Part shown: one piece after another, positions 1 to 64,000 of the stretch
Numbering within the stretch: the stretch's first letter is position 1
How the letters are laid out: each line of letters begins with the position of its first letter
Assembly (NCBI GenBank): GCA_029582165.1
Contig: CM055875.1
Location: forward strand, 7,423,501-7,487,500
Length of the DNA: 64,000 nucleotides
Source of the DNA: Portulaca oleracea
Lineage: Eukaryota > Streptophyta > Magnoliopsida > Caryophyllales > Portulacaceae
Reading direction: 5' to 3'
Translations under genes and position numbers: made by a program
Notes under the pieces: model-generated
What the model saw: the letters and a program-made list of their open reading frames with translations, nothing else
Database searches by the model: none
Told to the model about the DNA's origin: nothing

Positions 1-1535
1 TCCCGATATCGTATGGACGCATAATATACCTTTTCGGAAAGCTCAACATGTTACCTAAAACTTTTATGTTCAAACTTAAGGCCAACAAGGAGTCCAAATG
101 GCTGAAATTCTTGTGTTTGCTTACTGACTATACTCCCGTCATAAATTGTACCCCTTGTACTAAAATGGCCATAACTCGGGTTATACACCACGAAATCTTG
201 AAATTCCAAAGCCAAAAGTTAGCTAATGAACTAAGCTATCATTTCCAACAAAAATCTGGGAAAAATTCACCCTTTTATTCCCTTGTAAAAATCTGATTAC
301 AACCAGAATCTGTTTTTGGCCTCTCAAGCTACATGTATGTCTCCAATGGCTTCCAACTTGTATTAATTTACAACCAAACCCCAAATTAGCTATCATCCAT
401 TAAATTTCCAGAATTTAACCTCTTAATCTTGCTCAATTAAGACCTTAAAACTCACATGCAAAAGCTAATTCACATATTCAATAACAATACAATCCTTAAA
501 CATTCAAAACCAACCCAACTCACATGTATAAATCCCCAAATTCAAAACCTAACTTAACCACAATATAATTTTATGCTTAGAACTCATAAAAGAGATGAAA
601 AACAACAATTATACACAAATTAACCATGAAAATCTGATTTGAAACATAAAGCTTGAGTTTAGGGTTTGGATATTATACCACTTAGAGGAGAATTTGAGGA
701 AGCAAACAAGAGGAGAGGAAGAGGAGGCTCTACGCCTCCGGTGGTCGCCACCTGACCGGCCACCGGAACTGGCCGGAAACCGCACGAGACAGGGGCTGGC
801 TGGGCTGGTTCTTGGTGTCGGTCGTGCAGAGAGAGAAAGCAGTGAGAGTTTGTGAGAGATTAAAATGAAGTGATACCAAATAATCCCCCCTCCCTTCTAA
901 CTTATTACTAATGTAAATATACCACCCCCTTCTTAATTTACCACTTAAAAACATTACTAAGCCCAAACAAAATAAAATTAGTTTAGGTAAAATAATTGGT
1001 ATTAACCCGGATAAGGTTAATTAATAATAACTTGGGTAGATAAATCGGTAGAAGGTCAAATAAAGCAATTTGACTTTAAATGCGATGGAATGGATTAATA
1101 AAATTTAGAATCAAATAAAACAACCGGGTAGTGTACTATTTAGAACCATAAAAATGAACAATAGAAATATAATTAGGATACTTAGACAATTCGAAGTATA
1201 ACCGAAAAGGCACATAAAAACTATCGTAACTTTCCTGGCCAAACCGTAAAGTCGAGAATCGTAAATTAAATTATATAACTTATCTTAGAAATAAATATTC
1301 ATAACTTTGTGATGGGAAGTAATAATAATACTTTAACTCTGAGACGATATATATATATATATATATATATATATCTAACCGACCCATTTCGCCATCTCCT
1401 TGCTCGAGACCTGTCACACATAAACACATAACTATAACAATAAAGTAAAATAGAAAGAAAAATTTTATAGCGTATTTTGGCTAATTACTGTGATCAAGGC
1501 CCTTAATTAACACGGGTTTAGGGCGGGTTGTTACA
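1..1535 (-). mobile_element. Partial LTR, minus orientation, cut by the window start
   Basis: The segment ends at 1535 with TTGTTACA, so on the minus strand it starts TGTAACAACCCGCCC, a start typical of LTRs of large plant Ty3/gypsy elements. A GC-rich patch at 720-830 resembles the transcribed leader of such LTRs. A (TA)n run lies at about 1347-1373. The other end is outside the window, so neither length nor target duplication can be checked. The only open frames are short and show no domain. Assignment rests on the terminal motif and composition alone. Confidence 0.45.
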
Positions 1536-1700
1536 GTGTTGAACGTCATAACGTATAAATGAATTGATGTGTTGATTAATATTCATATAGGGCTCAATTG
1601 GGGAAAAAAATGCATATTTGTAAACTTGAGAATTTGTTATATGTGAATACTTTAAATTGGGTTAAGGAAAATTGAACTTAAATATGTGGATTTTGAAACA

Positions 1701-2033
1701 GATGAAGAAATACAGAGTAGATGCTACTGTAACTTAAAAAGAAGATTAAAAGAAAATTGACATGTTTGTATTTGCAGGTTTGCAGTAGGTAATTTGTCTA
1801 GAATTCAAAGGTTGCTTCAAAGTTGAATGATGCAAATTATGAATCAGATGAAGAAATACAGACTAGATGTTATTGTAACTTAAAAAGAAGATTAAAAGAA
1901 AACTGACATGTTTGTATTTGCAAGTTTGCAGCAGGTAATTTATCTAGAATTCAAAGATTGCGTCAAAGTTATTAGATGCAAATTATGAATTAGATGAAGA
2001 AATATAGAATAGATGTTATTGTAACTTAATGAA
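1701..2033. repeat. 146-bp tandem repeat, about 2.3 copies
   Basis: The phrase GATGAAGAAAT recurs at 1701, 1847 and 1993, a constant spacing of 146 bases. The intervening text matches, including AGAATTCAAAG and CATGTTTGTATTTGCA. Copies differ by scattered substitutions. No reading frame is kept. Confidence 0.85.
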
Positions 2034-2849
2034 AGTGAAAGATTAGTAATGTATTGGAGTATGGCTGAGTACATTAGGTTGGGAGTTAGACTCCTAATTA
2101 GATTTGGGTGGGTGTTAGAAGTAAAATGGAGTTAGACTCCTAATTGGATTGGGAGGTAGACCCCTAATTAGATTTAATTGGGTGTTGCAACGTGAGAGGG
2201 CGTTAAATTGCTAATTGGGTTGGAACTTTAACTATAATTTGATCAGACATTTATTTATTTTTTTGGTATGTGGGTGTTGGGAACGTCTAGAAGTCTTAGA
2301 TTGCTAATTTTATGGGCAGGAATTGCTTATTGTATATTTAAATTGATTTTTTTCTTTAATATGATTGGCTATTAACTCCTATAATCACCCTGGGTTGAGT
2401 ATTTCCAAATTCGAATATACTACTTTTATATATTTACAGATTAAAAGTTAAAGTGTTGCCATGGGTACTATAAAAAGGCAAATTTGACCGATCTTAAGGT
2501 ACATAGAGAATATTTTAAACACAATATAAGAAATAAAATAAAATAAAATTTAACAGATAAAATATACAAAAATTAAACATTATTACATAACAAATTCTAA
2601 CCGCAAAAAAGTAGAATTATGACTTATACTCAAGAATTTTTCTTTTCTAACAAATCTTCATTTGAAACTTGAGCATTTTTATATATTAATTCAATGAATT
2701 AAAGGTGGTGACATTTTTACTATTTTAATTTATGGTAGTTACATTTTCACCTTTTTGAAAAATTTGAATAACAATTTAACTAATCGAAATACTAGCGACG
2801 AGTTTCAAATTTTGCCTATAAACCTACTACAGTAGGTAAAAGTAGACGT
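2034..2849. other. AT-rich intergenic DNA with short local repeats
   Basis: At 2080-2200 the phrase GTTAGACTCCTAATT and variants recur three times within imperfect short repeats. The rest is AT-rich, and I see no gene or element boundary. Confidence 0.4.
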
Positions 2850-3322
2850 AAGGAAATTTAGTGACAATTAAGAGACATTTTAAAATTATGGTCAATCGGC
2901 TTAGACCGATATTGGATAATATCATAAGCCTTATTCAAAGTGCGTTTGTTCCAAATTGACAAATTCATGACAATGTGCTTTTGTCTCATGAAATGATGCA
3001 CAAATTCAAACAATCTACAGCTGCTAAGTCGTGGGTTTTGCTTTGAAATTAGATATGGAAAAAGCCTATGACTGGGTGGAATGAAACTTCTTAAAAAAAA
3101 CCCTAATTCAAATTGGATTCCCTCCAATATGGACAAACTGGGTAATGGAGTGCATCTCTTCTGTATCCTACTCAGTGTTAGTTAATGATCAGCCTTGTGG
3201 GTTAATCAAACCAACAAGAGGGCTTAGACAAGGGGATCCACTTTCCCCTTACTTGTTTCTTTTATGTATGGAAGTCCTAACCCAATCCCTGGTTCAACAA
3301 AGTTAGGATAAAAAAAAAAGGA

Positions 3323-3664
3323 TTGGGAATTAAGATATGTGAGTTAGGAATGAACATTCCATGTTTGATATTTGCTGATGACAGTCTTCTTTTTTGTAAA
3401 GGGACTGAATCAGCCTGTAAAAACCTTAAGGTCATTTTAGACAATTTTTATGAACAGTCTAGACAATTGATCAATTTTCACAAGTCCACAATGATTTTTC
3501 CTTCAAAAGCTTCGATTAGATACACTGATCGTGCAAAGGGGATCTTTAATATCCCCACCAAAGAATCTCTGGGTAAATACCTTGGTTGTCCATCCATTAG
3601 CAGTACTAAGAAAATAGATCTATTTTCACCTATTTTAGAAAAAGGCTTTAAAGAAACTCTTTAA
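3323..3664 (+). pseudogene. LINE reverse transcriptase fragment with FADD box
   Basis: This is a 113-codon open stretch of the LINE RT palm and thumb. ADD-box residues F-A-D-D occur about 17 residues in and the conserved LGKYLG motif is near the end. It is a remnant, since the frame is closed on both sides, and it begins just after an A-tract at 3309-3318 that probably shifted the frame. The true RT domain starts about 440 bases upstream in other frames. Confidence 0.8.
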
Positions 3665-3986
3665 CCGGAAAGCTAACTCTGTTTCAAAAGCTGGGAGAAC
3701 AATTCTTATTCAAGTAAACTTGGAATCACTCCTAGCACATACTATGCAATGTTTTCTTATGCCCAAATCTACTTGTGAACGAGTTGATCGAATAAACAGA
3801 AACTTTTTCTGGAAGAACTCCTCTGAAAAAAGAATGTCCATGATCTCATGGGAAAAAGTCTGTAGGACCAAAGGAAAAAGGGGGGGTTTGGCCTCCACAA
3901 GACTCATGCAGTAAATTTAGTTTTCCAATGTACGTAAGTTAGTTTGGAAACTGATTGATGATAGAAACAATCTTTGGGTCTCAAGA

Positions 3987-4601
3987 ATGACAGCTAAGTA
4001 CAACCACTCTGGCGAATGGTTTGTGAAAAGCCCGAAGTCCTCAGATTATTGGGTTTGGAATAATCTTTGCAAAGCTTACAAGTTTTGCAAAAAAGGGTTT
4101 CGATGGAAAATTGGGAACGGTGCCAAAGTGAATTTCTGGAATGATAATTGGTGCGATCAACTACCATTATCGTTTTTAGCTAATCAGTCTTCCTCACTTG
4201 AAGATAGTGGCGTCACTGTTCAGAAATTCATTTGTAATAATGATTGGGATCAACACAAGCTCAAACAAGTGCTTCCAGAGTCACTTGTCCAATTGGTTCT
4301 TAAGACCCCTATTCCTATTTTTGCGGAATGTGATGAACTTTACTGGGGCTTAACTGGAAATGGCGAGTTTTCAACCAAGTCTGCGACATGGCTTTGTCAT
4401 GAGTTAGATTCGGGGCCTAAATGGGTAGGATCTTGGATTTGGAAGCTTGATATCCAACCAAACGTAAAATTCTTCCTCTGGCTGACTTTCCATAATGGTC
4501 TCCTATTTAGAGGGAATTTAATGTGTAAGGGTATCAACCTGGACCCCTCATGCCCTATTTGTCTCCAAGATTTGGAGACTGATTGTCGCTTATTATTTTA
4601 G
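3987..4601 (+). pseudogene. LINE C-terminal region with zf-RVT-like domain
   Basis: This is a 204-codon open frame. Its tryptophan-rich first half (WVWNNLCKAYKF, FRWKIGNGAKVNFW) is the linker that plant LINE ORF2 proteins carry after RT. The second half, W-KLDIQPNVKFFLWLT and PSCPICLQDLET, matches the zf-RVT region. The frame closes where the Cys/His-rich HLFF-type motif is expected (DCRLLF then stop). Confidence 0.75.
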
Positions 4602-4979
4602 TTCTATTTCACAAAAAAAGTGTTGGATATTGCCAAATCCCATAGATGGCTATCATCTTATGTGAACTTCTAAACAGACAGTAAGGGTAGCATTATGCTA
4701 CAAACTCTCAAAAATTCTCTCTCGTCCAACGAGGTTTTGAGGGTCTTCTACCTCATATGGAGCATATGGAAGGAGCGTAACGATTGCGTCTTCAACAACT
4801 ACGTCTTCATCGTCACAAGGGTCATCATTCGAGCCAAAAGAAGCTTTGTAGAATGGCGAGCTAGAAGTAGATTTTCTTACCAAGATCAACAACTTAATCA
4901 GCGTCAACAATCTCTATCTCATGTGCCACGCCGTCACAATATTGTCCATGAAGGGTGGAAATGGCCTCGCTAAGGTTGG

Positions 4980-5390
4980 GTGAAGTTGAACTTTGATGGC
5001 TCCCTAAACCATCAAGGCTCAGCAGTAGGACTCGTCATTCGTGATCATCTGGGCCGTCTTCGAAAAGTTGGTGTCATGCCTGTTTGTTCACATTCCATTA
5101 TATTGACAGAAGCCTTAACTCTCTGTTTTGGTCTTCAACAAGCTATATTGGTAGGTTTCTCAAGAATTCAGATTGAAGGAGATAGTCTTATTCTCATCCA
5201 AGCTATCCAAGGGATCGTCCACACATCTTGGCATATTGATATGATTGTTAGAGATATCAAAAACTGAATCACTCAGTTGGAAGATTCTGCAATTAGCCAC
5301 ATCTACCGAGAAACAAACTCAGCAGCAGATTGGATGGCTAATCTTGGTCATTCTTTAGACACTGTCGATCTTTGGATATATAGCCTTTCA
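4980..5390 (+). pseudogene. LINE RNase H (RVT_3-type) domain, interrupted
   Basis: The frame opens with LNFDGSLNHQG (first catalytic Asp), then LTEALTLCFGL (Glu) and IEGDSLILI (second Asp). A TGA at about 5265 breaks it. The same frame continues with ISHIYRETNSAADWMAN, which holds the last Asp of the RNase H fold. Many plant L1 lineages carry such an RNase H at the ORF2 C-terminus. Confidence 0.8.
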
Positions 5391-5499
5391 GTGACCTTTT
5401 CTTTTATTATTCATGCAGAAAACTTAGGAAGATGCCTTGATAGAAGGGTCCCCTAAGTTTTTGATGTTTCTTGTTTACCCGAGTTAAAAAAAAAAGAGA

Positions 5500-6090
5500 C
5501 ATTTTCAAATTTAGTGCCAATGTTTTACTATTTGGGAAAATTAAGGGGTTTTTTGCTTTTTGGACCCTGAACTTTGGGGGTATTTTTTTTGGACCCCCAT
5601 ATTTCAAAGTTTATATTTTGGACCCTATACTTTGTGGACCCAAAAAATGTGGCCCAAAATTATGTTTGATCCGCCGATGGCCTAATTGTTGTCTAACCTT
5701 CCCGATATGACCTTTTATCTTTTTTTTCCTTCTTTTGACAGTTGTTTTGAAATTGACCAGACTTTGACAGCTAAGGGTGTCTAAAATTCATGGGTAAAAA
5801 ATAGCAGGGTAAAAGTTAAATTTTGGTAACTTTTTCGGCAAATTTATGCTTATATGGGAGTTGGAAATCGTGCAAGAAGAGGAATAAGAAGTTGCGACTG
5901 GAAAATTTTCGAAAGAAAAAAATCGATAATGGCTCTGAAATATGGGGGTCCATATTGTTGCCGGAGATAAAGTATAGGGTCCAAAATATATACTTTAAAA
6001 TATGGGGGTCCAGAAAATAAATACCCTCAAAGTTCGGGGTCCAAAAAGCAAACAACCAGAAAATTGAGTGATAATTTTATCCAAACACCC
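5500..6090. mobile_element. Foldback (MITE-like) element with about 85-bp inverted arms
   Basis: The left arm, about 5550-5634, is the imperfect reverse complement of the right arm, about 5967-6051. Both carry TTTTTGGACCC, GACCCCCATAT and TTTGGACCCTATACTTT-type phrases. About 330 bases of unique sequence lie between. The left side abuts the poly(A) tail of the LINE. I could not fix the outer ends or a target duplication, so the superfamily is open. Confidence 0.65.
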
Positions 6091-6920
6091 TAAGTTTGAC
6101 AGGTACTCGTGATTAAAAGAGAATTGGACCATAATAACCATCCTAACTCAAGATGTTTCTTAACCATATTGAATTGTTGATATTTAATATTCTTGTAACT
6201 TTTATTAATTTTTTTCTTTAATAATTATATATATTTATCAATTATAATAATAATATAATACTTATTAGCTAGGTCAAAAAATATAATAATAGCCTAATTT
6301 ATCAATCATGGTAAAAAATGCATATTTTATACATAGTTTTTATATTTATGAAATAAATATAGATAAATATTATTTTTAAATTGTTTATAAGTTGTAGTAA
6401 CGATGAAATTTGTAGTAACCATCTTGCGTTAAGATATTTATCATTATATTGACAAAGACTTGATCTTAAAGTTCCATTCGCAAGGCTAACCAATATTACA
6501 CTGAAACGCAAGGGAAATACATTGGAAATTGTGGGAAATGATTATTACATGAGTAACACAAAATCTGAATAACCTACTAAGAAGTAACATAACAAATTTA
6601 AGCAGCTTATGAAGTAAGAAAGTAGCGATATTTGGGTAACTAATTAATCTGACAATTCTTTCGGCTTGAAAAATTATTTTTTGCAAGATGAGCAAGTGGT
6701 ACATACGTAAACAAATGCATCACCCATGAGTCGATAACATAAAATAAGCAAAAGGCATTAATTATGGTATCTTTTGACTTAATTTGTTCATCTGATCGTC
6801 AATATAAATCAAGGATCTAATTCATAATTACTTGTAGTATATAAACTAAGGTCACCTAGAGATTTGAGTCTCTGAGCCCCCTTGGCAGCTCCAGACCCAA
6901 AAATTAGAAAAAAAGTTGTA
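6091..6920. other. AT-rich upstream region of the pectinesterase gene
   Basis: No coding frame, repeat or element boundary could be supported here. It presumably contains the distal promoter of the gene that starts at 6974. Confidence 0.3.
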
Positions 6921-6921
6921 G

Positions 6922-6930
6922 GATATATAG
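6922..6930 (+). promoter_or_regulatory. TATA box of the pectinesterase gene
   Basis: GATATATAG lies about 45-50 bases before the ATG at 6974. A start site about 30 bases downstream would give a very short leader. It is the only TATA-like element in the last 100 bases before the gene. Confidence 0.5.
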
Positions 6931-6973
6931 CATTAATACAAGAAAAGAAAAGAGAGCGAGGATCGATGCTATA

Positions 6974-9500
6974 ATGGTTATGGCAACAAGAAAGTTAACG
7001 CTGAGGTTTTTCATCGTATTTAGCAGCGTGTTGGGTGTGATCTGTGAATGGGAGGAACCAGAGATTCCACCAACAGAGGATGTTGAAAAATGGTGCAATA
7101 GTGTGCCTCATCCAGAGGCATGCAAATTTTTCATGTCTAAGAAGTCGTTGAAGCCAAGGAATGAGTTTGAGTTTAGAAAGATGGCAGTGGAGTTGGCCCT
7201 TGATAGAGCCCAAGATGCACAAAAACACGCATGGGGTTTGGGCCAAAGGTGTGATGGCCACAAGGAGAGGGCTGCATGGGTCGATTGCGTTAGGCTGTAT
7301 GACCACACAATCATCCTACTCAACCAAACCTTACAAGGTCTAACTACTCCCCATGCTACTAACTCATCAAGTAGCTGCACCGACTTTGACGCTCAGACCT
7401 GGTTCAGCTCTGCCCTAACCAACCTTGATACTTGCAAGGTTGGATCTGATGACATGAATGTCACCCAGTTCCTGTGGCCCCACTTCCAATTCAATGTTTC
7501 TGATCTCGTCTCAAATGTGTTGGCCATCAATCAAGGCCTACTTATGAGACAGGATAACTATACTACTAATACCAGTGCCCTCCATGATGATGATGAGGAA
7601 TACCCTGGTTGGGTAACTCATGAGGATAGGAGGTTGTTGGTTTCACATAGGAAGCTGGCTGCCTCCAAGGCTATGTTTGTCGTTGCTAAGGACCATACAG
7701 GCCATTTCAAGACCATTCAAGCTGCCATTAATGCCGCCTCTAGAAGTAGATTAAAGAGGAAGATTATCTACGTTAAGAAGGGGATTTATAGGGAGAACAT
7801 TAATGTCAATCCTTATAACAATGATATCATGTTGGTTGGTCAAGGTATGAGGAATACTATTGTCACTGCTAGCAGAAGTGTTCGAGCTGGTTACACCACC
7901 TACAACTCCGCAACTGCAGGTACCAGCTCTTATTCATTCATCACTTGTTTCCACTAGTTACAATTTTTTCTTGCAAAAAACCAATTTTAACCTAGGTGTG
8001 TCGTTAATATATCGTAAAACACATTAAGCAATTACCAGAAAACATATTTTGTTATTGGTCCTCATTTATTGTTTCCACAAAATATATTCTAGGAACATGA
8101 GTGCTTTAAAATATAATTTCCACAAAAAACAAGGTACCTCTCAATGGTTTTTTTGCTTAATTTTCTTGGTAGTTTTATTTCATTCTTATTTTTAATGTCA
8201 ATCATTCAATATTGATCTAAATCTTAATATCGATACAATTTAATTCAATAAACCTTGCTTCATGTTTCATTGATGTATAACTCAAACAAACTTTTCTTAT
8301 ATTTGTTATTTTCTTTTAAAAAAAGGTACCGATACAAAGTACCCAAATACTAGTAATTTTTTTTAAGGTGTAACAAAAAAAAATATACAAAAAATCAGAA
8401 AGTACGGTAGTATTTTTAATTTAGAATAAAATGTGGAATCAACCATTGACCTCGATATATTTCGGTGATGAGAAGCAATTATGCATGCGTAAGTTTGAGT
8501 ACTAAATTCTGACATAACACTTGATGAATGATTAATTATACGTGTTTCCTAAATTTTCCAATTTATTAACCCTGAAGTCAAGACTTGCTTCATCATTATG
8601 CACTACTGTGGGCCTTGTGCCACGCAAACAACACGTTCCTCTCCACATATCTCTCTTCGTGTTTTCTGCATTACATTAAATTACAAGGCACTCAAAATCC
8701 TTATAACAGAATAGAATAATATAATATAATATAATATAATATAATATAATATAATTAACAATTATCTAACTTGGTTTAATTTTTTCCATTATTTGTTTTG
8801 ATTTCTAGGCATTGATGGACTTCGATTCATTGCCCGAGATATCACGTTCAGGAACACAGCCGGACCAGAAAAAGGACAGGCTGTGGCACTTCGATCGAGT
8901 TCAGACCTGTCGGTATTCTACAAATGCAGCTTCATAGGGTATCAAGACACCCTTTTTGTTCACTCCCAAAGGCAATTCTACAAAATGTGCTACATATTTG
9001 GCACGATTGACATCATATTTGGTAACGCAGCAGTTGTGTTTCAAAGTTGCATTATCAATGTTAGAAAGCCAATATGGGGACAGGCTAACGTGGTAACAGC
9101 TCAAGGTAGGGCAGATCCTAACCAAAACACAGGGATTGTGATCCACAGCTCGAGGATCACAGCGAACAGAGACCTCTTACCTAGAATAGGATCTGTTGCA
9201 ACATACTTGGGCAGGCCATGGCAAAAATACTCAAGGACTGTCATCATGAAATCATTCCTGGACAGACTAGTACATCCGGTGGGTTGGCTCGAGTGGAACG
9301 GTAACAGATATATAAACACACTCTACTATGCTGAGTACAAAAATTTCGGCCCAGGATCAAATGTTGGAAGAAGGGTTAGGTGGGGTGGCTTCCACTCTAT
9401 CAACAACCCTAATGCCGTCTCAAAGTTTACAGTTGGAAGCTTTATAGCTGGCCGGGCATGGTTGCCTGCCACTGGCGTCCCTTTCAGTGCTGGTCTTTAA
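6974..9500 (+). CDS. Type I pectin methylesterase (PMEI-PME pectinesterase), two exons
   Basis: Exons are 6974-7919 and 8809-9500, with a GT-AG phase-1 intron of 889 bases, giving 545 residues, normal for the family. It demethylesterifies homogalacturonan in the cell wall. Residues 1-24 look like a signal peptide. The inhibitor (PMEI) domain has paired cysteines at 41/50, 93/105 and 135/154 and the TWFSSALTNLDTC signature. RRLL at 219-222 and RKLA at 226-229 match the basic processing motifs cut by subtilases before secretion. The PME domain follows: Gln339, QDTL with Asp362, GTIDIIFG with Asp383, and LGRPW with Arg451, so all catalytic residues are present. The usual GTVDFIFG is GTIDIIFG here, a mild change. 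A two-codon upstream ORF (ATG CTA TAA, 6966-6974) overlaps the start by one base. An alternative start is Met3 in better context. The paralogue within the family cannot be told from the window. Confidence 0.95.
7920..8808 (+). other. Intron of the pectinesterase gene
   Basis: The donor is CAG/GTACC and the acceptor TTTCTAG/GC. It splits a Gly codon in the conserved NSATAG-DGL stretch, a common PME intron position. A (TATAA)n microsatellite lies at about 8709-8754. Otherwise it is AT-rich with no element seen. Confidence 0.9.
8709..8754. repeat. (TATAA)n microsatellite in the pectinesterase intron
   Basis: About eight pentanucleotide units in a row, close to the 3' splice site. Length variation is likely between alleles. 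Confidence 0.9.
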
Positions 9501-11300
9501 TTTTAATACTTTTATCACTTCCCTATTGAATTGTTTTCCTACTATATATGATTAATTTCTTATTGATCATACTTGAACCATATTTATTTTATCATTAGTA
9601 TCATTTTAGCCCTTTCAATTCTTCTCTAAACATCTTTATCATGTACCTATTCATGCTTGTAAACAACAAGGGAGCAACTGAATTGAGCAATAGGGAATTC
9701 CCTATTAATTTCTTGCGATATTGTATTAATTTCCTATTCAGCAATAGGACCCCTTATTTTTTATTCATTTATTCTATTTTTTTTTCTTAATTTCCTATTT
9801 CTACGGTCAATTTTCACATCATGTTTGCGTTGAATGTGCAAAATTTTTTGTCAATTTATCTACCATCCTACATAAAAGCAGCTAATCTACTGGATGTCAC
9901 AATTGTTAACTTCCATTTTTACCCTTGACTATAGCTACTATTTTCTCACTAGAGTCCCACCTAACCGTCCTTGTCTATGGGACAATGGCTATTCTCATTC
10001 TCCCTTTTCGTCCCCCGTTCTCTCAGCCTCATACCCCCGGCTTCTCCACCTAATCATGCGAATCTGCTTCTCCATTTCATAAATTACCTCTGTATGTCTT
10101 TATGCTGATCAAGCATCATGCGTATGCAATCCTCCTTCGGTCATTCCTCATCTGTCGGTGGTCTATTTCCATATAGTGATGGTGTGGGTGACTACTTTCT
10201 TGCTCGTCCCTGACCACAATGCACCAGATTTTCGTTCTCAAGAGTGAAAGGAATCATTGAAAGCATAAGAGTTGCAAAGGTACTAAACTGAACCTACAAT
10301 AATTTCAACTTTTTCTTGATGGTGTGTTAATTCCGAGTCTTGCATGTCAATTTTACATATAAAATTTGCGTTTTATTGATGTCAATTAGGTGTTATTATT
10401 GTGAAATTAAAGTTTAATATGCGAATTTGGTGTTTTGGTTTGATTCAACACTCATGCATGATAATAAGGAACAAATATAGCCATTAACAATTATAAAGAC
10501 AAGAGTAGATAAGCCAATTAGATGTAATACAATTTGTTTCAGTATTTTTCTTCTTCAATAGTGGAATTTCAGGAAATCTTTTGGGCTGTAAATGTGTGGA
10601 ACTTCGAAATTTTTGGTCTGAAAAGCGTTGAACAGGGAAGCAACAATGTACCATGTTGGAAAAAAACTTAAGGAAATCTTTGCCGCTGAAGCTTACATGT
10701 AACTATGCCTAATGTCCTGAATTTTGGTTTCTGGCTGGAGCTAGCAAATTCTGATTTGATTGTTGTTGTTGTGATTCATTTGAATGGATTTGAGAAGTAT
10801 CAAGGTTATCCAATTTAATTCCTAGCGTTGAATTTTAGACGCATATTGCAATTTTCCTCTTAATTATTGCTATTTGTTCACGTGTTTTACTTTGTCCAGG
10901 TTGAATTGATTTCTAGGTTGATATTTGATTTGCTTAAACTGATTATGCTGTCCATAATTGTTATCTAGACTTCTAAGTCATGCCTGTTGTTTTTTGAATA
11001 CTGTATTCTTTGAAAAATTGGATTATTTTTTTGCCCTTGATGAGATGCATGGCAACGGGTCGGGTTCGGGGCGGGTAGAGTCGTACCCTTACCCTACCCA
11101 TATTTAGCGGGTATAAATTACGAGAACCCTTTACCCTTACCCATCAGATAGTGCGAGTATAACGGGTATAATAGAAAATTAAATTATGCAACCCGTTTTA
11201 TTCTCATATATACAAATTAACAAGTTATTTTTTAATATAATCATATTAGCTATCAAAAGAAAGTATTATATGAAAATTCCTATTAGAAAGAAAATTGCAT
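9501..11300. other. Non-coding region downstream of the pectinesterase gene
   Basis: It begins with the pectinesterase 3' flank. Around 10090-10290 there is mixed-composition, exon-like sequence ending GTTGCAAAGGTA, but no protein family could be recognised. At about 11049-11100 the phrase GGCAACGGGTCGGG and a CCCTTACCCTACCC run resemble the start of the hAT-type element at 50980, probably a fragment. No intact gene is seen. Confidence 0.4.
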
Positions 11301-11352
11301 TCAAGTCGTGTTGAGTGTTTGTTAGGATCTCATTCAAAGCTGTTGCGCATAG

Positions 11353-11547
11353 ACTGATGCTCCAAAAAAGAAGGTTAAGAAAGTCTATGTTCTCATTTCC
11401 GAGACGGCTTATGGCGCACCGTCATCTACACACTTGCAGAAGGCTATTAAGAAAGAGTGTGAAATGGGATTGCAAGATCAAATCAATTAAGAGACAAAGG
11501 ATCGCAAGAAAACTGTTGAAGCCTATGTGTACAATATTAGAAATAAG
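11353..11547 (+). pseudogene. HSP110-type (HSP70-14/15-like) pseudo-exon
   Basis: The 65-codon stretch reads DAPKKKVKK, then LQKAIKKECEMGLQDQIN, a TAA stop at 11488-11490, then ETKDRKKTVEAYVYNIRNK. This matches the C-terminal part of plant HSP110-like chaperones (Arabidopsis HSP70-14/15), where KKKVKK is followed by a LQD-x-ETKDRKN-x-VE-YVYDMRNK segment. It is flanked by CATAG on the left and AAG/GTATG on the right, as a real exon would be, so it came from genomic DNA with introns. The stop makes it non-functional. No other HSP110 exon is recognisable nearby, which suggests fragment capture. Confidence 0.7.
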
Positions 11548-11637
11548 GTATGTCGCATTGCTTTAGTTATTTCTCATGGTTCATTTGTATGTGCTTATCA
11601 CATATATATTTGATCAATTCTATTCCCTTTCCTACTG

Positions 11638-11899
11638 TCCAGCTTCATGACTCTTCTATAGTAGTTGATGTAGAATTGACTTCACATGAGCTGCTGAAGA
11701 ATTTGAAAAAAGTCAGGCATTCACTGTACAGGAGCACGAGGTTATGCAGTTCTTCAATCACCCGTGTTAATTTGTTTTGAATTGTACTGAATGTTGCCTG
11801 CTAACAGGACTTTGCAATTAATAAGCATGAGTTTGGTGCTGGAAATGTTGACCATGTATGCTCAACTTCTGAGCAGCTAAAGGCAGTTCTCTTGGAAAG
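11638..11899 (+). pseudogene. Exon-like fragments of unrecognised origin
   Basis: Two pieces look like exons after pyrimidine-rich acceptors. One from 11642 reads HDSSIVVDVELTSHELLKNL. Another from about 11810 reads DFAINKHEFGAGNVDHV and STSEQLKAVLLER. I do not recognise the protein and cannot link the pieces to the HSP110-like exon just upstream. They may be captured or decayed gene sequence. Confidence 0.35.
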
Positions 11900-13250
11900 G
11901 TGATCTCTCAGTCTATTTTTCAAAATGCTTCCTTTTTTTTAAGTTCATCCTTAAAATGCATATTGGTTTGCTCTTTTGGAAATAACCTTTCTTGCTTATA
12001 AAGGGTAGGTTGATATGCATGCCAATCTAAAGCTACCCACAACCTGCTTGCTGATACTAGTGTATTCTTACTATGATCTGGTTGCATTTATCAGATTTGG
12101 CATTCATTCTCTCTGCTGGAATGTGCATACACTTGTAGGATATCCTTTTTCGTAGCCAACTATGGTTTGTGAACTGTCATGTGTCACTATGTTCTACATA
12201 GCTTGTGGTTAACCAACATTTATGTTCAACAATAGCCATTACTTTACATCTTCAAAGATGTATTAATAAATACTTACATAATTTTTATTTACAAATTACT
12301 TTCCTCCTCTCTTTATGGTTCGATGACATCAAGTTTTAGGGTATTTTATCATTTAACTTTACACTACCAGAAAACACATGGCATGCATATGAAACTATAT
12401 AGCAGCTCATTAACTTTGCTCTGCTATATATTTTCATTGCATTCCCAAGTTTGTGATATGTATTGTAATTTTGAAAATAATTGTGCAATTAACTTTGCAA
12501 TGGTTCTATTTAATATTTTTTGTAATTTTATAAATAATTTTACAACTAATTATGTCAAAGTTTTATTTGTTTTTTGCTGTAATTTTGTCAATTTACATTG
12601 ATCCATCTAATCGTGAGATCTGACCATTCTGAATGGATGATTCCCATTGATTTTTGCAAGACTGATATAAAGTTTATCTTGTCTTTCCATTGAGTTTCGA
12701 CACTATTTTTTTTATCTTGATTTTCTACTTGTCATCAACATGATTAATGTGGATCTTGATTTTGCCTTCTAACAAGAGCTCAAGAGACTGGTACAGTGAC
12801 TTATTGCAATTGAAATGCGCAAGGAAGGGAAATTTAAAAGTTGTTGTCTGCGTATAGAAGGTTTGTACCAATTATAGTTACCAAGATCTCCGATCATGTT
12901 CAATTCATGAATTCCATAAGCAGCGCCCCTCCAAAATCCCAAAGCAAAGGCCACATTCCCTTGTAAATATTGTTATTGGGATCTTCCTCCATGTACTACG
13001 ATAACTGTGAGCTTGATTTATAATTTTATCTCAATTTCATCAATGTAAAATTTGCTCTTCCTAAATCTGGTTGTCCTTTGTTTTCTTGGTCGAACAGTAC
13101 ATCTAAACAAGGACTTGCAGTTACAACAAGAGTTATGTGTCAATACATAACTATTGTATGGACCTATGGTTGCTATTATTTGTCGGACAAACAAATTTTG
13201 TATTCCAATTGATACTTACAATTACTAACGTGTTTCTAATTAGCAGGTAA
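11900..13250. other. Non-coding, intron-like sequence
   Basis: Pyrimidine-rich, AT-rich DNA resembling plant introns. A possible exon remnant near 12777-12860 (ELKRLVQ then stop, AIEMRKEGKFK) has no identifiable family. Confidence 0.3.
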
Positions 13251-13264
13251 GATCGTCGGGTCAG

Positions 13265-13342
13265 AATTTCCTTTTCACTTCTAGAAATGCAAACATGACA
13301 TGAAGCTCATTGATTTTGGTATGCCAAACTCTATTAGGCCAG
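13265..13342 (+). pseudogene. Protein kinase pseudo-exon, CDPK-related kinase-like
   Basis: After GTCAG at 13260-13264, one frame reads NFLFTSRNANM and the next frame MKLIDFGMPNSIRPG before a CCAG/GTATC donor. Together they match kinase subdomains VIb-VII of CDPK-related kinases (ENFLFTS...MK-IDFGLSDF-RP), with a 1-base frameshift between them and Met after DFG instead of Leu. Only this one exon-sized piece is visible, about 1.7 kb after the HSP110-like piece. The family call is from motif memory and could be another CDPK-type kinase. Confidence 0.55.
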
Positions 13343-13741
13343 GTATCAACCTTTACCTTTTGCTTGTGGCCTCCGCTGTTTCTTAATAATAATATGAGTG
13401 AAAACCTTGATGCTCCATTTTCCTATTCTAAAACACTTGAGTACATGTAGCATGGAAAACATGAAGTTCGGCAACGGAAATGGGTATACTTTGTCATCAT
13501 CAACACAATCTATGTAGCTTCCCCATGCCATATAGAGATTGCCCCCCCCCCCCCCCCTACACAACTATCTATTTGCATCTTCTATTAGCACATCTTCTTT
13601 TATTAAAGTCTGAGGATGTTCTTCCCTTTTCATTTTAAGTAGTCCAAACATGTATGTTTTGCAAAAATCCTCCTTACATCTATCTGATTGTCTTTCTTTT
13701 GCATTACTACTGTATTATCTCATCAACAGCTATATTGTCGG

Positions 13742-13776
13742 GTCAGCGCGTGCTCCGCACGCGCTGACAAGACTAG
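13742..13776 (+). mobile_element. Helitron-type 3' terminus: 12-bp perfect hairpin plus CTAG
   Basis: GTCAGCGCGTGC (13742-13753), loop TCC, then the exact reverse complement (13757-13768), AAGA and CTAG (13773-13776) followed by T. Helitrons end in a short GC-rich hairpin just before CTRR and insert next to T. The spacing to CTAG (4 bases) is shorter than the usual 10-12. The matching 5' TC end was not found, so the element's extent is unknown. The pseudo-exons upstream may be its cargo. Confidence 0.6.
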
Positions 13777-15017
13777 TTCCAAATAAAAATCCTTTTTCTG
13801 CATTTTAGCTTTGTTTTTTAGAGCGATTATAATGGCGAGTCGCTTTTTATTTGAAAATGATATGGCATTCATTAATTTAAGCTTGAATTGAGTAAATTTA
13901 TCAATATATTAATAATTGACCAACTTGATCAATTCCTCAATTATTTTTTTTCGGCTCATGTCTCACTTCCTTTACCTTTCCTGAACCGTATCGGGTTAGG
14001 GTTGTTTCACAATCTGGGTTACCAAGCCTTCCCCCACCCCCTTTGAGAAACACGAGCAAAACCACTTCAAGGTCGAGTGTAGAGTCCATTTTAAGGTGGA
14101 TCCGGGACATTGGAGGCATATTCGGGTCATCGTTGGGTGTGGTATCCACTACAAGTGGGACCCATGACCATGGGGGTGGAGCTACGATTCCTCATCGAGA
14201 CTTACTTCGGATCTTTAGAGGAGCTCGAAAATCTTTAGGCAAGAATAAGCGAGCTAGAAAGGTCAACCTGGAAAGTTGAAATAGACATGCCTTCACAATA
14301 TATTTCGATCATAACCCTTCAATAAAACTCGGATTAATTTGATGGAAATTTTCCGCAATCGTCCTGGCTGATCACCTAGCTGAAAATTCGAACCATATTT
14401 GGATGGAGGGACCGAAAGTTTGATGGAAATAAACCCCTTGGTCAAGCCACTACATGTACTTAAATACTAATATTATACTCCTAAACTACCAACAAAAAGG
14501 GATGATGGGACTACTCCCTTGCAAGGCAAATCTATATTCCGATCCCTACTATTCCAATGCATGGGGAGGGGCATGTAATGATCATTGTGTAAGAAATCAC
14601 AACAGCAAATATTCCCTTATGCTCACTAGAACACTCAAGCCCTTCTATAATTAGTAAGTAAGAATCAACTCCACATAGTACTCCCTCTCATTTTTTTCTC
14701 ACTCATCCGCCCTCGATCTCTCTCTAACCGGCCGATTTTCTCTCGGTCTCCCTCTAAAACCCAGTCTCCATTACTCCCCACAATTATGATCTCTTTAAAC
14801 ACCATTTTGATAAGAGAAATGAGCATTTAGATTGTACAAAGAGAAGGAAGAAAAGAAGGGAACTCTTGAAGCTAGTTGGAGACCTTTGAAGGACGATTGA
14901 AGGGCTCAATTAAGTTGGGACTTGTTTTAATTTTATCAACTTAAAAACCTTGAAAGGGTTTGTTTCTGCCCAAGTTCAAGCCATGAAAATTAGAGTAAGA
15001 TCGAGTTTAAAAAAAAA
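13777..15017. other. Intergenic sequence, no supported gene
   Basis: A more GC-balanced stretch at 13950-14280 has a 78-codon open frame without any recognisable domain. CT-rich sequence at 14680-14760 resembles a transcribed leader of an LTR or gene but has no flanking structure. Confidence 0.3.
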
Positions 15018-15430
15018 GGATTATTGGATGCCTATAATACCAACTTTGGGGGTGTTGGACATTAATAATACAAACTATTTTCTTGGACACTAGTAGTACC
15101 AACTATCGACCTATTTTCCTCCAACAGTACATGACCGAGTTGTTATAGTTTTAACTCATCGGAAAGATGATGTGGCTCCATGATGTGTGACGTGGAAAGT
15201 AGAGTTTGGGTAGAAAATTTTGACGTGGACACTAACATGCCTTCTATGTAACATATTATGGAGCTACATCATCTTTTTTACGAGTTAAAACCATAACAAT
15301 TTGACGGTGTACTGTTAGAGAAAAATAGGTTAATAGTTTGTACTGCTAGTGTCCAAGAAAATAGTTTGTATTATTAATATCCAATACCTATAAAATTGGT
15401 ATTATTGATGTTCAAAAACCCTAAAAAAAC
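15018..15430. mobile_element. Foldback MITE with about 175-bp inverted arms
   Basis: The left arm (about 15019-15190) is the imperfect reverse complement of the right arm (about 15245-15425). Shared phrases include TAATAATACAAACTATTTTC, TTGGACACTAG and AAGATGATGT. The central spacer is only about 55 bases, so the RNA would fold into a long hairpin. A half copy of the same family lies at 20533-20745. Superfamily not determined. Confidence 0.8.
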
Positions 15431-15562
15431 AACCGGAAACATTCAAGGTAACCAACCTCCTCAAACCCTCGAACAACCACCCCACCTAGCGCACGAGTTC
15501 TCTCGCCCTTCTAGATCTCATCTTCAAATTACCTCCAAAAGAAATGGTAGCCCTTGCTGTAA

Positions 15563-15567
15563 GGAAG
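15563..15567 (+). repeat. Left target-site duplication of the solo LTR (GGAAG)
   Basis: GGAAG directly before TGTAAAACCCC. The same five bases follow the LTR at 19400-19404. Confidence 0.8.
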
Positions 15568-18500
15568 TGTAAAACCCCAGGAAATCGGATTATAATCGTC
15601 GTTACGTCGTTAGTATTATTTTATGTCCGTTAATTATTTATGTGTTTAAATTGTTAACACTAGAGCTCGTAGGACCGTCGAGGGATTATCAAGGGTAATA
15701 TGGTCTTTTCTATATGCATGGGTATGCATGGGAATAAGGGTATTTTGGTAAATTACATGTTAATTATTGATGATTATGTGTTAGTTTTTATTTAATTAAT
15801 TATGTGTTTTTTGGTATTATTATTAGTATTATTATTGTTTCAGAATTTAAAAATCATACTCTATTTACTATTTTTAGTGGCCGATTGTTAGCAGTCTTTT
15901 TCCCCAAGTTTGTTTATTATTTGTATTAATTAGCATATTACATTAATTAAGAAAGCTAAATCCAAACCCTAAACTCCCACTTCTCCTTCTCTCCCTGCCG
16001 TGCCCTAACTGCTGCTGCCTCACCCGTCGATGCCGCTGGAGCGCCACGTGCAACCACCGTCCTTCGTCGCCGGACCACCACCGCCGCACCATCGCAACCA
16101 CCGCAACCCTCCCTTCTAGTTTCTCTCTCTCGTCCTTCTTTCTTTCCTTCCATCTGCATCGTCGTGCGCCCCTGCCAACCGCCGCCTAGTGGCCGCCGAT
16201 CGTCTTCGTCGACTCCTGACCACCGGACGACCGCCGTGCAACCCTGTCATCACCGGAAACCGCCCTGACACGAAGAAACGGACGACTGCTGCTTGAAGTC
16301 GCTGTTGGTTTCGACCCCGACCACCACCGCGACTCCACCGACCCTCACTGACGACGCTCCACCATCCGACGTTGCCGCCGCTGCCGACCCCGCTCCGACC
16401 GCGGTCCGTTCTGCCCAGTAAACTCATATGTAAACCCTAAACCCATTCTACTACCTTATTCTGCTCATGTATCATTCATACTATATTTTTTTCATCATTA
16501 TGATATGATTAGTATTATGTTAATGGTTCTTATTATTCTTATCAAATTAGGTTGCATGCATGGAAACTTATGTAGTATGTGACGTGGGGTTAGAGGGTGT
16601 GGGTACTAAAATGGTTCTTATTATTCTTATAAGTGTTTCAAAGTATTTGCACAATACAGTGTTAATAATGGCTACTACATCTGAAGCATAATATTTAGGG
16701 TTTTTTTTTTATATTAAATTATGCATAATTTAAGTGTGATTAAGTGATTAATCTGATTTTATATGTTCTTTGTGATTTGTGGTGCTCGTGAATAAAGTTT
16801 TAAATGTTGTATGTTTTAGTTTTGGAAGTATTTCGCAAAGTGTGAATAGATTTTGAGAAATTTTAATTAAAACCATAAGTTTGCGATTATTATTATATGA
16901 TAGCTTTTAAAAGTGTCTTGTTAAATTTTCTTATGGTGTTTACAAAGTAAATTATATTGTGGGTTGTAAAGTTTTGATCTTGATATGTTAATTGTATTAT
17001 TATTGATTATTATCATATGTTATCTTTTACTATGAGTTTTATCGTTTTCTTTATTTTAAAATGCTTCAAATTTACTCATGAGTGAAGGTTTACTACCCTT
17101 GTTGTGCGTGGTTTATTTCCATAAGGTTCGATGCCGAAAATTTGGGTTGTTGTGACCTTTATAGTTGGTTCTTAAAGAAAATGTTTATTTTGAAAATTTA
17201 ATTGTTCATGTGAGAATTTGGTGTTAGTTTGAGTATAGTTTGGCCTTGGTTGGGTTAAGGGGTGAAGAGGAAGGTATTTGACCTTAAGTGGACTGTTTAG
17301 AGACCCAAGTTAGAGTCCCGGGATAGTATGGTTAAAGTAGGACCGAAAAACCCCGAGCTAAAGGTAGGTTAGTTAGGACAGAATTTGTGAGTCATATGAT
17401 ATCGGTCACCATTTATTGTGTAGTTAATATTTAGCACTACCGTTTGGTCTGGAAATACCTTAGGATGTTAGCTTTTATAGGAATTTTGCGGATCAGGAGT
17501 TGGAGGTGTATATTCTGAGTTACGACCCAAATAATGCACCTAGGTCAGAACTGGACAGTTTATATAGTTGGCTGCTTTTGAGGATCATAGGGCGTGTTTT
17601 AGGTCTCGTGATCAACATAAGAGTTTTAGTAGACATCCCAAGGTTTCCAGAAAGTCCAAAACCATACCCATAGGATGTCGGGAAGTCAAGTTATAGTTCG
17701 TTTTATCCGGACGTTGCAATCTGTCCAGTTTATTCTCTTGAATAAATGTGTTGTTATGTGTGAATTATTCAATTGATTGTATTATGGAACTGTTTGTGAT
17801 ATGTGATAGTTAGATGATGTGAGATATGTTTAAAATGTTAATTTATGAATGATGGGAACCTTATAGTGTTCCTAGGGGTGGGTTAGGTCGAAATTAGATC
17901 GTGTTAACTCCGTACGACGCGCTTTGATGTTAGAAATTACTTTATTTATAGGCGCGATTTAGATCGACTCGTTTTAGTGAGCTCAAGTATATTCGTGGAA
18001 GTCAAGTGAAGTGAAGTGAAGAATTTCAGGTAATGTCTATGTCCTAATCCCCTTGTGGATGCGTTTTATGTGTTTTATGGTTTTACTATATTTTGGAAAT
18101 TGCATCCCGAAAGGGGATTTTATTGTAAAATTGGCTGTCTGATTGGATATTGTTATGTTTCTTTGAGTTGGAAAAATGGGGACAGTCGTTTATGTGTGAT
18201 TTGGAAATGGTTTTGGAAATTTGGGATTGGATTGGATTGGATTGGATTGTTTGAGTTGGATTGGTACGATATTAAACCTGATTAATAATTCAAACGTGAC
18301 GTAAATGCGGGTTCGGGTAACGCCCCCGAAGACCAGGATGTGGTATCCTTGAGGAGGGTTGTCAAGAGATCAGGGATGCCTGATAAGTGCTACTTCCCCG
18401 GGGTTAAACATCTCTTCATTGTTAAAGTCGCCACAAGATCATTACTCCAAGAAAGTAGTTGAATTGAGATCCCCCGACTAAGGATCTAAGCCTAAATTCA

Positions 18501-19399
18501 AGCCAAATTCTAAACATGTTCACTTATGTTATAATAACTAAGTTGCTAGAAGAATGGCACTAGAAATTGTCTTCGGTACAAGCTGGTAGATGGTTCTGAC
18601 TCCGGTCAGTTGACTTTATACTAAACTATCGGATAGCCAACTAGTTAGAAATAGAATTTCAATGTTGATTGAGCGGAGTTGCTCGGAACAAGGTCTTTTT
18701 CGGGGTAAGGGAAAGAAGGGGGGATGGCGTATTGGCGAAGAGAAATCAATCAACGTAGTGGCGAAGTTTTATGCACGTGTGTGAAATAGATGGTCATCCG
18801 TATGATTGTGATTGTGAATGATTGAGATTGGTATTGATATTGAGATTGTGATATTGAGATTTGGATTATAGCGAAGTCATTGGACTTCGAGGGCCAAATA
18901 AGCAAGGCCCGCCCGCTTAATAATTCTGAAAGGTGGTTTGGTTGGTTGGGAAGGAAAGTTGGTTTCGAAAAGATTTGACTTGTTCACTTCTTCCCCAAAA
19001 ATGAATTGAAATGGCTTTTGAATTGCTTTAACGGTTAGGGGTAGACATTATTGAGTCCTCCTCATGTTTTAAATGTTTTGTTTTCAGGTGAAGAATTCTA
19101 TGCTGGGGATGGGAATTAGCAAGTGAGGACGTTCGTTAGACTTTGTTGTTTGGAATACAGACTTTAGTAGTGTTGTCAGACTTGAAATCTTTCAGTAGTT
19201 TTGTTATGTCTTGAATTCAGATTGTTGCTAAGTTAAATTCGAAGTTTAATTTGTTTAGTTAAATCCTTATTCTTGCCTTGTACTTCTCCGGAGGTACGGC
19301 AGTGACGCCCGTCTTTTCTTGGATGTTTTCCGCTGTTTTTCGTTGGTCAACGTTAGGTTTGACCGTTAGTTTTAAAAATCGAATTTCCAGGGCGTTACA
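15568..19399 (+). mobile_element. Solo LTR of a large Ty3/gypsy-type element, 3832 bp
   Basis: It starts TGTAAAACCCCAGGAAATC and ends GATT-less but complementary, as AATTTCCAGGGCGTTACA, so the ends form an imperfect inverted repeat of about 18 bases opening TGTAA and closing TTACA. It is flanked by GGAAG on both sides (15563-15567 and 19400-19404). No gag, pol, PBS or polypurine tract occurs inside or next to it, so it is best read as a solo LTR left by LTR-LTR recombination. The GC-rich patch at 15960-16430 after AAACCCTAAA resembles a transcribed R/U5 leader. A (GGATT)n run is at 18226-18250. LTRs this long are known from the Tat/Ogre/Retand group, but the orientation and lineage here are inferred. 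Confidence 0.75.
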
Positions 19400-19486
19400 G
19401 GAAGATAACCCAATAATCCGTTTAACAAAAACTAGAGTACCATGGGACTTAAGGACCTCTAACCAAAACCTGTCCGCCTGGGAAAT

Positions 19487-20075
19487 TGGGCATAACACAA
19501 TTCGGTTTTGTTAAAACATTTATTAATGCATGCAATTTTGAGCTAAGGTAATCTAAAAATTTGGTCATAAAGTAGACTAATTTTAAGAACTTCTCAAACT
19601 TGATTCACCTTGATAGCTTAAGAATTGAAATAGTTATGAATTCATGATTATGACCATTGAAAGTGAAGTTGCTGCCCATGAACAGTGAATACCACAGTTC
19701 AGTTTTGCTAAAATATGTATTAATGCATGTAAGTTCGAGGTAATCTAAAAATATGATCATAAATTGAACTAGTTTTAGGAACTTCTCCAACTTGAATCAC
19801 CCTCAAAGCTTAAGAAATGAATTAGTTATGAATTTTTGTTTATTAACCTTATAAACTGAGTTACTGCCCATGAACAGTGAATAACACAACTCGGTAATGT
19901 TAAAATATGTATTAATGCATGCAAGTTTGAGGTAATCTAAAAATATGGTCATACACTAGTCTAATTTTAAGAACCTCTCCGACTTGAATCACCGACAAAG
20001 CTTGAGAAATGAATTAGTTATAGATTTTTTTATTACGGACCTTAAAAACTAAGTTATTGCACGTAAATAACAGCG
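19487..20075. repeat. Tandem repeat, three copies of about 195 bp
   Basis: TATTAATGCATG recurs at 19521, 19718 and 19910 (spacings 197 and 192). The copies share ACAGTGAATA, GGTAATCTAAAAAT, CTTGAATCACC and AATGAATTAGTTAT-like phrases and are diverged. It starts about 90 bases after the solo LTR. Confidence 0.85.
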
Positions 20076-20532
20076 CGAGGTAGGACGACCCCCGGGAAAA
20101 GGGCTCTAACCCTTTTTCACCTCGGGTGTGCTACTTAATGATCAAGAGCCGACTAAGGTTGCTTAATCCTTAAATAAGGATATTTTTATTTTATGAAATT
20201 TGTTTTAAGGATATTTTTATTTTATGAAATTTGTTTTCGAGGAGAGACTTTTATTTTATATAATAATCAATTTTTATTATTCACATGCTTGAAATTACAT
20301 CAAATTAATTTACAAATAATTTTACATAAAATCCGATTCAAATCCGAGCCATGACCCAATAAAGAATTCGTAGAATATTCAAAGGCCATGTGACCTTTGA
20401 TAATTTCTATGGCATTTTCCCTTGAGTAAACTCCGGATCGGAATATGGGCAAATGTAAATTATTTTTATAATTCTTTTAATGTAATAAACATAAACGTTA
20501 GATAATAAAAAGAGATTATATAAAAAAAGAAG

Positions 20533-20745
20533 GATTTTTAGACATCAATAATACCAACTTTGGGGGTATTGGATATTAATAATACAAACTATTTTCTTGG
20601 ACACGAGTAGTACGAACTATTGACATATTTTCCTCTAACAGTACACTGTCGAATTGTTATGGTTTTAACTCATCGAAAAGATGATGTATCTCCATAATAT
20701 GTGACATGGAAGGCATGTTAATGTCCACGTCAACATTTTCTACCC
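20533..20745. mobile_element. Half copy of the 15-kb foldback MITE
   Basis: Matches one arm of the element at 15018-15430 (TAATAATACAAACTATTTTC, TTTTAACTCATCG, AAGATGATGTA) and then its centre in the opposite orientation (GTCCACGTCAACATTTTCTA). It stops there and the second arm is missing. It is a truncated relative. Confidence 0.75.
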
Positions 20746-21090
20746 GTCCTTCCTTCGACCCGTCTTTCGACCCTTGTCCACAGAAATGAGGAGGGTCACA
20801 TGTCCTTCCTATTTCTATGGGTTGGGCACGCCTTCTTTCGACCCGTCTGGAGGCTTGAGAAAAATAGGAAGGCCGCCAGTCCTTCCTATTTTTCTTGGGC
20901 TTCGGACGTTGCTGGGCCTAGCTTGAAATTGAGCAAGGCCCAGTGGCCTTCTTATTATATATATTTTTTGGTTTCCGGATGTATTGGCCCAATTCTCGGG
21001 TGAATTTTACCGGTATAAAATTCGGTGTCTACAGAGAGTCCTCACTTTGATCGAGTCTGAATAGGACGAAGGTCAAAGTAACCTGAGATT
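20746..21090. other. Short direct repeats, unassigned
   Basis: Phrases such as CCTTCTTTCGACCCGTC and CCAGTCCTTCCTATTT repeat within 20750-20960. TCGGTGTCTACAGAGAGTCC at about 21020-21040 resembles LTR-type ends, but no pair was found. No gene seen. Confidence 0.3.
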
Positions 21091-21099
21091 AGTGACGCT

Positions 21100-21590
21100 G
21101 GTGCACTTTTAACGGCAACCTGGGAAATGTTGGCGGCCTTTTAGCGGCAGCTTGATTCTAGCTACATTTTAGCGGTAGCTGTATGATAGTGGTGCTAAAG
21201 TTAGCAGCCTTTTAGCTGCAGCTGGATGACGGCGGTCTGTTTTAGCGGCAACCTGGAATTAGCCACCTTTTAGCGGCAGGTGGATGATGATAGTCCCTTT
21301 TAGCGGTGACCTGGATGATGGCGGTGCCTTTTGGGGGCAACCTGGCGTTAGCAACCTGTTAGCGGCTGCTGGAAAATGGTGGTCCCTTTTAGCGGCAACT
21401 TGGATGATGGCGGTGCCTTTTAGCGGCAACCTAGCGTCAGCAACCTTTTAGCGGCAGCTGGATGATGGTCGTCCCTTTTAGCGGCAACCTGAAGTCAGCA
21501 ACCTTTTAGTGGCAGCTGGATGATGGTGGTGACTTTTAGCAGCAACCTGAAATCAGCAACCTTTTAGCGGCGGCTAAACAAGATTACTAT
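21100..21590. repeat. GC-richer minisatellite, unit about 58 bp
   Basis: The phrase CTTTTAGCGGCAACCTGG and its variant CTTTTAGCGGCAGCTGGATG recur about every 29 bases, and the combined unit repeats about every 58 bases. At least seven units are visible, diverged by substitutions. It runs without a gap into the truncated retrotransposon pol at 21590. It has no open frame of note. Confidence 0.8.
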
Positions 21591-23916
21591 CAAGTACAGG
21601 TTTCCTATTCCTATACTTGAAGATTTATTGGATGAGCTCTATGGTGCCCAAGTCTTTTCAAATATAGGTCTGCGAAGTGGGTATTATCAGATCCGAATTC
21701 AAGAAGGGGACGAATGGAAGACTTCATTCAAAACCAAGGGAGGCCTCTATGAATGGTTAGTCATGCCTTTTGGTCTAACTAATGCTCCCTCTACTTTTAT
21801 GAGATTGATGATTCAGGTTTTGAAGCCCCTTATTGGCAAATGTGTTGTTGTCTACTTTGATGACATACTTGTATATAGCAAGAGTGAGGAGGATCACGTT
21901 TTTCACCTTCAATCAGTTTTGGAGATCTTGGCTCACGAGCAACTGTACGACAATCTATCAAAGTGTCACTTCTTCACCAACAAATTAGTCTTTCTTGGCT
22001 ATGTACTCTCGACTGATGGGATACAAGTTGATGAAGAAAAGATCAAAGCTATCAAAGAGTAGCCTACACGGACTAGCATTCATGATATTCGAAGCTTCCA
22101 TGGCTCGGCCTCTTTCAATGGAGGTTTGTGAAGAATTTCAGAACTATTTTATCTCCTATGACCGAGCTATTGAAGTCCAAGGAGTTCTCATGGACGCCAG
22201 CAGCACAACAGGCGTTCGAAAACATCAAAGAACAACTCTGCACCGCACCTATATTAGCCCTACCAAGCTTTGATAAGAAGTTTGAAGTTGAGTGTGATGC
22301 TTTTGGAGTTGGAATTGGAGCTGTATTATCTCAAGAGGGCCGCCCCTTGGCCTATTACAGTGAGAAACTCAGTGATGTAAGGAAGAAGTACAACACCTAT
22401 GATAAAGATTTCTATGCTATTATTCATGCCCTAGAGCATTGGAGACATTATCTTATTGGCCACGAGTTTATCTTGCATAGTGAGCATGAAGCATTGAAGT
22501 ATATTCAAGGGCAACACAAGCTAAACCCACGACATGCTAAGTGGGTTAAATTTATGCAAGCTTATCACTTTGTTATCCAGCACAAAGTCGGCCACTTGAA
22601 CAAGGGAGCAGATTCCCTATCACGAAGGTACTTATTATTACATGTTCTTGATTCTCATGTAATAGGGTTGGAACACAGCAAAGATCTCTATAAGGAAGAT
22701 GAATATTTCAAGGAGATCTATGAAGCATGCAAGAGGCGCCCCAACGACCATTATCACGTGGAGAATGGCTTCCTATTCCATGGGAATCAACTGTGTATTC
22801 CCAAGAGCAGTCTTAGAGAGCTTCTTATCTTAAAAGTTCATGAAGTCTAGCAGGGCACTTCGGTATTGAGAAGACTTATCTCATGATGAAAGAACATTAC
22901 TTTTGGCCTCACATGGTCAAGGACGTTGAGCATATGGTGAAAAGATGTTATATTTGCAACTTATCCAAGATTCATGTGCTACGCCAAGGGTTATACACGC
23001 CCTTACCTATTCTAGAAGGTCCTTGGGAGGATGTTAGTCTCGATTTCATCGTGGGACTACCTAGGACTCAACGTGGGAAAGACTCTATCATGGTGGTTGT
23101 TGATTGATTCTCAAAGATGGCTCACTTTATTCCATGTCACACCACTAATGATGTTGTTAGAGTTGTAGACTTATACTTCCAAGAGGTTATTAAGCTTCAT
23201 GGTATACCAAGGACTATGGTCTCTGATAGGGATGCCAAGTTCTGTAGTCACTTTTGGGTTACTCTATGGAAGAAGATGTGAACCAAGCTCAAGTACAGTA
23301 CGGCATGTCATCCCCAAATTGATGGGCAGACCGAGGTCACCAACCGGACCCTTGGTTCACTACTAAGGTCCTTGGAGAATAAAGACAAGAAGGGGTTGGA
23401 TACTCTACTCCCACATGCTGAATTTGCCTTCAATCGTGCTCCTAGCAAGGCAACGGGACAATCACCCTTCCAAGTAGTGTATGGGAGAAACCCTAATACT
23501 CCCATGGACCTCACGCCAATCAACACTACTATGAGCTACAGTCATGAAGCAAACAAACAATCCCAGGAGATCCAAAAGCTTCATGAGGAAGTGAGAGGAA
23601 GAATAGCTAAGTATACTCAACAAATCTCAGACTTAGCTAACAAGAAGAGGAAGAAGGTTATGTTCCAATCAGGAGATCTAGTATGGGTTCACTTGAAGAA
23701 GGAGAGGTTTCCCTTCAAGAGGAAAGGAAAGCTTGTTTCTAAGGCTGATGGTCCGTTTGAAGTTCTAGAAAGGGTTGGAGATAATGCTTACAAGCTCTCA
23801 TTGAATGAAGACTATGGTGGAAGTGAAACATTCAATGTAGCTGATTTGAAACCCTACTATGATGAAGGAGATGGCCTTCCAAGTTTGAGGACAAACTCTT
23901 CTCAACAAGGGGGGAA
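21576..23916 (+). pseudogene. Ty3/gypsy pol: RT, RNase H and integrase, degenerate
   Basis: Order RT (21576-22062), RNase H (about 22128-22620), zinc-binding H2C2 and DDE integrase (about 22850-23700) then a C-terminal GPF-like region marks Ty3/gypsy. The RT active site YFDD is at 21853-21864. RNase H has VECDAFGVGIGAVL. Integrase shows HFGIEKT with [24 protein letters not shown] and DGQTEVTNR, giving the D, D, E triad. TAG at about 22060 (Trp codon lost), a frameshift near 22850, and TGA at about 23105 and 23279 kill it. RT starts abruptly at [12 protein letters not shown], right after the 58-bp repeat. Gag, protease and the 5' LTR are gone. Confidence 0.9.
23906..23916 (+). promoter_or_regulatory. 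Polypurine tract of the Ty3/gypsy element
   Basis: AAGGGGGGAA directly before the LTR start TGATGT. It primes plus-strand DNA synthesis in LTR retrotransposons. Confidence 0.8.
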
Positions 23917-25133
23917 TGATGTAAAATCATCCACACAAGCCCATCAAAGGAGGCCCAACTCATCTACAAGGAGGTAGAATGGGCTATAGAGGAAGGATAT
24001 AGTGTGGAGCCCCAAAAGCCCATCCATATGGTGTGCAGTTTGTTCCAAGAGGACGTCCAAACGTCCTAGAAGGCTGAAGTCCACGTCAAAGGCCCAAGTA
24101 CAAAGCCCAAGTTGAATTTCACAGTTTTGACCATTTTAAGATGAAGTTCATAGTTTTGGCCTTTTCAGTTTAAAGTTCACATTTCTAGTGTTTTCTTTAT
24201 TATTAGCAAGTTATTAGATGTAATTTTATTATTTCTAGTTGTGTGAGATGCCAAGTAATATCTATAAACTTGGACATCAAGTTAGAAGAGTCTAGGATAG
24301 TCTAGAATGTTCTAGAAGCATCTAGATAGGCGTGTGGTGTAGCTTGGACGCTAAGTTTAGATAATCTTAGATTAGGTTGGCTTATTTTGTAACTAATCCA
24401 TCTTGGATTAGGAAAGCCAAGTCCTAGAAGGTTTAGTATTGTTATAACTAACTCCCCTTAGGGTTAGGAATGCAAATCCTAGGAGGAGAGAGTTGTTAAG
24501 GCATCTACTAGTAGTATATTGGTTGCTTTGGCACCAAGTATAGAGTCCTAGTAGGATTAGGACTTAGTCTATTATAAATAGCTTAGGCTTTTAACGTTGA
24601 AGGACACCTGATTTTGAATATGAATACAAACAAGCTTTTGCTTACCCCTGAGTGTTTTCTTAACCCTCGTTTGATCTCTTCTATTGTATCTTGATTTTGG
24701 CAAATCAAGTGGTGAGGAAGAGCTTGTTCCTAAACCTAGAAGGTGTTTCTGTAACTAGGTGGAAGAACAAGTAGCCCTAGGGATTGTCTTGTGGTGTTTC
24801 TGTATCAAGTGCAATTCCCTTGAACTATCCGTTTATCTTTCTATCCTTTAGTTAGAGAATTACAAATCATAAGGCTATCAAATCTCACAAACTCTCTCTT
24901 TTCTCTCTCAAAGACCTCACGTCACAAACTCTCTCAAATCTCTCTCTCACGTCAAACCCCTTCTCTCTCAATCTCTCTCAAAGACCTCACGTCATAAACT
25001 CTCTCTCAAATCTCTCAAGTCTCTCTCTTTCACGTGAGAGATCACGTGAAGTACCCTAACCCTAGAATGGTTGCACGTCACTCCCTTGATGTGTAATTGA
25101 TCAAACCCTAGTCTTTGATCCAGTTATACATCA
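23917..25133 (+). mobile_element. 3' LTR of the Ty3/gypsy element, 1217 bp
   Basis: Starts TGATGT right after the polypurine tract and ends ACATCA at 25133, a perfect 6-bp inverted terminal repeat. It contains a TATA box (24573-24580) and a CT-rich, repetitive leader with recurring CTCACGTCA at 24890-25050. What follows at 25134 is the integrase of another element, so this element may have inserted into it. The pairing 5' LTR is missing. Confidence 0.8.
24573..24580 (+). promoter_or_regulatory. TATA box in the 3' LTR
   Basis: TATAAATA within GTCTATTATAAATAGCT, placed in the middle of the LTR as expected at a U3/R boundary. Confidence 0.65.
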
Positions 25134-26243
25134 TCTTGGTGTGTCATTTGCTAACAGTCCAAGAGCCAATTTCATCAAGGTGTTTACACACCTTTACCAG
25201 TTTCTCAAGGTCCTTAGGAGGACTTGAGTATAGACTTCATAGTGGCAATATACTGGACCCAATGAGGGAAGGATGCTATCATGGTTGTGGCAGATAGATT
25301 CTCAAAGATGGCTCACTTTGTAGCTTGTGAGAAAACAGATGATGCCAGACATATTGCCTCTTTGTTCTCAAAGGAAAGTGTGAAGCTTCACGACATCCTG
25401 AGGAGTATCGTGCCAGCCTAGGACTCTAAATGTATTAGCTACCTTTGGAGGTCGTTGTGGAGGCTGATGGGCACTAAGTTACTTTTTAGCACTTCGCACC
25501 ACCATCAAACGGATGGCCAAACAGAGGTAACCAATAAGGCTCTCACTACTTTACTCCGAGGGTTGGTTAGTCGGGTTTGAAGGATTGAGAAGTAAAGTCG
25601 AGTCATGCGGAGTTTGTATATAACCGGGCTCCTTCCTTTTTCGGGTCATTCCCCGCTCGAGACTTGTTATGGCATCAACCCTCTCATGCCTCTTGAGTTG
25701 ATTCCATTTCCACTCGAATCTAGAGCGAGCATTGAGGTTGGTGAAAAGGCAAACGAAGTCAAGAAACTCCATGAGCAAATCCGAGCAAGGATAGAAAAGA
25801 TCAATGAGATGTACAAGGCTCAGGTTAACAAACATAGGAGGGTCATTTCTTTCAAACTGGGAGACTTGATGTGGCTACATTTGCAAAAGGAAAGGTTTCC
25901 AACCCAACGGAAGAGCAAACTTATGCCCTATAGCGATTGCCAATTCAAAGTGCTCGAAAAGATCAATAACAATGCTTATAGATTGGAGACACTGGGGGAG
26001 ATGGGCGTCTCGTCCTCCTTCAATATCAGGGACTTGTCTCCTTACCTTGCGGACAACGACCCCGACGTGGATTTAAGGGAAAATCCTCATCAAGAAAGGG
26101 AAAGAAGAAGCATCCCGGGTTCTTGTCTCGATCCTTTTCACTTAGGCCAAGAGGTTCACTTCCTGCCCTCCCGAAGAGCTCCAATTCTACATCGACCCGG
26201 GTTCGAGCCGAATGATCACAGTCATCCAATGGATGGGTCGTGA
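25134..26243 (+). pseudogene. Second Ty3/gypsy integrase, degenerate 3' part of pol
   Basis: Begins inside the zinc-binding region (FIK, then FTHLYQF-type text), followed by [35 protein letters not shown] and LPFSGHSPLETCYGINPLMP of the integrase core, and a C-terminal FKLGDLMWLHLQKERFPTQR region. Stops and frameshifts are frequent up to 25600; from 25605 to 26243 one frame is open (212 codons). It is a different lineage from the pol at 21.6-23.9 kb. It is closer in motif details to the element at 33.6-41.9 kb, which also has RKERF-S-RRK-KLMP. Confidence 0.85.
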
Positions 26244-26920
26244 TGGCCTTTAAAGGGGGCCTTTTCCTCGTATCGACATGAATAAGGAGAATGGAACTGG
26301 AGAATAGGTGACAAGGTGAAAGAGAAAGAGGAAAAAAGGTGCATCAGGTGAGTCACTTCCGTGACAATCTATGTCACGCCCGTGACAGGGTGTCTAGGGC
26401 ATCATGGGCTGAGAAGCAAGACATCGTGGGCGCGACTCAACTGGTTGCGATCGCAACCCCTGTTTCCCCATCCCCCATGCCTTGGTGTTTTTTCAGCCTT
26501 TTGGTGGTCACGAGCCATCACGCTTGTGACGATCCATTCGCAACCACGACGACCCAGCCAACCTTGCCCTATCGCTCAAGTGGGTCATACTTCCTCAGTC
26601 GCCACCTCCTCAGTGAGACAGCTCGGTCTCCCGACCGCACCACATCCTAGGCCATACTCCCTCAAGTGGGTTGGTGACTATAATAGCCTTAAGGTAACCC
26701 TTCGCGTTCTTGTCCCTTTGTCCATTAGTTCTGAGTATGGTGACACTATGCTTTGTGATATGAGTATTTGTCATATACTTTTGAGGAGGTTGTGGCAATA
26801 TGATAGGCATAATGTGCATCTCTCTCTCTCATACACTTGTTTTAATCAGTATATGGTAGAACCGTTTGTATATAGTACGATGCGGTCGGTAAATATAGGG
26901 TTAGGTTTCGCATATTAATC
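26244..26920 (+). mobile_element. Probable LTR remnant of the second Ty3/gypsy element
   Basis: Directly follows the pol remnant and carries palindromic GTCACGCCCGTGAC and relatives, the same motif found in the LTRs at 40.7-41.9 and 47.0-48.1 kb. A 185-codon frame here has no recognisable domain. Ends not determined. Confidence 0.45.
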
Positions 26921-27029
26921 ACGCGTGAATTTTTTTTAGTCAATTGTCTTCTTTGCATGGTAACTTGCTCCCTGTTCATCAATGCCGCCTCCTTCAAGAT
27001 CAACACTCAACTAATGAATTCATTATAAA

Positions 27030-27620
27030 GTTGTAATAAAGATACATTGATGTGACTGAATACTACATTCAAATCGTGAAAAGATACATTGCATAATTAA
27101 AAACTTATCACCAAAGATACAATGAAATATAATAAGGATACATTGAAAATTGAGAAAGATACATTCAATTCATGAAAAGATGTGTTACATAATTGAAAAC
27201 TTATCACTGAAGATATAATGAAATATAATAAGGATACAATAAAAATTGTGAAAGATACATTCAAATCCTGAAAGGCTGCAATGCATAATTGAAATCACCA
27301 AACATGCAATCTTTGGCTAGAAAAATACAATGAAATATATGACCACCGACGATACAATGAAATATAGTAAGGATACATTAAAAATAGTGAAAGATACACA
27401 GAAATCGCGAAAAGATGCATTGCATAATTAAAATGTAGTAAAGATATATTAAAAATAGTGAAAGATGCATTAAATCGTGAAAAGATGCATTGCATAATTG
27501 AAATCACCGAAGATATGCTCTTTGGCTAGAATAATACAATCAAATATAGCGAGGATACGTTCAAATTTGAGAATGATACATTCAGATCCTGAAAGGACGC
27601 ATTACATTGTTGAAAGGTAA
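27030..27620. repeat. Diverged tandem repeat, unit about 95 bp
   Basis: Units begin with GATGCATTGCATAATTGAAA-like text at about 27081, 27179, 27274, 27413 and 27482. They contain ACAATGAAATATA, AAGGATACATT and GTGAAAGATACATTC phrases. Some units are expanded or shortened. No coding role is evident. Confidence 0.8.
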
Positions 27621-28022
27621 ATTATTTTGTTGATACAATACATTCAACTATAGTAATGTTACCAGCGTGCGTGGCTTCCAAATTCTGACGGTCAATCCAT
27701 GCTCTAAGCACTCGCTCCTATATCACAATTAACGCGCGTCATTTTAATATCTATGTCATCTCTCTCTCTCTCTCTCTCATACCCTATTTTATTTTATTTT
27801 TTCTCTCCCCCCCCCCCCCTTAATTGCCAAATAGGTGAAAATCTTTTTTTAGAAAAATCATTTTCCTAAGTACTGACACATGAAAATATCAATAAAATTT
27901 ATTTTCTAAGAAAGTCGTTTTAAAAGAAAAACTATTTGCCTAGAAAGATTTTCCTTTGCACTAAACACGCCCTAAATGAAAGCCAGTTTTATTTCCCACT
28001 CAGAATTCATCAGCTGGCCATT
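27621..28022. other. Low-complexity intergenic DNA
   Basis: Contains (TC)n at about 27760-27778 and a C-tract at about 27808-27820. No gene or bounded element seen. Confidence 0.4.
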
Positions 28023-28726
28023 GAGTTAAATTATTTCTATGCCATATAACTTTCCATTTTTGCCCATTTTTGTCAATTTTGTCACTAAATTTTCAAATTT
28101 ATCAAATATGTCACATAACTTTGAAAATTTATCAAAATTGTCACCTCACTTTTAAGTTTGTCATATATGCCACATAACTTTGAAAACTTGTCAAAAATAC
28201 CTACTAACTTTGAAATATTGTCATAAACGCTACCAATGAGATTTTGACCTATTATAACAAGTAAAATTTATGTTCATTTTATTTTTAAATTTAGAATAGT
28301 TAGAAATAAAAAAGGCCTTAATATATTAATCTAAATTCAACTAAAATATCCACCCAATCTCATAATTCTTCTTATTCCTCTTCAACATCATAAAATATAA
28401 TTATATATAATTTATTAGGTTTTTTCTTCCATTTTTCACTATTCTAAATTTAAAAATAAATTAAAAACAAAAATTAAAATTAACAAAAACAATTTTTACA
28501 ATGTATAATAGGTCAAAATCTTATTTGGTGGCAATTTTGACGATTTTTAAAGTTAGATGGCATTTTTGATAATTTTTTATAATTATGTGGCATATTTAAC
28601 AAATTAAAAAATTAAGTGACATTTTTGACAAGTTATCATGTTATATGACATATTTGACAAATTTTAAAATTTGATAGCAACACTCACAAAAATTAAAAGT
28701 TATATGTTATAAAAATTATTTAACTC
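28023..28726. mobile_element. Foldback element with about 240-bp repetitive inverted arms
   Basis: The left arm (28023-28260) and right arm (about 28505-28726) are inverted copies. GAGTTAAAT at the left matches the reverse complement of the right end. Within each arm a unit of about 38 bases recurs: TTGTCAAAAATGCCAC, ATAACTTT and variants. Flanks read GCTGGCCA on the left and GCTGCCCA on the right, possibly a mutated duplication. Arm size and structure resemble MULE-type foldbacks, but this is inference. Confidence 0.75.
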
Positions 28727-29290
28727 GCTGCCCAACAGATTTTTACTCCCAACAGCCATTAACATAAAAAGTATGACACGGCTCAGTTGTTTTTGAAAAA
28801 AGCTTTGGACCATTTAGTTTTTCTCACGAAATATCCATCACCTTCAACAATTTTTTCCAACAATTTTATGATGAAAAATGCCCCCTAAAGCTTACTCTAA
28901 TTAGTTTACTCGTGACCTCTTCTTTGACCGAATTTCACTTCTCATAATCCCTTATTCACATCTCCCTCTACCGAGGTGTATCTTCTCTCTTTGGATTACT
29001 TTCTTCATTGATTTAACCTCGTCATTACATTCTCTAAAAAAATAAATGCATCACTTTCTTCCTTAATTTAAACTCATAATAAAATTCTCTCTTAAAAATA
29101 AATAATTTTTAACAATATCGTACAAATCTCTTCTGTCATATTGTATAAAAGAACATAAAGTCAAATTTATTAAAACTGGCCAGAAAACTAAAGCTAAAGG
29201 TGGTTACAAGCAAATATTACTTGAATGTACCAAGTACCAAACAAAGATAAGGGTGTCCAAATAATTTTCTCAAAAGTGAAGGGGATAAAT

Positions 29291-29975
29291 GTTGAGTACT
29301 TGGATTAAATTAGACCCAAACTATCTGAAAATGTCCAAACTACTACCATAGATTATTTTGTGTTAAAAGTGATGCTAAACTTGTTAAAGATGGTCAAAAA
29401 TACCAATTAATTTATTGCAACCTATACAAATTGAAAATTTAATTTTTGAAATTTGTGAACTGAAAAGAGACACGCATAATTCTGTCCGTCTGTCTTCGTC
29501 TCAACCCTTCTTCTCCTCTTAAATCATCTCAAGAACCACAAAACATGGATGAAAATTCAAAATTGTGCAAGCAAAGTTTAATATTTTGATAGGATTGTGA
29601 ATAAGGCAATGTAAAGACAACACTTTGAAGACAATCAAAGAGGTAAGTTTTTACAATTTTGCTCAAAGTCGTAGAAATGGAGATGGGTAGAATGGGTGGT
29701 TTCACCATGAAAAAGAAAGATGGCAGAAAGAAAATGAAGAGGTACTATTTATACATAAAAGAAAAAAATAATAAAGGCATATTGGAAGTAACTGATTCAA
29801 CCGGTTCAAGATTTCATACGGTACTTTCAACATTTGACAATAAATTTAGTGTTCCTTTTTAACAAAAGGAAGTGTTTAGTGTTACTTTTGACATTTTTAG
29901 ATAGTTAGGGGGGCATTTTAATTGTTGAACTCGATAAATGGTATTGTCGTTGCTAGTTGTAATCCAAGTACTTGT
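29291..29975. mobile_element. Probable foldback element with imperfect ends
   Basis: GAGTACTTGGATTA at the left end matches TAATCCAAGTACTT at the right end in inverse. CTATCTGAAAATGTC on the left mirrors GACATTTTTAGATAG on the right. The arms are interrupted. The interior has a short 67-codon frame (29659-29862) with a Lys-rich start and no family. No clear target duplication. Confidence 0.55.
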
Positions 29976-30019
29976 CTTGTGTCACTATTACTTCGCAGTC
30001 TTTGCCCATCGTCTTCTGT

Positions 30020-30100
30020 CACTAATGGCGACATGAGCAGATAGATATTTCATCAATGGCGCCATGAGCAGATAGATATTTCATCAATGGCGACATAAGC
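30020..30100. repeat. Short tandem duplication, unit about 36 bp
   Basis: ATGAGCAGATAGATATTTCA occurs twice in succession, separated by TCAATGGCG(A/C)C, downstream of the E3 ligase gene. Confidence 0.8.
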
Positions 30101-30468
30101 CTTTAATTAACTTGGAATAAAGCTAACCATGAATAAAAGCAAAAGGTTTTTCAAATGTAACCAACAATTGGGACTTAAAACAGATCAACAGCTATGCCAC
30201 AATACTACGAGACAAGTACAGCATTATTTGGTTTAGCCTATACAATTTGAAATATTTACACAAAAGTAGAAACAAGTTCCACATAATATATGCTCATCGT
30301 CATGGGCTTGCATTAAACTTTTTCAGCCAACAGGAGGTATAGGAAGTTTAAATTCATACATAATTCAAACTGCCGGTAGAGCGGAGTTTGTTTTGCAGAA
30401 ATCATACCTGCTCATTTACCTGCAGTCACAACTCTTGGTGTCAAGGAATAGTCCGAATATTTATATTG

Positions 30469-33400
30469 TCACACAGTATAGACCCTAATCACTTGATCAA
30501 TCTGGGTACGGCAAACTGGGCATCCCCATTTCTTGAGTTTAATCTCATTCAAACATGACATGCACCCAGCCATGTGACCGCATGGGACACACGCTCCCTC
30601 AACTGGGGCATCAAAGCATATAACACATGATGAAGATTCACCAGGTTTCAATGCATCAACATCACTTGAATCGATTGCGGGATAATGAATGCCATCAGGG
30701 ACAACCTCATCAGAAAAGGCTGGGGCTGAGGGGGTAGGTAATGGTGCTTGATTGTCAGCACTTGTTACTGTCGACGTGCTGGTGCTTGGCCCAGCCTCCT
30801 CTACCACCTGTTTTGGGCAATTCCCTTTCTCAGGAGCAGGGTTATTTTGGTAATCCAGAGACCCAGAACCAACAGAGTCAACCGAAGAACTTGGCCCAGA
30901 AGTCCCTTGCATATAGCCCAAGGGTACACCCTCTTCAATGGCAGTCTGAATAGAAGCGTTTATTGCCATTGCTAGCTCTAAATCTTCCGCAGGGGCAAGT
31001 GGTTGTGGATGTGGGGCAGTTGCGTCAGGAATCACTGGAGGTGCGGCAGTTGCGGCAGTTGCGTCAGCAGTCACTGGAGGTGCGGCAGTTGCTCCAGCAG
31101 TCACTGGAGGTGCGGCAGTTGGAAGAGCCATTGGAGTAGTGTTAAAGGGAAAACTTGCATGCATCACCTAATTTTAGCAAAAAAAAAAACAAGAGGCACT
31201 CAACTCTTCAGACCATTGGCATATCAGCTACACACGCGTAACACAAGTGCGTTTTTTCACCAAAACATAAATGTAAAGCAAAATAACACACAATACTCTT
31301 CTCAAAATGGTTGTTAGTTGACTTCTCCCAAATCAAGTACTTAGAAGAACCAAATTGTTGATGGGCTCCAGCAAGCAAAAAAACTAAAAAATGAAACAGG
31401 TGTAAGACATTTGAAATATTCAAATATTAAGCCAGCAGAACGGGAGCAAGACATTCATTCAGAGACTGAAAGAGGTAAATGGTAGACACACAAAAATCAA
31501 CAAGCAAAGAGAAATGCAAGCTGGAATCATCCATCGTCAATAAGTTGCAAATGATCAGCTTGGTTTTACAAAAACAATTCTTTTTTTTTTTTGGATAGGC
31601 ACAAACAATTCTTAATCAAGGTAAGTCTTACTTTTTTTTTAATTCTTATTATTCTTTATGGATCACATTTTTTTTTCTTTCTATTTTGTTTTTCTAGTGG
31701 GATATGGCAATTCTCCATTGGTGCTACTCCACTTCACTTCTTTCTGTCAATGTCCAGCCAATCTAGATAAAGTGACAGATAAGAGTATGCATCTTGACCA
31801 CATAGAATTAACCTCAAAGCCCTATTCTAATTTCTGACAAGCCATCATGTAGTTGCTTCAGAGTCATGTGTTTTATTTAGGCACAGTCTTAAGCTTGATT
31901 AGTACCGGATACTTATTTTTTTCATTTGCTTATGTTGTATAGTCACCCAATACATAAGGTTACTGTTTAAGGAAGTCAATTGTTTCAAAAGCTGTCTTCT
32001 ACGCTATAATTAGAGACCCTTTGTAACGATTCCTCCCTTTTTGTTGGGCGTTGGGATTCTCCCTCACTCCGTTTTAGAAAATCAACCAGTTCAATATTGT
32101 AGTATAAATAATTGTTTAAGAGCAAAAGGCCACAACTAAGAAACAAGGATGTCTCTATATGCAGAATACAAACATTACACTTTCAGCCATGTGCAGAAGA
32201 GTGTAAAGACTCGATGGAAGAAATGATAGTTTAACATTGTATAGGTTGTCAGCATATTTGGGAATAATACACAAGGAGTCCACTCAGCAACGATACCATA
32301 ATGTCAGCTGTGGAAATCATATTATAGACTCTCATCTACGATATTCCCATGTATGCCATCCATTTTTATGAATCACATGCAATTCTTATAAGAGCATTAA
32401 GTGAAGTTTCATATGATTATTTTTAAAACCAACTATTAGAGTGATGAGTGGATTTCTTATGAACCATAAGTCTAGTTTTAAGGGAGGGTGGAGTATTCAT
32501 CCACCTTATGGTATATGACATAATAACTATCAGGCTAGAGGATCACAAATAAGCTATTTATACCTGTGGAATTCCTTTGCATGCGCTACAGAACTGCTGA
32601 AGCTGCTGTTTGTCATTTTCATTAAGTGGAGCGAGCTTAACACGTGCCTCTGTAAAAGACAGAACCAGGTTCAACCACTCCAATGCAAAATTGCAAGATT
32701 AATGAATAATCAAAGATTCAAAGAGGACAGTTCATTTACAGAACAAAATATAAGATTGTACAAAACAGAAGCTAGTGATGTTGCATTGCCAGTATTTGAA
32801 TCAGCTAGGACCTATACAAGGCAGATGTCAGATCATGAAGGCGCCTCCTAAATCATAATCTACAACACCAGATACGCGGATAGTACAGAAATAAAACTAT
32901 AACTACCCATCCTAACAGGTCACGAGTACTCTTGATTTTGCCAGATGAAAGAAGAAATCCTGCGGCTCTATTTCAGATTCAAAATTGTCCTTAAATAACT
33001 TACGACTAACATGTCGAGGCTTATGCCTTCTCCGCCTCCCATGCCTTGGAACTAACAACAAACACAGAAATCAATCCAGGAACACAAAGAGCATCAAATC
33101 TGTTGAGCAACAAACTGCTAAAATGGAGAAACTTACTGGTGGATGCCTCAGAGATTACAACAGCAGGATCAGGCTGGTTAAAATTTGGTTCTTCCATACT
33201 CGCTCTCCAGAGAGCAATAGTTGTACGTGGCTGAGCATCCTATAAGTTAAGAAGAGGAGGCAACAGAGTGGTGAAAAGCATGAGCACTACTGAGATCAGA
33301 AAATCCAAGGGAACACAGCTCTCTCAAACAATGGGTATAGCATGAAAAACACATGTGAACATGGAGATCATTAGCATTCCACGATTTGGGAACTTTGAGT

Positions 33401-36400
33401 ATGGCACAGAATCAATAGAAAAGTGAGATTGACGGATACAATGCTTCCCTTTCCAGCAATGACAACAGAAAAAGCAAAGAAAATAGACAGCAATGTACAT
33501 CCAACAATTGAATCATCCACCAACATGCCCTAAAAATAGGGAATTCTGGTAATTGACTCGCTGGAAGGAGAGAAGGCTGAAGGGGGTCTGAATGCGAGAG
33601 AAGAGAGGTGTTAGTGGGTGAAGCGTGGCGTGATAGGGGAGTGATCTACTTGAGTTTTATAATCACAGTAAATCACAAATATCAACAAGACACCCACAAC
33701 TCTTGAAGAACACTTGAAAATAATGAAAATATGATCTTGGATAAAGATGATCACCACCAAAATCTAATCAACCCACCAAGTATTGACAAAGGGAATCCCA
33801 CCACAATACCATAAAGGATTGGCTTAAATCCACCACCAAATTAGTAATATGGATAAAAAAATTAAGGCTTGATAGAGTTTTGAGTGTACTCTCAAAATAC
33901 CATAACATTAATCAGCAACAATTAAGTTCTTTCTCTTTCCAATTACCCATTTATAGGCAAAGGAGTGGAGTTAAAACCCCAAGGAGAGTTAACTAAGAAT
34001 GGGCCTCATTAACCCAAGTTAATTACAACATAAAGGCCAAATTAAAATCCTAAGAGAGGAGAGGACTAAGCTGGCCCAAAATTAAGACGAGGGATTACAA
34101 AATATAATGACAAAATAACCCCTAAATAAGAGTTAAAATGCCACGTTTCATTAAATGAAATCGTAGGGGTCAAGGGCATTGCTATGGAGGTAACGGTCGT
34201 GACCGGCTTGGCTTGGACAAGGGGGCACCTAACCTGCGTAGGTTCATAGGTGTGCCCATTGTGTCACAGTCTTGAACAAGGTTGGCTAGGAAAAGGGTCA
34301 CCAGGTTTGCGAACCACTTTATCCTCCCTTCTTGAGGAGCATTTGACGCTCATTTATCAATCTCATCCTCCTTGATATAAGGTGATATGCCTCTGACATT
34401 GAAAGTAGGAGATACGCTCATTTCTCTCGGTATTTCCAAAGTATATGCGTTGCCGTTGACCCTCTCCTTAATCGATCACCCCGAGGCATAAGTTTGTTCT
34501 TTCGTCTTGAGAGGACCTCTCCTTCCTTAGGTGAGGCTACACCAAGTCTCCTGGCTTGAAACAATGCTCCTTCGGTGTTTCTTCACCCGTGCCTTGTACA
34601 TTTCATTGATCCTTTCAATTTTAGCCTGGATTTGCTCATGTGGTTTTTTCACCTCCTTTGCTTTTTCGCTGGCCTCAACACTCACTCTTTACTCCATAGA
34701 TAGAGGAAGAAGTTCAAGAGGAGACCGCCCCATAGCAAAAGGAGCCCGATTATAAGCAAATTCAGCATTGAATAATTTAACATCTCAATCCTGCAAGCTC
34801 TTGCTAGCCAAACCCTGAAGTAAAGTAAAGAAGGTTTTGTTGGCTACCTCCGTTTGTCCATCGGTTTAGGAAAATGAGATGTGCTAGAGAGCAACTTGGT
34901 TCTCAATAGCTCCCACAAAGATGTCCAGAAATGACTTAGAAACATGGTATCCCGGTCTGAAACAATGGATGCTCCTAGGGTATGTCATGTAGCCTCACGA
35001 TCTCTTTAAAAAAGAGAGATGTAGGTAGCATCATCGGTCTTCTCATAAGTAACGAAATGTGCCATCTTCAAAAATCAATCAATATCCACCATAACTACAT
35101 CATTTCAAGGAGTCCAAGGAAAAGCCACAATAAAGTCCATGCTAAGGTCCTCTCAAGGGCCACTAGGAACCGGTAGAGCGTGAATGGATAACAAGGCATG
35201 ACGCCTCGAGAGTGGATCCGCTACCACATTCACGCTCCCCTTCTTGTGTTTTGCTACAAAGCTGAAGCTTGTGTTGGCCATTCAAGTATTTCAAGGCTTC
35301 GTGATTGGAATGAAGCACAAATTGATTCTGGCTTCAAATAATGGGACCAATGATCTAAGGCTCGAACCAAGGCACAAAACTTTGTCATATATCGAATAAT
35401 TCTTCCTTGAACCGTTCAATTTCCCACTAATATAGGCAAAGGGTAGTTCATTTGCATCAATACGGCACTGATTCCTACTCCACTCGCATCGCAATCAATT
35501 TCAAACACTAGGGTGAAAATCCAGCAAAGCAAGAACTAGGGGTTCATAAAGCCTAGACTTCAACTTCTCGAATGCATCCTTGGCCGACTTAGTCCACTCA
35601 AACGACCCTTTTTTCAGGCACTCGGTGAAGGGAGCGTAAGTGTGTTAATGCCTCGAATGAAACGCCGATAAATGAGGCGAGACCATGGAAACTACGAACC
35701 TCGGTGATAGTAGAAGGGGATTGCCAAGACCAAATGGCCCCAAAGTTGGATAGATCAATTGAGATCCCATTCGATGAGACAATATATCCCTAGAAGATGG
35801 CTTGGGGAGTGAAGAACTTGCACGTCTCGATGTTCCTATATAACGTCTACTGCCTCAATATCTTGAACACCAACTCAAGATGAGAAAGATGCTCGCTTTC
35901 ATGCTCGAAGTACACAATGATGTCATCAAAGTAAACCACAATGAATATCGCAATAAACAGCCGAAGAACCTCATTCATGAGCCACATGAAGGTGCTAGGG
36001 GCGTTTGACAATAGAAGGGCATAACCATCCACTCATAAAAAGCTTCCTTTAGTTTTGAACGTCATCTTCCATTCATCACCCTCTCGCATGCGAATTTGAT
36101 AATAGCCACTATGCAAGTCGATTTTGGAGAAAACACAAGACCCATGCAACTCATTCAACATGTCGTCAAGCCTCAGCCGGCATTTGATGGTGACGTTGAT
36201 AGCCCGACGGTCGACACACATGCAGTAAGTGTCATCTTTAAGGAACTAACAATGTTGGAACCGAAAACAGACTCATACTCTCCCGAACATGACCGCGCTC
36301 AATCAATCCATCAACTTGGCATTGCAACTCCTTGGTCTCCTGAGGATTGCACCTATAGGCGGCCTTGTTAGGTAAAGTGGCATGGGGAATGACATCGATT

Positions 36401-39400
36401 TGATACTCTATTCCTCAAATAGGTGGAAGACTGAGAGGTAAATCTTGAGGAAACACATCTCCATACCGAGCAAGCAAGGAGCCACAAGAGGGTCACTTAC
36501 TCACTTTTATTAGCTTCTAGGAGGAGCAAGGCAACGACATCATTTCCCTTCCCTAGAGCCCTCTCAACATGTGTTTCGCTCATGTGTTTGGACTTCTCAC
36601 TTACCGCCCCGGGTTTAGGAGGTAAAATTTAATGTGCAACAAGAGGTGACAGCTTGACCCTTTTGTTGTTAAGCACAAAATATAAGTATTCTCCATCCCG
36701 TCATGAATAGCACGTTTGTCGAATTGTCAAGCATGACACAATAAGATATGGCAAGCACTCATAAGCACAACACACAAAATGGCATCACGATCATGGACGG
36801 AGCTACCTTAGAACAAAGAGGGGCAATTGCCCCCCTGGATTGCCACACCTTAACATTCATTATCAACAGCACATATGCATATGTAGTTTGTAGATCAAGT
36901 GGTAGGGACCTAATATATTATCTAAAGGGTTTGGAGTTTGAAACTTAGATTTTACTTGCATCCATTTTTACATTGTTTTTGGCTAATATTTAATTCTTAG
37001 ACTAATAAATATCAATTTTATGAACCTATAATATATTATTTAAGTGTATTGACAGTAATCTAAAATTTATTTATTTAAAGTAAAGAAATTCAAATGAAAA
37101 TAAGATTAATTTATTTAATATATGTCATGCTTGCATAATTAAAGTAATACACTAAGGAATATATATATATATATATATATATATCTGTGTGTGTGTGTGT
37201 GAATAAACTACACAATTTATAGTTTATTATTGTATCATTTTTTTCTTCCCTTTAGTATACACATATTTTATAATTCTTTTTTAAAATATAATAAAAGTAT
37301 TATAATGATCGCCCCCCTCAACATTTTATTCTGGCTTCGTCCCTTATCACGATATTTGAAACCAATAGATAGATTAACTAAAAGTCTAAAACATGTTTGG
37401 TTACCTTGAGTTCACCATTGCCATTAAGCAACTTCAAAAAAATAGGGCTTGGGATGCGAAATAAGGGAATACCCTAGCTTTTCCACCATATAAGTTAATG
37501 CCACATTTCAGATACCTGCCTCCATCAATAATACATCTTTCCCCTGGTACACCTTGAGTGAAAAATTAGCTCCCCTTGTGGGCTTGTCGAGAGGGGCTTC
37601 ATTAGCATACAATACCCTTCTCAAGACAAATATTTCACCATTGTCGGGCTTAAGAACTTCGGGAACCTTATCGTAGGAGTCATCCCAATCCTCAACCACA
37701 CATTTGGATTCCTCTTGAGTAGTCATAAGTTATTCTACAATCTCTTACACTTTAAAGATTCTTCAGGTAGGACAATCAACTTGAAAATGGTATCCTTGAC
37801 ATTTGAAGCACTTTTTACCTTCCACCTTCTTGGGGAGCTCCGTAGGGGAGGATATGAGATACCCTTTCCCTAGTCAACCCTAGTAAGAGGAGTCGAATTT
37901 GGAGCTTCACTAGGCCTTAAAGTAGCCAATTGTGCAGGTTTGGTGGGAGGATGACGGGATGGCCATAGGGCCTTGGTAAAGACTCCTCCTTCCTTCTCTC
38001 GACATTGATCGCCAAATTGCACAAGTCAACCAAGGAATGGTATGGCTGTATCTTAACCATCTTGACAATAGATGGAGATAAACCATTCAAGAACTGCATC
38101 ATGGTTTGCTCCAGAAGCTCTTGTAATTAGCACTTGATGAGTAACTGCTCAAATTCCAAAAAATGTTATGATGTACGTGTAGCTCAATAATAAGAGTGCA
38201 CGAGCTAGACAACACCAATAGAACAATAGAGACCTAATTTGTTTCCACTTAAGATTGCTTTTTGAGCAAAGTCAGCATCAAGGAAAGAAAAACAAGAAAG
38301 GAAAGACAGAAAGCTTGTGTTTCCAAGTTGATACAGGAACATCACAGCAAGAACACAAGGGGTAAGACTTGGTTCTCTTTTATAGATACAGAATCACCAC
38401 CATAGGATTGAATTACCACTTGATTTGCCACAATCAAGATACGGGAGTGGAAGATTGAGAGTTGTTAGATACTCGCAAACAAGAGAAGCAGCAAAGCTCA
38501 CATTCATTCATAAAACTCAATAGTGAACAAAAGAGTACAAGAGCTCGAGTATATGCATCAACTAGGCAAGCATACACCTAGCTGAATTAAGCTAGTGAGG
38601 TTTCCTAATGATGAAGAAACCTCTAAACAGACTTGATTATGCTAAAATACAATATAATCAGCTACATATGGTAAATTACTACCGAAATTACATAGCATCA
38701 AAATAAGCCACTTCATGGTCACTTGCTGCCTGGCTACAAGTTACTGGTCCAGCACTTGATACTTGTTGTAATCCATGCATCACTTTACCTTTACACGAAT
38801 AATGTCCCTCCCAAATGAATCTTAAGTCGATGCATCGTCATAACAACTCATTCACCAAGGGTAACTCGATCACAGGTTGAAAGGACCAAAATAACCCTTG
38901 TAAATAGCCAGATATGCAAACTGACCCAGACAACTACTCACTGGACAAGTCTGGTCTGTTTGAACTATAGAAGAGGTTCTCATATGATAGTCAGTTGCAC
39001 TCTTGGACTAGATTTAAAGAACTCACTAAGGATCCCAATGGCTCTAGAAGCAGCCTTTTTGGGCACCAAATGAGCATGCACGAGGCTAGAACAAATAGCC
39101 TACTAGAATTGGGTTATGTACAAACCAGTCTGGAAAAATGGCTATATTTGTAGGCCAAATATTTACCAACATAGATGAGTATAGGTTTGCTGGAAACCTT
39201 GATTAATGCCCTTCAAAAGACTCCTAGGGCTCTTCCCTTGCAAAGACCTCAATTAAGAGAAATTGAGATTACAAAACCTGTTGTAGAAACGCTCGAGTAT
39301 CCATGCTTGTTGTGTGATCTGCTTGGAATATCTTGCGGTTGATGGACAACAAGGTAGCAAGCCTTGATCAATGTTGTGGCACTGCGATGGCCTCCATCAT

Positions 39401-42400
39401 GTTCACTCACGCTTCTCTTCCCTTGCTCGAGGACGAAGAGTCTTCTCAAAGTGTCTTGCTTGTAGGTACTTGGTGAGAATCGTTTGTTGATCAACTTCGT
39501 AAGCTTCTCCCACGAGGCAATGTTCCTTTTACCATCTCGAGCTCGTTGAGCTTTCACACATTCAAACCAAAGTGACGCAACTTTGGTGAGCTTCAAGCTA
39601 ACAACCTTGAAGGCTTTTTCATCTTTATAACCCTTGGCTTCAAAGACCCGTTCCACAAGTTGCAACCACTCCAAGTAATCGTTGGGATCAAGGGAGTTAT
39701 TCTCGAGCTCGTTGAGCTTTCACACATTCAAACCAAAGTGACGCAACTTTGGTGAGCTTCAAGCTAACAACCTTGAAGGCTTTTTCATCTTTATAACCCT
39801 TGGCTTCAAAGACCCGTTCCACAAGTTGCAACCACTCCAAGTAATCGTTGGGATCAAGGGAGTTATTGAGCTTTAGGAGCTCAAACTTGACATCATGAAG
39901 TTCATCCCTTGGTGGCCTCTCTTCTCTTCCCCTTTGATGATGCTTTCGATCGGAGCCACTATCGCCACTTGACTCAAAGGCAGGAGGATGATGGATAGGG
40001 CTAGGGGTGTCTCTAATCCCCTCGACCAAGGTTGGCCCGGGAGTTGTGCAGAGATAATTTCAAATCGATTTGTAATGGCACCAAGAGCATTTTAAAGGTT
40101 TGGGACCACGCTCTCCAGGCCTTGGATTCGAGCTTCTTCAAGGGAGGTCACGAGGGTGCTCTTTGATGCTGCTAGTTCCTACTTGATTAGGATCAATTTA
40201 GGAATCCATTTTCAAGTGGAAAGGAAAAGGACGGAATTTGTTTGGGAAAATTTTTTTGTGGAGCTTGGTTTTCTTGTCGTTTTTATACACAAAAGAGAGA
40301 CACTAAGGAAAAATAATAGAAGAGAGTAACTAGCAGCAAGATCCAACAACTCCAAGATGATCCCAACACCAAAATCATTCAATCCCAAGATACCAACATC
40401 ACCAAGAGAATCATCTAACTAAAATACTCCAAAACTTCGTTCAATCCAATGAGCACAACAAACGAAGATAAAATACCAAATAGTCGAACACTCGCATAAG
40501 CACAATCACCAAATCTAAGCCCCACAAAATCAATGACATCCAACAGATTCAATAACATCCACCATGATCACACCCATTCGAACTCCAACAATCACAGGGG
40601 ATGGAGGTTACCAACAAGATCAAAATAGCAATATGATGAAAACACCAAAATCAATGAGAAAAACTCAAGCAAGATGATAACCTAAATGCTCTAATACCAA
40701 ATGGAGAATGCCGTGGTAGGAGAGCAATATGCTTGAGTTGATGTATAATCACAATAAATCACCAAGTATCAATAAGACACCCAGAATTCTTGAAGAATAA
40801 TAGAAGAACACTTGAAGATAACGACGATATGATCTTGGATAAAGTCATAAAGATGATCAGCACCAAGACCTAATCAACACACCAAGTATTGATAAAGGGA
40901 ATCCCACCACAATACAAAAAAGGATTGGCTTAATTTCACCACCAAATTAGTGATTTGGATAAAGCAAATTAAGGCTTGAGAGAGCTTTGAGAGTGGTCTC
41001 AAAAATACCATAATGATAGTCAGCAATAATTAAGTTCTTACTCTTTCCAATTACCAATTTATAGGTAACAAAGTGGAGTTAACCCCCAAGGAGAGTTAAC
41101 TAAGAATGGGCCTAATTAACCCAAGTTAGTTATAACATAAAGGCCAAATTAAAATCCTAAGAGAGGAGAGGACTAAGTTGGCCCAATATTAAGACGAGGG
41201 ATTACAAAAAAATAATGACAAAATAACCCCTAAATAAGAGTTAAAACACCACGTTTCATTAAGTGAAATCTTGGGAGTCATCGGCGTGACCATGGACATC
41301 ACGACCATGACCTGCTTGGCTTGGACAAAAGGGCACCTAACCCACAAGGGGTCACGGGCGTTACCCATTGTGTCACGATCATGTCCAAGGTTGGCTTGGG
41401 GAAGGCCACCAGGATGCGGGCGTGATCGCTCTGTCACGATCGTGACGCTCTTGGGATCACTAGCATGACTGTTGTAGTTACAACCAAGACTCCTTGTTGA
41501 GTCGGATGGTCAAGGGCGGCTGCTCCTCGTCGCGAGCATGCGCATGATCGACAAGAGGCGGGTCAGGCGTGACTGAACCTGTCGCGACCGAGACTCTTGG
41601 CTAGAAGGCTCTCCAAAAAAACCAAAGTTTGGGTAAGGCAAAAGGATGCGGCACAATCGTGACCATTGTGGTCATGCCCATGACTCTAGTATGACTCCCA
41701 AGCTTTCCTTGCCTAGCCTTCTCTTCCAAACTTCAAGAAGACTAACACACCTTAGCCTCCACCTTATTCTTGCCGACGATGGGAAAACGCCCCTTAGTAG
41801 CGCTCTTGGCTAATCCATAGGATGACAAAAAGGATCCTCTCGGGTTCGGATCGATAAAAATTGTAATTCCAAAAGAACCCGGGAAGCAATTTGCTTAGCC
41901 TTCAAGAGTAGGTTAGCAAACGGTCCCCAAACCACTTTAGTGGGAGAGGAAAAATCGGGGCAGGGGCGAACCAGTGGATCTTTTAGCGGCCGACAGCAGC
42001 CAGCAAGGGCTTGCCTGCCAACAGCAGTAAGGAGAGAACGGCATGAGGTAAGCCTTGTACATAACTACCTCTTACATCACCCTCCTCCAATGGGAAATGC
42101 ACCACAATAAAAGTATTAACATCACCACCACCACCAGCCCACCACTAATTATGTTATAGGTAACAGAATTACAAAGCAAAAGCTTCATGAAATATGAAAA
42201 TACCTGTAGACTTGCATATATTGCGAGCTCCAACTTGAAAGGTTTCCTAAGGTTACGAGAACCACATGGAACTACAACCACCAAGCTGTAAACCAAATTG
42301 TTCAACGGGGTCATCAAAAGGTCATGCATTATATGTCATGCAGAAGAAGACTAAATCAGAACAATAAACCATATCATACCACCCCCAATGCACAACAGCA

Positions 42401-43370
42401 AATAAGTAGCAAACATAAAAGTACTTAACTTCACAAATAGCTTTATTATTTTCAGTGATTTGACGAATAATATTTACTCACACTTTTCTCGAAAGAAGCT
42501 GTGGAGCTAGTATTTCTAGAAAACCTGGCCCATACAACTCACGCAACCAACCAGAGTATAGGCAGATGTGACTCTATACGCATCAAGGCAAAAACACAGC
42601 ATCAGAAGGCAATTTTTTTCAAATACCAAGTCATCAGAAGAAAATATTAGGCAGTTTATTCAGAAAGGAAAATACCTCAATTGTTCGAACGACATTTGTG
42701 AAGCCTTTGGCCCTAGCAACCTCAAGTGGGGTTTGGCAATCATCATTCATAGATAAAGCATTGGCTGCAAGAGAAGGAACTCTATGATGTACTTCACATT
42801 GCACAAAGGCACAAATAAATTATGATCGTCATGAGAGGACTCATAGAATGGAAACACAAGCACCATAATATCTCAGCTCATAACTTCAGAGTTCAAACTC
42901 CAAACAAAATGTCTATCTGTAATCTCTATGAATTTTTCTAGCTTGTCATTAAAGAGCTCAACCCTCAGGTGACATTTTGAACCTTTTAATTGATATCCAG
43001 AGATGAGGAAGGGGGCCTAATGCTAAATACCTCCATGTGAAAGAAGTAGCTTGACAGTCTCTTCTAATCCTCGTTTTGCAGCATGATGCAAAGGTGTCCC
43101 TCCACTACGACCTAACAAAATTAGGTATAAATATTAACTTGGTTAAATGCGCACACATTCATAGACAATTCAACATGGAATTCCAAATGCAAGAAATGTC
43201 AAAACATTAAGCATTCATAAGTTCCTGAAGCAACAAAACACCATCAACTTTCAAAGACATTTAGCGAGAAACAGAACCCCTTCAGGCCATATTAGAATGC
43301 TCATACACTGAAGTTCGCAAACCCTAACACTTCAAACAACAAAGAGGGCGCAGTAGGAAACCCAAGAATG

Positions 43371-43407
<37 letters not shown>

Positions 43408-44130
43408 AAAGTTAATTACTATGAACCCGAAGGGCAGAGCACTTATCATACCTGGGCGATATGCATTCACATTGGCACCCAATTCTATAAGAGTCTTAGC
43501 AACATTGTAAAGAGGTAGACTCATACAAGCCAGTATTAGAGGAGTCCTCCCTTCTTTTTCCACATGCTGCATCAAAGTTGCCCATCAAGCAGAACAAAAC
43601 ATTCACATTAGTTCCAACGAGCAAGCTAATACTCTCATACCCACTGCAAGGAATGCTGTTTCTGACCAAATAAATGAATATACTGCATTTAATTTCAAGT
43701 TAAATGCTCCATTATCCAAGAATCCACGATACACACAATGTTGTACACTTCCTCAACCAAGCTATGCTGCCTATTCATGTGAAAGCCGTAAATTCCTATT
43801 CAGTAAGGGAAAATGGTCTGAAAGCCGAATCGTAACCATTAAGTTTATACCCAGAAAAGCTAAATATGCATGAAAAACCAAGCCACAAAATTAAACATGT
43901 AAACTTGACAATTTTCAAGTTAAATACCAAGATTATGTGAGTTTTTATTTAGGACGATACCCTCTGAGCAATTGGAACAAAATATCCTAATTTTAAAACC
44001 CTTATGGGAATTGAATAAGGGAAATTACCTCGAGACCAGCACCTTCTGCACGAAGAGATTTGATGCATTCAATGTTACCATAGGAAACCTGTTGATACAG
44101 CAATTCGTCCTTTGATTGTTGCTGCCCCAT
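30469..44130 (-). CDS. XBAT35: XBAT35-like ankyrin-repeat RING-type E3 ubiquitin ligase, ten exons
   Basis: Exons, minus strand: 44130-44029, 43566-43452, 43111-43031, 42764-42676, 42573-42482, 42285-42204, 33239-33137, 33051-33004, 32649-32564, 31167-30469. All introns are GT-AG and phases agree, giving 498 residues (Arabidopsis XBAT35 is about 460). It starts MGQQQSK with Gly2, a possible myristoylation site. Ankyrin repeats span about 38-130 ([33 protein letters not shown]). A middle block carries [18 protein letters not shown] and [29 protein letters not shown] (327-340) looks like a ubiquitin-interacting motif. The C3HC4 RING is at 447-485 ([23 protein letters not shown]). It probably transfers ubiquitin to substrates held by the ankyrin repeats. 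Intron 6 is 8964 bases because of a nested retrotransposon. No stops or frameshifts, so it looks functional. Confidence 0.93.
31005..31125 (-). repeat. In-frame Ala/Pro minisatellite in exon 10 of the E3 ligase
   Basis: GGAGGTGCGGCAGTTG recurs with the unit encoding TAAPPVTA-A, read on the minus strand as three APPV copies (residues about 282-311). It lengthens the protein relative to Arabidopsis without breaking the frame. Confidence 0.8.
33614..33618. repeat. Target-site duplication (GTGGG), left copy
   Basis: GTGGG precedes the left LTR end at 33619. The same five bases follow the right LTR end at 41940-41944. Confidence 0.7.
33619..34321 (-). repeat. 3' LTR of the nested Ty3/gypsy element
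   Basis: Aligns with 40702-41939 from CTTGAG...AATCACA onward through AAGGAGAGTTAACTAAGAAT and CTTGGCTTGGACAA. On the minus strand it begins TAAAGTGG and ends TTCA. A block of about 500 bases present in the 5' LTR is missing near 34305. The unusual TA start is supported by the polypurine tract that directly precedes it. Confidence 0.85.
34322..34333 (-). promoter_or_regulatory. Polypurine tract of the nested Ty3/gypsy element
   Basis: AAGAAGGGAGGA on the minus strand, immediately before the LTR start TAAAGTGG. Confidence 0.7.
34340..36700 (-). pseudogene. Degenerate pol of the nested Ty3/gypsy element
   Basis: Integrase C-terminal text (FKPGDLV, HLRKERS, RTNKLMP-like) lies near 34450-34560. 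RNase H follows at about 35290-35840, and RT at 35847-36240 with [30 protein letters not shown] and YFDDIIVY (YFDD at 35922-35933). The RT is split into two frames at about 36033. Many stops elsewhere. No intact protein remains. Confidence 0.85.
36784..37353. mobile_element. hAT-like non-autonomous element inside the Ty3/gypsy element
   Basis: The element proper is 36792-37345 (554 bases), flanked by ATCACGAT on both sides (36784-36791 and 37346-37353), an exact 8-bp duplication as made by hAT transposases. Ends CATGGACGGAGC and, inverted, AAGGGACGAAGC resemble the CAGGGGCGGAGC ends of a common plant hAT family. GGGCAATTGCCCCCC is next to the left end and GCCCCCCTC near the right. It holds a (TA)n(TG)n microsatellite at about 37159-37200 and no transposase. 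Confidence 0.85.
38122..39350 (-). mobile_element. Foreign block inside gag, probably an LTR
   Basis: Gag homology stops at about 38120 and resumes at about 39350. Within, the minus strand reads TGTTGGTAAATA (from 39171), a TATA box CTATAAAAGAG (about 38376-38386) and a TT/CT-rich leader, and 38122 starts TGTAATTAG, so an LTR of about 1.05 kb (38122-39171) is plausible. The extra 180 bases up to 39350 are unexplained and I found no matching target duplication. Confidence 0.45.
39541..39872 (-). repeat. 166-bp tandem duplication within gag, apparently identical copies
   Basis: The stretch from GCTCGTTGAGCTTTCACACA at 39541 reappears at 39707 and continues through TCAAGGGAGTTATT without a visible difference. 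It duplicates the gag core ([14 protein letters not shown] to CVKAQRAR). Identity of copies in an otherwise old element is odd. Confidence 0.9.
40681..40700 (-). promoter_or_regulatory. Primer-binding site of the nested Ty3/gypsy element
   Basis: On the minus strand TTGGTATTAGAGCATTTAGG, complementary to the 3' end of initiator tRNA-Met with one C-to-T change in TGGTATCAGAGC. It lies one base from the LTR end. Confidence 0.85.
40702..41939 (-). repeat. 5' LTR of the nested Ty3/gypsy element, 1238 bp
   Basis: Minus strand begins TAAAGTGGTTTGGGG and ends CTCCA next to the primer-binding site. Contains several imperfect palindromes of the type CGTGAC...GTCACG, including the perfect GTCACGATCGTGAC at 41433-41446. 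Followed by GTGGG at 41940-41944. Confidence 0.85.
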
Positions 44131-44382
44131 CCGAAAACTTTAATTTGTTTCTAAAAATTAATACTATCCCCCAATCAATTCCTAGGTGAAGAAGAACCCT
44201 AATCAGCATAAATAGCCAACTAGGGATGGGCGGATTTTATTATGCACTCTTTGAAATGGATATTTGATATTGAGTGAGACGCTTACTTGTAAGAATTAAT
44301 TGCTGGGTTGTGAATTTTTTTTTTTTCCTCCTAAATTTTGTGCTATTCAACGCGGTGTGATTTTCCTCGGTTGTTAAGCAAT

Positions 44383-44830
44383 GACGTACAAAACTTTTTT
44401 TTTTTTTTTTGTTCCACAACCAAGTCAACATAACATATTATAGTCCCTGTTTGGCAACCAGCTGTTAACTTTGATTGCAGTAAAAGTTTTTAGTAAAGTA
44501 GTTTTTTGTGAAAAACTAATATAAAAAGTTTTAAGTAATGGCGTACAAAACTTTTTTTTTCCTCGGTGGTTAAGTAATGACGTACAAAACTTTTATTTTA
44601 GTTTTATTTTTGTTCCACAACCAAGTCAACGTAACATATTATAGTCTCTGTTTGGCAACCAGCTATTAACTTTGATTGCAGGAAAAGTGTTTGGTAAAGT
44701 AGTTTTTTGTGAAAAACCAATATAAAAAGTTACTTATTAAACATCTCAAATAGCTTTTTAACTTTGGTCAAAAAGCTAAAAGCTATCCAAAAAAATAAAA
44801 GCTATCCAAAAAGTTGGGTAGCCAAACACC
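44383..44830. mobile_element. MITE-like sequence with a local 196-bp duplication
   Basis: GACGTACAAAACTTTT...CCACAACCAAGTCAAC...CTGTTTGGCAACCAGCT occurs at 44383 and again at 44579. The right end, GTTGGGTAGCCAAACACCCC (about 44813-44832), is an inverted match to CTGTTTGGCAACCAGCT-type ends, as in plant MITEs of hAT type. So a MITE next to the E3 ligase promoter appears to have had its left end duplicated. Confidence 0.65.
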
Positions 44831-44985
44831 CCAAAATCAATTAATCACCCAAAATAAACAATTGGTCTAAAGACTTGTAAAATTTAAAAGTAATTATTTT
44901 TTAATGATAAGAGAGAAGTTTCTAGGTAATCTTCTCTCAAGGGTTATACCAAAAACAACATCAAATACAATATTAATCACATAAG

Positions 44986-45344
44986 GTTTTTGGCCACAAA
45001 TAATCAATACTGAGGGGCTTGTTATTAGGAATAATCCAACCTGACTTTTAGGCCACTGACAGTGTTTACTTTTTCACTATTTTCTCATAGCAGTCCAGAA
45101 TCAACTTTCGGCACCGGAAAGCTGACGTGGTGTCCGAAAATTTCCTTTTTGAAGTATGAATAAACATACTTTCCGGTTGTCAGGTCTACTTTCCAGTTGC
45201 CATGTCAGCTTTCTGGTGCTGGAAATTGATTTTGGACTGCTATGGGAAAATAGAGAAAAAGTACAAACTGTCAGTGCCCGAAAAGTCACTTTGGATTATT
45301 CCCAGTAACAAGCGCCTCATTACAGATTATTTGTGGCCAAAAAC
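44986..45344. mobile_element. Foldback MITE with about 150-bp inverted arms
   Basis: GTTTTTGGCCACAAATAATC opens the left arm and appears inverted at the right end (closing at 45344). The arms continue with GGAATAATCC, CACTGACAGT, ACTTTTTC and GCAGTCC to about 45120, and 45210 from the other side. Outer ends are clear, but the target duplication is not. Confidence 0.8.
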
Positions 45345-45384
45345 TCTATTACATATATCCTCAATACAATTATCAAATCAAACA

Positions 45385-45896
45385 ACAAGATAATTAATAG
45401 AGTGTCTAAACTTTGAAAGTCAATCCACAGCACGATTTCTTTGATGATAAATATGAGTAATCACCACCTCATCACAAAGGGACAAGAAATTCTAATATGT
45501 TGTGTCGGAGTAGGAATCTCCTAGAGAACCTGATAAGAGCCTTTAATTACATTAATAAGCACCAAAATATCACCTTCAATGTGGAGACGCATTAATCCTG
45601 CCAAGTAAGTAGCTCGAATGCAATTTCTCTTCGTTGTTGCCTCCGCAACCAAAACTAACTAGAAATCCAATATTAAAAGTCGAAGCTTGAATGAATCTCT
45701 TAAAGTGATCCCTAGTAATGAATCTATCGCCCGCTCCTACAAACAATTTCGAATCGTCAAAATTGATGTTCACCAAACTCCATGAGGGTTTACTCCAAGC
45801 AACCCAACGTGAGGTTTGACAAGCCAGAGAGGATTCCAAGTCCAACAAGTCTTGAAACTGCACCGCCATTTTGTGGACATTTTTGGCGTCTTTCAA
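45385..45896 (-). pseudogene. LINE RNase H fragment, minus strand
   Basis: WSKPSWSLVNINFDDSK is followed by VGAGDRFITRDHFKRFI, the start of a plant LINE RNase H (normally FDGS...GIGVVIRD). After frameshifts the text continues IEGDILVLINVIKGS, DEVVITHIYHQRNRAVDWLSKF. FDGS has become FDDS. It is a second, more decayed LINE piece, unlinked to the one at 2.9-5.5 kb. Confidence 0.75.
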
Positions 45897-45899
45897 ACT

Positions 45900-47035
45900 T
45901 TGAATACTTACGGGATGGAGAATTTATTGGGGTTTACTTTTTAAAACACTTCATGGATTACTTGCACATTTTATGAATAGTTACATTGTAAAATCACATT
46001 CCTTTTACTGTATGCATTTTGAGAATAATTGAACTAAACTTTAAGAGCAAACATCCACTCATTCCTACTCCTTAGGATTAGTTCAATTGGTTCATAAAAT
46101 GTTAAGCTCGGAAGAAGGTAATTTATGCAACACTATTTAAAAACATACAAATGCACCGCAAATTTGCATCGGTTCATTGTAAAACCATTATGAACATGAT
46201 TTATGCAATCTTGATGTTTTTTAGGTTAAAAGGAGTCATCACCCAACTTTTTTTAAGGAGAAAAGTCAAGACGAAATTGAAACGAAAATAATAGAAGACT
46301 CTGCCTATTAACCAAGAAGTGGATTCGGGAGTAAGGTTACGAACTCAAAAGGTAAAGACCTTTGAGTTCACCTCTCACTTAGGAAAGACTCTGGTAAAAG
46401 TTTGAATATGTGCTTTTAGTAAAGTTTGGAAGGAAAGTAAATTTAAACTTTACATGATTAATTCATTAAACATGCAAAAATGAATACTTTACAACATAAG
46501 CACAAGAACACTTTACATTGGAAATAAACACACAAAAGAGTATGATGTTTTCAAAGGCAACCTTTTCTAGCCTTGTTTGATCACTTGATTCTTGCCTCGC
46601 ACTTGATGGAATCCAATCGCACTTAGAAGAAAGATTATGACACTTCTTTGTTGATGTCAAATAGAACCAAACTTAGGGTAAGAAAAAGTTAAGAAAAGAC
46701 TTTTCATGAGGTCTTCTTATGGTGTTTTTGGATATGTTTTTGGTGTTTTTCTTGTGTTTTTGGATATGTTTCGGGAGATATGTGTTTAGGTTTAAGAAAA
46801 GGATTAAGGAGAAGGAAAATGAGGTTAAGAATGGTACATGAAATTAGGGAGAGAATATGAGAAAGTTGAAGTTTGATAGAGGAAAGATGAGAATAGAGTT
46901 TTAGTTCTTAGTTGTTGTTCTTTGCTTGGAGCTAGTAGGGTTCTATTTATAGGCTAGGGGATACTAGATTCGAATGAGGTTGAGAATACACCTAGTTAGC
47001 CTTGGTCAACAAGGTTACTTTGTTTTCATCAAGTT
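45900..47035. other. Intergenic DNA, no supported gene
   Basis: AT-rich sequence with GGTGTTTTTGGATATGTTT repeated at about 46720-46770. Could include part of an LTR. Nothing coding. Confidence 0.3.
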
Positions 47036-47039
47036 TAAA

Positions 47040-48082
47040 GTATGATTGTACTAGGAACAATGCATCACATGTTTTCTTTGGACGATGGCTTGCATGGGGG
47101 GGAGGTGAATCTAGGTATTAACACTTGGAGAGTCTCGGGGCCCGTACTCATCCCTCCTCACTCAAGCCAAAAGGGTAGTATCTTCTCACACCCGGGTGGA
47201 GGTTTAATTCACTCGAGACTCGGGAACCCCCAAGCTTGTGTCGGTCGTCCTTTGGATCGACCTCGAGCCTGTTTGAGTGGCTCGAGAGTGTTCCCCAACC
47301 CCGAGGGTGGTTGGTTGTTTTGTCATCAAGGAGAGGGTTAAGATTCACTTTAGGCTTAATTCAAGGGCGTCACGGCCATGATAACAGTGTCCCATGACAC
47401 CCCTCGGACAAAATGAGATTTGGGAGAAGGTTGGACGTCACACCCATGATAAGCATGTCATGATCGCGACAAGTTTGTCACGACTGACATCCCAAAAAGA
47501 CTTTTGGAGCTAAGGCACATGTCACACCCGCGACCACGCATTTGGTAGATTTAGGATTGAGAAATCGCTTGGGGTCACGACTGCGACCTCCAGTGTCACG
47601 GCCGCAACCACCTGATAGCCACCACCGCGACCCTGTTGACGACCTCCTGCCCAGATTCTCCCCGAGCCATGTCACACTTGGAAGAGGCATTTAATGCATT
47701 TAGCATGGGTCTTTTGTCATTTGATCCTTAGCTTCCTTCTTTCCTTCATTGTATTTAACCATTTACAATGGTTTGGAAGAGGCATTCATTGCTCATCCAT
47801 ATAAAGCTGAGATTTTCTCTCAAAGATCTCTATACTTCAAGTGTTGTTTACTTTATCCTCAACCTAATTGTGGTGTTGTTCAAGCAAAATCCTTTAGAGA
47901 ATTGTGATGGTTACATCCTTTATCAATTCTTGGGGGGTTTGATAGTTCTTGGGTGGTGGTTATCGTTTACCCCTAGTTCATATCTAGTGTGTGAAGCTCC
48001 ATTAATAGGATTTAGGTGTTACATGCATCACCATCTTCATCAAGTTCATCAACTCAAGCATTTAGTCCCATAGCATGCTCCA
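47040..48082 (+). mobile_element. LTR (5' LTR or its 3' part) of another Ty3/gypsy element
   Basis: The right end is fixed: GCTCCA (to 48082), two bases, then a primer-binding site. The same end (CTCCA-TT-PBS) is found in the nested element at 40.7 kb. It shares the CGTGAC/GTCACG palindromes (47370-47660). The left end is a guess. A (CTC)-rich GC patch lies at 47130-47340. No second LTR is found, and gag/pol are absent downstream. Confidence 0.6.
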
Positions 48083-48084
48083 TT

Positions 48085-48096
48085 TGGTATCAGAGC
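48085..48096 (+). promoter_or_regulatory. Primer-binding site (initiator tRNA-Met type)
   Basis: TGGTATCAGAGC, exact match to the common plant LTR-retrotransposon PBS, two bases after the LTR. Confidence 0.88.
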
Positions 48097-48602
48097 TAAG
48101 GTTAGGTTTACTTGGGTTTCTTCTTCAATTCAAAGTTAAGGTTTTAATTTCTTTCTTGTTGTTGACGTACAATAGGTATGTGTCGTTTTCATTTCCTCGT
48201 TAATAATACATTTCTCACTTTTGTATCATTCATGCTTTTCAATTCCGTGTTCCTACTCCTGGTAGAGATATCAACTTTTAAAAGGTTATCATGACTAGCT
48301 ATGATCACGACTATGTCGACTATCACGGCTACTGGCGTGACCTTTGTTTTGCTTATGATTCTTGAGATTATATCCTGCCACATTCACTTCAGGGAATGAG
48401 ACGAAACCATTTGGGGGTTCTAATGATCCCATAGGTCATTACTAATAAAATTATGTATATTTTTCATCTAAACATCATACTCCACACTTGTAATAAAAAT
48501 GTTCAATTTAATCGACGATATAAATCTTAATAACCTCAAGTATACTATCATCGTCTTTCAACAATTCTTATGCCAATTGACAACTCTATACTCTAATTGG
48601 CA

Positions 48603-49322
48603 GGAAAGCGAACTTCTGGTTCACTAACGAGATTATATAGAGCTTCAATGATTGGAGTGAACTTTTGGTGCACTACTAATACGTGTAATCAACGGAAATA
48701 AAATTTAATATTAGTGGTAGGATAAACTTCTGGTGCACCAATGAGATAAGAATTTTTTTTTTCAATAACAGAGTGAACTTCTAGTCACTAATAAAAATAG
48801 ATAAAATTCTTAACATTAGAGTGAACTTCAGGTTCACTACTGAAAATAAGACAAAATTCTTATTCTTGGATATAACTTCTCGTTAACTAATAAAATTAAA
48901 TAACAGTATCAATATTAGAGCGAACTTCTGGTTTACTCATAAGAGAAAATTTTCGACATATGAGTGAACTTCTGGTTCACTTAATGAAGTAAGGTAAACT
49001 TCTTATCATTCGGGTGACCTTCTAGTTCAAAGATAAAATTAAACAAAAACTTCCGTTGTAGGAGTGAACTTCAGGTTCACATAAAATAGACTTCGCATTA
49101 TTGAAACAAACTTCTGGTTTGCCAATGAAATAATACAACCTTTAACTACAACTATAATATTTAATTAAAAAAAATCAGTCATATAGAGGTGATTGAATGA
49201 CCTTCTGTTGATATTCGACATAATATTCAATATTGAAATGAACTTCTGGTTCACTATTAATATTTACAATTTATCATATTAGACAAAATTTAATATTGGG
49301 TGAACTACTGGTTCACTAATGA
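48603..49322. repeat. Array of about 14 palindromic repeats (GTGAAC-TTCTG-GTTCAC)
   Basis: AGTGAACTTCTGGTTCACTA and variants recur at about 48603, 48653, 48722, 48771, 48821, 48870, 48920, 48962, 49010, 49060, 49105, 49190, 49237 and 49301, mostly 45-65 bases apart. Each can form a 6-bp hairpin with a TTCTG loop. Spacers are AT-rich and differ. The array begins about 500 bases after the primer-binding site, in the place of the element's leader/gag. Not CRISPR: spacers share wording, repeats are degenerate and the genome is eukaryotic. Confidence 0.85.
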
Positions 49323-49561
49323 AATTGGATAAATAACATGTACGAAGGAGAAGCAAACCTGATGCTTCCAAACAAAAAGCAAAAGTATAATCTTTTTGTG
49401 GTAGTAATTCACAATTACAATCCTTCAAGTTGTAGTCCTCTCGTTGATCTCTTTTTTTTTGTTTGTTTGTACCCTTCGTCTTCTTTGCTTCGTGATCCGA
49501 TCCTCGGCTTCTACCGTGGATAAAAGTTAAATACGCGATAACTCTAATCAAGAGACTATAG

Positions 49562-49844
49562 TGTTGATACGTGTTATAAAACAATGAAAGATGAACGTGA
49601 AATAGAGAGAATAATAGAGAAGAACAATAGAGACAAGAGACAAGAGAGATTGAGAGAGGAGAATCAGATGATTTATTCATAACCCACAAGGGGTATTTAT
49701 ACTAGTTACATAGCAAGGGTCCTATACAATATAGACTCCATATGGGAATAGAATCCTCCTATATTATATCATCCTAACAGATAAAGATACCCAATAGATA
49801 TCTGATTGATATATGGACATTCAGAAATATATTATTTCATAACA
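49562..49844 (-). mobile_element. Solo LTR-like sequence, Ty1/copia type
   Basis: Minus strand opens TGTTATGAAATAATATATTT and closes CGTATCAACA, giving TGTT...AACA ends. GTATAAATACCCC (about 49691-49703) is a TATA box, followed by a leader rich in TCTCTTGTCTC-type repeats. No flanking 5-bp duplication matched, so the ends may be slightly off. Confidence 0.6.
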
Positions 49845-49879
49845 CTTTCAATGTTTTTGAAACTTTTTTTTAGTCATAC

Positions 49880-50010
49880 TTTCTCTACTACACACACACA
49901 CACACATATATATATAGTAAAAATATTGTAATTCATGTAAGATTCTTTTAATTTTCTTGATTAATTTACTCTTTTGTGTGGCCCAAAAAAAAATATAAGA
50001 CTTTATTAGT
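49880..50010. repeat. Direct repeat, copy 1 of a pair 12.1 kb apart
   Basis: CTTTCTCTACTACACAC, then (AC)n(AT)n, then ATATTGTAATTCATGTAAGA, TTTTGTGTGGCCCAAAAAAA and AGACTTTATTAGT. Copy 2 is at 61986-62201 with the AT run greatly expanded. Confidence 0.9.
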
Positions 50011-50012
50011 CA

Positions 50013-50041
50013 CTAGTCTTCCGACCCGTGCGTTGCACGGG
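50013..50041 (-). mobile_element. Helitron-like terminus (CTAG plus hairpin)
   Basis: On the minus strand CCCGTGC-AAC-GCACGGG (7-bp stem), then TCGGAAGA and CTAG followed by T. This is the layout of a Helitron 3' end pointing left. Confidence 0.6.
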
Positions 50042-50979
50042 ACATTATTAGATCACATATTTTATTTTCTATGTTAAAAATATATTAAAACCTTAAATTA
50101 TTACACATAAGTTATAAGAAATGTTGATTATATCTTACATATAAGGACATATAAAATTAACAGGAGAAGCAAACATTCTTTATAAAATAAGGTAATGTAT
50201 ATTATAAATTAAATAATTGTTTAATCAGATGAACTCATATAAAAAAAATAATAAATTAGTTGAATAAGGGAATTTAAAAAAAGTGCACTAATTTTTTTTT
50301 CTTTTCCAAAAAGCACACTAACCTATTAAAACAATAATTGAATTCTTGCATACTTGTATGATGTAATCTCTACAAAGTATACATTAATCTTGAATAAAAT
50401 GATAGTCTTTGTATGATACAAAATAAGATTGGATAGTTAATAATTAATATTCAATTTTAAATTTCTTTCTTTGGAGTGTATTCAATTCTAAATTTCTAGC
50501 TTTATTTTGATTTTTGAGAGCCTAAACCCTTATTTATGACAATTTGTATGGGGAGAAAAAAGATAAAAATATAGAAAGATGCAAGGTTAGATAATAAATT
50601 GTGTGTTTCTAACTATTTAATTTGTTTTTGTCATTAATACAATGTAACTTTTTTTTCATGTATTGAATTGAATGTGGTCAAAAGCTAAAAATTAAACCAC
50701 ACATATTATTAGTAGAAAATAAAACCATGTATGCATGTTGAAAACCTTACTAGCTTATATCATACAATGAAATTCGTATATGTATATTTTTCTTATCATT
50801 TCACTCAAATAAAAAAAGAAGTTATCATATATAAAATATTATACTTTTGTTTTAAGAGTTAAGATTTTCCAATTATATATCTTAAATTTAAAAATCTCAT
50901 AAAAAATAAGATAACATAAGTACCTCCTTGACATAAATACAGGTACTGTATGCTATAAAATGACAAAGACTATTGCATT

Positions 50980-51857
50980 TAGGGATGGCAATGGGCAGGG
51001 TCTGGGGCGGGTCTTGCTGGACTCGGACCCGTCAATTTTTTTTGGGACCTAGACCCGCCCAAGACCTGATGGGTCCCAAAAATTCAGACCCGGACCCGGA
51101 CTCAATGGGTCCATGGGTCCTTAGCGGGTCCTTAATGGGTCTAACCATATTATGCATCTTTTTACTAAATTTATTAACTTTTTGGGTTAATTTTATACTT
51201 ATATACATGTATAATAGTAACTATTCTATTTAAAAACACCTATTTTTAACACGATAAAAAGATGAAAACATCAATATACTATGATACGAGCGAATTCTAA
51301 GTTTCCAACGCCAAAACATCACAAAAGTCATCAAGACATCAACAAAATATTACAAAAGTCTCTCAAAATGCAACACAACTTTTCCATCAAAAAAAAAAAA
51401 ATACAACACAACTTAAAATGTCAAAAAAAAAGTTCATGCTTATAAAGAGATATATATATATATATGTTATAGTGGAGAATGGGATGGGCACTAGACTAGT
51501 AGTGCGACTGTGGTGGTTTGCGTGAGTCAGTGAGTGTGACTATGTGAGACTAGGGGTTTTAGTCTTTTAGATTTAGTATTTTAGTGTAGTATACAATAGA
51601 GTAGACTTGTAATTAACTAATTGAGTTTTTATTTTTTTTAGGAAAATTATAAATGTTTATATTGTAGTGGGTCCATAGGTAGGGTCCACGGGTCCGTTCT
51701 TGGACCTGGACCTGGATCCATTAAGTTTTTTCTAGACCCAGACCCTCCCCGAGACCCGATGGGTCCAAAATTTTTAAACCCAGACCCGTCTTAATGGGCC
51801 GGGTCCAACCGGGTTCGGGTCGGGTCCAACCGGGTCCAGGACCCACTGCCATCCCTA
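50980..51857. mobile_element. hAT-type non-autonomous element (Ac/Ds-like ends), 878 bp
   Basis: Ends TAGGGATGGCAATGG and, inverted, TAGGGATGGCAGTGG. The first nine bases agree with the TAGGGATGA-type ends of maize Ac/Ds. An exact 8-bp duplication ATTGCATT flanks it (50972-50979 and 51858-51865). Next to both ends are GGGTC/GACCC-rich subterminal repeats. No transposase is encoded. Confidence 0.9.
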
Positions 51858-51865
51858 ATTGCATT

Positions 51866-53370
51866 GAACAAACATATAAGACTATGCATTGAAGTTTAAA
51901 AAAAAAAAAGAAATTAGCCAAATTAAATATAAAATATTCAAATAAGTGAGAAATTAAGTTACACACATGGGAAAAGGGGGAAATATTCAAATACGAAGTA
52001 TCAAAAGAAAAAGGCTAGGCAGTTTTACAAAAAATTGAAAATTACTTATTATCGACCCTTATATTACTAAGAATCTCAAACCAAATTTTCACTTCATACT
52101 TATAAATTATAGATATAAAAAAGGTATATATTACATACACGATATCTTCAACCATGTTACATTACTTTACACTTGAAAAAGAGCAAAAACTTAAACAAAA
52201 TGATTTCTAATTGACTTCCAATTGTTAAATTCTGAACATAATTTGCTTGTTGCAAAATATATGCTCTCAATCTCAATGGACATGGATATATATATTTATA
52301 TCGCCAAATTAGTTATATATATGCATCCTTATTATTTATGTCTAATTTATAGGGTCAAACTTCAAATAAAGACCATGAGACGCTACTAATTGTAACTTTT
52401 AATACAGAATAGCATAGGTTACAATTTACAAATAGATTGAGGTTTGTTATTGTAATAACATAAGTTACAAATATTAAATATTTTTAATGAATAATAAAAT
52501 TAACGGCTATCATAATCAAACAAAATAAACATGTGCTCTCCTGATTAATTATCCTTATCCTTTTTTCACTTTTTTTTATAGAACTTCATTTTAAAATATT
52601 AAAACTATCACCATTTTTATTTTATCACATATTAAAATTATTTTATCTTAAAAAACAAAAACAAACATAATTTTTTTGGCATCAAAAAACATAATCTGTA
52701 GCATGTATTTATTTTAAATTTTCAATTAATCTTGAATCATGTACAAAGTAAGTAAATATGTTGGGCAAGAAGTACTATACTGATTAAATGAAAATAGTAT
52801 AACAAATGGTGCAAGAGGCTTGTCGCTTAGTGCTTGCCATTGAAAATATGGATTTTAGCATCAAATAATGAGATTTGTTTAAAAATGCTATAGCTATGGT
52901 CTATTTGTATGAGGGAGTGTAGAAGTATAAGGAGAAAATAACTTAAAAAAATCATGAAGAATATATTTGATTACATATTTAGATGGACAAAACATATGTG
53001 TACTCAACTTACCAATCATTTGGTCCATATAAAGTGCATAAATCCCTTGAAGTCATGTAAACAAATCATGGAGAATATAGTTGCTTGAGGCTGTGTTGAC
53101 AACACTCCATCATTTTAAAAGCTTTTAGGATAGGGAAATATGCATACATATATTTTAATTTTATTCCTATTAAAATAATTCGTAAATTTGAATTTGAATA
53201 GGAAAACCTTTTTAGGACTCGATAATATTTAGACTGTACGAATGAGTTGTAATCAAACATGACAAATAAAAAAATTGAATAAAAATGAAAATTGAGACTA
53301 ATTTAGACAGTGACATACAATTGTAAAGTGAATAAAATAAAAAATTCAACCTAATTTATACGATAGAATA
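51866..53370. other. AT-rich DNA without supported features
   Basis: No gene, and no bounded repeat that I could confirm. Poly-A and poly-T runs are frequent. Confidence 0.4.
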
Positions 53371-53373
53371 ATA

Positions 53374-53700
53374 AAAACTTATATTATATCATAACAACAT
53401 ACCTTTTTGAGCCATGATATGAATTATTTTTCAAAAGTCAAATTTGATACAAATACAACCTGTGCACTCAAAATTCCTTTGAATATGTAAAAAATATACT
53501 AATTATGATAAATAAATTAACAGTCGCTAAACAAGGAAAACTTATATTATATCATAACAACATACCTTTTTTGAGCCCTGATATGAATTATTATTCAAAA
53601 GCCAAATTTGATACAAATACAACCTGTGCATTCAAAATTCCTTTGAATATGTAAAAACTATACTAATTATGATAAATAAATTAACGGTTGCTAAACAATG
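53374..53700. repeat. 163-bp tandem duplication
   Basis: AAAACTTATATTATATCATA starts at 53374 and again at 53537. Copies share ACAAATACAACCTGTGCA and AAATTAACxGTxGCTAAACAA and differ by only a few bases, so the event is fairly young. Confidence 0.9.
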
Positions 53701-53754
53701 AAAGTGAACAAAAAGTTTCTCATATAAAATAAAATAAAATGAACGAATCTCCAA

Positions 53755-53960
53755 CGTCATTCTTTGATTGATAATTTCTTACGTAATATGTTATTAATAA
53801 TTGTAATATTATACTTTTATGATAGTATTTTTCGTTACAAATCTAATGGTGATAATTTTACATAGCAACTCATTGCATATATTGAGAAATTTACGGTCAA
53901 AATTTTTGAAATTTGACTGCACAATTTCCAAAGACGACAATTAATATGGAACGGAGGGAG
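53755..53960. mobile_element. Stowaway-type MITE remnant with only the right end
   Basis: Right end ACGGAGGGAG followed by TA (53951-53962), the standard Stowaway end. The interior (ATATTATACTTTTATGATAG, TTACAAATCTAATGGTGAT) matches the complete copy at 54432-54667. The left terminus is lost. Confidence 0.7.
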
Positions 53961-54431
53961 TAGCAAATTAGCAATAAGCAAAAATGAAAGACTATGCAAA
54001 AAACTATGCAACAATGTATTATGAGTATAATAATTATGGGTATAATAATTTTTGGTGATGGAATCTATGATAAATTATGAGTAAAAAAGACTATGCAAAA
54101 ATGAATTTCGGCAACAACTTCTGACCCAAAGTATATGTGATTTGAATTGCAATTTGATATTTATAAGAGTGTATTGTGTGTAATAGCTAAAAGTAAAAAT
54201 GAAAAATGAAAGGTCAAATAATTAATGAAGGAAAGGTTACAAAATCAAGATGAAGAATAAAGACAATAAATAGCAAAGTAAATGGTGTTTAATGGATTAT
54301 GAAAAATTGAATATTTATAAAGGATTTTATTGTTTTGATTAGAAATTTTAGAAGTACTATGTTCCATTGCCCTTTTTCTTCTATTATTTTTTTTTAAAAT
54401 TTGCAATTACATACTTTTTAGTTATTTAATA

Positions 54432-54667
54432 CTCTCTCCGTTTTTTTTTATCTGTTATTTACGGTTTTCAGTGCCAATTTTTAATTAATAATTTCTAATA
54501 TAAAACTTTTATAGAAAAATATAATATTATACTTTTTTAATAGTATTTTTTATTACGAATCTAATGATATTAAGTTTGTATGATGAATCATTATACAAAT
54601 TAAGATATTAACGGTCAAAGTTTTTGCCACAATTCCCTAGGCGACAGATAAAACAAAACGGAGGTAG
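54432..54667. mobile_element. Stowaway-type MITE (Tc1/mariner), 236 bp
   Basis: Left end CTCTCTCCGTTTT and right end inverted CTACCTCCGTTTT, flanked by TA on both sides (54430-54431 and 54668-54669). Size and ends fit Stowaway MITEs (CTCCCTCCGT). Confidence 0.88.
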
Positions 54668-55062
54668 TATTAAATAGTAAACAAAAGTGATATTAACTAT
54701 ATATACTTTTAACAGTATTATTTACATTATATACTTTTTAGTTAATTTTCAACAAAAGTGATATTAATTATATATACTTTTTATAGTTAACTAAAAAATA
54801 ATATGATTAACTATATATACTTTTTACAGTATTAATTTAATATTTATAAAGTATACTTTTGTAGAATAGTAAATAATATGATTATATTTTACAGTAGGTG
54901 TTATGACTTCAGAATTGAATATATATATATATAATGTATATAATTAACTTTTTATTTATTTTTAATAGTAACTCATTCTGATAATTAATAAGCATATTAG
55001 CAATTAATATGTATATAATGACTTTTCTTTTTTAAAAAATAAACATCACTGATTATAACATT

Positions 55063-55120
55063 CCCAAAATGCCCTTCGCAAAACACACATATTACGATCC
55101 TCATCCTTTGTACCCAGAAA
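55063..55120. repeat. Conserved terminal block, copy 1 of 4
   Basis: CCCAAAATGCCCTTCGCAAA...ATCCTCATCCTTTGTACCCAGAAA-type block followed by (TA)n. Close relatives at 55401-55461, 56655-56715 and 61786-61841. Copies 1 and 3 sit just left of a CTAG hairpin terminus, so the block probably is the opposite end of a neighbouring Helitron-like unit. Confidence 0.75.
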
Positions 55121-55130
55121 TATATATATA

Positions 55131-55159
55131 CTAGTTCTTAGACCTGTGCTTTGCACGGG
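55131..55159 (-). mobile_element. Helitron-like terminus (CTAG plus hairpin)
   Basis: CTAG at 55131-55134, then hairpin CCTGTGC-TTT-GCACGGG (55143-55159), the same layout as at 50013. Confidence 0.6.
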
Positions 55160-55400
55160 ACGCAAATAAACTATACATATTATTGAAAATATTGTTGATG
55201 TTATATTTAAAAGAATAAATAAAAAAGCAATAGTGAAAAATAAAAAGAATAGTTTTCTTATTTAAAAGAAAACAGAAAAGAGAACAGTGCATATGAAAAA
55301 AAAGAAAAAGACAAAAGTCATCAATGCAAACATACACATTAATACGCACATTAATATTACATAATTTTTTTTTTAAAAATTAAATAGAATCAATTATAAA

Positions 55401-55458
55401 TTTTCCAAAATGCCCTCATTAGAATCCACATATTTCAATCCTCACCCTTTATACCCAG

Positions 55459-55508
<50 letters not shown>
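55401..55508. repeat. Conserved terminal block, copy 2, with (AT)n run
   Basis: TTTTCCAAAATGCCCTCATT through CTTTATACCCAGAAA (55401-55461), then about 46 bases of AT repeat. No CTAG hairpin follows, so the terminus seems replaced by the microsatellite. Confidence 0.7.
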
Positions 55509-56654
55509 CAATGGTTATAAACTTGCAAAAGAAAAACTAGGAGATGGGTTGAAGTTGGGTTGAAGTATGCTATAGTTTTATTAGGAGATGGAGGAAAATA
55601 CCTTGTAAAAAAATCTTATCCGATATATGCATTTTTATTGAAAAACTATGGTTATAAACTTGCAAAAGAAATTAACAAAATAATTATTTACACTATACTT
55701 AGCATAATTTTTAGAAAACATAAACATACATATATGAGGAAAAGTAGAATAAGCAATAACTGTGTTGGATTAATAAATTTTAGAGAACTTAATAGTCTTA
55801 ATATACCTATATGAAAAAAAAAATCATACCAAAAAAAAAAAAATCTTGGATTTATCTGGTAGATGTATTATACTAAGGTAGGAAAAGAGTGGAGTTGGGT
55901 TGAAATATGCGAGAGTTTAAATAGGAGATATAAGAAATTACCTTGTAAAGAAATCTTATCCAACATTTGCAGTTTTAAAAAAACATCCCGTATAAAAATC
56001 TGCAATAGAAATTAATAAATTAATTATTTACACAAAACTTAGCATAATATTTAGAGAACGTAAATATACAAATATGAAGAAAAGAAGAATAAGCAATACA
56101 TAGTATTGGATCGAAAAGTTTTAGAGAATGTAAATATACCTATAGGAAAAGAAGAATAAGAAGTGAGGCTTAAATATGACATCTATAATCTGTTTTTTAT
56201 TTTTTATTTTTTTAAGGCTAGGATGTGTATGATATCTTTGATAAAATGGTCAAGTAGTAATAATCACCAATTAATGACATTACTAAATAAAATATAGTGT
56301 CACTTACAACTTATGTAATAATGAGCAATTAACAATAGCTTGAGGGACATAGTACTTCATGAATCATGACTAACAGTTTTAAGCCAATACTATTGAGCAA
56401 TAATTAATAATTATTAGTGATCACTTTGCCGTTTAAATGTATGATACTATTGGCCCACATTTATCTATATTTAATTTGAGCTTAAGCGGCATATGTTAAT
56501 ATTCTAGAAAAATAATTTTTAAAAACATTTAAGTTATACATTAAATTGTAATGTACCATAAATATTTCTATTAAAGAGTAAAGTCTAAGTAATTTATACA
56601 TGCTACAACATTGTTTTTTTCTAAAAAAAAATAATATAAATGATCTATTATACG
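55509..56654. other. AT-rich interior of a Helitron-like unit
   Basis: Contains a diverged internal duplication (ACTTGCAAAAGAAA..., TGCAATAGAAATTAATAAAT) between 55505-55800 and 55880-56120. An 84-codon AT-rich frame at 55560 is not supported as a gene. Confidence 0.4.
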
Positions 56655-56729
56655 TTTCCCAAAATACCCTCATTGAATCATACATATTACAATCCTCACC
56701 CTTTGTACCCAGAAATATATATATACTAG
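56655..56729 (-). mobile_element. Terminal block copy 3 and split Helitron-like terminus
   Basis: Block 56655-56715, (TA)n, then CTAG at 56726-56729 and TTCTTATAC. The hairpin that should follow is 0.8 kb away at 57557-57571 (CCGTGC-TTT-GCACGG), displaced by the MULE-like insertion. Confidence 0.7.
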
Positions 56730-56738
56730 TTCTTATAC

Positions 56739-57548
56739 CAAAAAACGGCTCTGGGGCCCTCATATTTTGGTGTAATAATTATAAGGGCCCCTTATTTTTC
56801 TAAATTACTGGGATGTGACATTATATTTGATGAAATTATTTGGGAGGGACTTTCAGGCTGAATTCCGGCCAAAAATTGGTGGGAGACATTTAATGATGTA
56901 TTTATTGTGGATTAAGTGTTTGGTGAGTTAAACCAACTCCATTAATTAGGGGGAATAAAAAGAAATCAAAAAATAAAAACTGAACATAATTAAAAGGTTG
57001 ACCAACCCCCCACCCCCAAATTGAAAACCCAAATCAATTTGATAGAGAGAGAAGCAGATTACCTGTGTATTCCAGAAAGTGAGACAGAGCAAGTTGGACG
57101 TCCTCCATTGAAGAAGAGTGCCCATCCTTGGCAAGCTTCCACCTCATTCTCGGTTTCACCTCACTCTTGCTTCCCTCCTCCTCATTGAATATGTGATAAA
57201 ATGGCAGAACAAAGGGAGGGAGGATGAGAGAGATGTATGTTGAATTGGGAAGGAATGAAGTGACTTTTTTAGTTGGGTAGGGGGGATATACTTAAGTGTT
57301 TTTAGTTTTTTTTTAAAAAAAAATTTTAAAACTTTAATCTTTCATTAATGTTAATTACAATTGACTTCCTTTTAAAACACTATTATGCATTTAATCACTT
57401 GGTTCCCGCCATTTTTGGCCGGAATTCAGCCTGAAAGTCCCTCCCAAATAATTTCAACAATTATAATGTCACCTCCCATTAATTTAGGGAAATAGGGGGC
57501 CCTTATAATTATTACACCAAAATATGAGGCCCCCAGAGTCGTTTTTTG
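56739..57548. mobile_element. MULE-like element, 810 bp, with exon-like cargo
   Basis: Long inverted ends (about 150 bp): left CAAAAAACGGCTCTGGGGCC, right inverted CAAAAAACGACTCTGGGGGC, continuing through TTTTGGTGTAATAATTATAA and GGCTGAATTCCGGCC. The 9-bp duplication TTCTTATAC is exact (56730-56738 and 57549-57557), the signature of Mutator-like transposition. The interior at about 57055-57210 carries coding-like sequence on the minus strand. No transposase. Confidence 0.9.
57062..57209 (-). pseudogene. Captured exon-like fragment inside the MULE-like element
   Basis: On the minus strand a frame of about 49 codons is open: VLPFYHIFNEEEG, then KPRMRWKLAKDGHSSSMEDV, then QLALSHFLEYT, ending in ACAG/GTAAT, a good donor site. 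Composition is less AT-rich than the arms. I do not recognise the protein. Its exon-like end suggests a gene fragment taken from genomic DNA. Confidence 0.5.
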
Positions 57549-57571
57549 TTCTTATACCGTGCTTTGCACGG

Positions 57572-59488
57572 TCATATTTTAATCTTCATATTTGTAAAAA
57601 TATGATATTGTTGAAAATTTGTAATGCAATATACAATCACGTATTTACGATGTGTACAATAATACATTAATACTTGTCTATTTCCTTGAACAAAATTGAA
57701 TTTAGTGTAAATCATACAAATTGAATACATCCAATGTTCAAACATAGAATTTCTATGAAATTAAACATATTCAAAGTCTACCAAATTAAATTTGTTATTG
57801 CTTGCTTAAATATAAGAGAGTTTAAACATTATGTTATTGCATTGAATAAATCATGGATAATCTCCAAGCATTATCTATTTATTAAATTATATGTTTTTTT
57901 TAACTTTTTAATGCTAGGAACAAAATTGAATATGTTCACATTTTAAACTTTTTAAATCTTAATCCATACTGAAAAGTTGCATATTCAATTTAATTATTTG
58001 ATAAAAGTATAAAACATATTATAATATTTGTAAGAGGAAGATATATATGAATAAGCTTATATGAAACTTTTTCAATAGACATTGAATATGATTGAATATA
58101 CTTGTATGAAACTAACATATGCATGTACAAAAATCATATAGAAAACTAAAATCTACTATTTAACTTGTAAATATATTACAATGAGAAAAAAAAAAAAGCA
58201 ACTTATAGTCAGATAACAGTCAAGTATCAAAAACAGTAACTATTTTTAAAATTTATACGATACACATTTCTTAATAGCATACTTACAAACTTAATGGCAA
58301 GCAAATAAATAAATAAAAATTATAGAAAACATTATAAAAATTTGATAATATTAGGGTTTGGTTGGCCTAAACTCTAAAAACTATAAAATTACATACATAT
58401 GTTAGTTTTTTTATGGATCACATACTCAAGGTAGTTAGTAAGGACTTTAGTTCATTTCATAAATTTTAATTAATTCATTGAATGATATATATTACTATAA
58501 TCATAAATCTTTATGAAGCTAATATAACAATGACAATAGTGCTTACAATAATTAATTTTTATGTAAATATGTATTTTAATGTAAAAACCAATATGAAAAC
58601 CAAAAATATTAAAATATAATATGAAAAGTAATTAATTTTTTTAATAGAAAATAATAAATGAGAATCAGTTTGGAAAAATCAAAATGAAAATATGTACATA
58701 TTTTAATAGTACTTTCTATAGAACAATATAGTGTTTTGTTCAAGTATATGTGATAACATTAAGTAAAAACTTTATTTTGTAATCTAAATGCTGAATATGC
58801 ATTAGAAAAATTAAAGGAAAATTCATAAAAATCAAATGAAAATTACTCTTGACTTGTATGAAATTGCAATATATACTTATCGCAAAACATAGTGAAATTT
58901 AAAATGAAATATGAAAATTACCTTTTCACCAATTGTAGCTTTTGGATTTGATATTCAACCTACTCCAAATTTCCATAGCTACATGCTTAGACGGTTACAC
59001 CTTGCTCCCTTTTATAAGGGTAATAAACACCATTACAAAATGAAGAAATGAGGGAAGATTTATAACCATCAATTAATAATGACAATTCAATAAAATTAAT
59101 CCATGATAAGTTTCAAGAAGGATGAGTTACAAACATTCACATTCAAAAGTTGAAACGTTTAATGAAAGCATTAAAAATATCATCAATTAGTAACTAAAGC
59201 TCAAATTTTTTTCTATTTTCTTCAGAAAAAATATAGTTGAAATAATTTTTTTTTGAAATATATATTTTATTAATATTGCTAAAGTTACAGTTAAAAAAAA
59301 AGTTACTTTTGTAATTTTTCAAAATACTATTTATAAAATTGTTCACAAATTTGGCCATTATTTCCTTTCTCCAAAACTAAATATGTTTTGTCATTAAAAA
59401 ATCCATTTATTATTGGTTATTACTAATTATTAATGGTAAACAATAGTTTAATTTACTGAAAAAATTTATTATTGGTTATTTCTAATAA
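57572..59488. other. AT-rich DNA, interior of a Helitron-like unit
   Basis: Very AT-rich with no gene or bounded repeat seen. Short frames such as that at 57734 have no domain. Confidence 0.4.
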
Positions 59489-60612
59489 TTTTATAAAGGG
59501 AAATTGGAATCTAATAAACCAACCTTTGAGGGTCCTTTGAAATAACGAACCAACCTTGCAAGCTAATTTATAACATGTTAATTTTTCTAACGAACCTTCG
59601 GCGAGTCCCACAGGGCGGAAAACTGACGTGGCGGTGTTTTAGCCAAAAAAAAGGAAATTTTTTTTTGCTGAGTTGGATTAAATAAATCAACTTTTTCTTT
59701 TTTTCTTTTAAATCCAACTCAATTTTTTTTTCTCCTCTCTCTCTCTCTCTCTCTCTCTCTTTATCACCCCAGCCCCCCCCCCCCACACCCATCTCCCGCC
59801 ACACTCTGACCAGCTCATCTCCGCCTAGATCCCCGACTGCCTCGCCTCCCTCTAGGCCCAGATCTTCGCCCAGCAGCAATCCGCCATCACTGAGTTCTCC
59901 AAACCCCAGCCCCAAAACGACGACGTCCCCTTCTCCGAGCCCCTTGTCTCCCTCTGCCAGAAAATGGACGCTTGCGGCGTCCTCAAGCTCGTCGTCGCGC
60001 GGCGGAAGGAGTCGACGGCGTTCCGGAGCGAGATCCTCGCCGCCGTGTCGGAGGCGGTGGACAGGGAGAGGCTCGTCTTGGACGTCGTCGGAGAGTTCGT
60101 CGAGCAGAAGGGCACCGGGAAGAGCTGGATGACGGACAAGCGGTGGGTCTGCGGGGTGCTCGTCGGCGGGATGTTCAAGCCGGAGGATCTCAAGAGAGGC
60201 GCCGTCGCCGGCGGTGGGTTTTCGAGGAAGGCGGCGGAGAGGGCGGAGGAGCTGGTCAGAGTGTGGCGGGAGATGGGTGTGGGGGGGGGGTGGGGTGATA
60301 GAGAGAGAGAGAGAGGAGAGAGACTGTGAGAGAGAGAGAGAGGAGAGAGACTATGAGAGAGAAAAAGAGAATTGAGTTGGATTTTAAAAAAAAGAAAAAA
60401 TTGATTTATTTAATCCAACTCAGCAAAAAAAATTCCTTTTTTTTTGGCTAAAACACCGCCATGCGCCTTTCCCTTCCTACTATGAATTCGGAGTTCGTTA
60501 GAAAAATTAACACTGCAGTTCTGGTCATTGTAAATTACCGCGCCGAGTTGGTTCGTTATTTCAAAGTACCCTCAAAGGTTGGTTTATTAGATTCCAATTT
60601 CCCTTTTATAAA
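59489..60612. mobile_element. Pack-MULE candidate carrying a FRIGIDA-like gene fragment
   Basis: The element proper is 59498-60603 (1106 bases), flanked by an exact 9-bp duplication TTTTATAAA (59489-59497 and 60604-60612). Terminal inverted repeats start GGGAAATTGGAATCTAATAA and extend about 250 bases as element sequence. They then continue as an inverted pair of gene-derived sequence (59760-59826 against 60235-60300), so each arm is about 330 bases. The centre is GC-rich and codes for a FRIGIDA-like segment. There is no transposase, so movement would depend on a MULE elsewhere. Confidence 0.9.
59856..60300 (+). pseudogene. FRIGIDA-like (FRL) protein fragment captured by a MULE
   Basis: From 59856 the frame reads AQIFAQQQSAITEF, then FSEPLVSLCQKMDACGVLKL (ATG at 59964), VVARRKESTAFRSEILAAVS, VDRERLVLDVVGEFVEQKG, DKRWVCGVLVGGMFKPEDL and AERAEELVRVWREMG. 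This is the order of the conserved FRIGIDA-family core (MD-GL-F-V-RRK, VDP-LVLD-V-EF, R--C--L). A TAG at 59853 closes the frame upstream, and the C-terminal end runs into GA-repeat and element sequence. About 145 codons, a quarter to a third of a normal FRL protein. No introns. Very GC-rich compared with its surroundings. A transcript could make a truncated protein or, because of the inverted arm, double-stranded RNA. Confidence 0.75.
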
Positions 60613-60986
60613 AGTTTAAACTAAAAGTTAACTACCTTGTAACAGAAAAGGAGGATAAAAAAGAATACATTAGCAATTTTTATATAAGTATATTTCATAG
60701 TACGTAACTTCATATCAATTAGGAAATGTAAAAGCATTTTGATAATATCAGCTTAATTCCTATCAAAAAAAAATCAGCTTAATTATATTAGTTAATATAA
60801 ATAACATTGGAACTATCTTTCATATCCAAAATTAAATATCAAAATTATTTTTTATTAAATTAAATACAATAACGTTGCCTTATAAGAATAAATAGATACC
60901 TTGAACTAAGCGTAATTATTATTCTTATATTTTAATTAAATTAATAAATTGTTATTTATTGCAAATAGTAACTCACCATACATTTA

Positions 60987-61193
60987 GGCCCTGTTCGACA
61001 AAATTAGCGGTTTAGATAGCGGATAGCGATTTAGATAGCGGATAGAGGTTTGAGCAGCGGATAGCGGTTTGAGTAGCGGATAGCGAATATGTTCATAGGA
61101 GCGTATGAGGAAAATATGTTCGGTAAATTTTAGCAGTTGAATTAGCTTATGGACATAAAATGACCAAAACGGACATGACTATCATTTTTTTTA

Positions 61194-61226
<33 letters not shown>

Positions 61227-61673
61227 CTCCCAAAGCTAATTAAACATAGTTATGTCATTAAAATAAAAGTAAAAAAAACTAACCATGACATGATATAAAT
61301 GGAAGAAATAAAGAAATATTTATAAAACTTTATCCACTAAATTGAAAAAAAAGAAATCATGCATGCTGATCATCATCATCATGGTATTCTTTAATTTGCA
61401 TATTATTTGAACACCTTTATTGAAACAATTAGGCAGTTTTTCTCCGTCATTAATTCATTACGGAGGGGAACTGAGGGCATTTTAGCCATTAGGAGCTCAA
61501 ACGCTAATTCAAAGCAGCAGACGTTAATATATATAACGTTTTTTAGATTTCCATCCAAACGCTATAAGCTGTTAACAAACGCTCATTTACCGAACACTAG
61601 TAAATAGAATAGTAGAGTTTTGAATTAGTCAAAACACTAAACGCTACTGAAAACGCTACTGCCGAACAAGGCC
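60987..61673. mobile_element. PIF/Harbinger-like (Tourist-type) element, 687 bp
   Basis: Ends GGCCCTGTTCGACA and, inverted, GGCCTTGTTCGGCA, flanked by TTA on both sides (60984-60986 and 61674-61676). Subterminal TAGCGG repeats (AGCGGATAGCG, GCGGTTTAGATAG) occur five or more times at 61005-61090, and ACGCTACTG twice at the other end. (TTA)n at about 61195-61225. A hAT assignment is possible if the true duplication is longer. Confidence 0.75.
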
Positions 61674-61785
61674 TTAATATTTATGAAGTATTGTTTTTTC
61701 AAAAAAAAGGTAATCATGATTAATAATCAATTAATATGTATAAAGTTTTTTTTTTTAAAAAAGAGTAAACATTAGCAATTATAAT

Positions 61786-61841
61786 TTTCTGAAAATACCC
61801 TTATAGAAACTCATATATTCCAACCTCACCCTTTGTACCCA
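61786..61841. repeat. Conserved terminal block, copy 4 of 4
   Basis: TTTTCTGAAAATACCCTTAT...CCTCACCCTTTGTACCCA matches copies at 55063, 55401 and 56655. Followed by AT-rich microsatellite. Confidence 0.75.
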
Positions 61842-61867
61842 ATTTTATTTATATATTTATATTTATA

Positions 61868-61896
61868 TATGATATATATATATATATGATATATAC

Positions 61897-61964
<68 letters not shown>

Positions 61965-62011
61965 ATATGATATATGATATATGATTCTTTCTCTACTACA
62001 CACGCACACAA

Positions 62012-62094
<83 letters not shown>
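61868..62094. repeat. Long (AT)n microsatellite with (CA)n
   Basis: Two AT runs (about 61900-61960 and 62028-62094) around CACACGCACACAAACACACAC. Short frames of Ile/Tyr repeats on the minus strand are artefacts of it. Confidence 0.95.
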
Positions 62095-62097
<3 letters not shown>

Positions 62098-62201
62098 AAA
62101 ATATTGTAATTCATGTAAGATTCTTTTAATTTTCTTGATTAATTTACTATTTTGTGTGGCCCAAAAAAAAAATAAAGATAGATATAAGACTTTTATTAGT
62201 T
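61986..62201. repeat. Direct repeat, copy 2 of a pair 12.1 kb apart
   Basis: Same text as 49880-50010 (CTTTCTCTACTACACACGCA, ATATTGTAATTCATGTAAGA, TTTTGTGTGGCCCAAAAAAA) with the AT run expanded by about 60 bases and a short insertion before GACTTTTATTAGTT. Confidence 0.9.
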
Positions 62202-62202
62202 A

Positions 62203-62241
62203 AGCGACCCCCTTTATCAATATTTTCTAGCTCCGCCCCTG
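62203..62241. mobile_element. hAT-like terminus fragment
   Basis: CTAGCTCCGCCCCTG at 62227-62241 is the inverted form of CAGGGGCGGAGCTAG, the terminus of the hAT family at 36792. ACCCCCTTTATCAAT precedes it. No partner end was located. Confidence 0.45.
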
Positions 62242-62290
62242 GTATGGACAGTTACTTATCCATGATTTTTATAAAATTTCAAATAACTAA

Positions 62291-62319
62291 TTTAGTTCAC
62301 TCCGTGTATTGCACGGGTA
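62291..62319 (-). mobile_element. Degenerate Helitron-like terminus
   Basis: TTTAGTTCACT followed by CCGTG-TATTG-CACGG (62302-62316), the same arrangement as at 50013 and 55131 with CTAG changed to TTAG. Confidence 0.45.
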
Positions 62320-62341
62320 GAGGCCTAATAATCTATTAAAT

Positions 62342-63464
62342 ATATTAAAACAAGACCACCTAAGGGAAATCCATACCTAGATGGTGAAATTTGGGAGGTT
62401 TGATTGCTCCTAACCTACTACCGAACCAAAATAATTGTTGTCAATTAAAAAATAAATTAATAGGAAATATTTTGATTACACTAAGATTTGAACCTTGATG
62501 AGGAGCATAGAAGACAAGAGTAATTACCATTTGACTATCACCAATTTTGTATTATTATTGTTACGTACAAAGATAATATTCTATCAATCATTTTCAAATT
62601 GGAATTATTATGAGATTAATATATACTATACTATACGAGGATTAATGATAGATAAATGATAAAACTTTAATATAATTTTATTTAGCAAATAAAGTTTATA
62701 TATATATATATATAAGTATATTTTTTGAGATATATAATTTAAATTAGTATTCAAAAATATTTGTATTATGAAAATATATGAACAAAAATACTACAACAAT
62801 TTTTCAGTATTAAATAAAAATTAATATCAATAATTTACTCCATATTATTTTTGAAACTAATATAATTAAATTCCTTCTCTTTCACCTTTCATCTAAAAAA
62901 AAAATGAAATAGGTTCATTATTTATCATATTTTTAATGATCTTATTGAATTTTTCACAAACATTATTTTTTATGTGTAAAATAATAATTAATCTCTTTTT
63001 ATTATGAAAAAAAGTAACGCAACTGCCTTTTGATTGATATTGTGATTGTTTGACATATTATTAAATTTTAGAATTAGTAATTATTTTTTAATTTGTGAGT
63101 ATTAGTTATTCTACTAAATGTTAATGCAAAATAATTTCTCTAACATTTTATATTTTAATTATTTTATAAAAGCATCATATTCTATAAAAAATCTAAAATA
63201 GAAATATTTAGTATTATTTTTTTAATGTATGTGTCTATGGAAAAAATTATAACACATCATTGTTGATTTTATTTTCATAAATTCATAATTATATTTTAAT
63301 TAACTAAATTAAAATAAATTATGTAATTAATATTTTCTAATATATGATATATATGTGTTTGTGTGAAAGTTTTTTATTTCAATATTAATAAGTTTAACAC
63401 ATATATTCTATCACAAAATAGTATAAGACACATAATTCTCGATATTTTAATAGTTGACAATTTT
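62342..63464. other. AT-rich interior of a Helitron-like element
   Basis: No coding sequence. Bounded by a degenerate hairpin terminus on the left and a clear one on the right, so it may be one non-autonomous element of about 1.2 kb. Confidence 0.35.
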
Positions 63465-63494
63465 CCCGTACATGAACGGGATATATACCGCTAG
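63465..63494 (+). mobile_element. Helitron-like 3' terminus on the plus strand
   Basis: CCCGT-ACATGA-ACGGG (63465-63480), ATATATACCG, then CTAG (63491-63494) followed by T. Hairpin-to-end spacing of 10 is the classic Helitron value. Confidence 0.65.
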
Positions 63495-63949
63495 TAATAA
63501 TAATAAAGATATTACTAATTGCACACCATTGATATCAAAATAAATTAAATTAAAATATATTGTTGACATTTACAACAAATCACGTTTAACATGGTGCAGT
63601 TACACCTAAAGATTTTCACATTCAAAGACTCATAGTAGATGGTTAGGAGAATCGGAAGACCATCCTATTCAATTTTCCGAATTTTATGCGTCATATTCAA
63701 TAATATTTATTGAAAGGGTAACTGATATATGGGAGATCCGTTGGAGTGTGTGCGTGGTGCCAAATAAGATAAAGAGAGAATAATCCTTTCTTGAGAAATT
63801 TAATGGATGGTAGATGATGCTGTTGTTTTTGATTGGAGATAATACTCTTGAGAATCAGTATAATCAGACCCAAGGAACAAATCAACGATATCTTGAATCA
63901 CCAAAAGAATTGGACATGATCTCAGACAAAGGAGAATCTACCACCAAGA

Positions 63950-64000
63950 CGTAACACCCCACCATGATTAGACAAATGATTGCCTACCACTAATTAATTA
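63950..64000 (+). mobile_element. Possible LTR start cut by the window end
   Basis: CGTAACACCCCACC at about 63951-63964 resembles the TGTAACACCCC start of large plant LTRs. Too little sequence remains to test it. Confidence 0.2.

Follow-up and report, generated by a model that had tools for sequence, protein, structure and literature searches.

Does a fragment of a FRIGIDA-like (FRL) gene that lies between long inverted repeats in the genome of Portulaca oleracea belong to a transposon that took it from its host? A sequence-only reading of the 64,000-nucleotide stretch analysed here (the window) had proposed a Pack-MULE with a FRIGIDA-like fragment. We find that the unit is almost certainly a non-autonomous Mutator-like element (MULE) of a large family that captured part of an FRL4a-type exon 1, that is, a Pack-MULE; the proposal draws its support from the target-site duplication (TSD), empty sites, siblings with the same ends, candidate parents and junctions. 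We regard it as an ordinary, well-resolved Pack-MULE, a clear if broken instance of a familiar process.

Boundaries, insertion site and family of the mobile unit

The mobile unit (59498–60603, 1106 bp) is directly visible between exact copies of the 9-bp sequence TTTTATAAA, and its ends read GGGAAATTGG...CCAATTTCCC (Table 1). A 9-bp flank match at a fixed distance has a chance of ~8e-6 given the base composition, and such a match flanked 1 of 200,000 random 1106-bp spans within the window. For the empty-site query, both flanks were joined with one copy of TTTTATAAA and searched in the same genome (1.135 Gb, 63 contigs), which gave 13 matches, including the two flanks themselves and continuous sites on contigs C19, C15, C26, C2 and C24 (85–87%). 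All five related sites lack the entire unit; a single TTTTATAAA stands at the joint in four and a 4-bp deletion in the fifth. These single-copy sites indicate that the element inserted into an older repeat, and together with the exact flanking copies they support the perfect 9-bp duplication claimed earlier. The long inverted ends of the same reading also held, as arms of 328 and 362 bp (element positions 1–328 and 745–1106) that are 77% identical overall in the BLAST alignment, with microsatellite indels. The outermost 57 bp of the two arms are identical at 56/57 positions, indels and divergence mark the middle (~58–130), and farther in the arms agree closely again except in microsatellite length. 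Both lengths lie within the 100–500 bp of MULE terminal inverted repeats (TIRs), and the TIR is common to a family. A 34-bp end pattern (≤3 mismatches) occurs in the window at the two element ends only, with 0 occurrences in 100 shuffles. The RNA of the whole unit is predicted to fold as one long hairpin (minimum free energy −640.4 kcal/mol, a value that stands without shuffle comparison). No transposase was detected between the TIRs: among the 8 stop-to-stop frames of ≥60 amino acids overlapping the element, the FRL frame alone had a Pfam match. An Rfam scan of 45000–64000 at gathering thresholds returned 0 matches.

Table 1. Coordinates of the element, its flanking duplication and its capture junctions (window positions).
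Feature	Position	Strand	Evidence
Left TSD, TTTTATAAA	59489–59497	+	Exact 9-bp match to right copy; single in 4/5 related empty sites, 4-bp deletion in the fifth
Left TIR, transposon-derived part (~300 bp; starts GGGAAATTGG, CT microsatellite and C-run inside, ends CCCATCTCCC)	59498–59797	+	Sibling-arm matches, arm alignment
Left-arm inverted copy of the 25 nt that end the captured FRL piece; first 6 nt also transposon sequence	59792–59816	−	Exact reverse complement of 60249–60273
Junction filler ATCTCCGCCTAG, ending in an in-frame TAG	59817–59828	+	11/12 like a parental exon-1 stretch
Captured FRL4a-type exon-1 fragment, one in-frame TAG at 59853	59829–60273 (3′ end approximate)	+	92%/90% DNA identity to C2/C23 over 59829–60276; Pfam Frigida
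GGGAGA, 6-bp microhomology of parent gene and transposon	60268–60273	+	Element compared with parents; sibling arms
Right TIR, ending CCAATTTCCC	60268–60603	−	Arm alignment, sibling arms
Right TSD, TTTTATAAA	60604–60612	+	Exact match to left copy

A search for other copies with the same ends revealed a family. The 35-bp end (≤2 mismatches) occurs 647 times in the genome (326 forward, 321 reverse; backwards control, 0), and the first 163 bp of the left arm gave at least 41 matches (40 of the 1427 first candidates scored). Thirty TIR loci were fetched, of which 20 held a paired element and 10 were unpaired and left out, giving 18 distinct elements with the unit at 59498–60603 included. Seventeen of the 18 measure 1.0–1.6 kb and one 2.6 kb; their flanking 9-mers agree at 9/9 positions in 12 and at 8/9 in 6 (best of the candidate ends with one-base shifts, without a random control). 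Sibling interiors are, by eye, mostly CAC/GGT-like low-complexity repeats. Sibling L028 carries a protein-kinase piece (Pfam Pkinase 4.5e-27, above the cut-off), and L031 probably carries a transporter piece (PTR2, 1.2e-5, 24.9 bits, below the cut-off of 27). The FRL exon had no match in the other 17 elements at E 1e-5. Siblings L013 and L014 have partly non-repetitive interiors, possibly further captures, in which the one frame tried for each had no Pfam match.

We base the Mutator label on the lengths of TSD and TIR and on the form of the family. A search for a partner that encodes transposase and has the same ends brought none to light: the TIR was present at 0 of 30 MULE-transposase loci taken with ±1.5 kb (150 MULE-transposase matches scored of 3122 candidates). 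An 11.2-kb unit on contig C5 (46323798–46334969) has flanking 9-mers that agree at 8/9 positions; the first 57 bp of its ends are 96% and 93% identical to those of the family, falling to only 75–76% over 153 bp. Two of its 8 scanned frames are Copia-type retrotransposon parts, and no transposase was seen among the eight.

The captured FRIGIDA-like core and its candidate parents

The core matches Pfam Frigida (PF07899; 4.5e-20, 72.6 bits against a cut-off of 25.7) over profile positions 5–118 of 289 only, and comparison with plant FRL proteins agrees, so that the FRIGIDA-family core of the sequence-only reading stands, as does its GC-richness (65.8% versus 35.4% in the window; GC3, 91%). Two details of that reading need adjustment. 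The core had been placed at 59856–60300, where the FRL homology is real, but the true start is 59829 and the end ~60273 (the BLAST match runs to 60276). It had also been called intron-free, which is correct because the piece sits entirely within exon 1 of the parents; for that reason the absence of introns is uninformative on retro-copying. The fragment amounts to ~148 of ~530 FRL residues and lacks its own start and the remaining domain and exons, and its frame is interrupted by TAG at 59826 (in the junction) and 59853. It is therefore not a complete FRL coding sequence, with homology ending at ~60273 and a TAG at 59853. A full-length Opuntia FRL protein has one match in the window (residues 71–219 of 530, at 59829–60281), and hence no intact FRL gene extends beyond the inverted repeats.

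The proteins nearest to the fragment are those of Opuntia streptacantha (74%) and Carnegiea gigantea (66%), which head the scores of 121 fetched; identity in the 38 further rows listed peaks at 48% (Spinacia). The Opuntia-protein search yielded a homologue set of 155 proteins, 120 of them among the matches listed, and a tree of 45 rows was built from the fragment and the best 44 of these 120 that aligned well enough. The fragment clusters with the Opuntia and Carnegiea proteins (support 100/99), an affinity that suggests a host probably related to cacti within Caryophyllales. Among the matches listed, many related proteins bear the name FRIGIDA-like protein 4a; the captured part is FRL4a-type exon 1 and, unlike the FRIGIDA-like protein 4a genes themselves, covers a fraction of the residues and contains stops. 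A solved-structure search gave 5 matches, the best being an ORC6 chain (E 0.048), with FRIGIDA at E 0.12.

The search for a parental gene, proposed with the sequence-only reading, identified candidates elsewhere in this genome. The protein search hit five places, namely the fragment itself, contigs C2 (87%) and C23 (88%), a short piece on C1 (64%) and a distant match on C18 (30%). A DNA search with 59800–60285, in which a missing match is no proof of rarity, likewise gave five matches: the fragment itself, C2 (92%), C23 (90%), the C1 piece (76%) and the fragment's own inverted tail. C2 and C23 both contain an FRL gene that looks complete and gives three exon-like matches; the captured stretch falls inside the first of these. 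The cargo is thus host-gene sequence, its candidate parents being non-transposon three-exon FRL genes, and it was found at one place only in the genome. The sole similarity to the family TIR in the 8-kb parent loci spans 16 bp (E 0.085). The C1 piece (56508637–56508762) is a partial third FRL copy, 89.5% identical to C2 over 362 bp, and no family TIR was found in its 3.1-kb locus. By the Nei–Gojobori method, the fragment differs from C2 by dS 0.186 and dN 0.034 and from C23 by dS 0.193 and dN 0.040, and C2 differs from C23 by dS 0.183 and dN 0.017. Given these similar dS values, the fragment split from both parents at about the time when the parents split from each other, and an unsampled third parent may have been the source.

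Capture junctions and proposed origin

Both junctions between gene and transposon could be observed directly. Sibling arms commonly finish in a form of CACCCCAGCCCCCC(ACA)CCCATCTCCCC, and of 35 sibling-arm matches to the left arm, 31 reach no farther than element position 300; the other four run on to 303, 309, 315 and 328 (the last in L021_R), in C-rich low-complexity sequence, a small overrun of the proposed native TIR end that counts against the reading. The right arm merges with the gene at GGGAGA, a hexamer common to transposon and gene. In the left arm, 59798–59816 is the reverse complement of the last 19 nt of the gene piece past the microhomology; this stretch agrees with C2 at 18/19 positions and with C23 at 17/19; for a 20-nt version, none of 1000 shuffles reached the observed score. 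The element has A at 60260, where both parents have G, and the left arm has the matching T at 59805. With this shared private base, the inverted tail is most simply read as a copy of the element's own right end, and the extra length of the left arm probably stems from copying inside the element; counting against such copying, the mutation shared by the arms may instead derive from an unsampled parent. The parental counterpart of the filler (59817–59828) lies ~45 bp further on, at an element place of ~59862–59873, and 5 of 1000 shuffles equalled its score.

We read filler, microhomology and inverted tail as marks of template switching during repair, with an order of steps that we infer as follows. 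An ancestral element with ~300-bp TIRs and a low-complexity (CAC/GGT) interior would have suffered a break or stalled fork inside. Repair synthesis would then have jumped to FRL exon 1 and returned at the right through the GGGAGA microhomology. In a later step, the left arm may have received an inverted copy of the right arm's inner end together with the terminal 25 nt of captured gene, so that the TIR grew by host-gene sequence and a short filler was left behind. Once complete, the element presumably moved into an AT-rich repeat on contig C8 by means of a transposase provided in trans, and 9 bp were duplicated there.

Elements of this kind have precedents. In the available text of PMC3310237, the Pack-MULEs of rice, maize, tomato and Arabidopsis share with this unit the 9-bp TSD, long TIRs, non-autonomy, a host-gene fragment with identifiable parents, GC-rich cargo and many siblings; in contrast to them, the FRL piece here is closest to cacti, the cargo is FRL4a-type and most siblings have CAC/GGT-type interiors. 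Section 4.2 of that source, as far as available, credits to Hanada 2009 and Lisch 2002 MULEs in which acquired sequence is built into extended TIRs. Acquired gene sequence forms part of the inverted arms in those elements and here alike, but the present stretch is just 25 nt, 6 of them microhomology, and its shared private base suggests that it probably arose by copying within the element. Animal Pack-TIRs have been explained, in the accessible part of PMC8277862, by gap filling or fork stalling and template switching, with microhomology of 1–36 bp (median 2 bp) at one or more breakpoints in 190 cases (67.6%); the likeness is breakpoint microhomology, here 6 bp at one junction of a plant element. 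In rice relatives, the part of PMC4858842 at hand describes MULE-derived genes as coming mainly from GC-rich parents, consistent with the 65.8% GC of the core.

Alternative readings and significance

Conceivably, the gene piece arose by retro-copying or local duplication of FRL sequence and simply happens to lie between inverted repeats unrelated to it; it is indeed intron-free and GC-rich. That reading is vanishingly improbable, given that the fragment is internal to a single exon, which makes the lack of introns uninformative, that gene and transposon meet at a microhomology with gene sequence in both arms, and that the empty sites lack the entire unit. A different carrier, either a non-Mutator TIR element (hAT, PIF/Harbinger or CACTA) or an unclassified foldback, might be envisaged on the grounds that the superfamily is read solely from TSD length and long TIRs, with no transposase linked to these ends. 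We consider this highly unlikely: the 9-bp duplications are exact in 12 of the 18 elements and agree at 8/9 positions in the other 6, whereas the available section of PMC8903248 gives TSD lengths of 8 nt (hAT) and 5 nt (CACTA), and MULEs have TSDs of 9–11 bp and TIRs of typically 100–500 bp according to section 1 of PMC3310237, as far as that text was available.

That the captured frame is a working new gene under selection, for example through a short open reading frame from the ATG at 59964 (121 amino acids), is extremely unlikely, even though the core keeps 21 of the 27 columns that are ≥90% conserved in other FRLs (the Opuntia protein keeps 22) and pairwise dN/dS between core and parents is 0.18–0.21. 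The pairwise ratio includes time spent inside a real gene, and the piece has neither its own start nor the remainder of the Frigida domain. Codon changes private to the element number 10 non-synonymous (one a stop) to 7 synonymous; the parents differ from each other at 5 and 17 such codons, respectively (Fisher p = 0.045). The private changes are indistinguishable from neutral (p = 0.15); C>T or G>A accounts for 11 of 22 differing bases in these codons. Weighed against the conserved columns, these changes point weakly to a fragment in decay, for which we expect no protein function. An origin of the stop at 59853 by change of a methylated CAG to TAG was rejected, as the parents have TCC there; the same origin is possible for the filler TAG at 59826.

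The flowering-time relevance suggested by the sequence-only reading is correct as to the FRL-family cargo and less well supported otherwise, the fragment being FRL4a-type, truncated and interrupted by stops. In the portion of PMC13075006 available, FRI-family members are mainly tied to flowering time, which Arabidopsis FRL4 and wheat FRL4a affect, and silencing or overexpression of tobacco FRL4a left flowering time unaffected; a flowering role of the fragment is therefore not to be assumed. Since each arm of the single hairpin (arm lengths 328 and 362 bp) contains 25 nt of FRL, read-through transcripts might be processed by Dicer into small RNAs that silence both FRL4a-type parents in trans. 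This is a long shot judged from sequence; if true, the insertion would act as a regulator of the two parents. The element matters little for flowering biology unless transcripts or small RNAs turn up. Its value lies in adding a non-grass example that displays candidate parents, empty sites, siblings and the two capture junctions together, and a concrete case of a host-gene stretch turned into part of a transposon end, for which copying inside the element is the probable route. With hundreds of ends and at least two other cargo-bearing members in 18, the family would be useful for testing how MULEs acquire genes. Our literature search found, among the matches listed, no published report of FRIGIDA-like capture by such an element.

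Some further features of the window were noted. The host sequence around the element (57548–59497, 60604–60986 and 61674–62094) is an older dispersed repeat, with pieces on C2, C15, C19, C24 and C26 at 71–92% identity, that was struck by two later DNA transposons. The second insertion (60987–61673, 687 bp) starts GGCCCTGTTCG, ends CGAACAAGGCC and has TTA on each side, as seen by eye; it is missing from all five empty-site loci, and no terminal inverted repeat was listed at its ends. We take it to resemble a PIF/Harbinger-type MITE. TTA-type TSDs are given for PIF elements in the accessible part of PMC8903248. Elsewhere, 15971–16417 (447 bp, 64.4% GC) is the sole other stretch in the window that is nearly as GC-rich as the core, a RING-finger protein frame lies at 30469–31167 (−), and a pectinesterase gene with a PMEI domain, matched in two open frames, occupies 6974–9500 (+).
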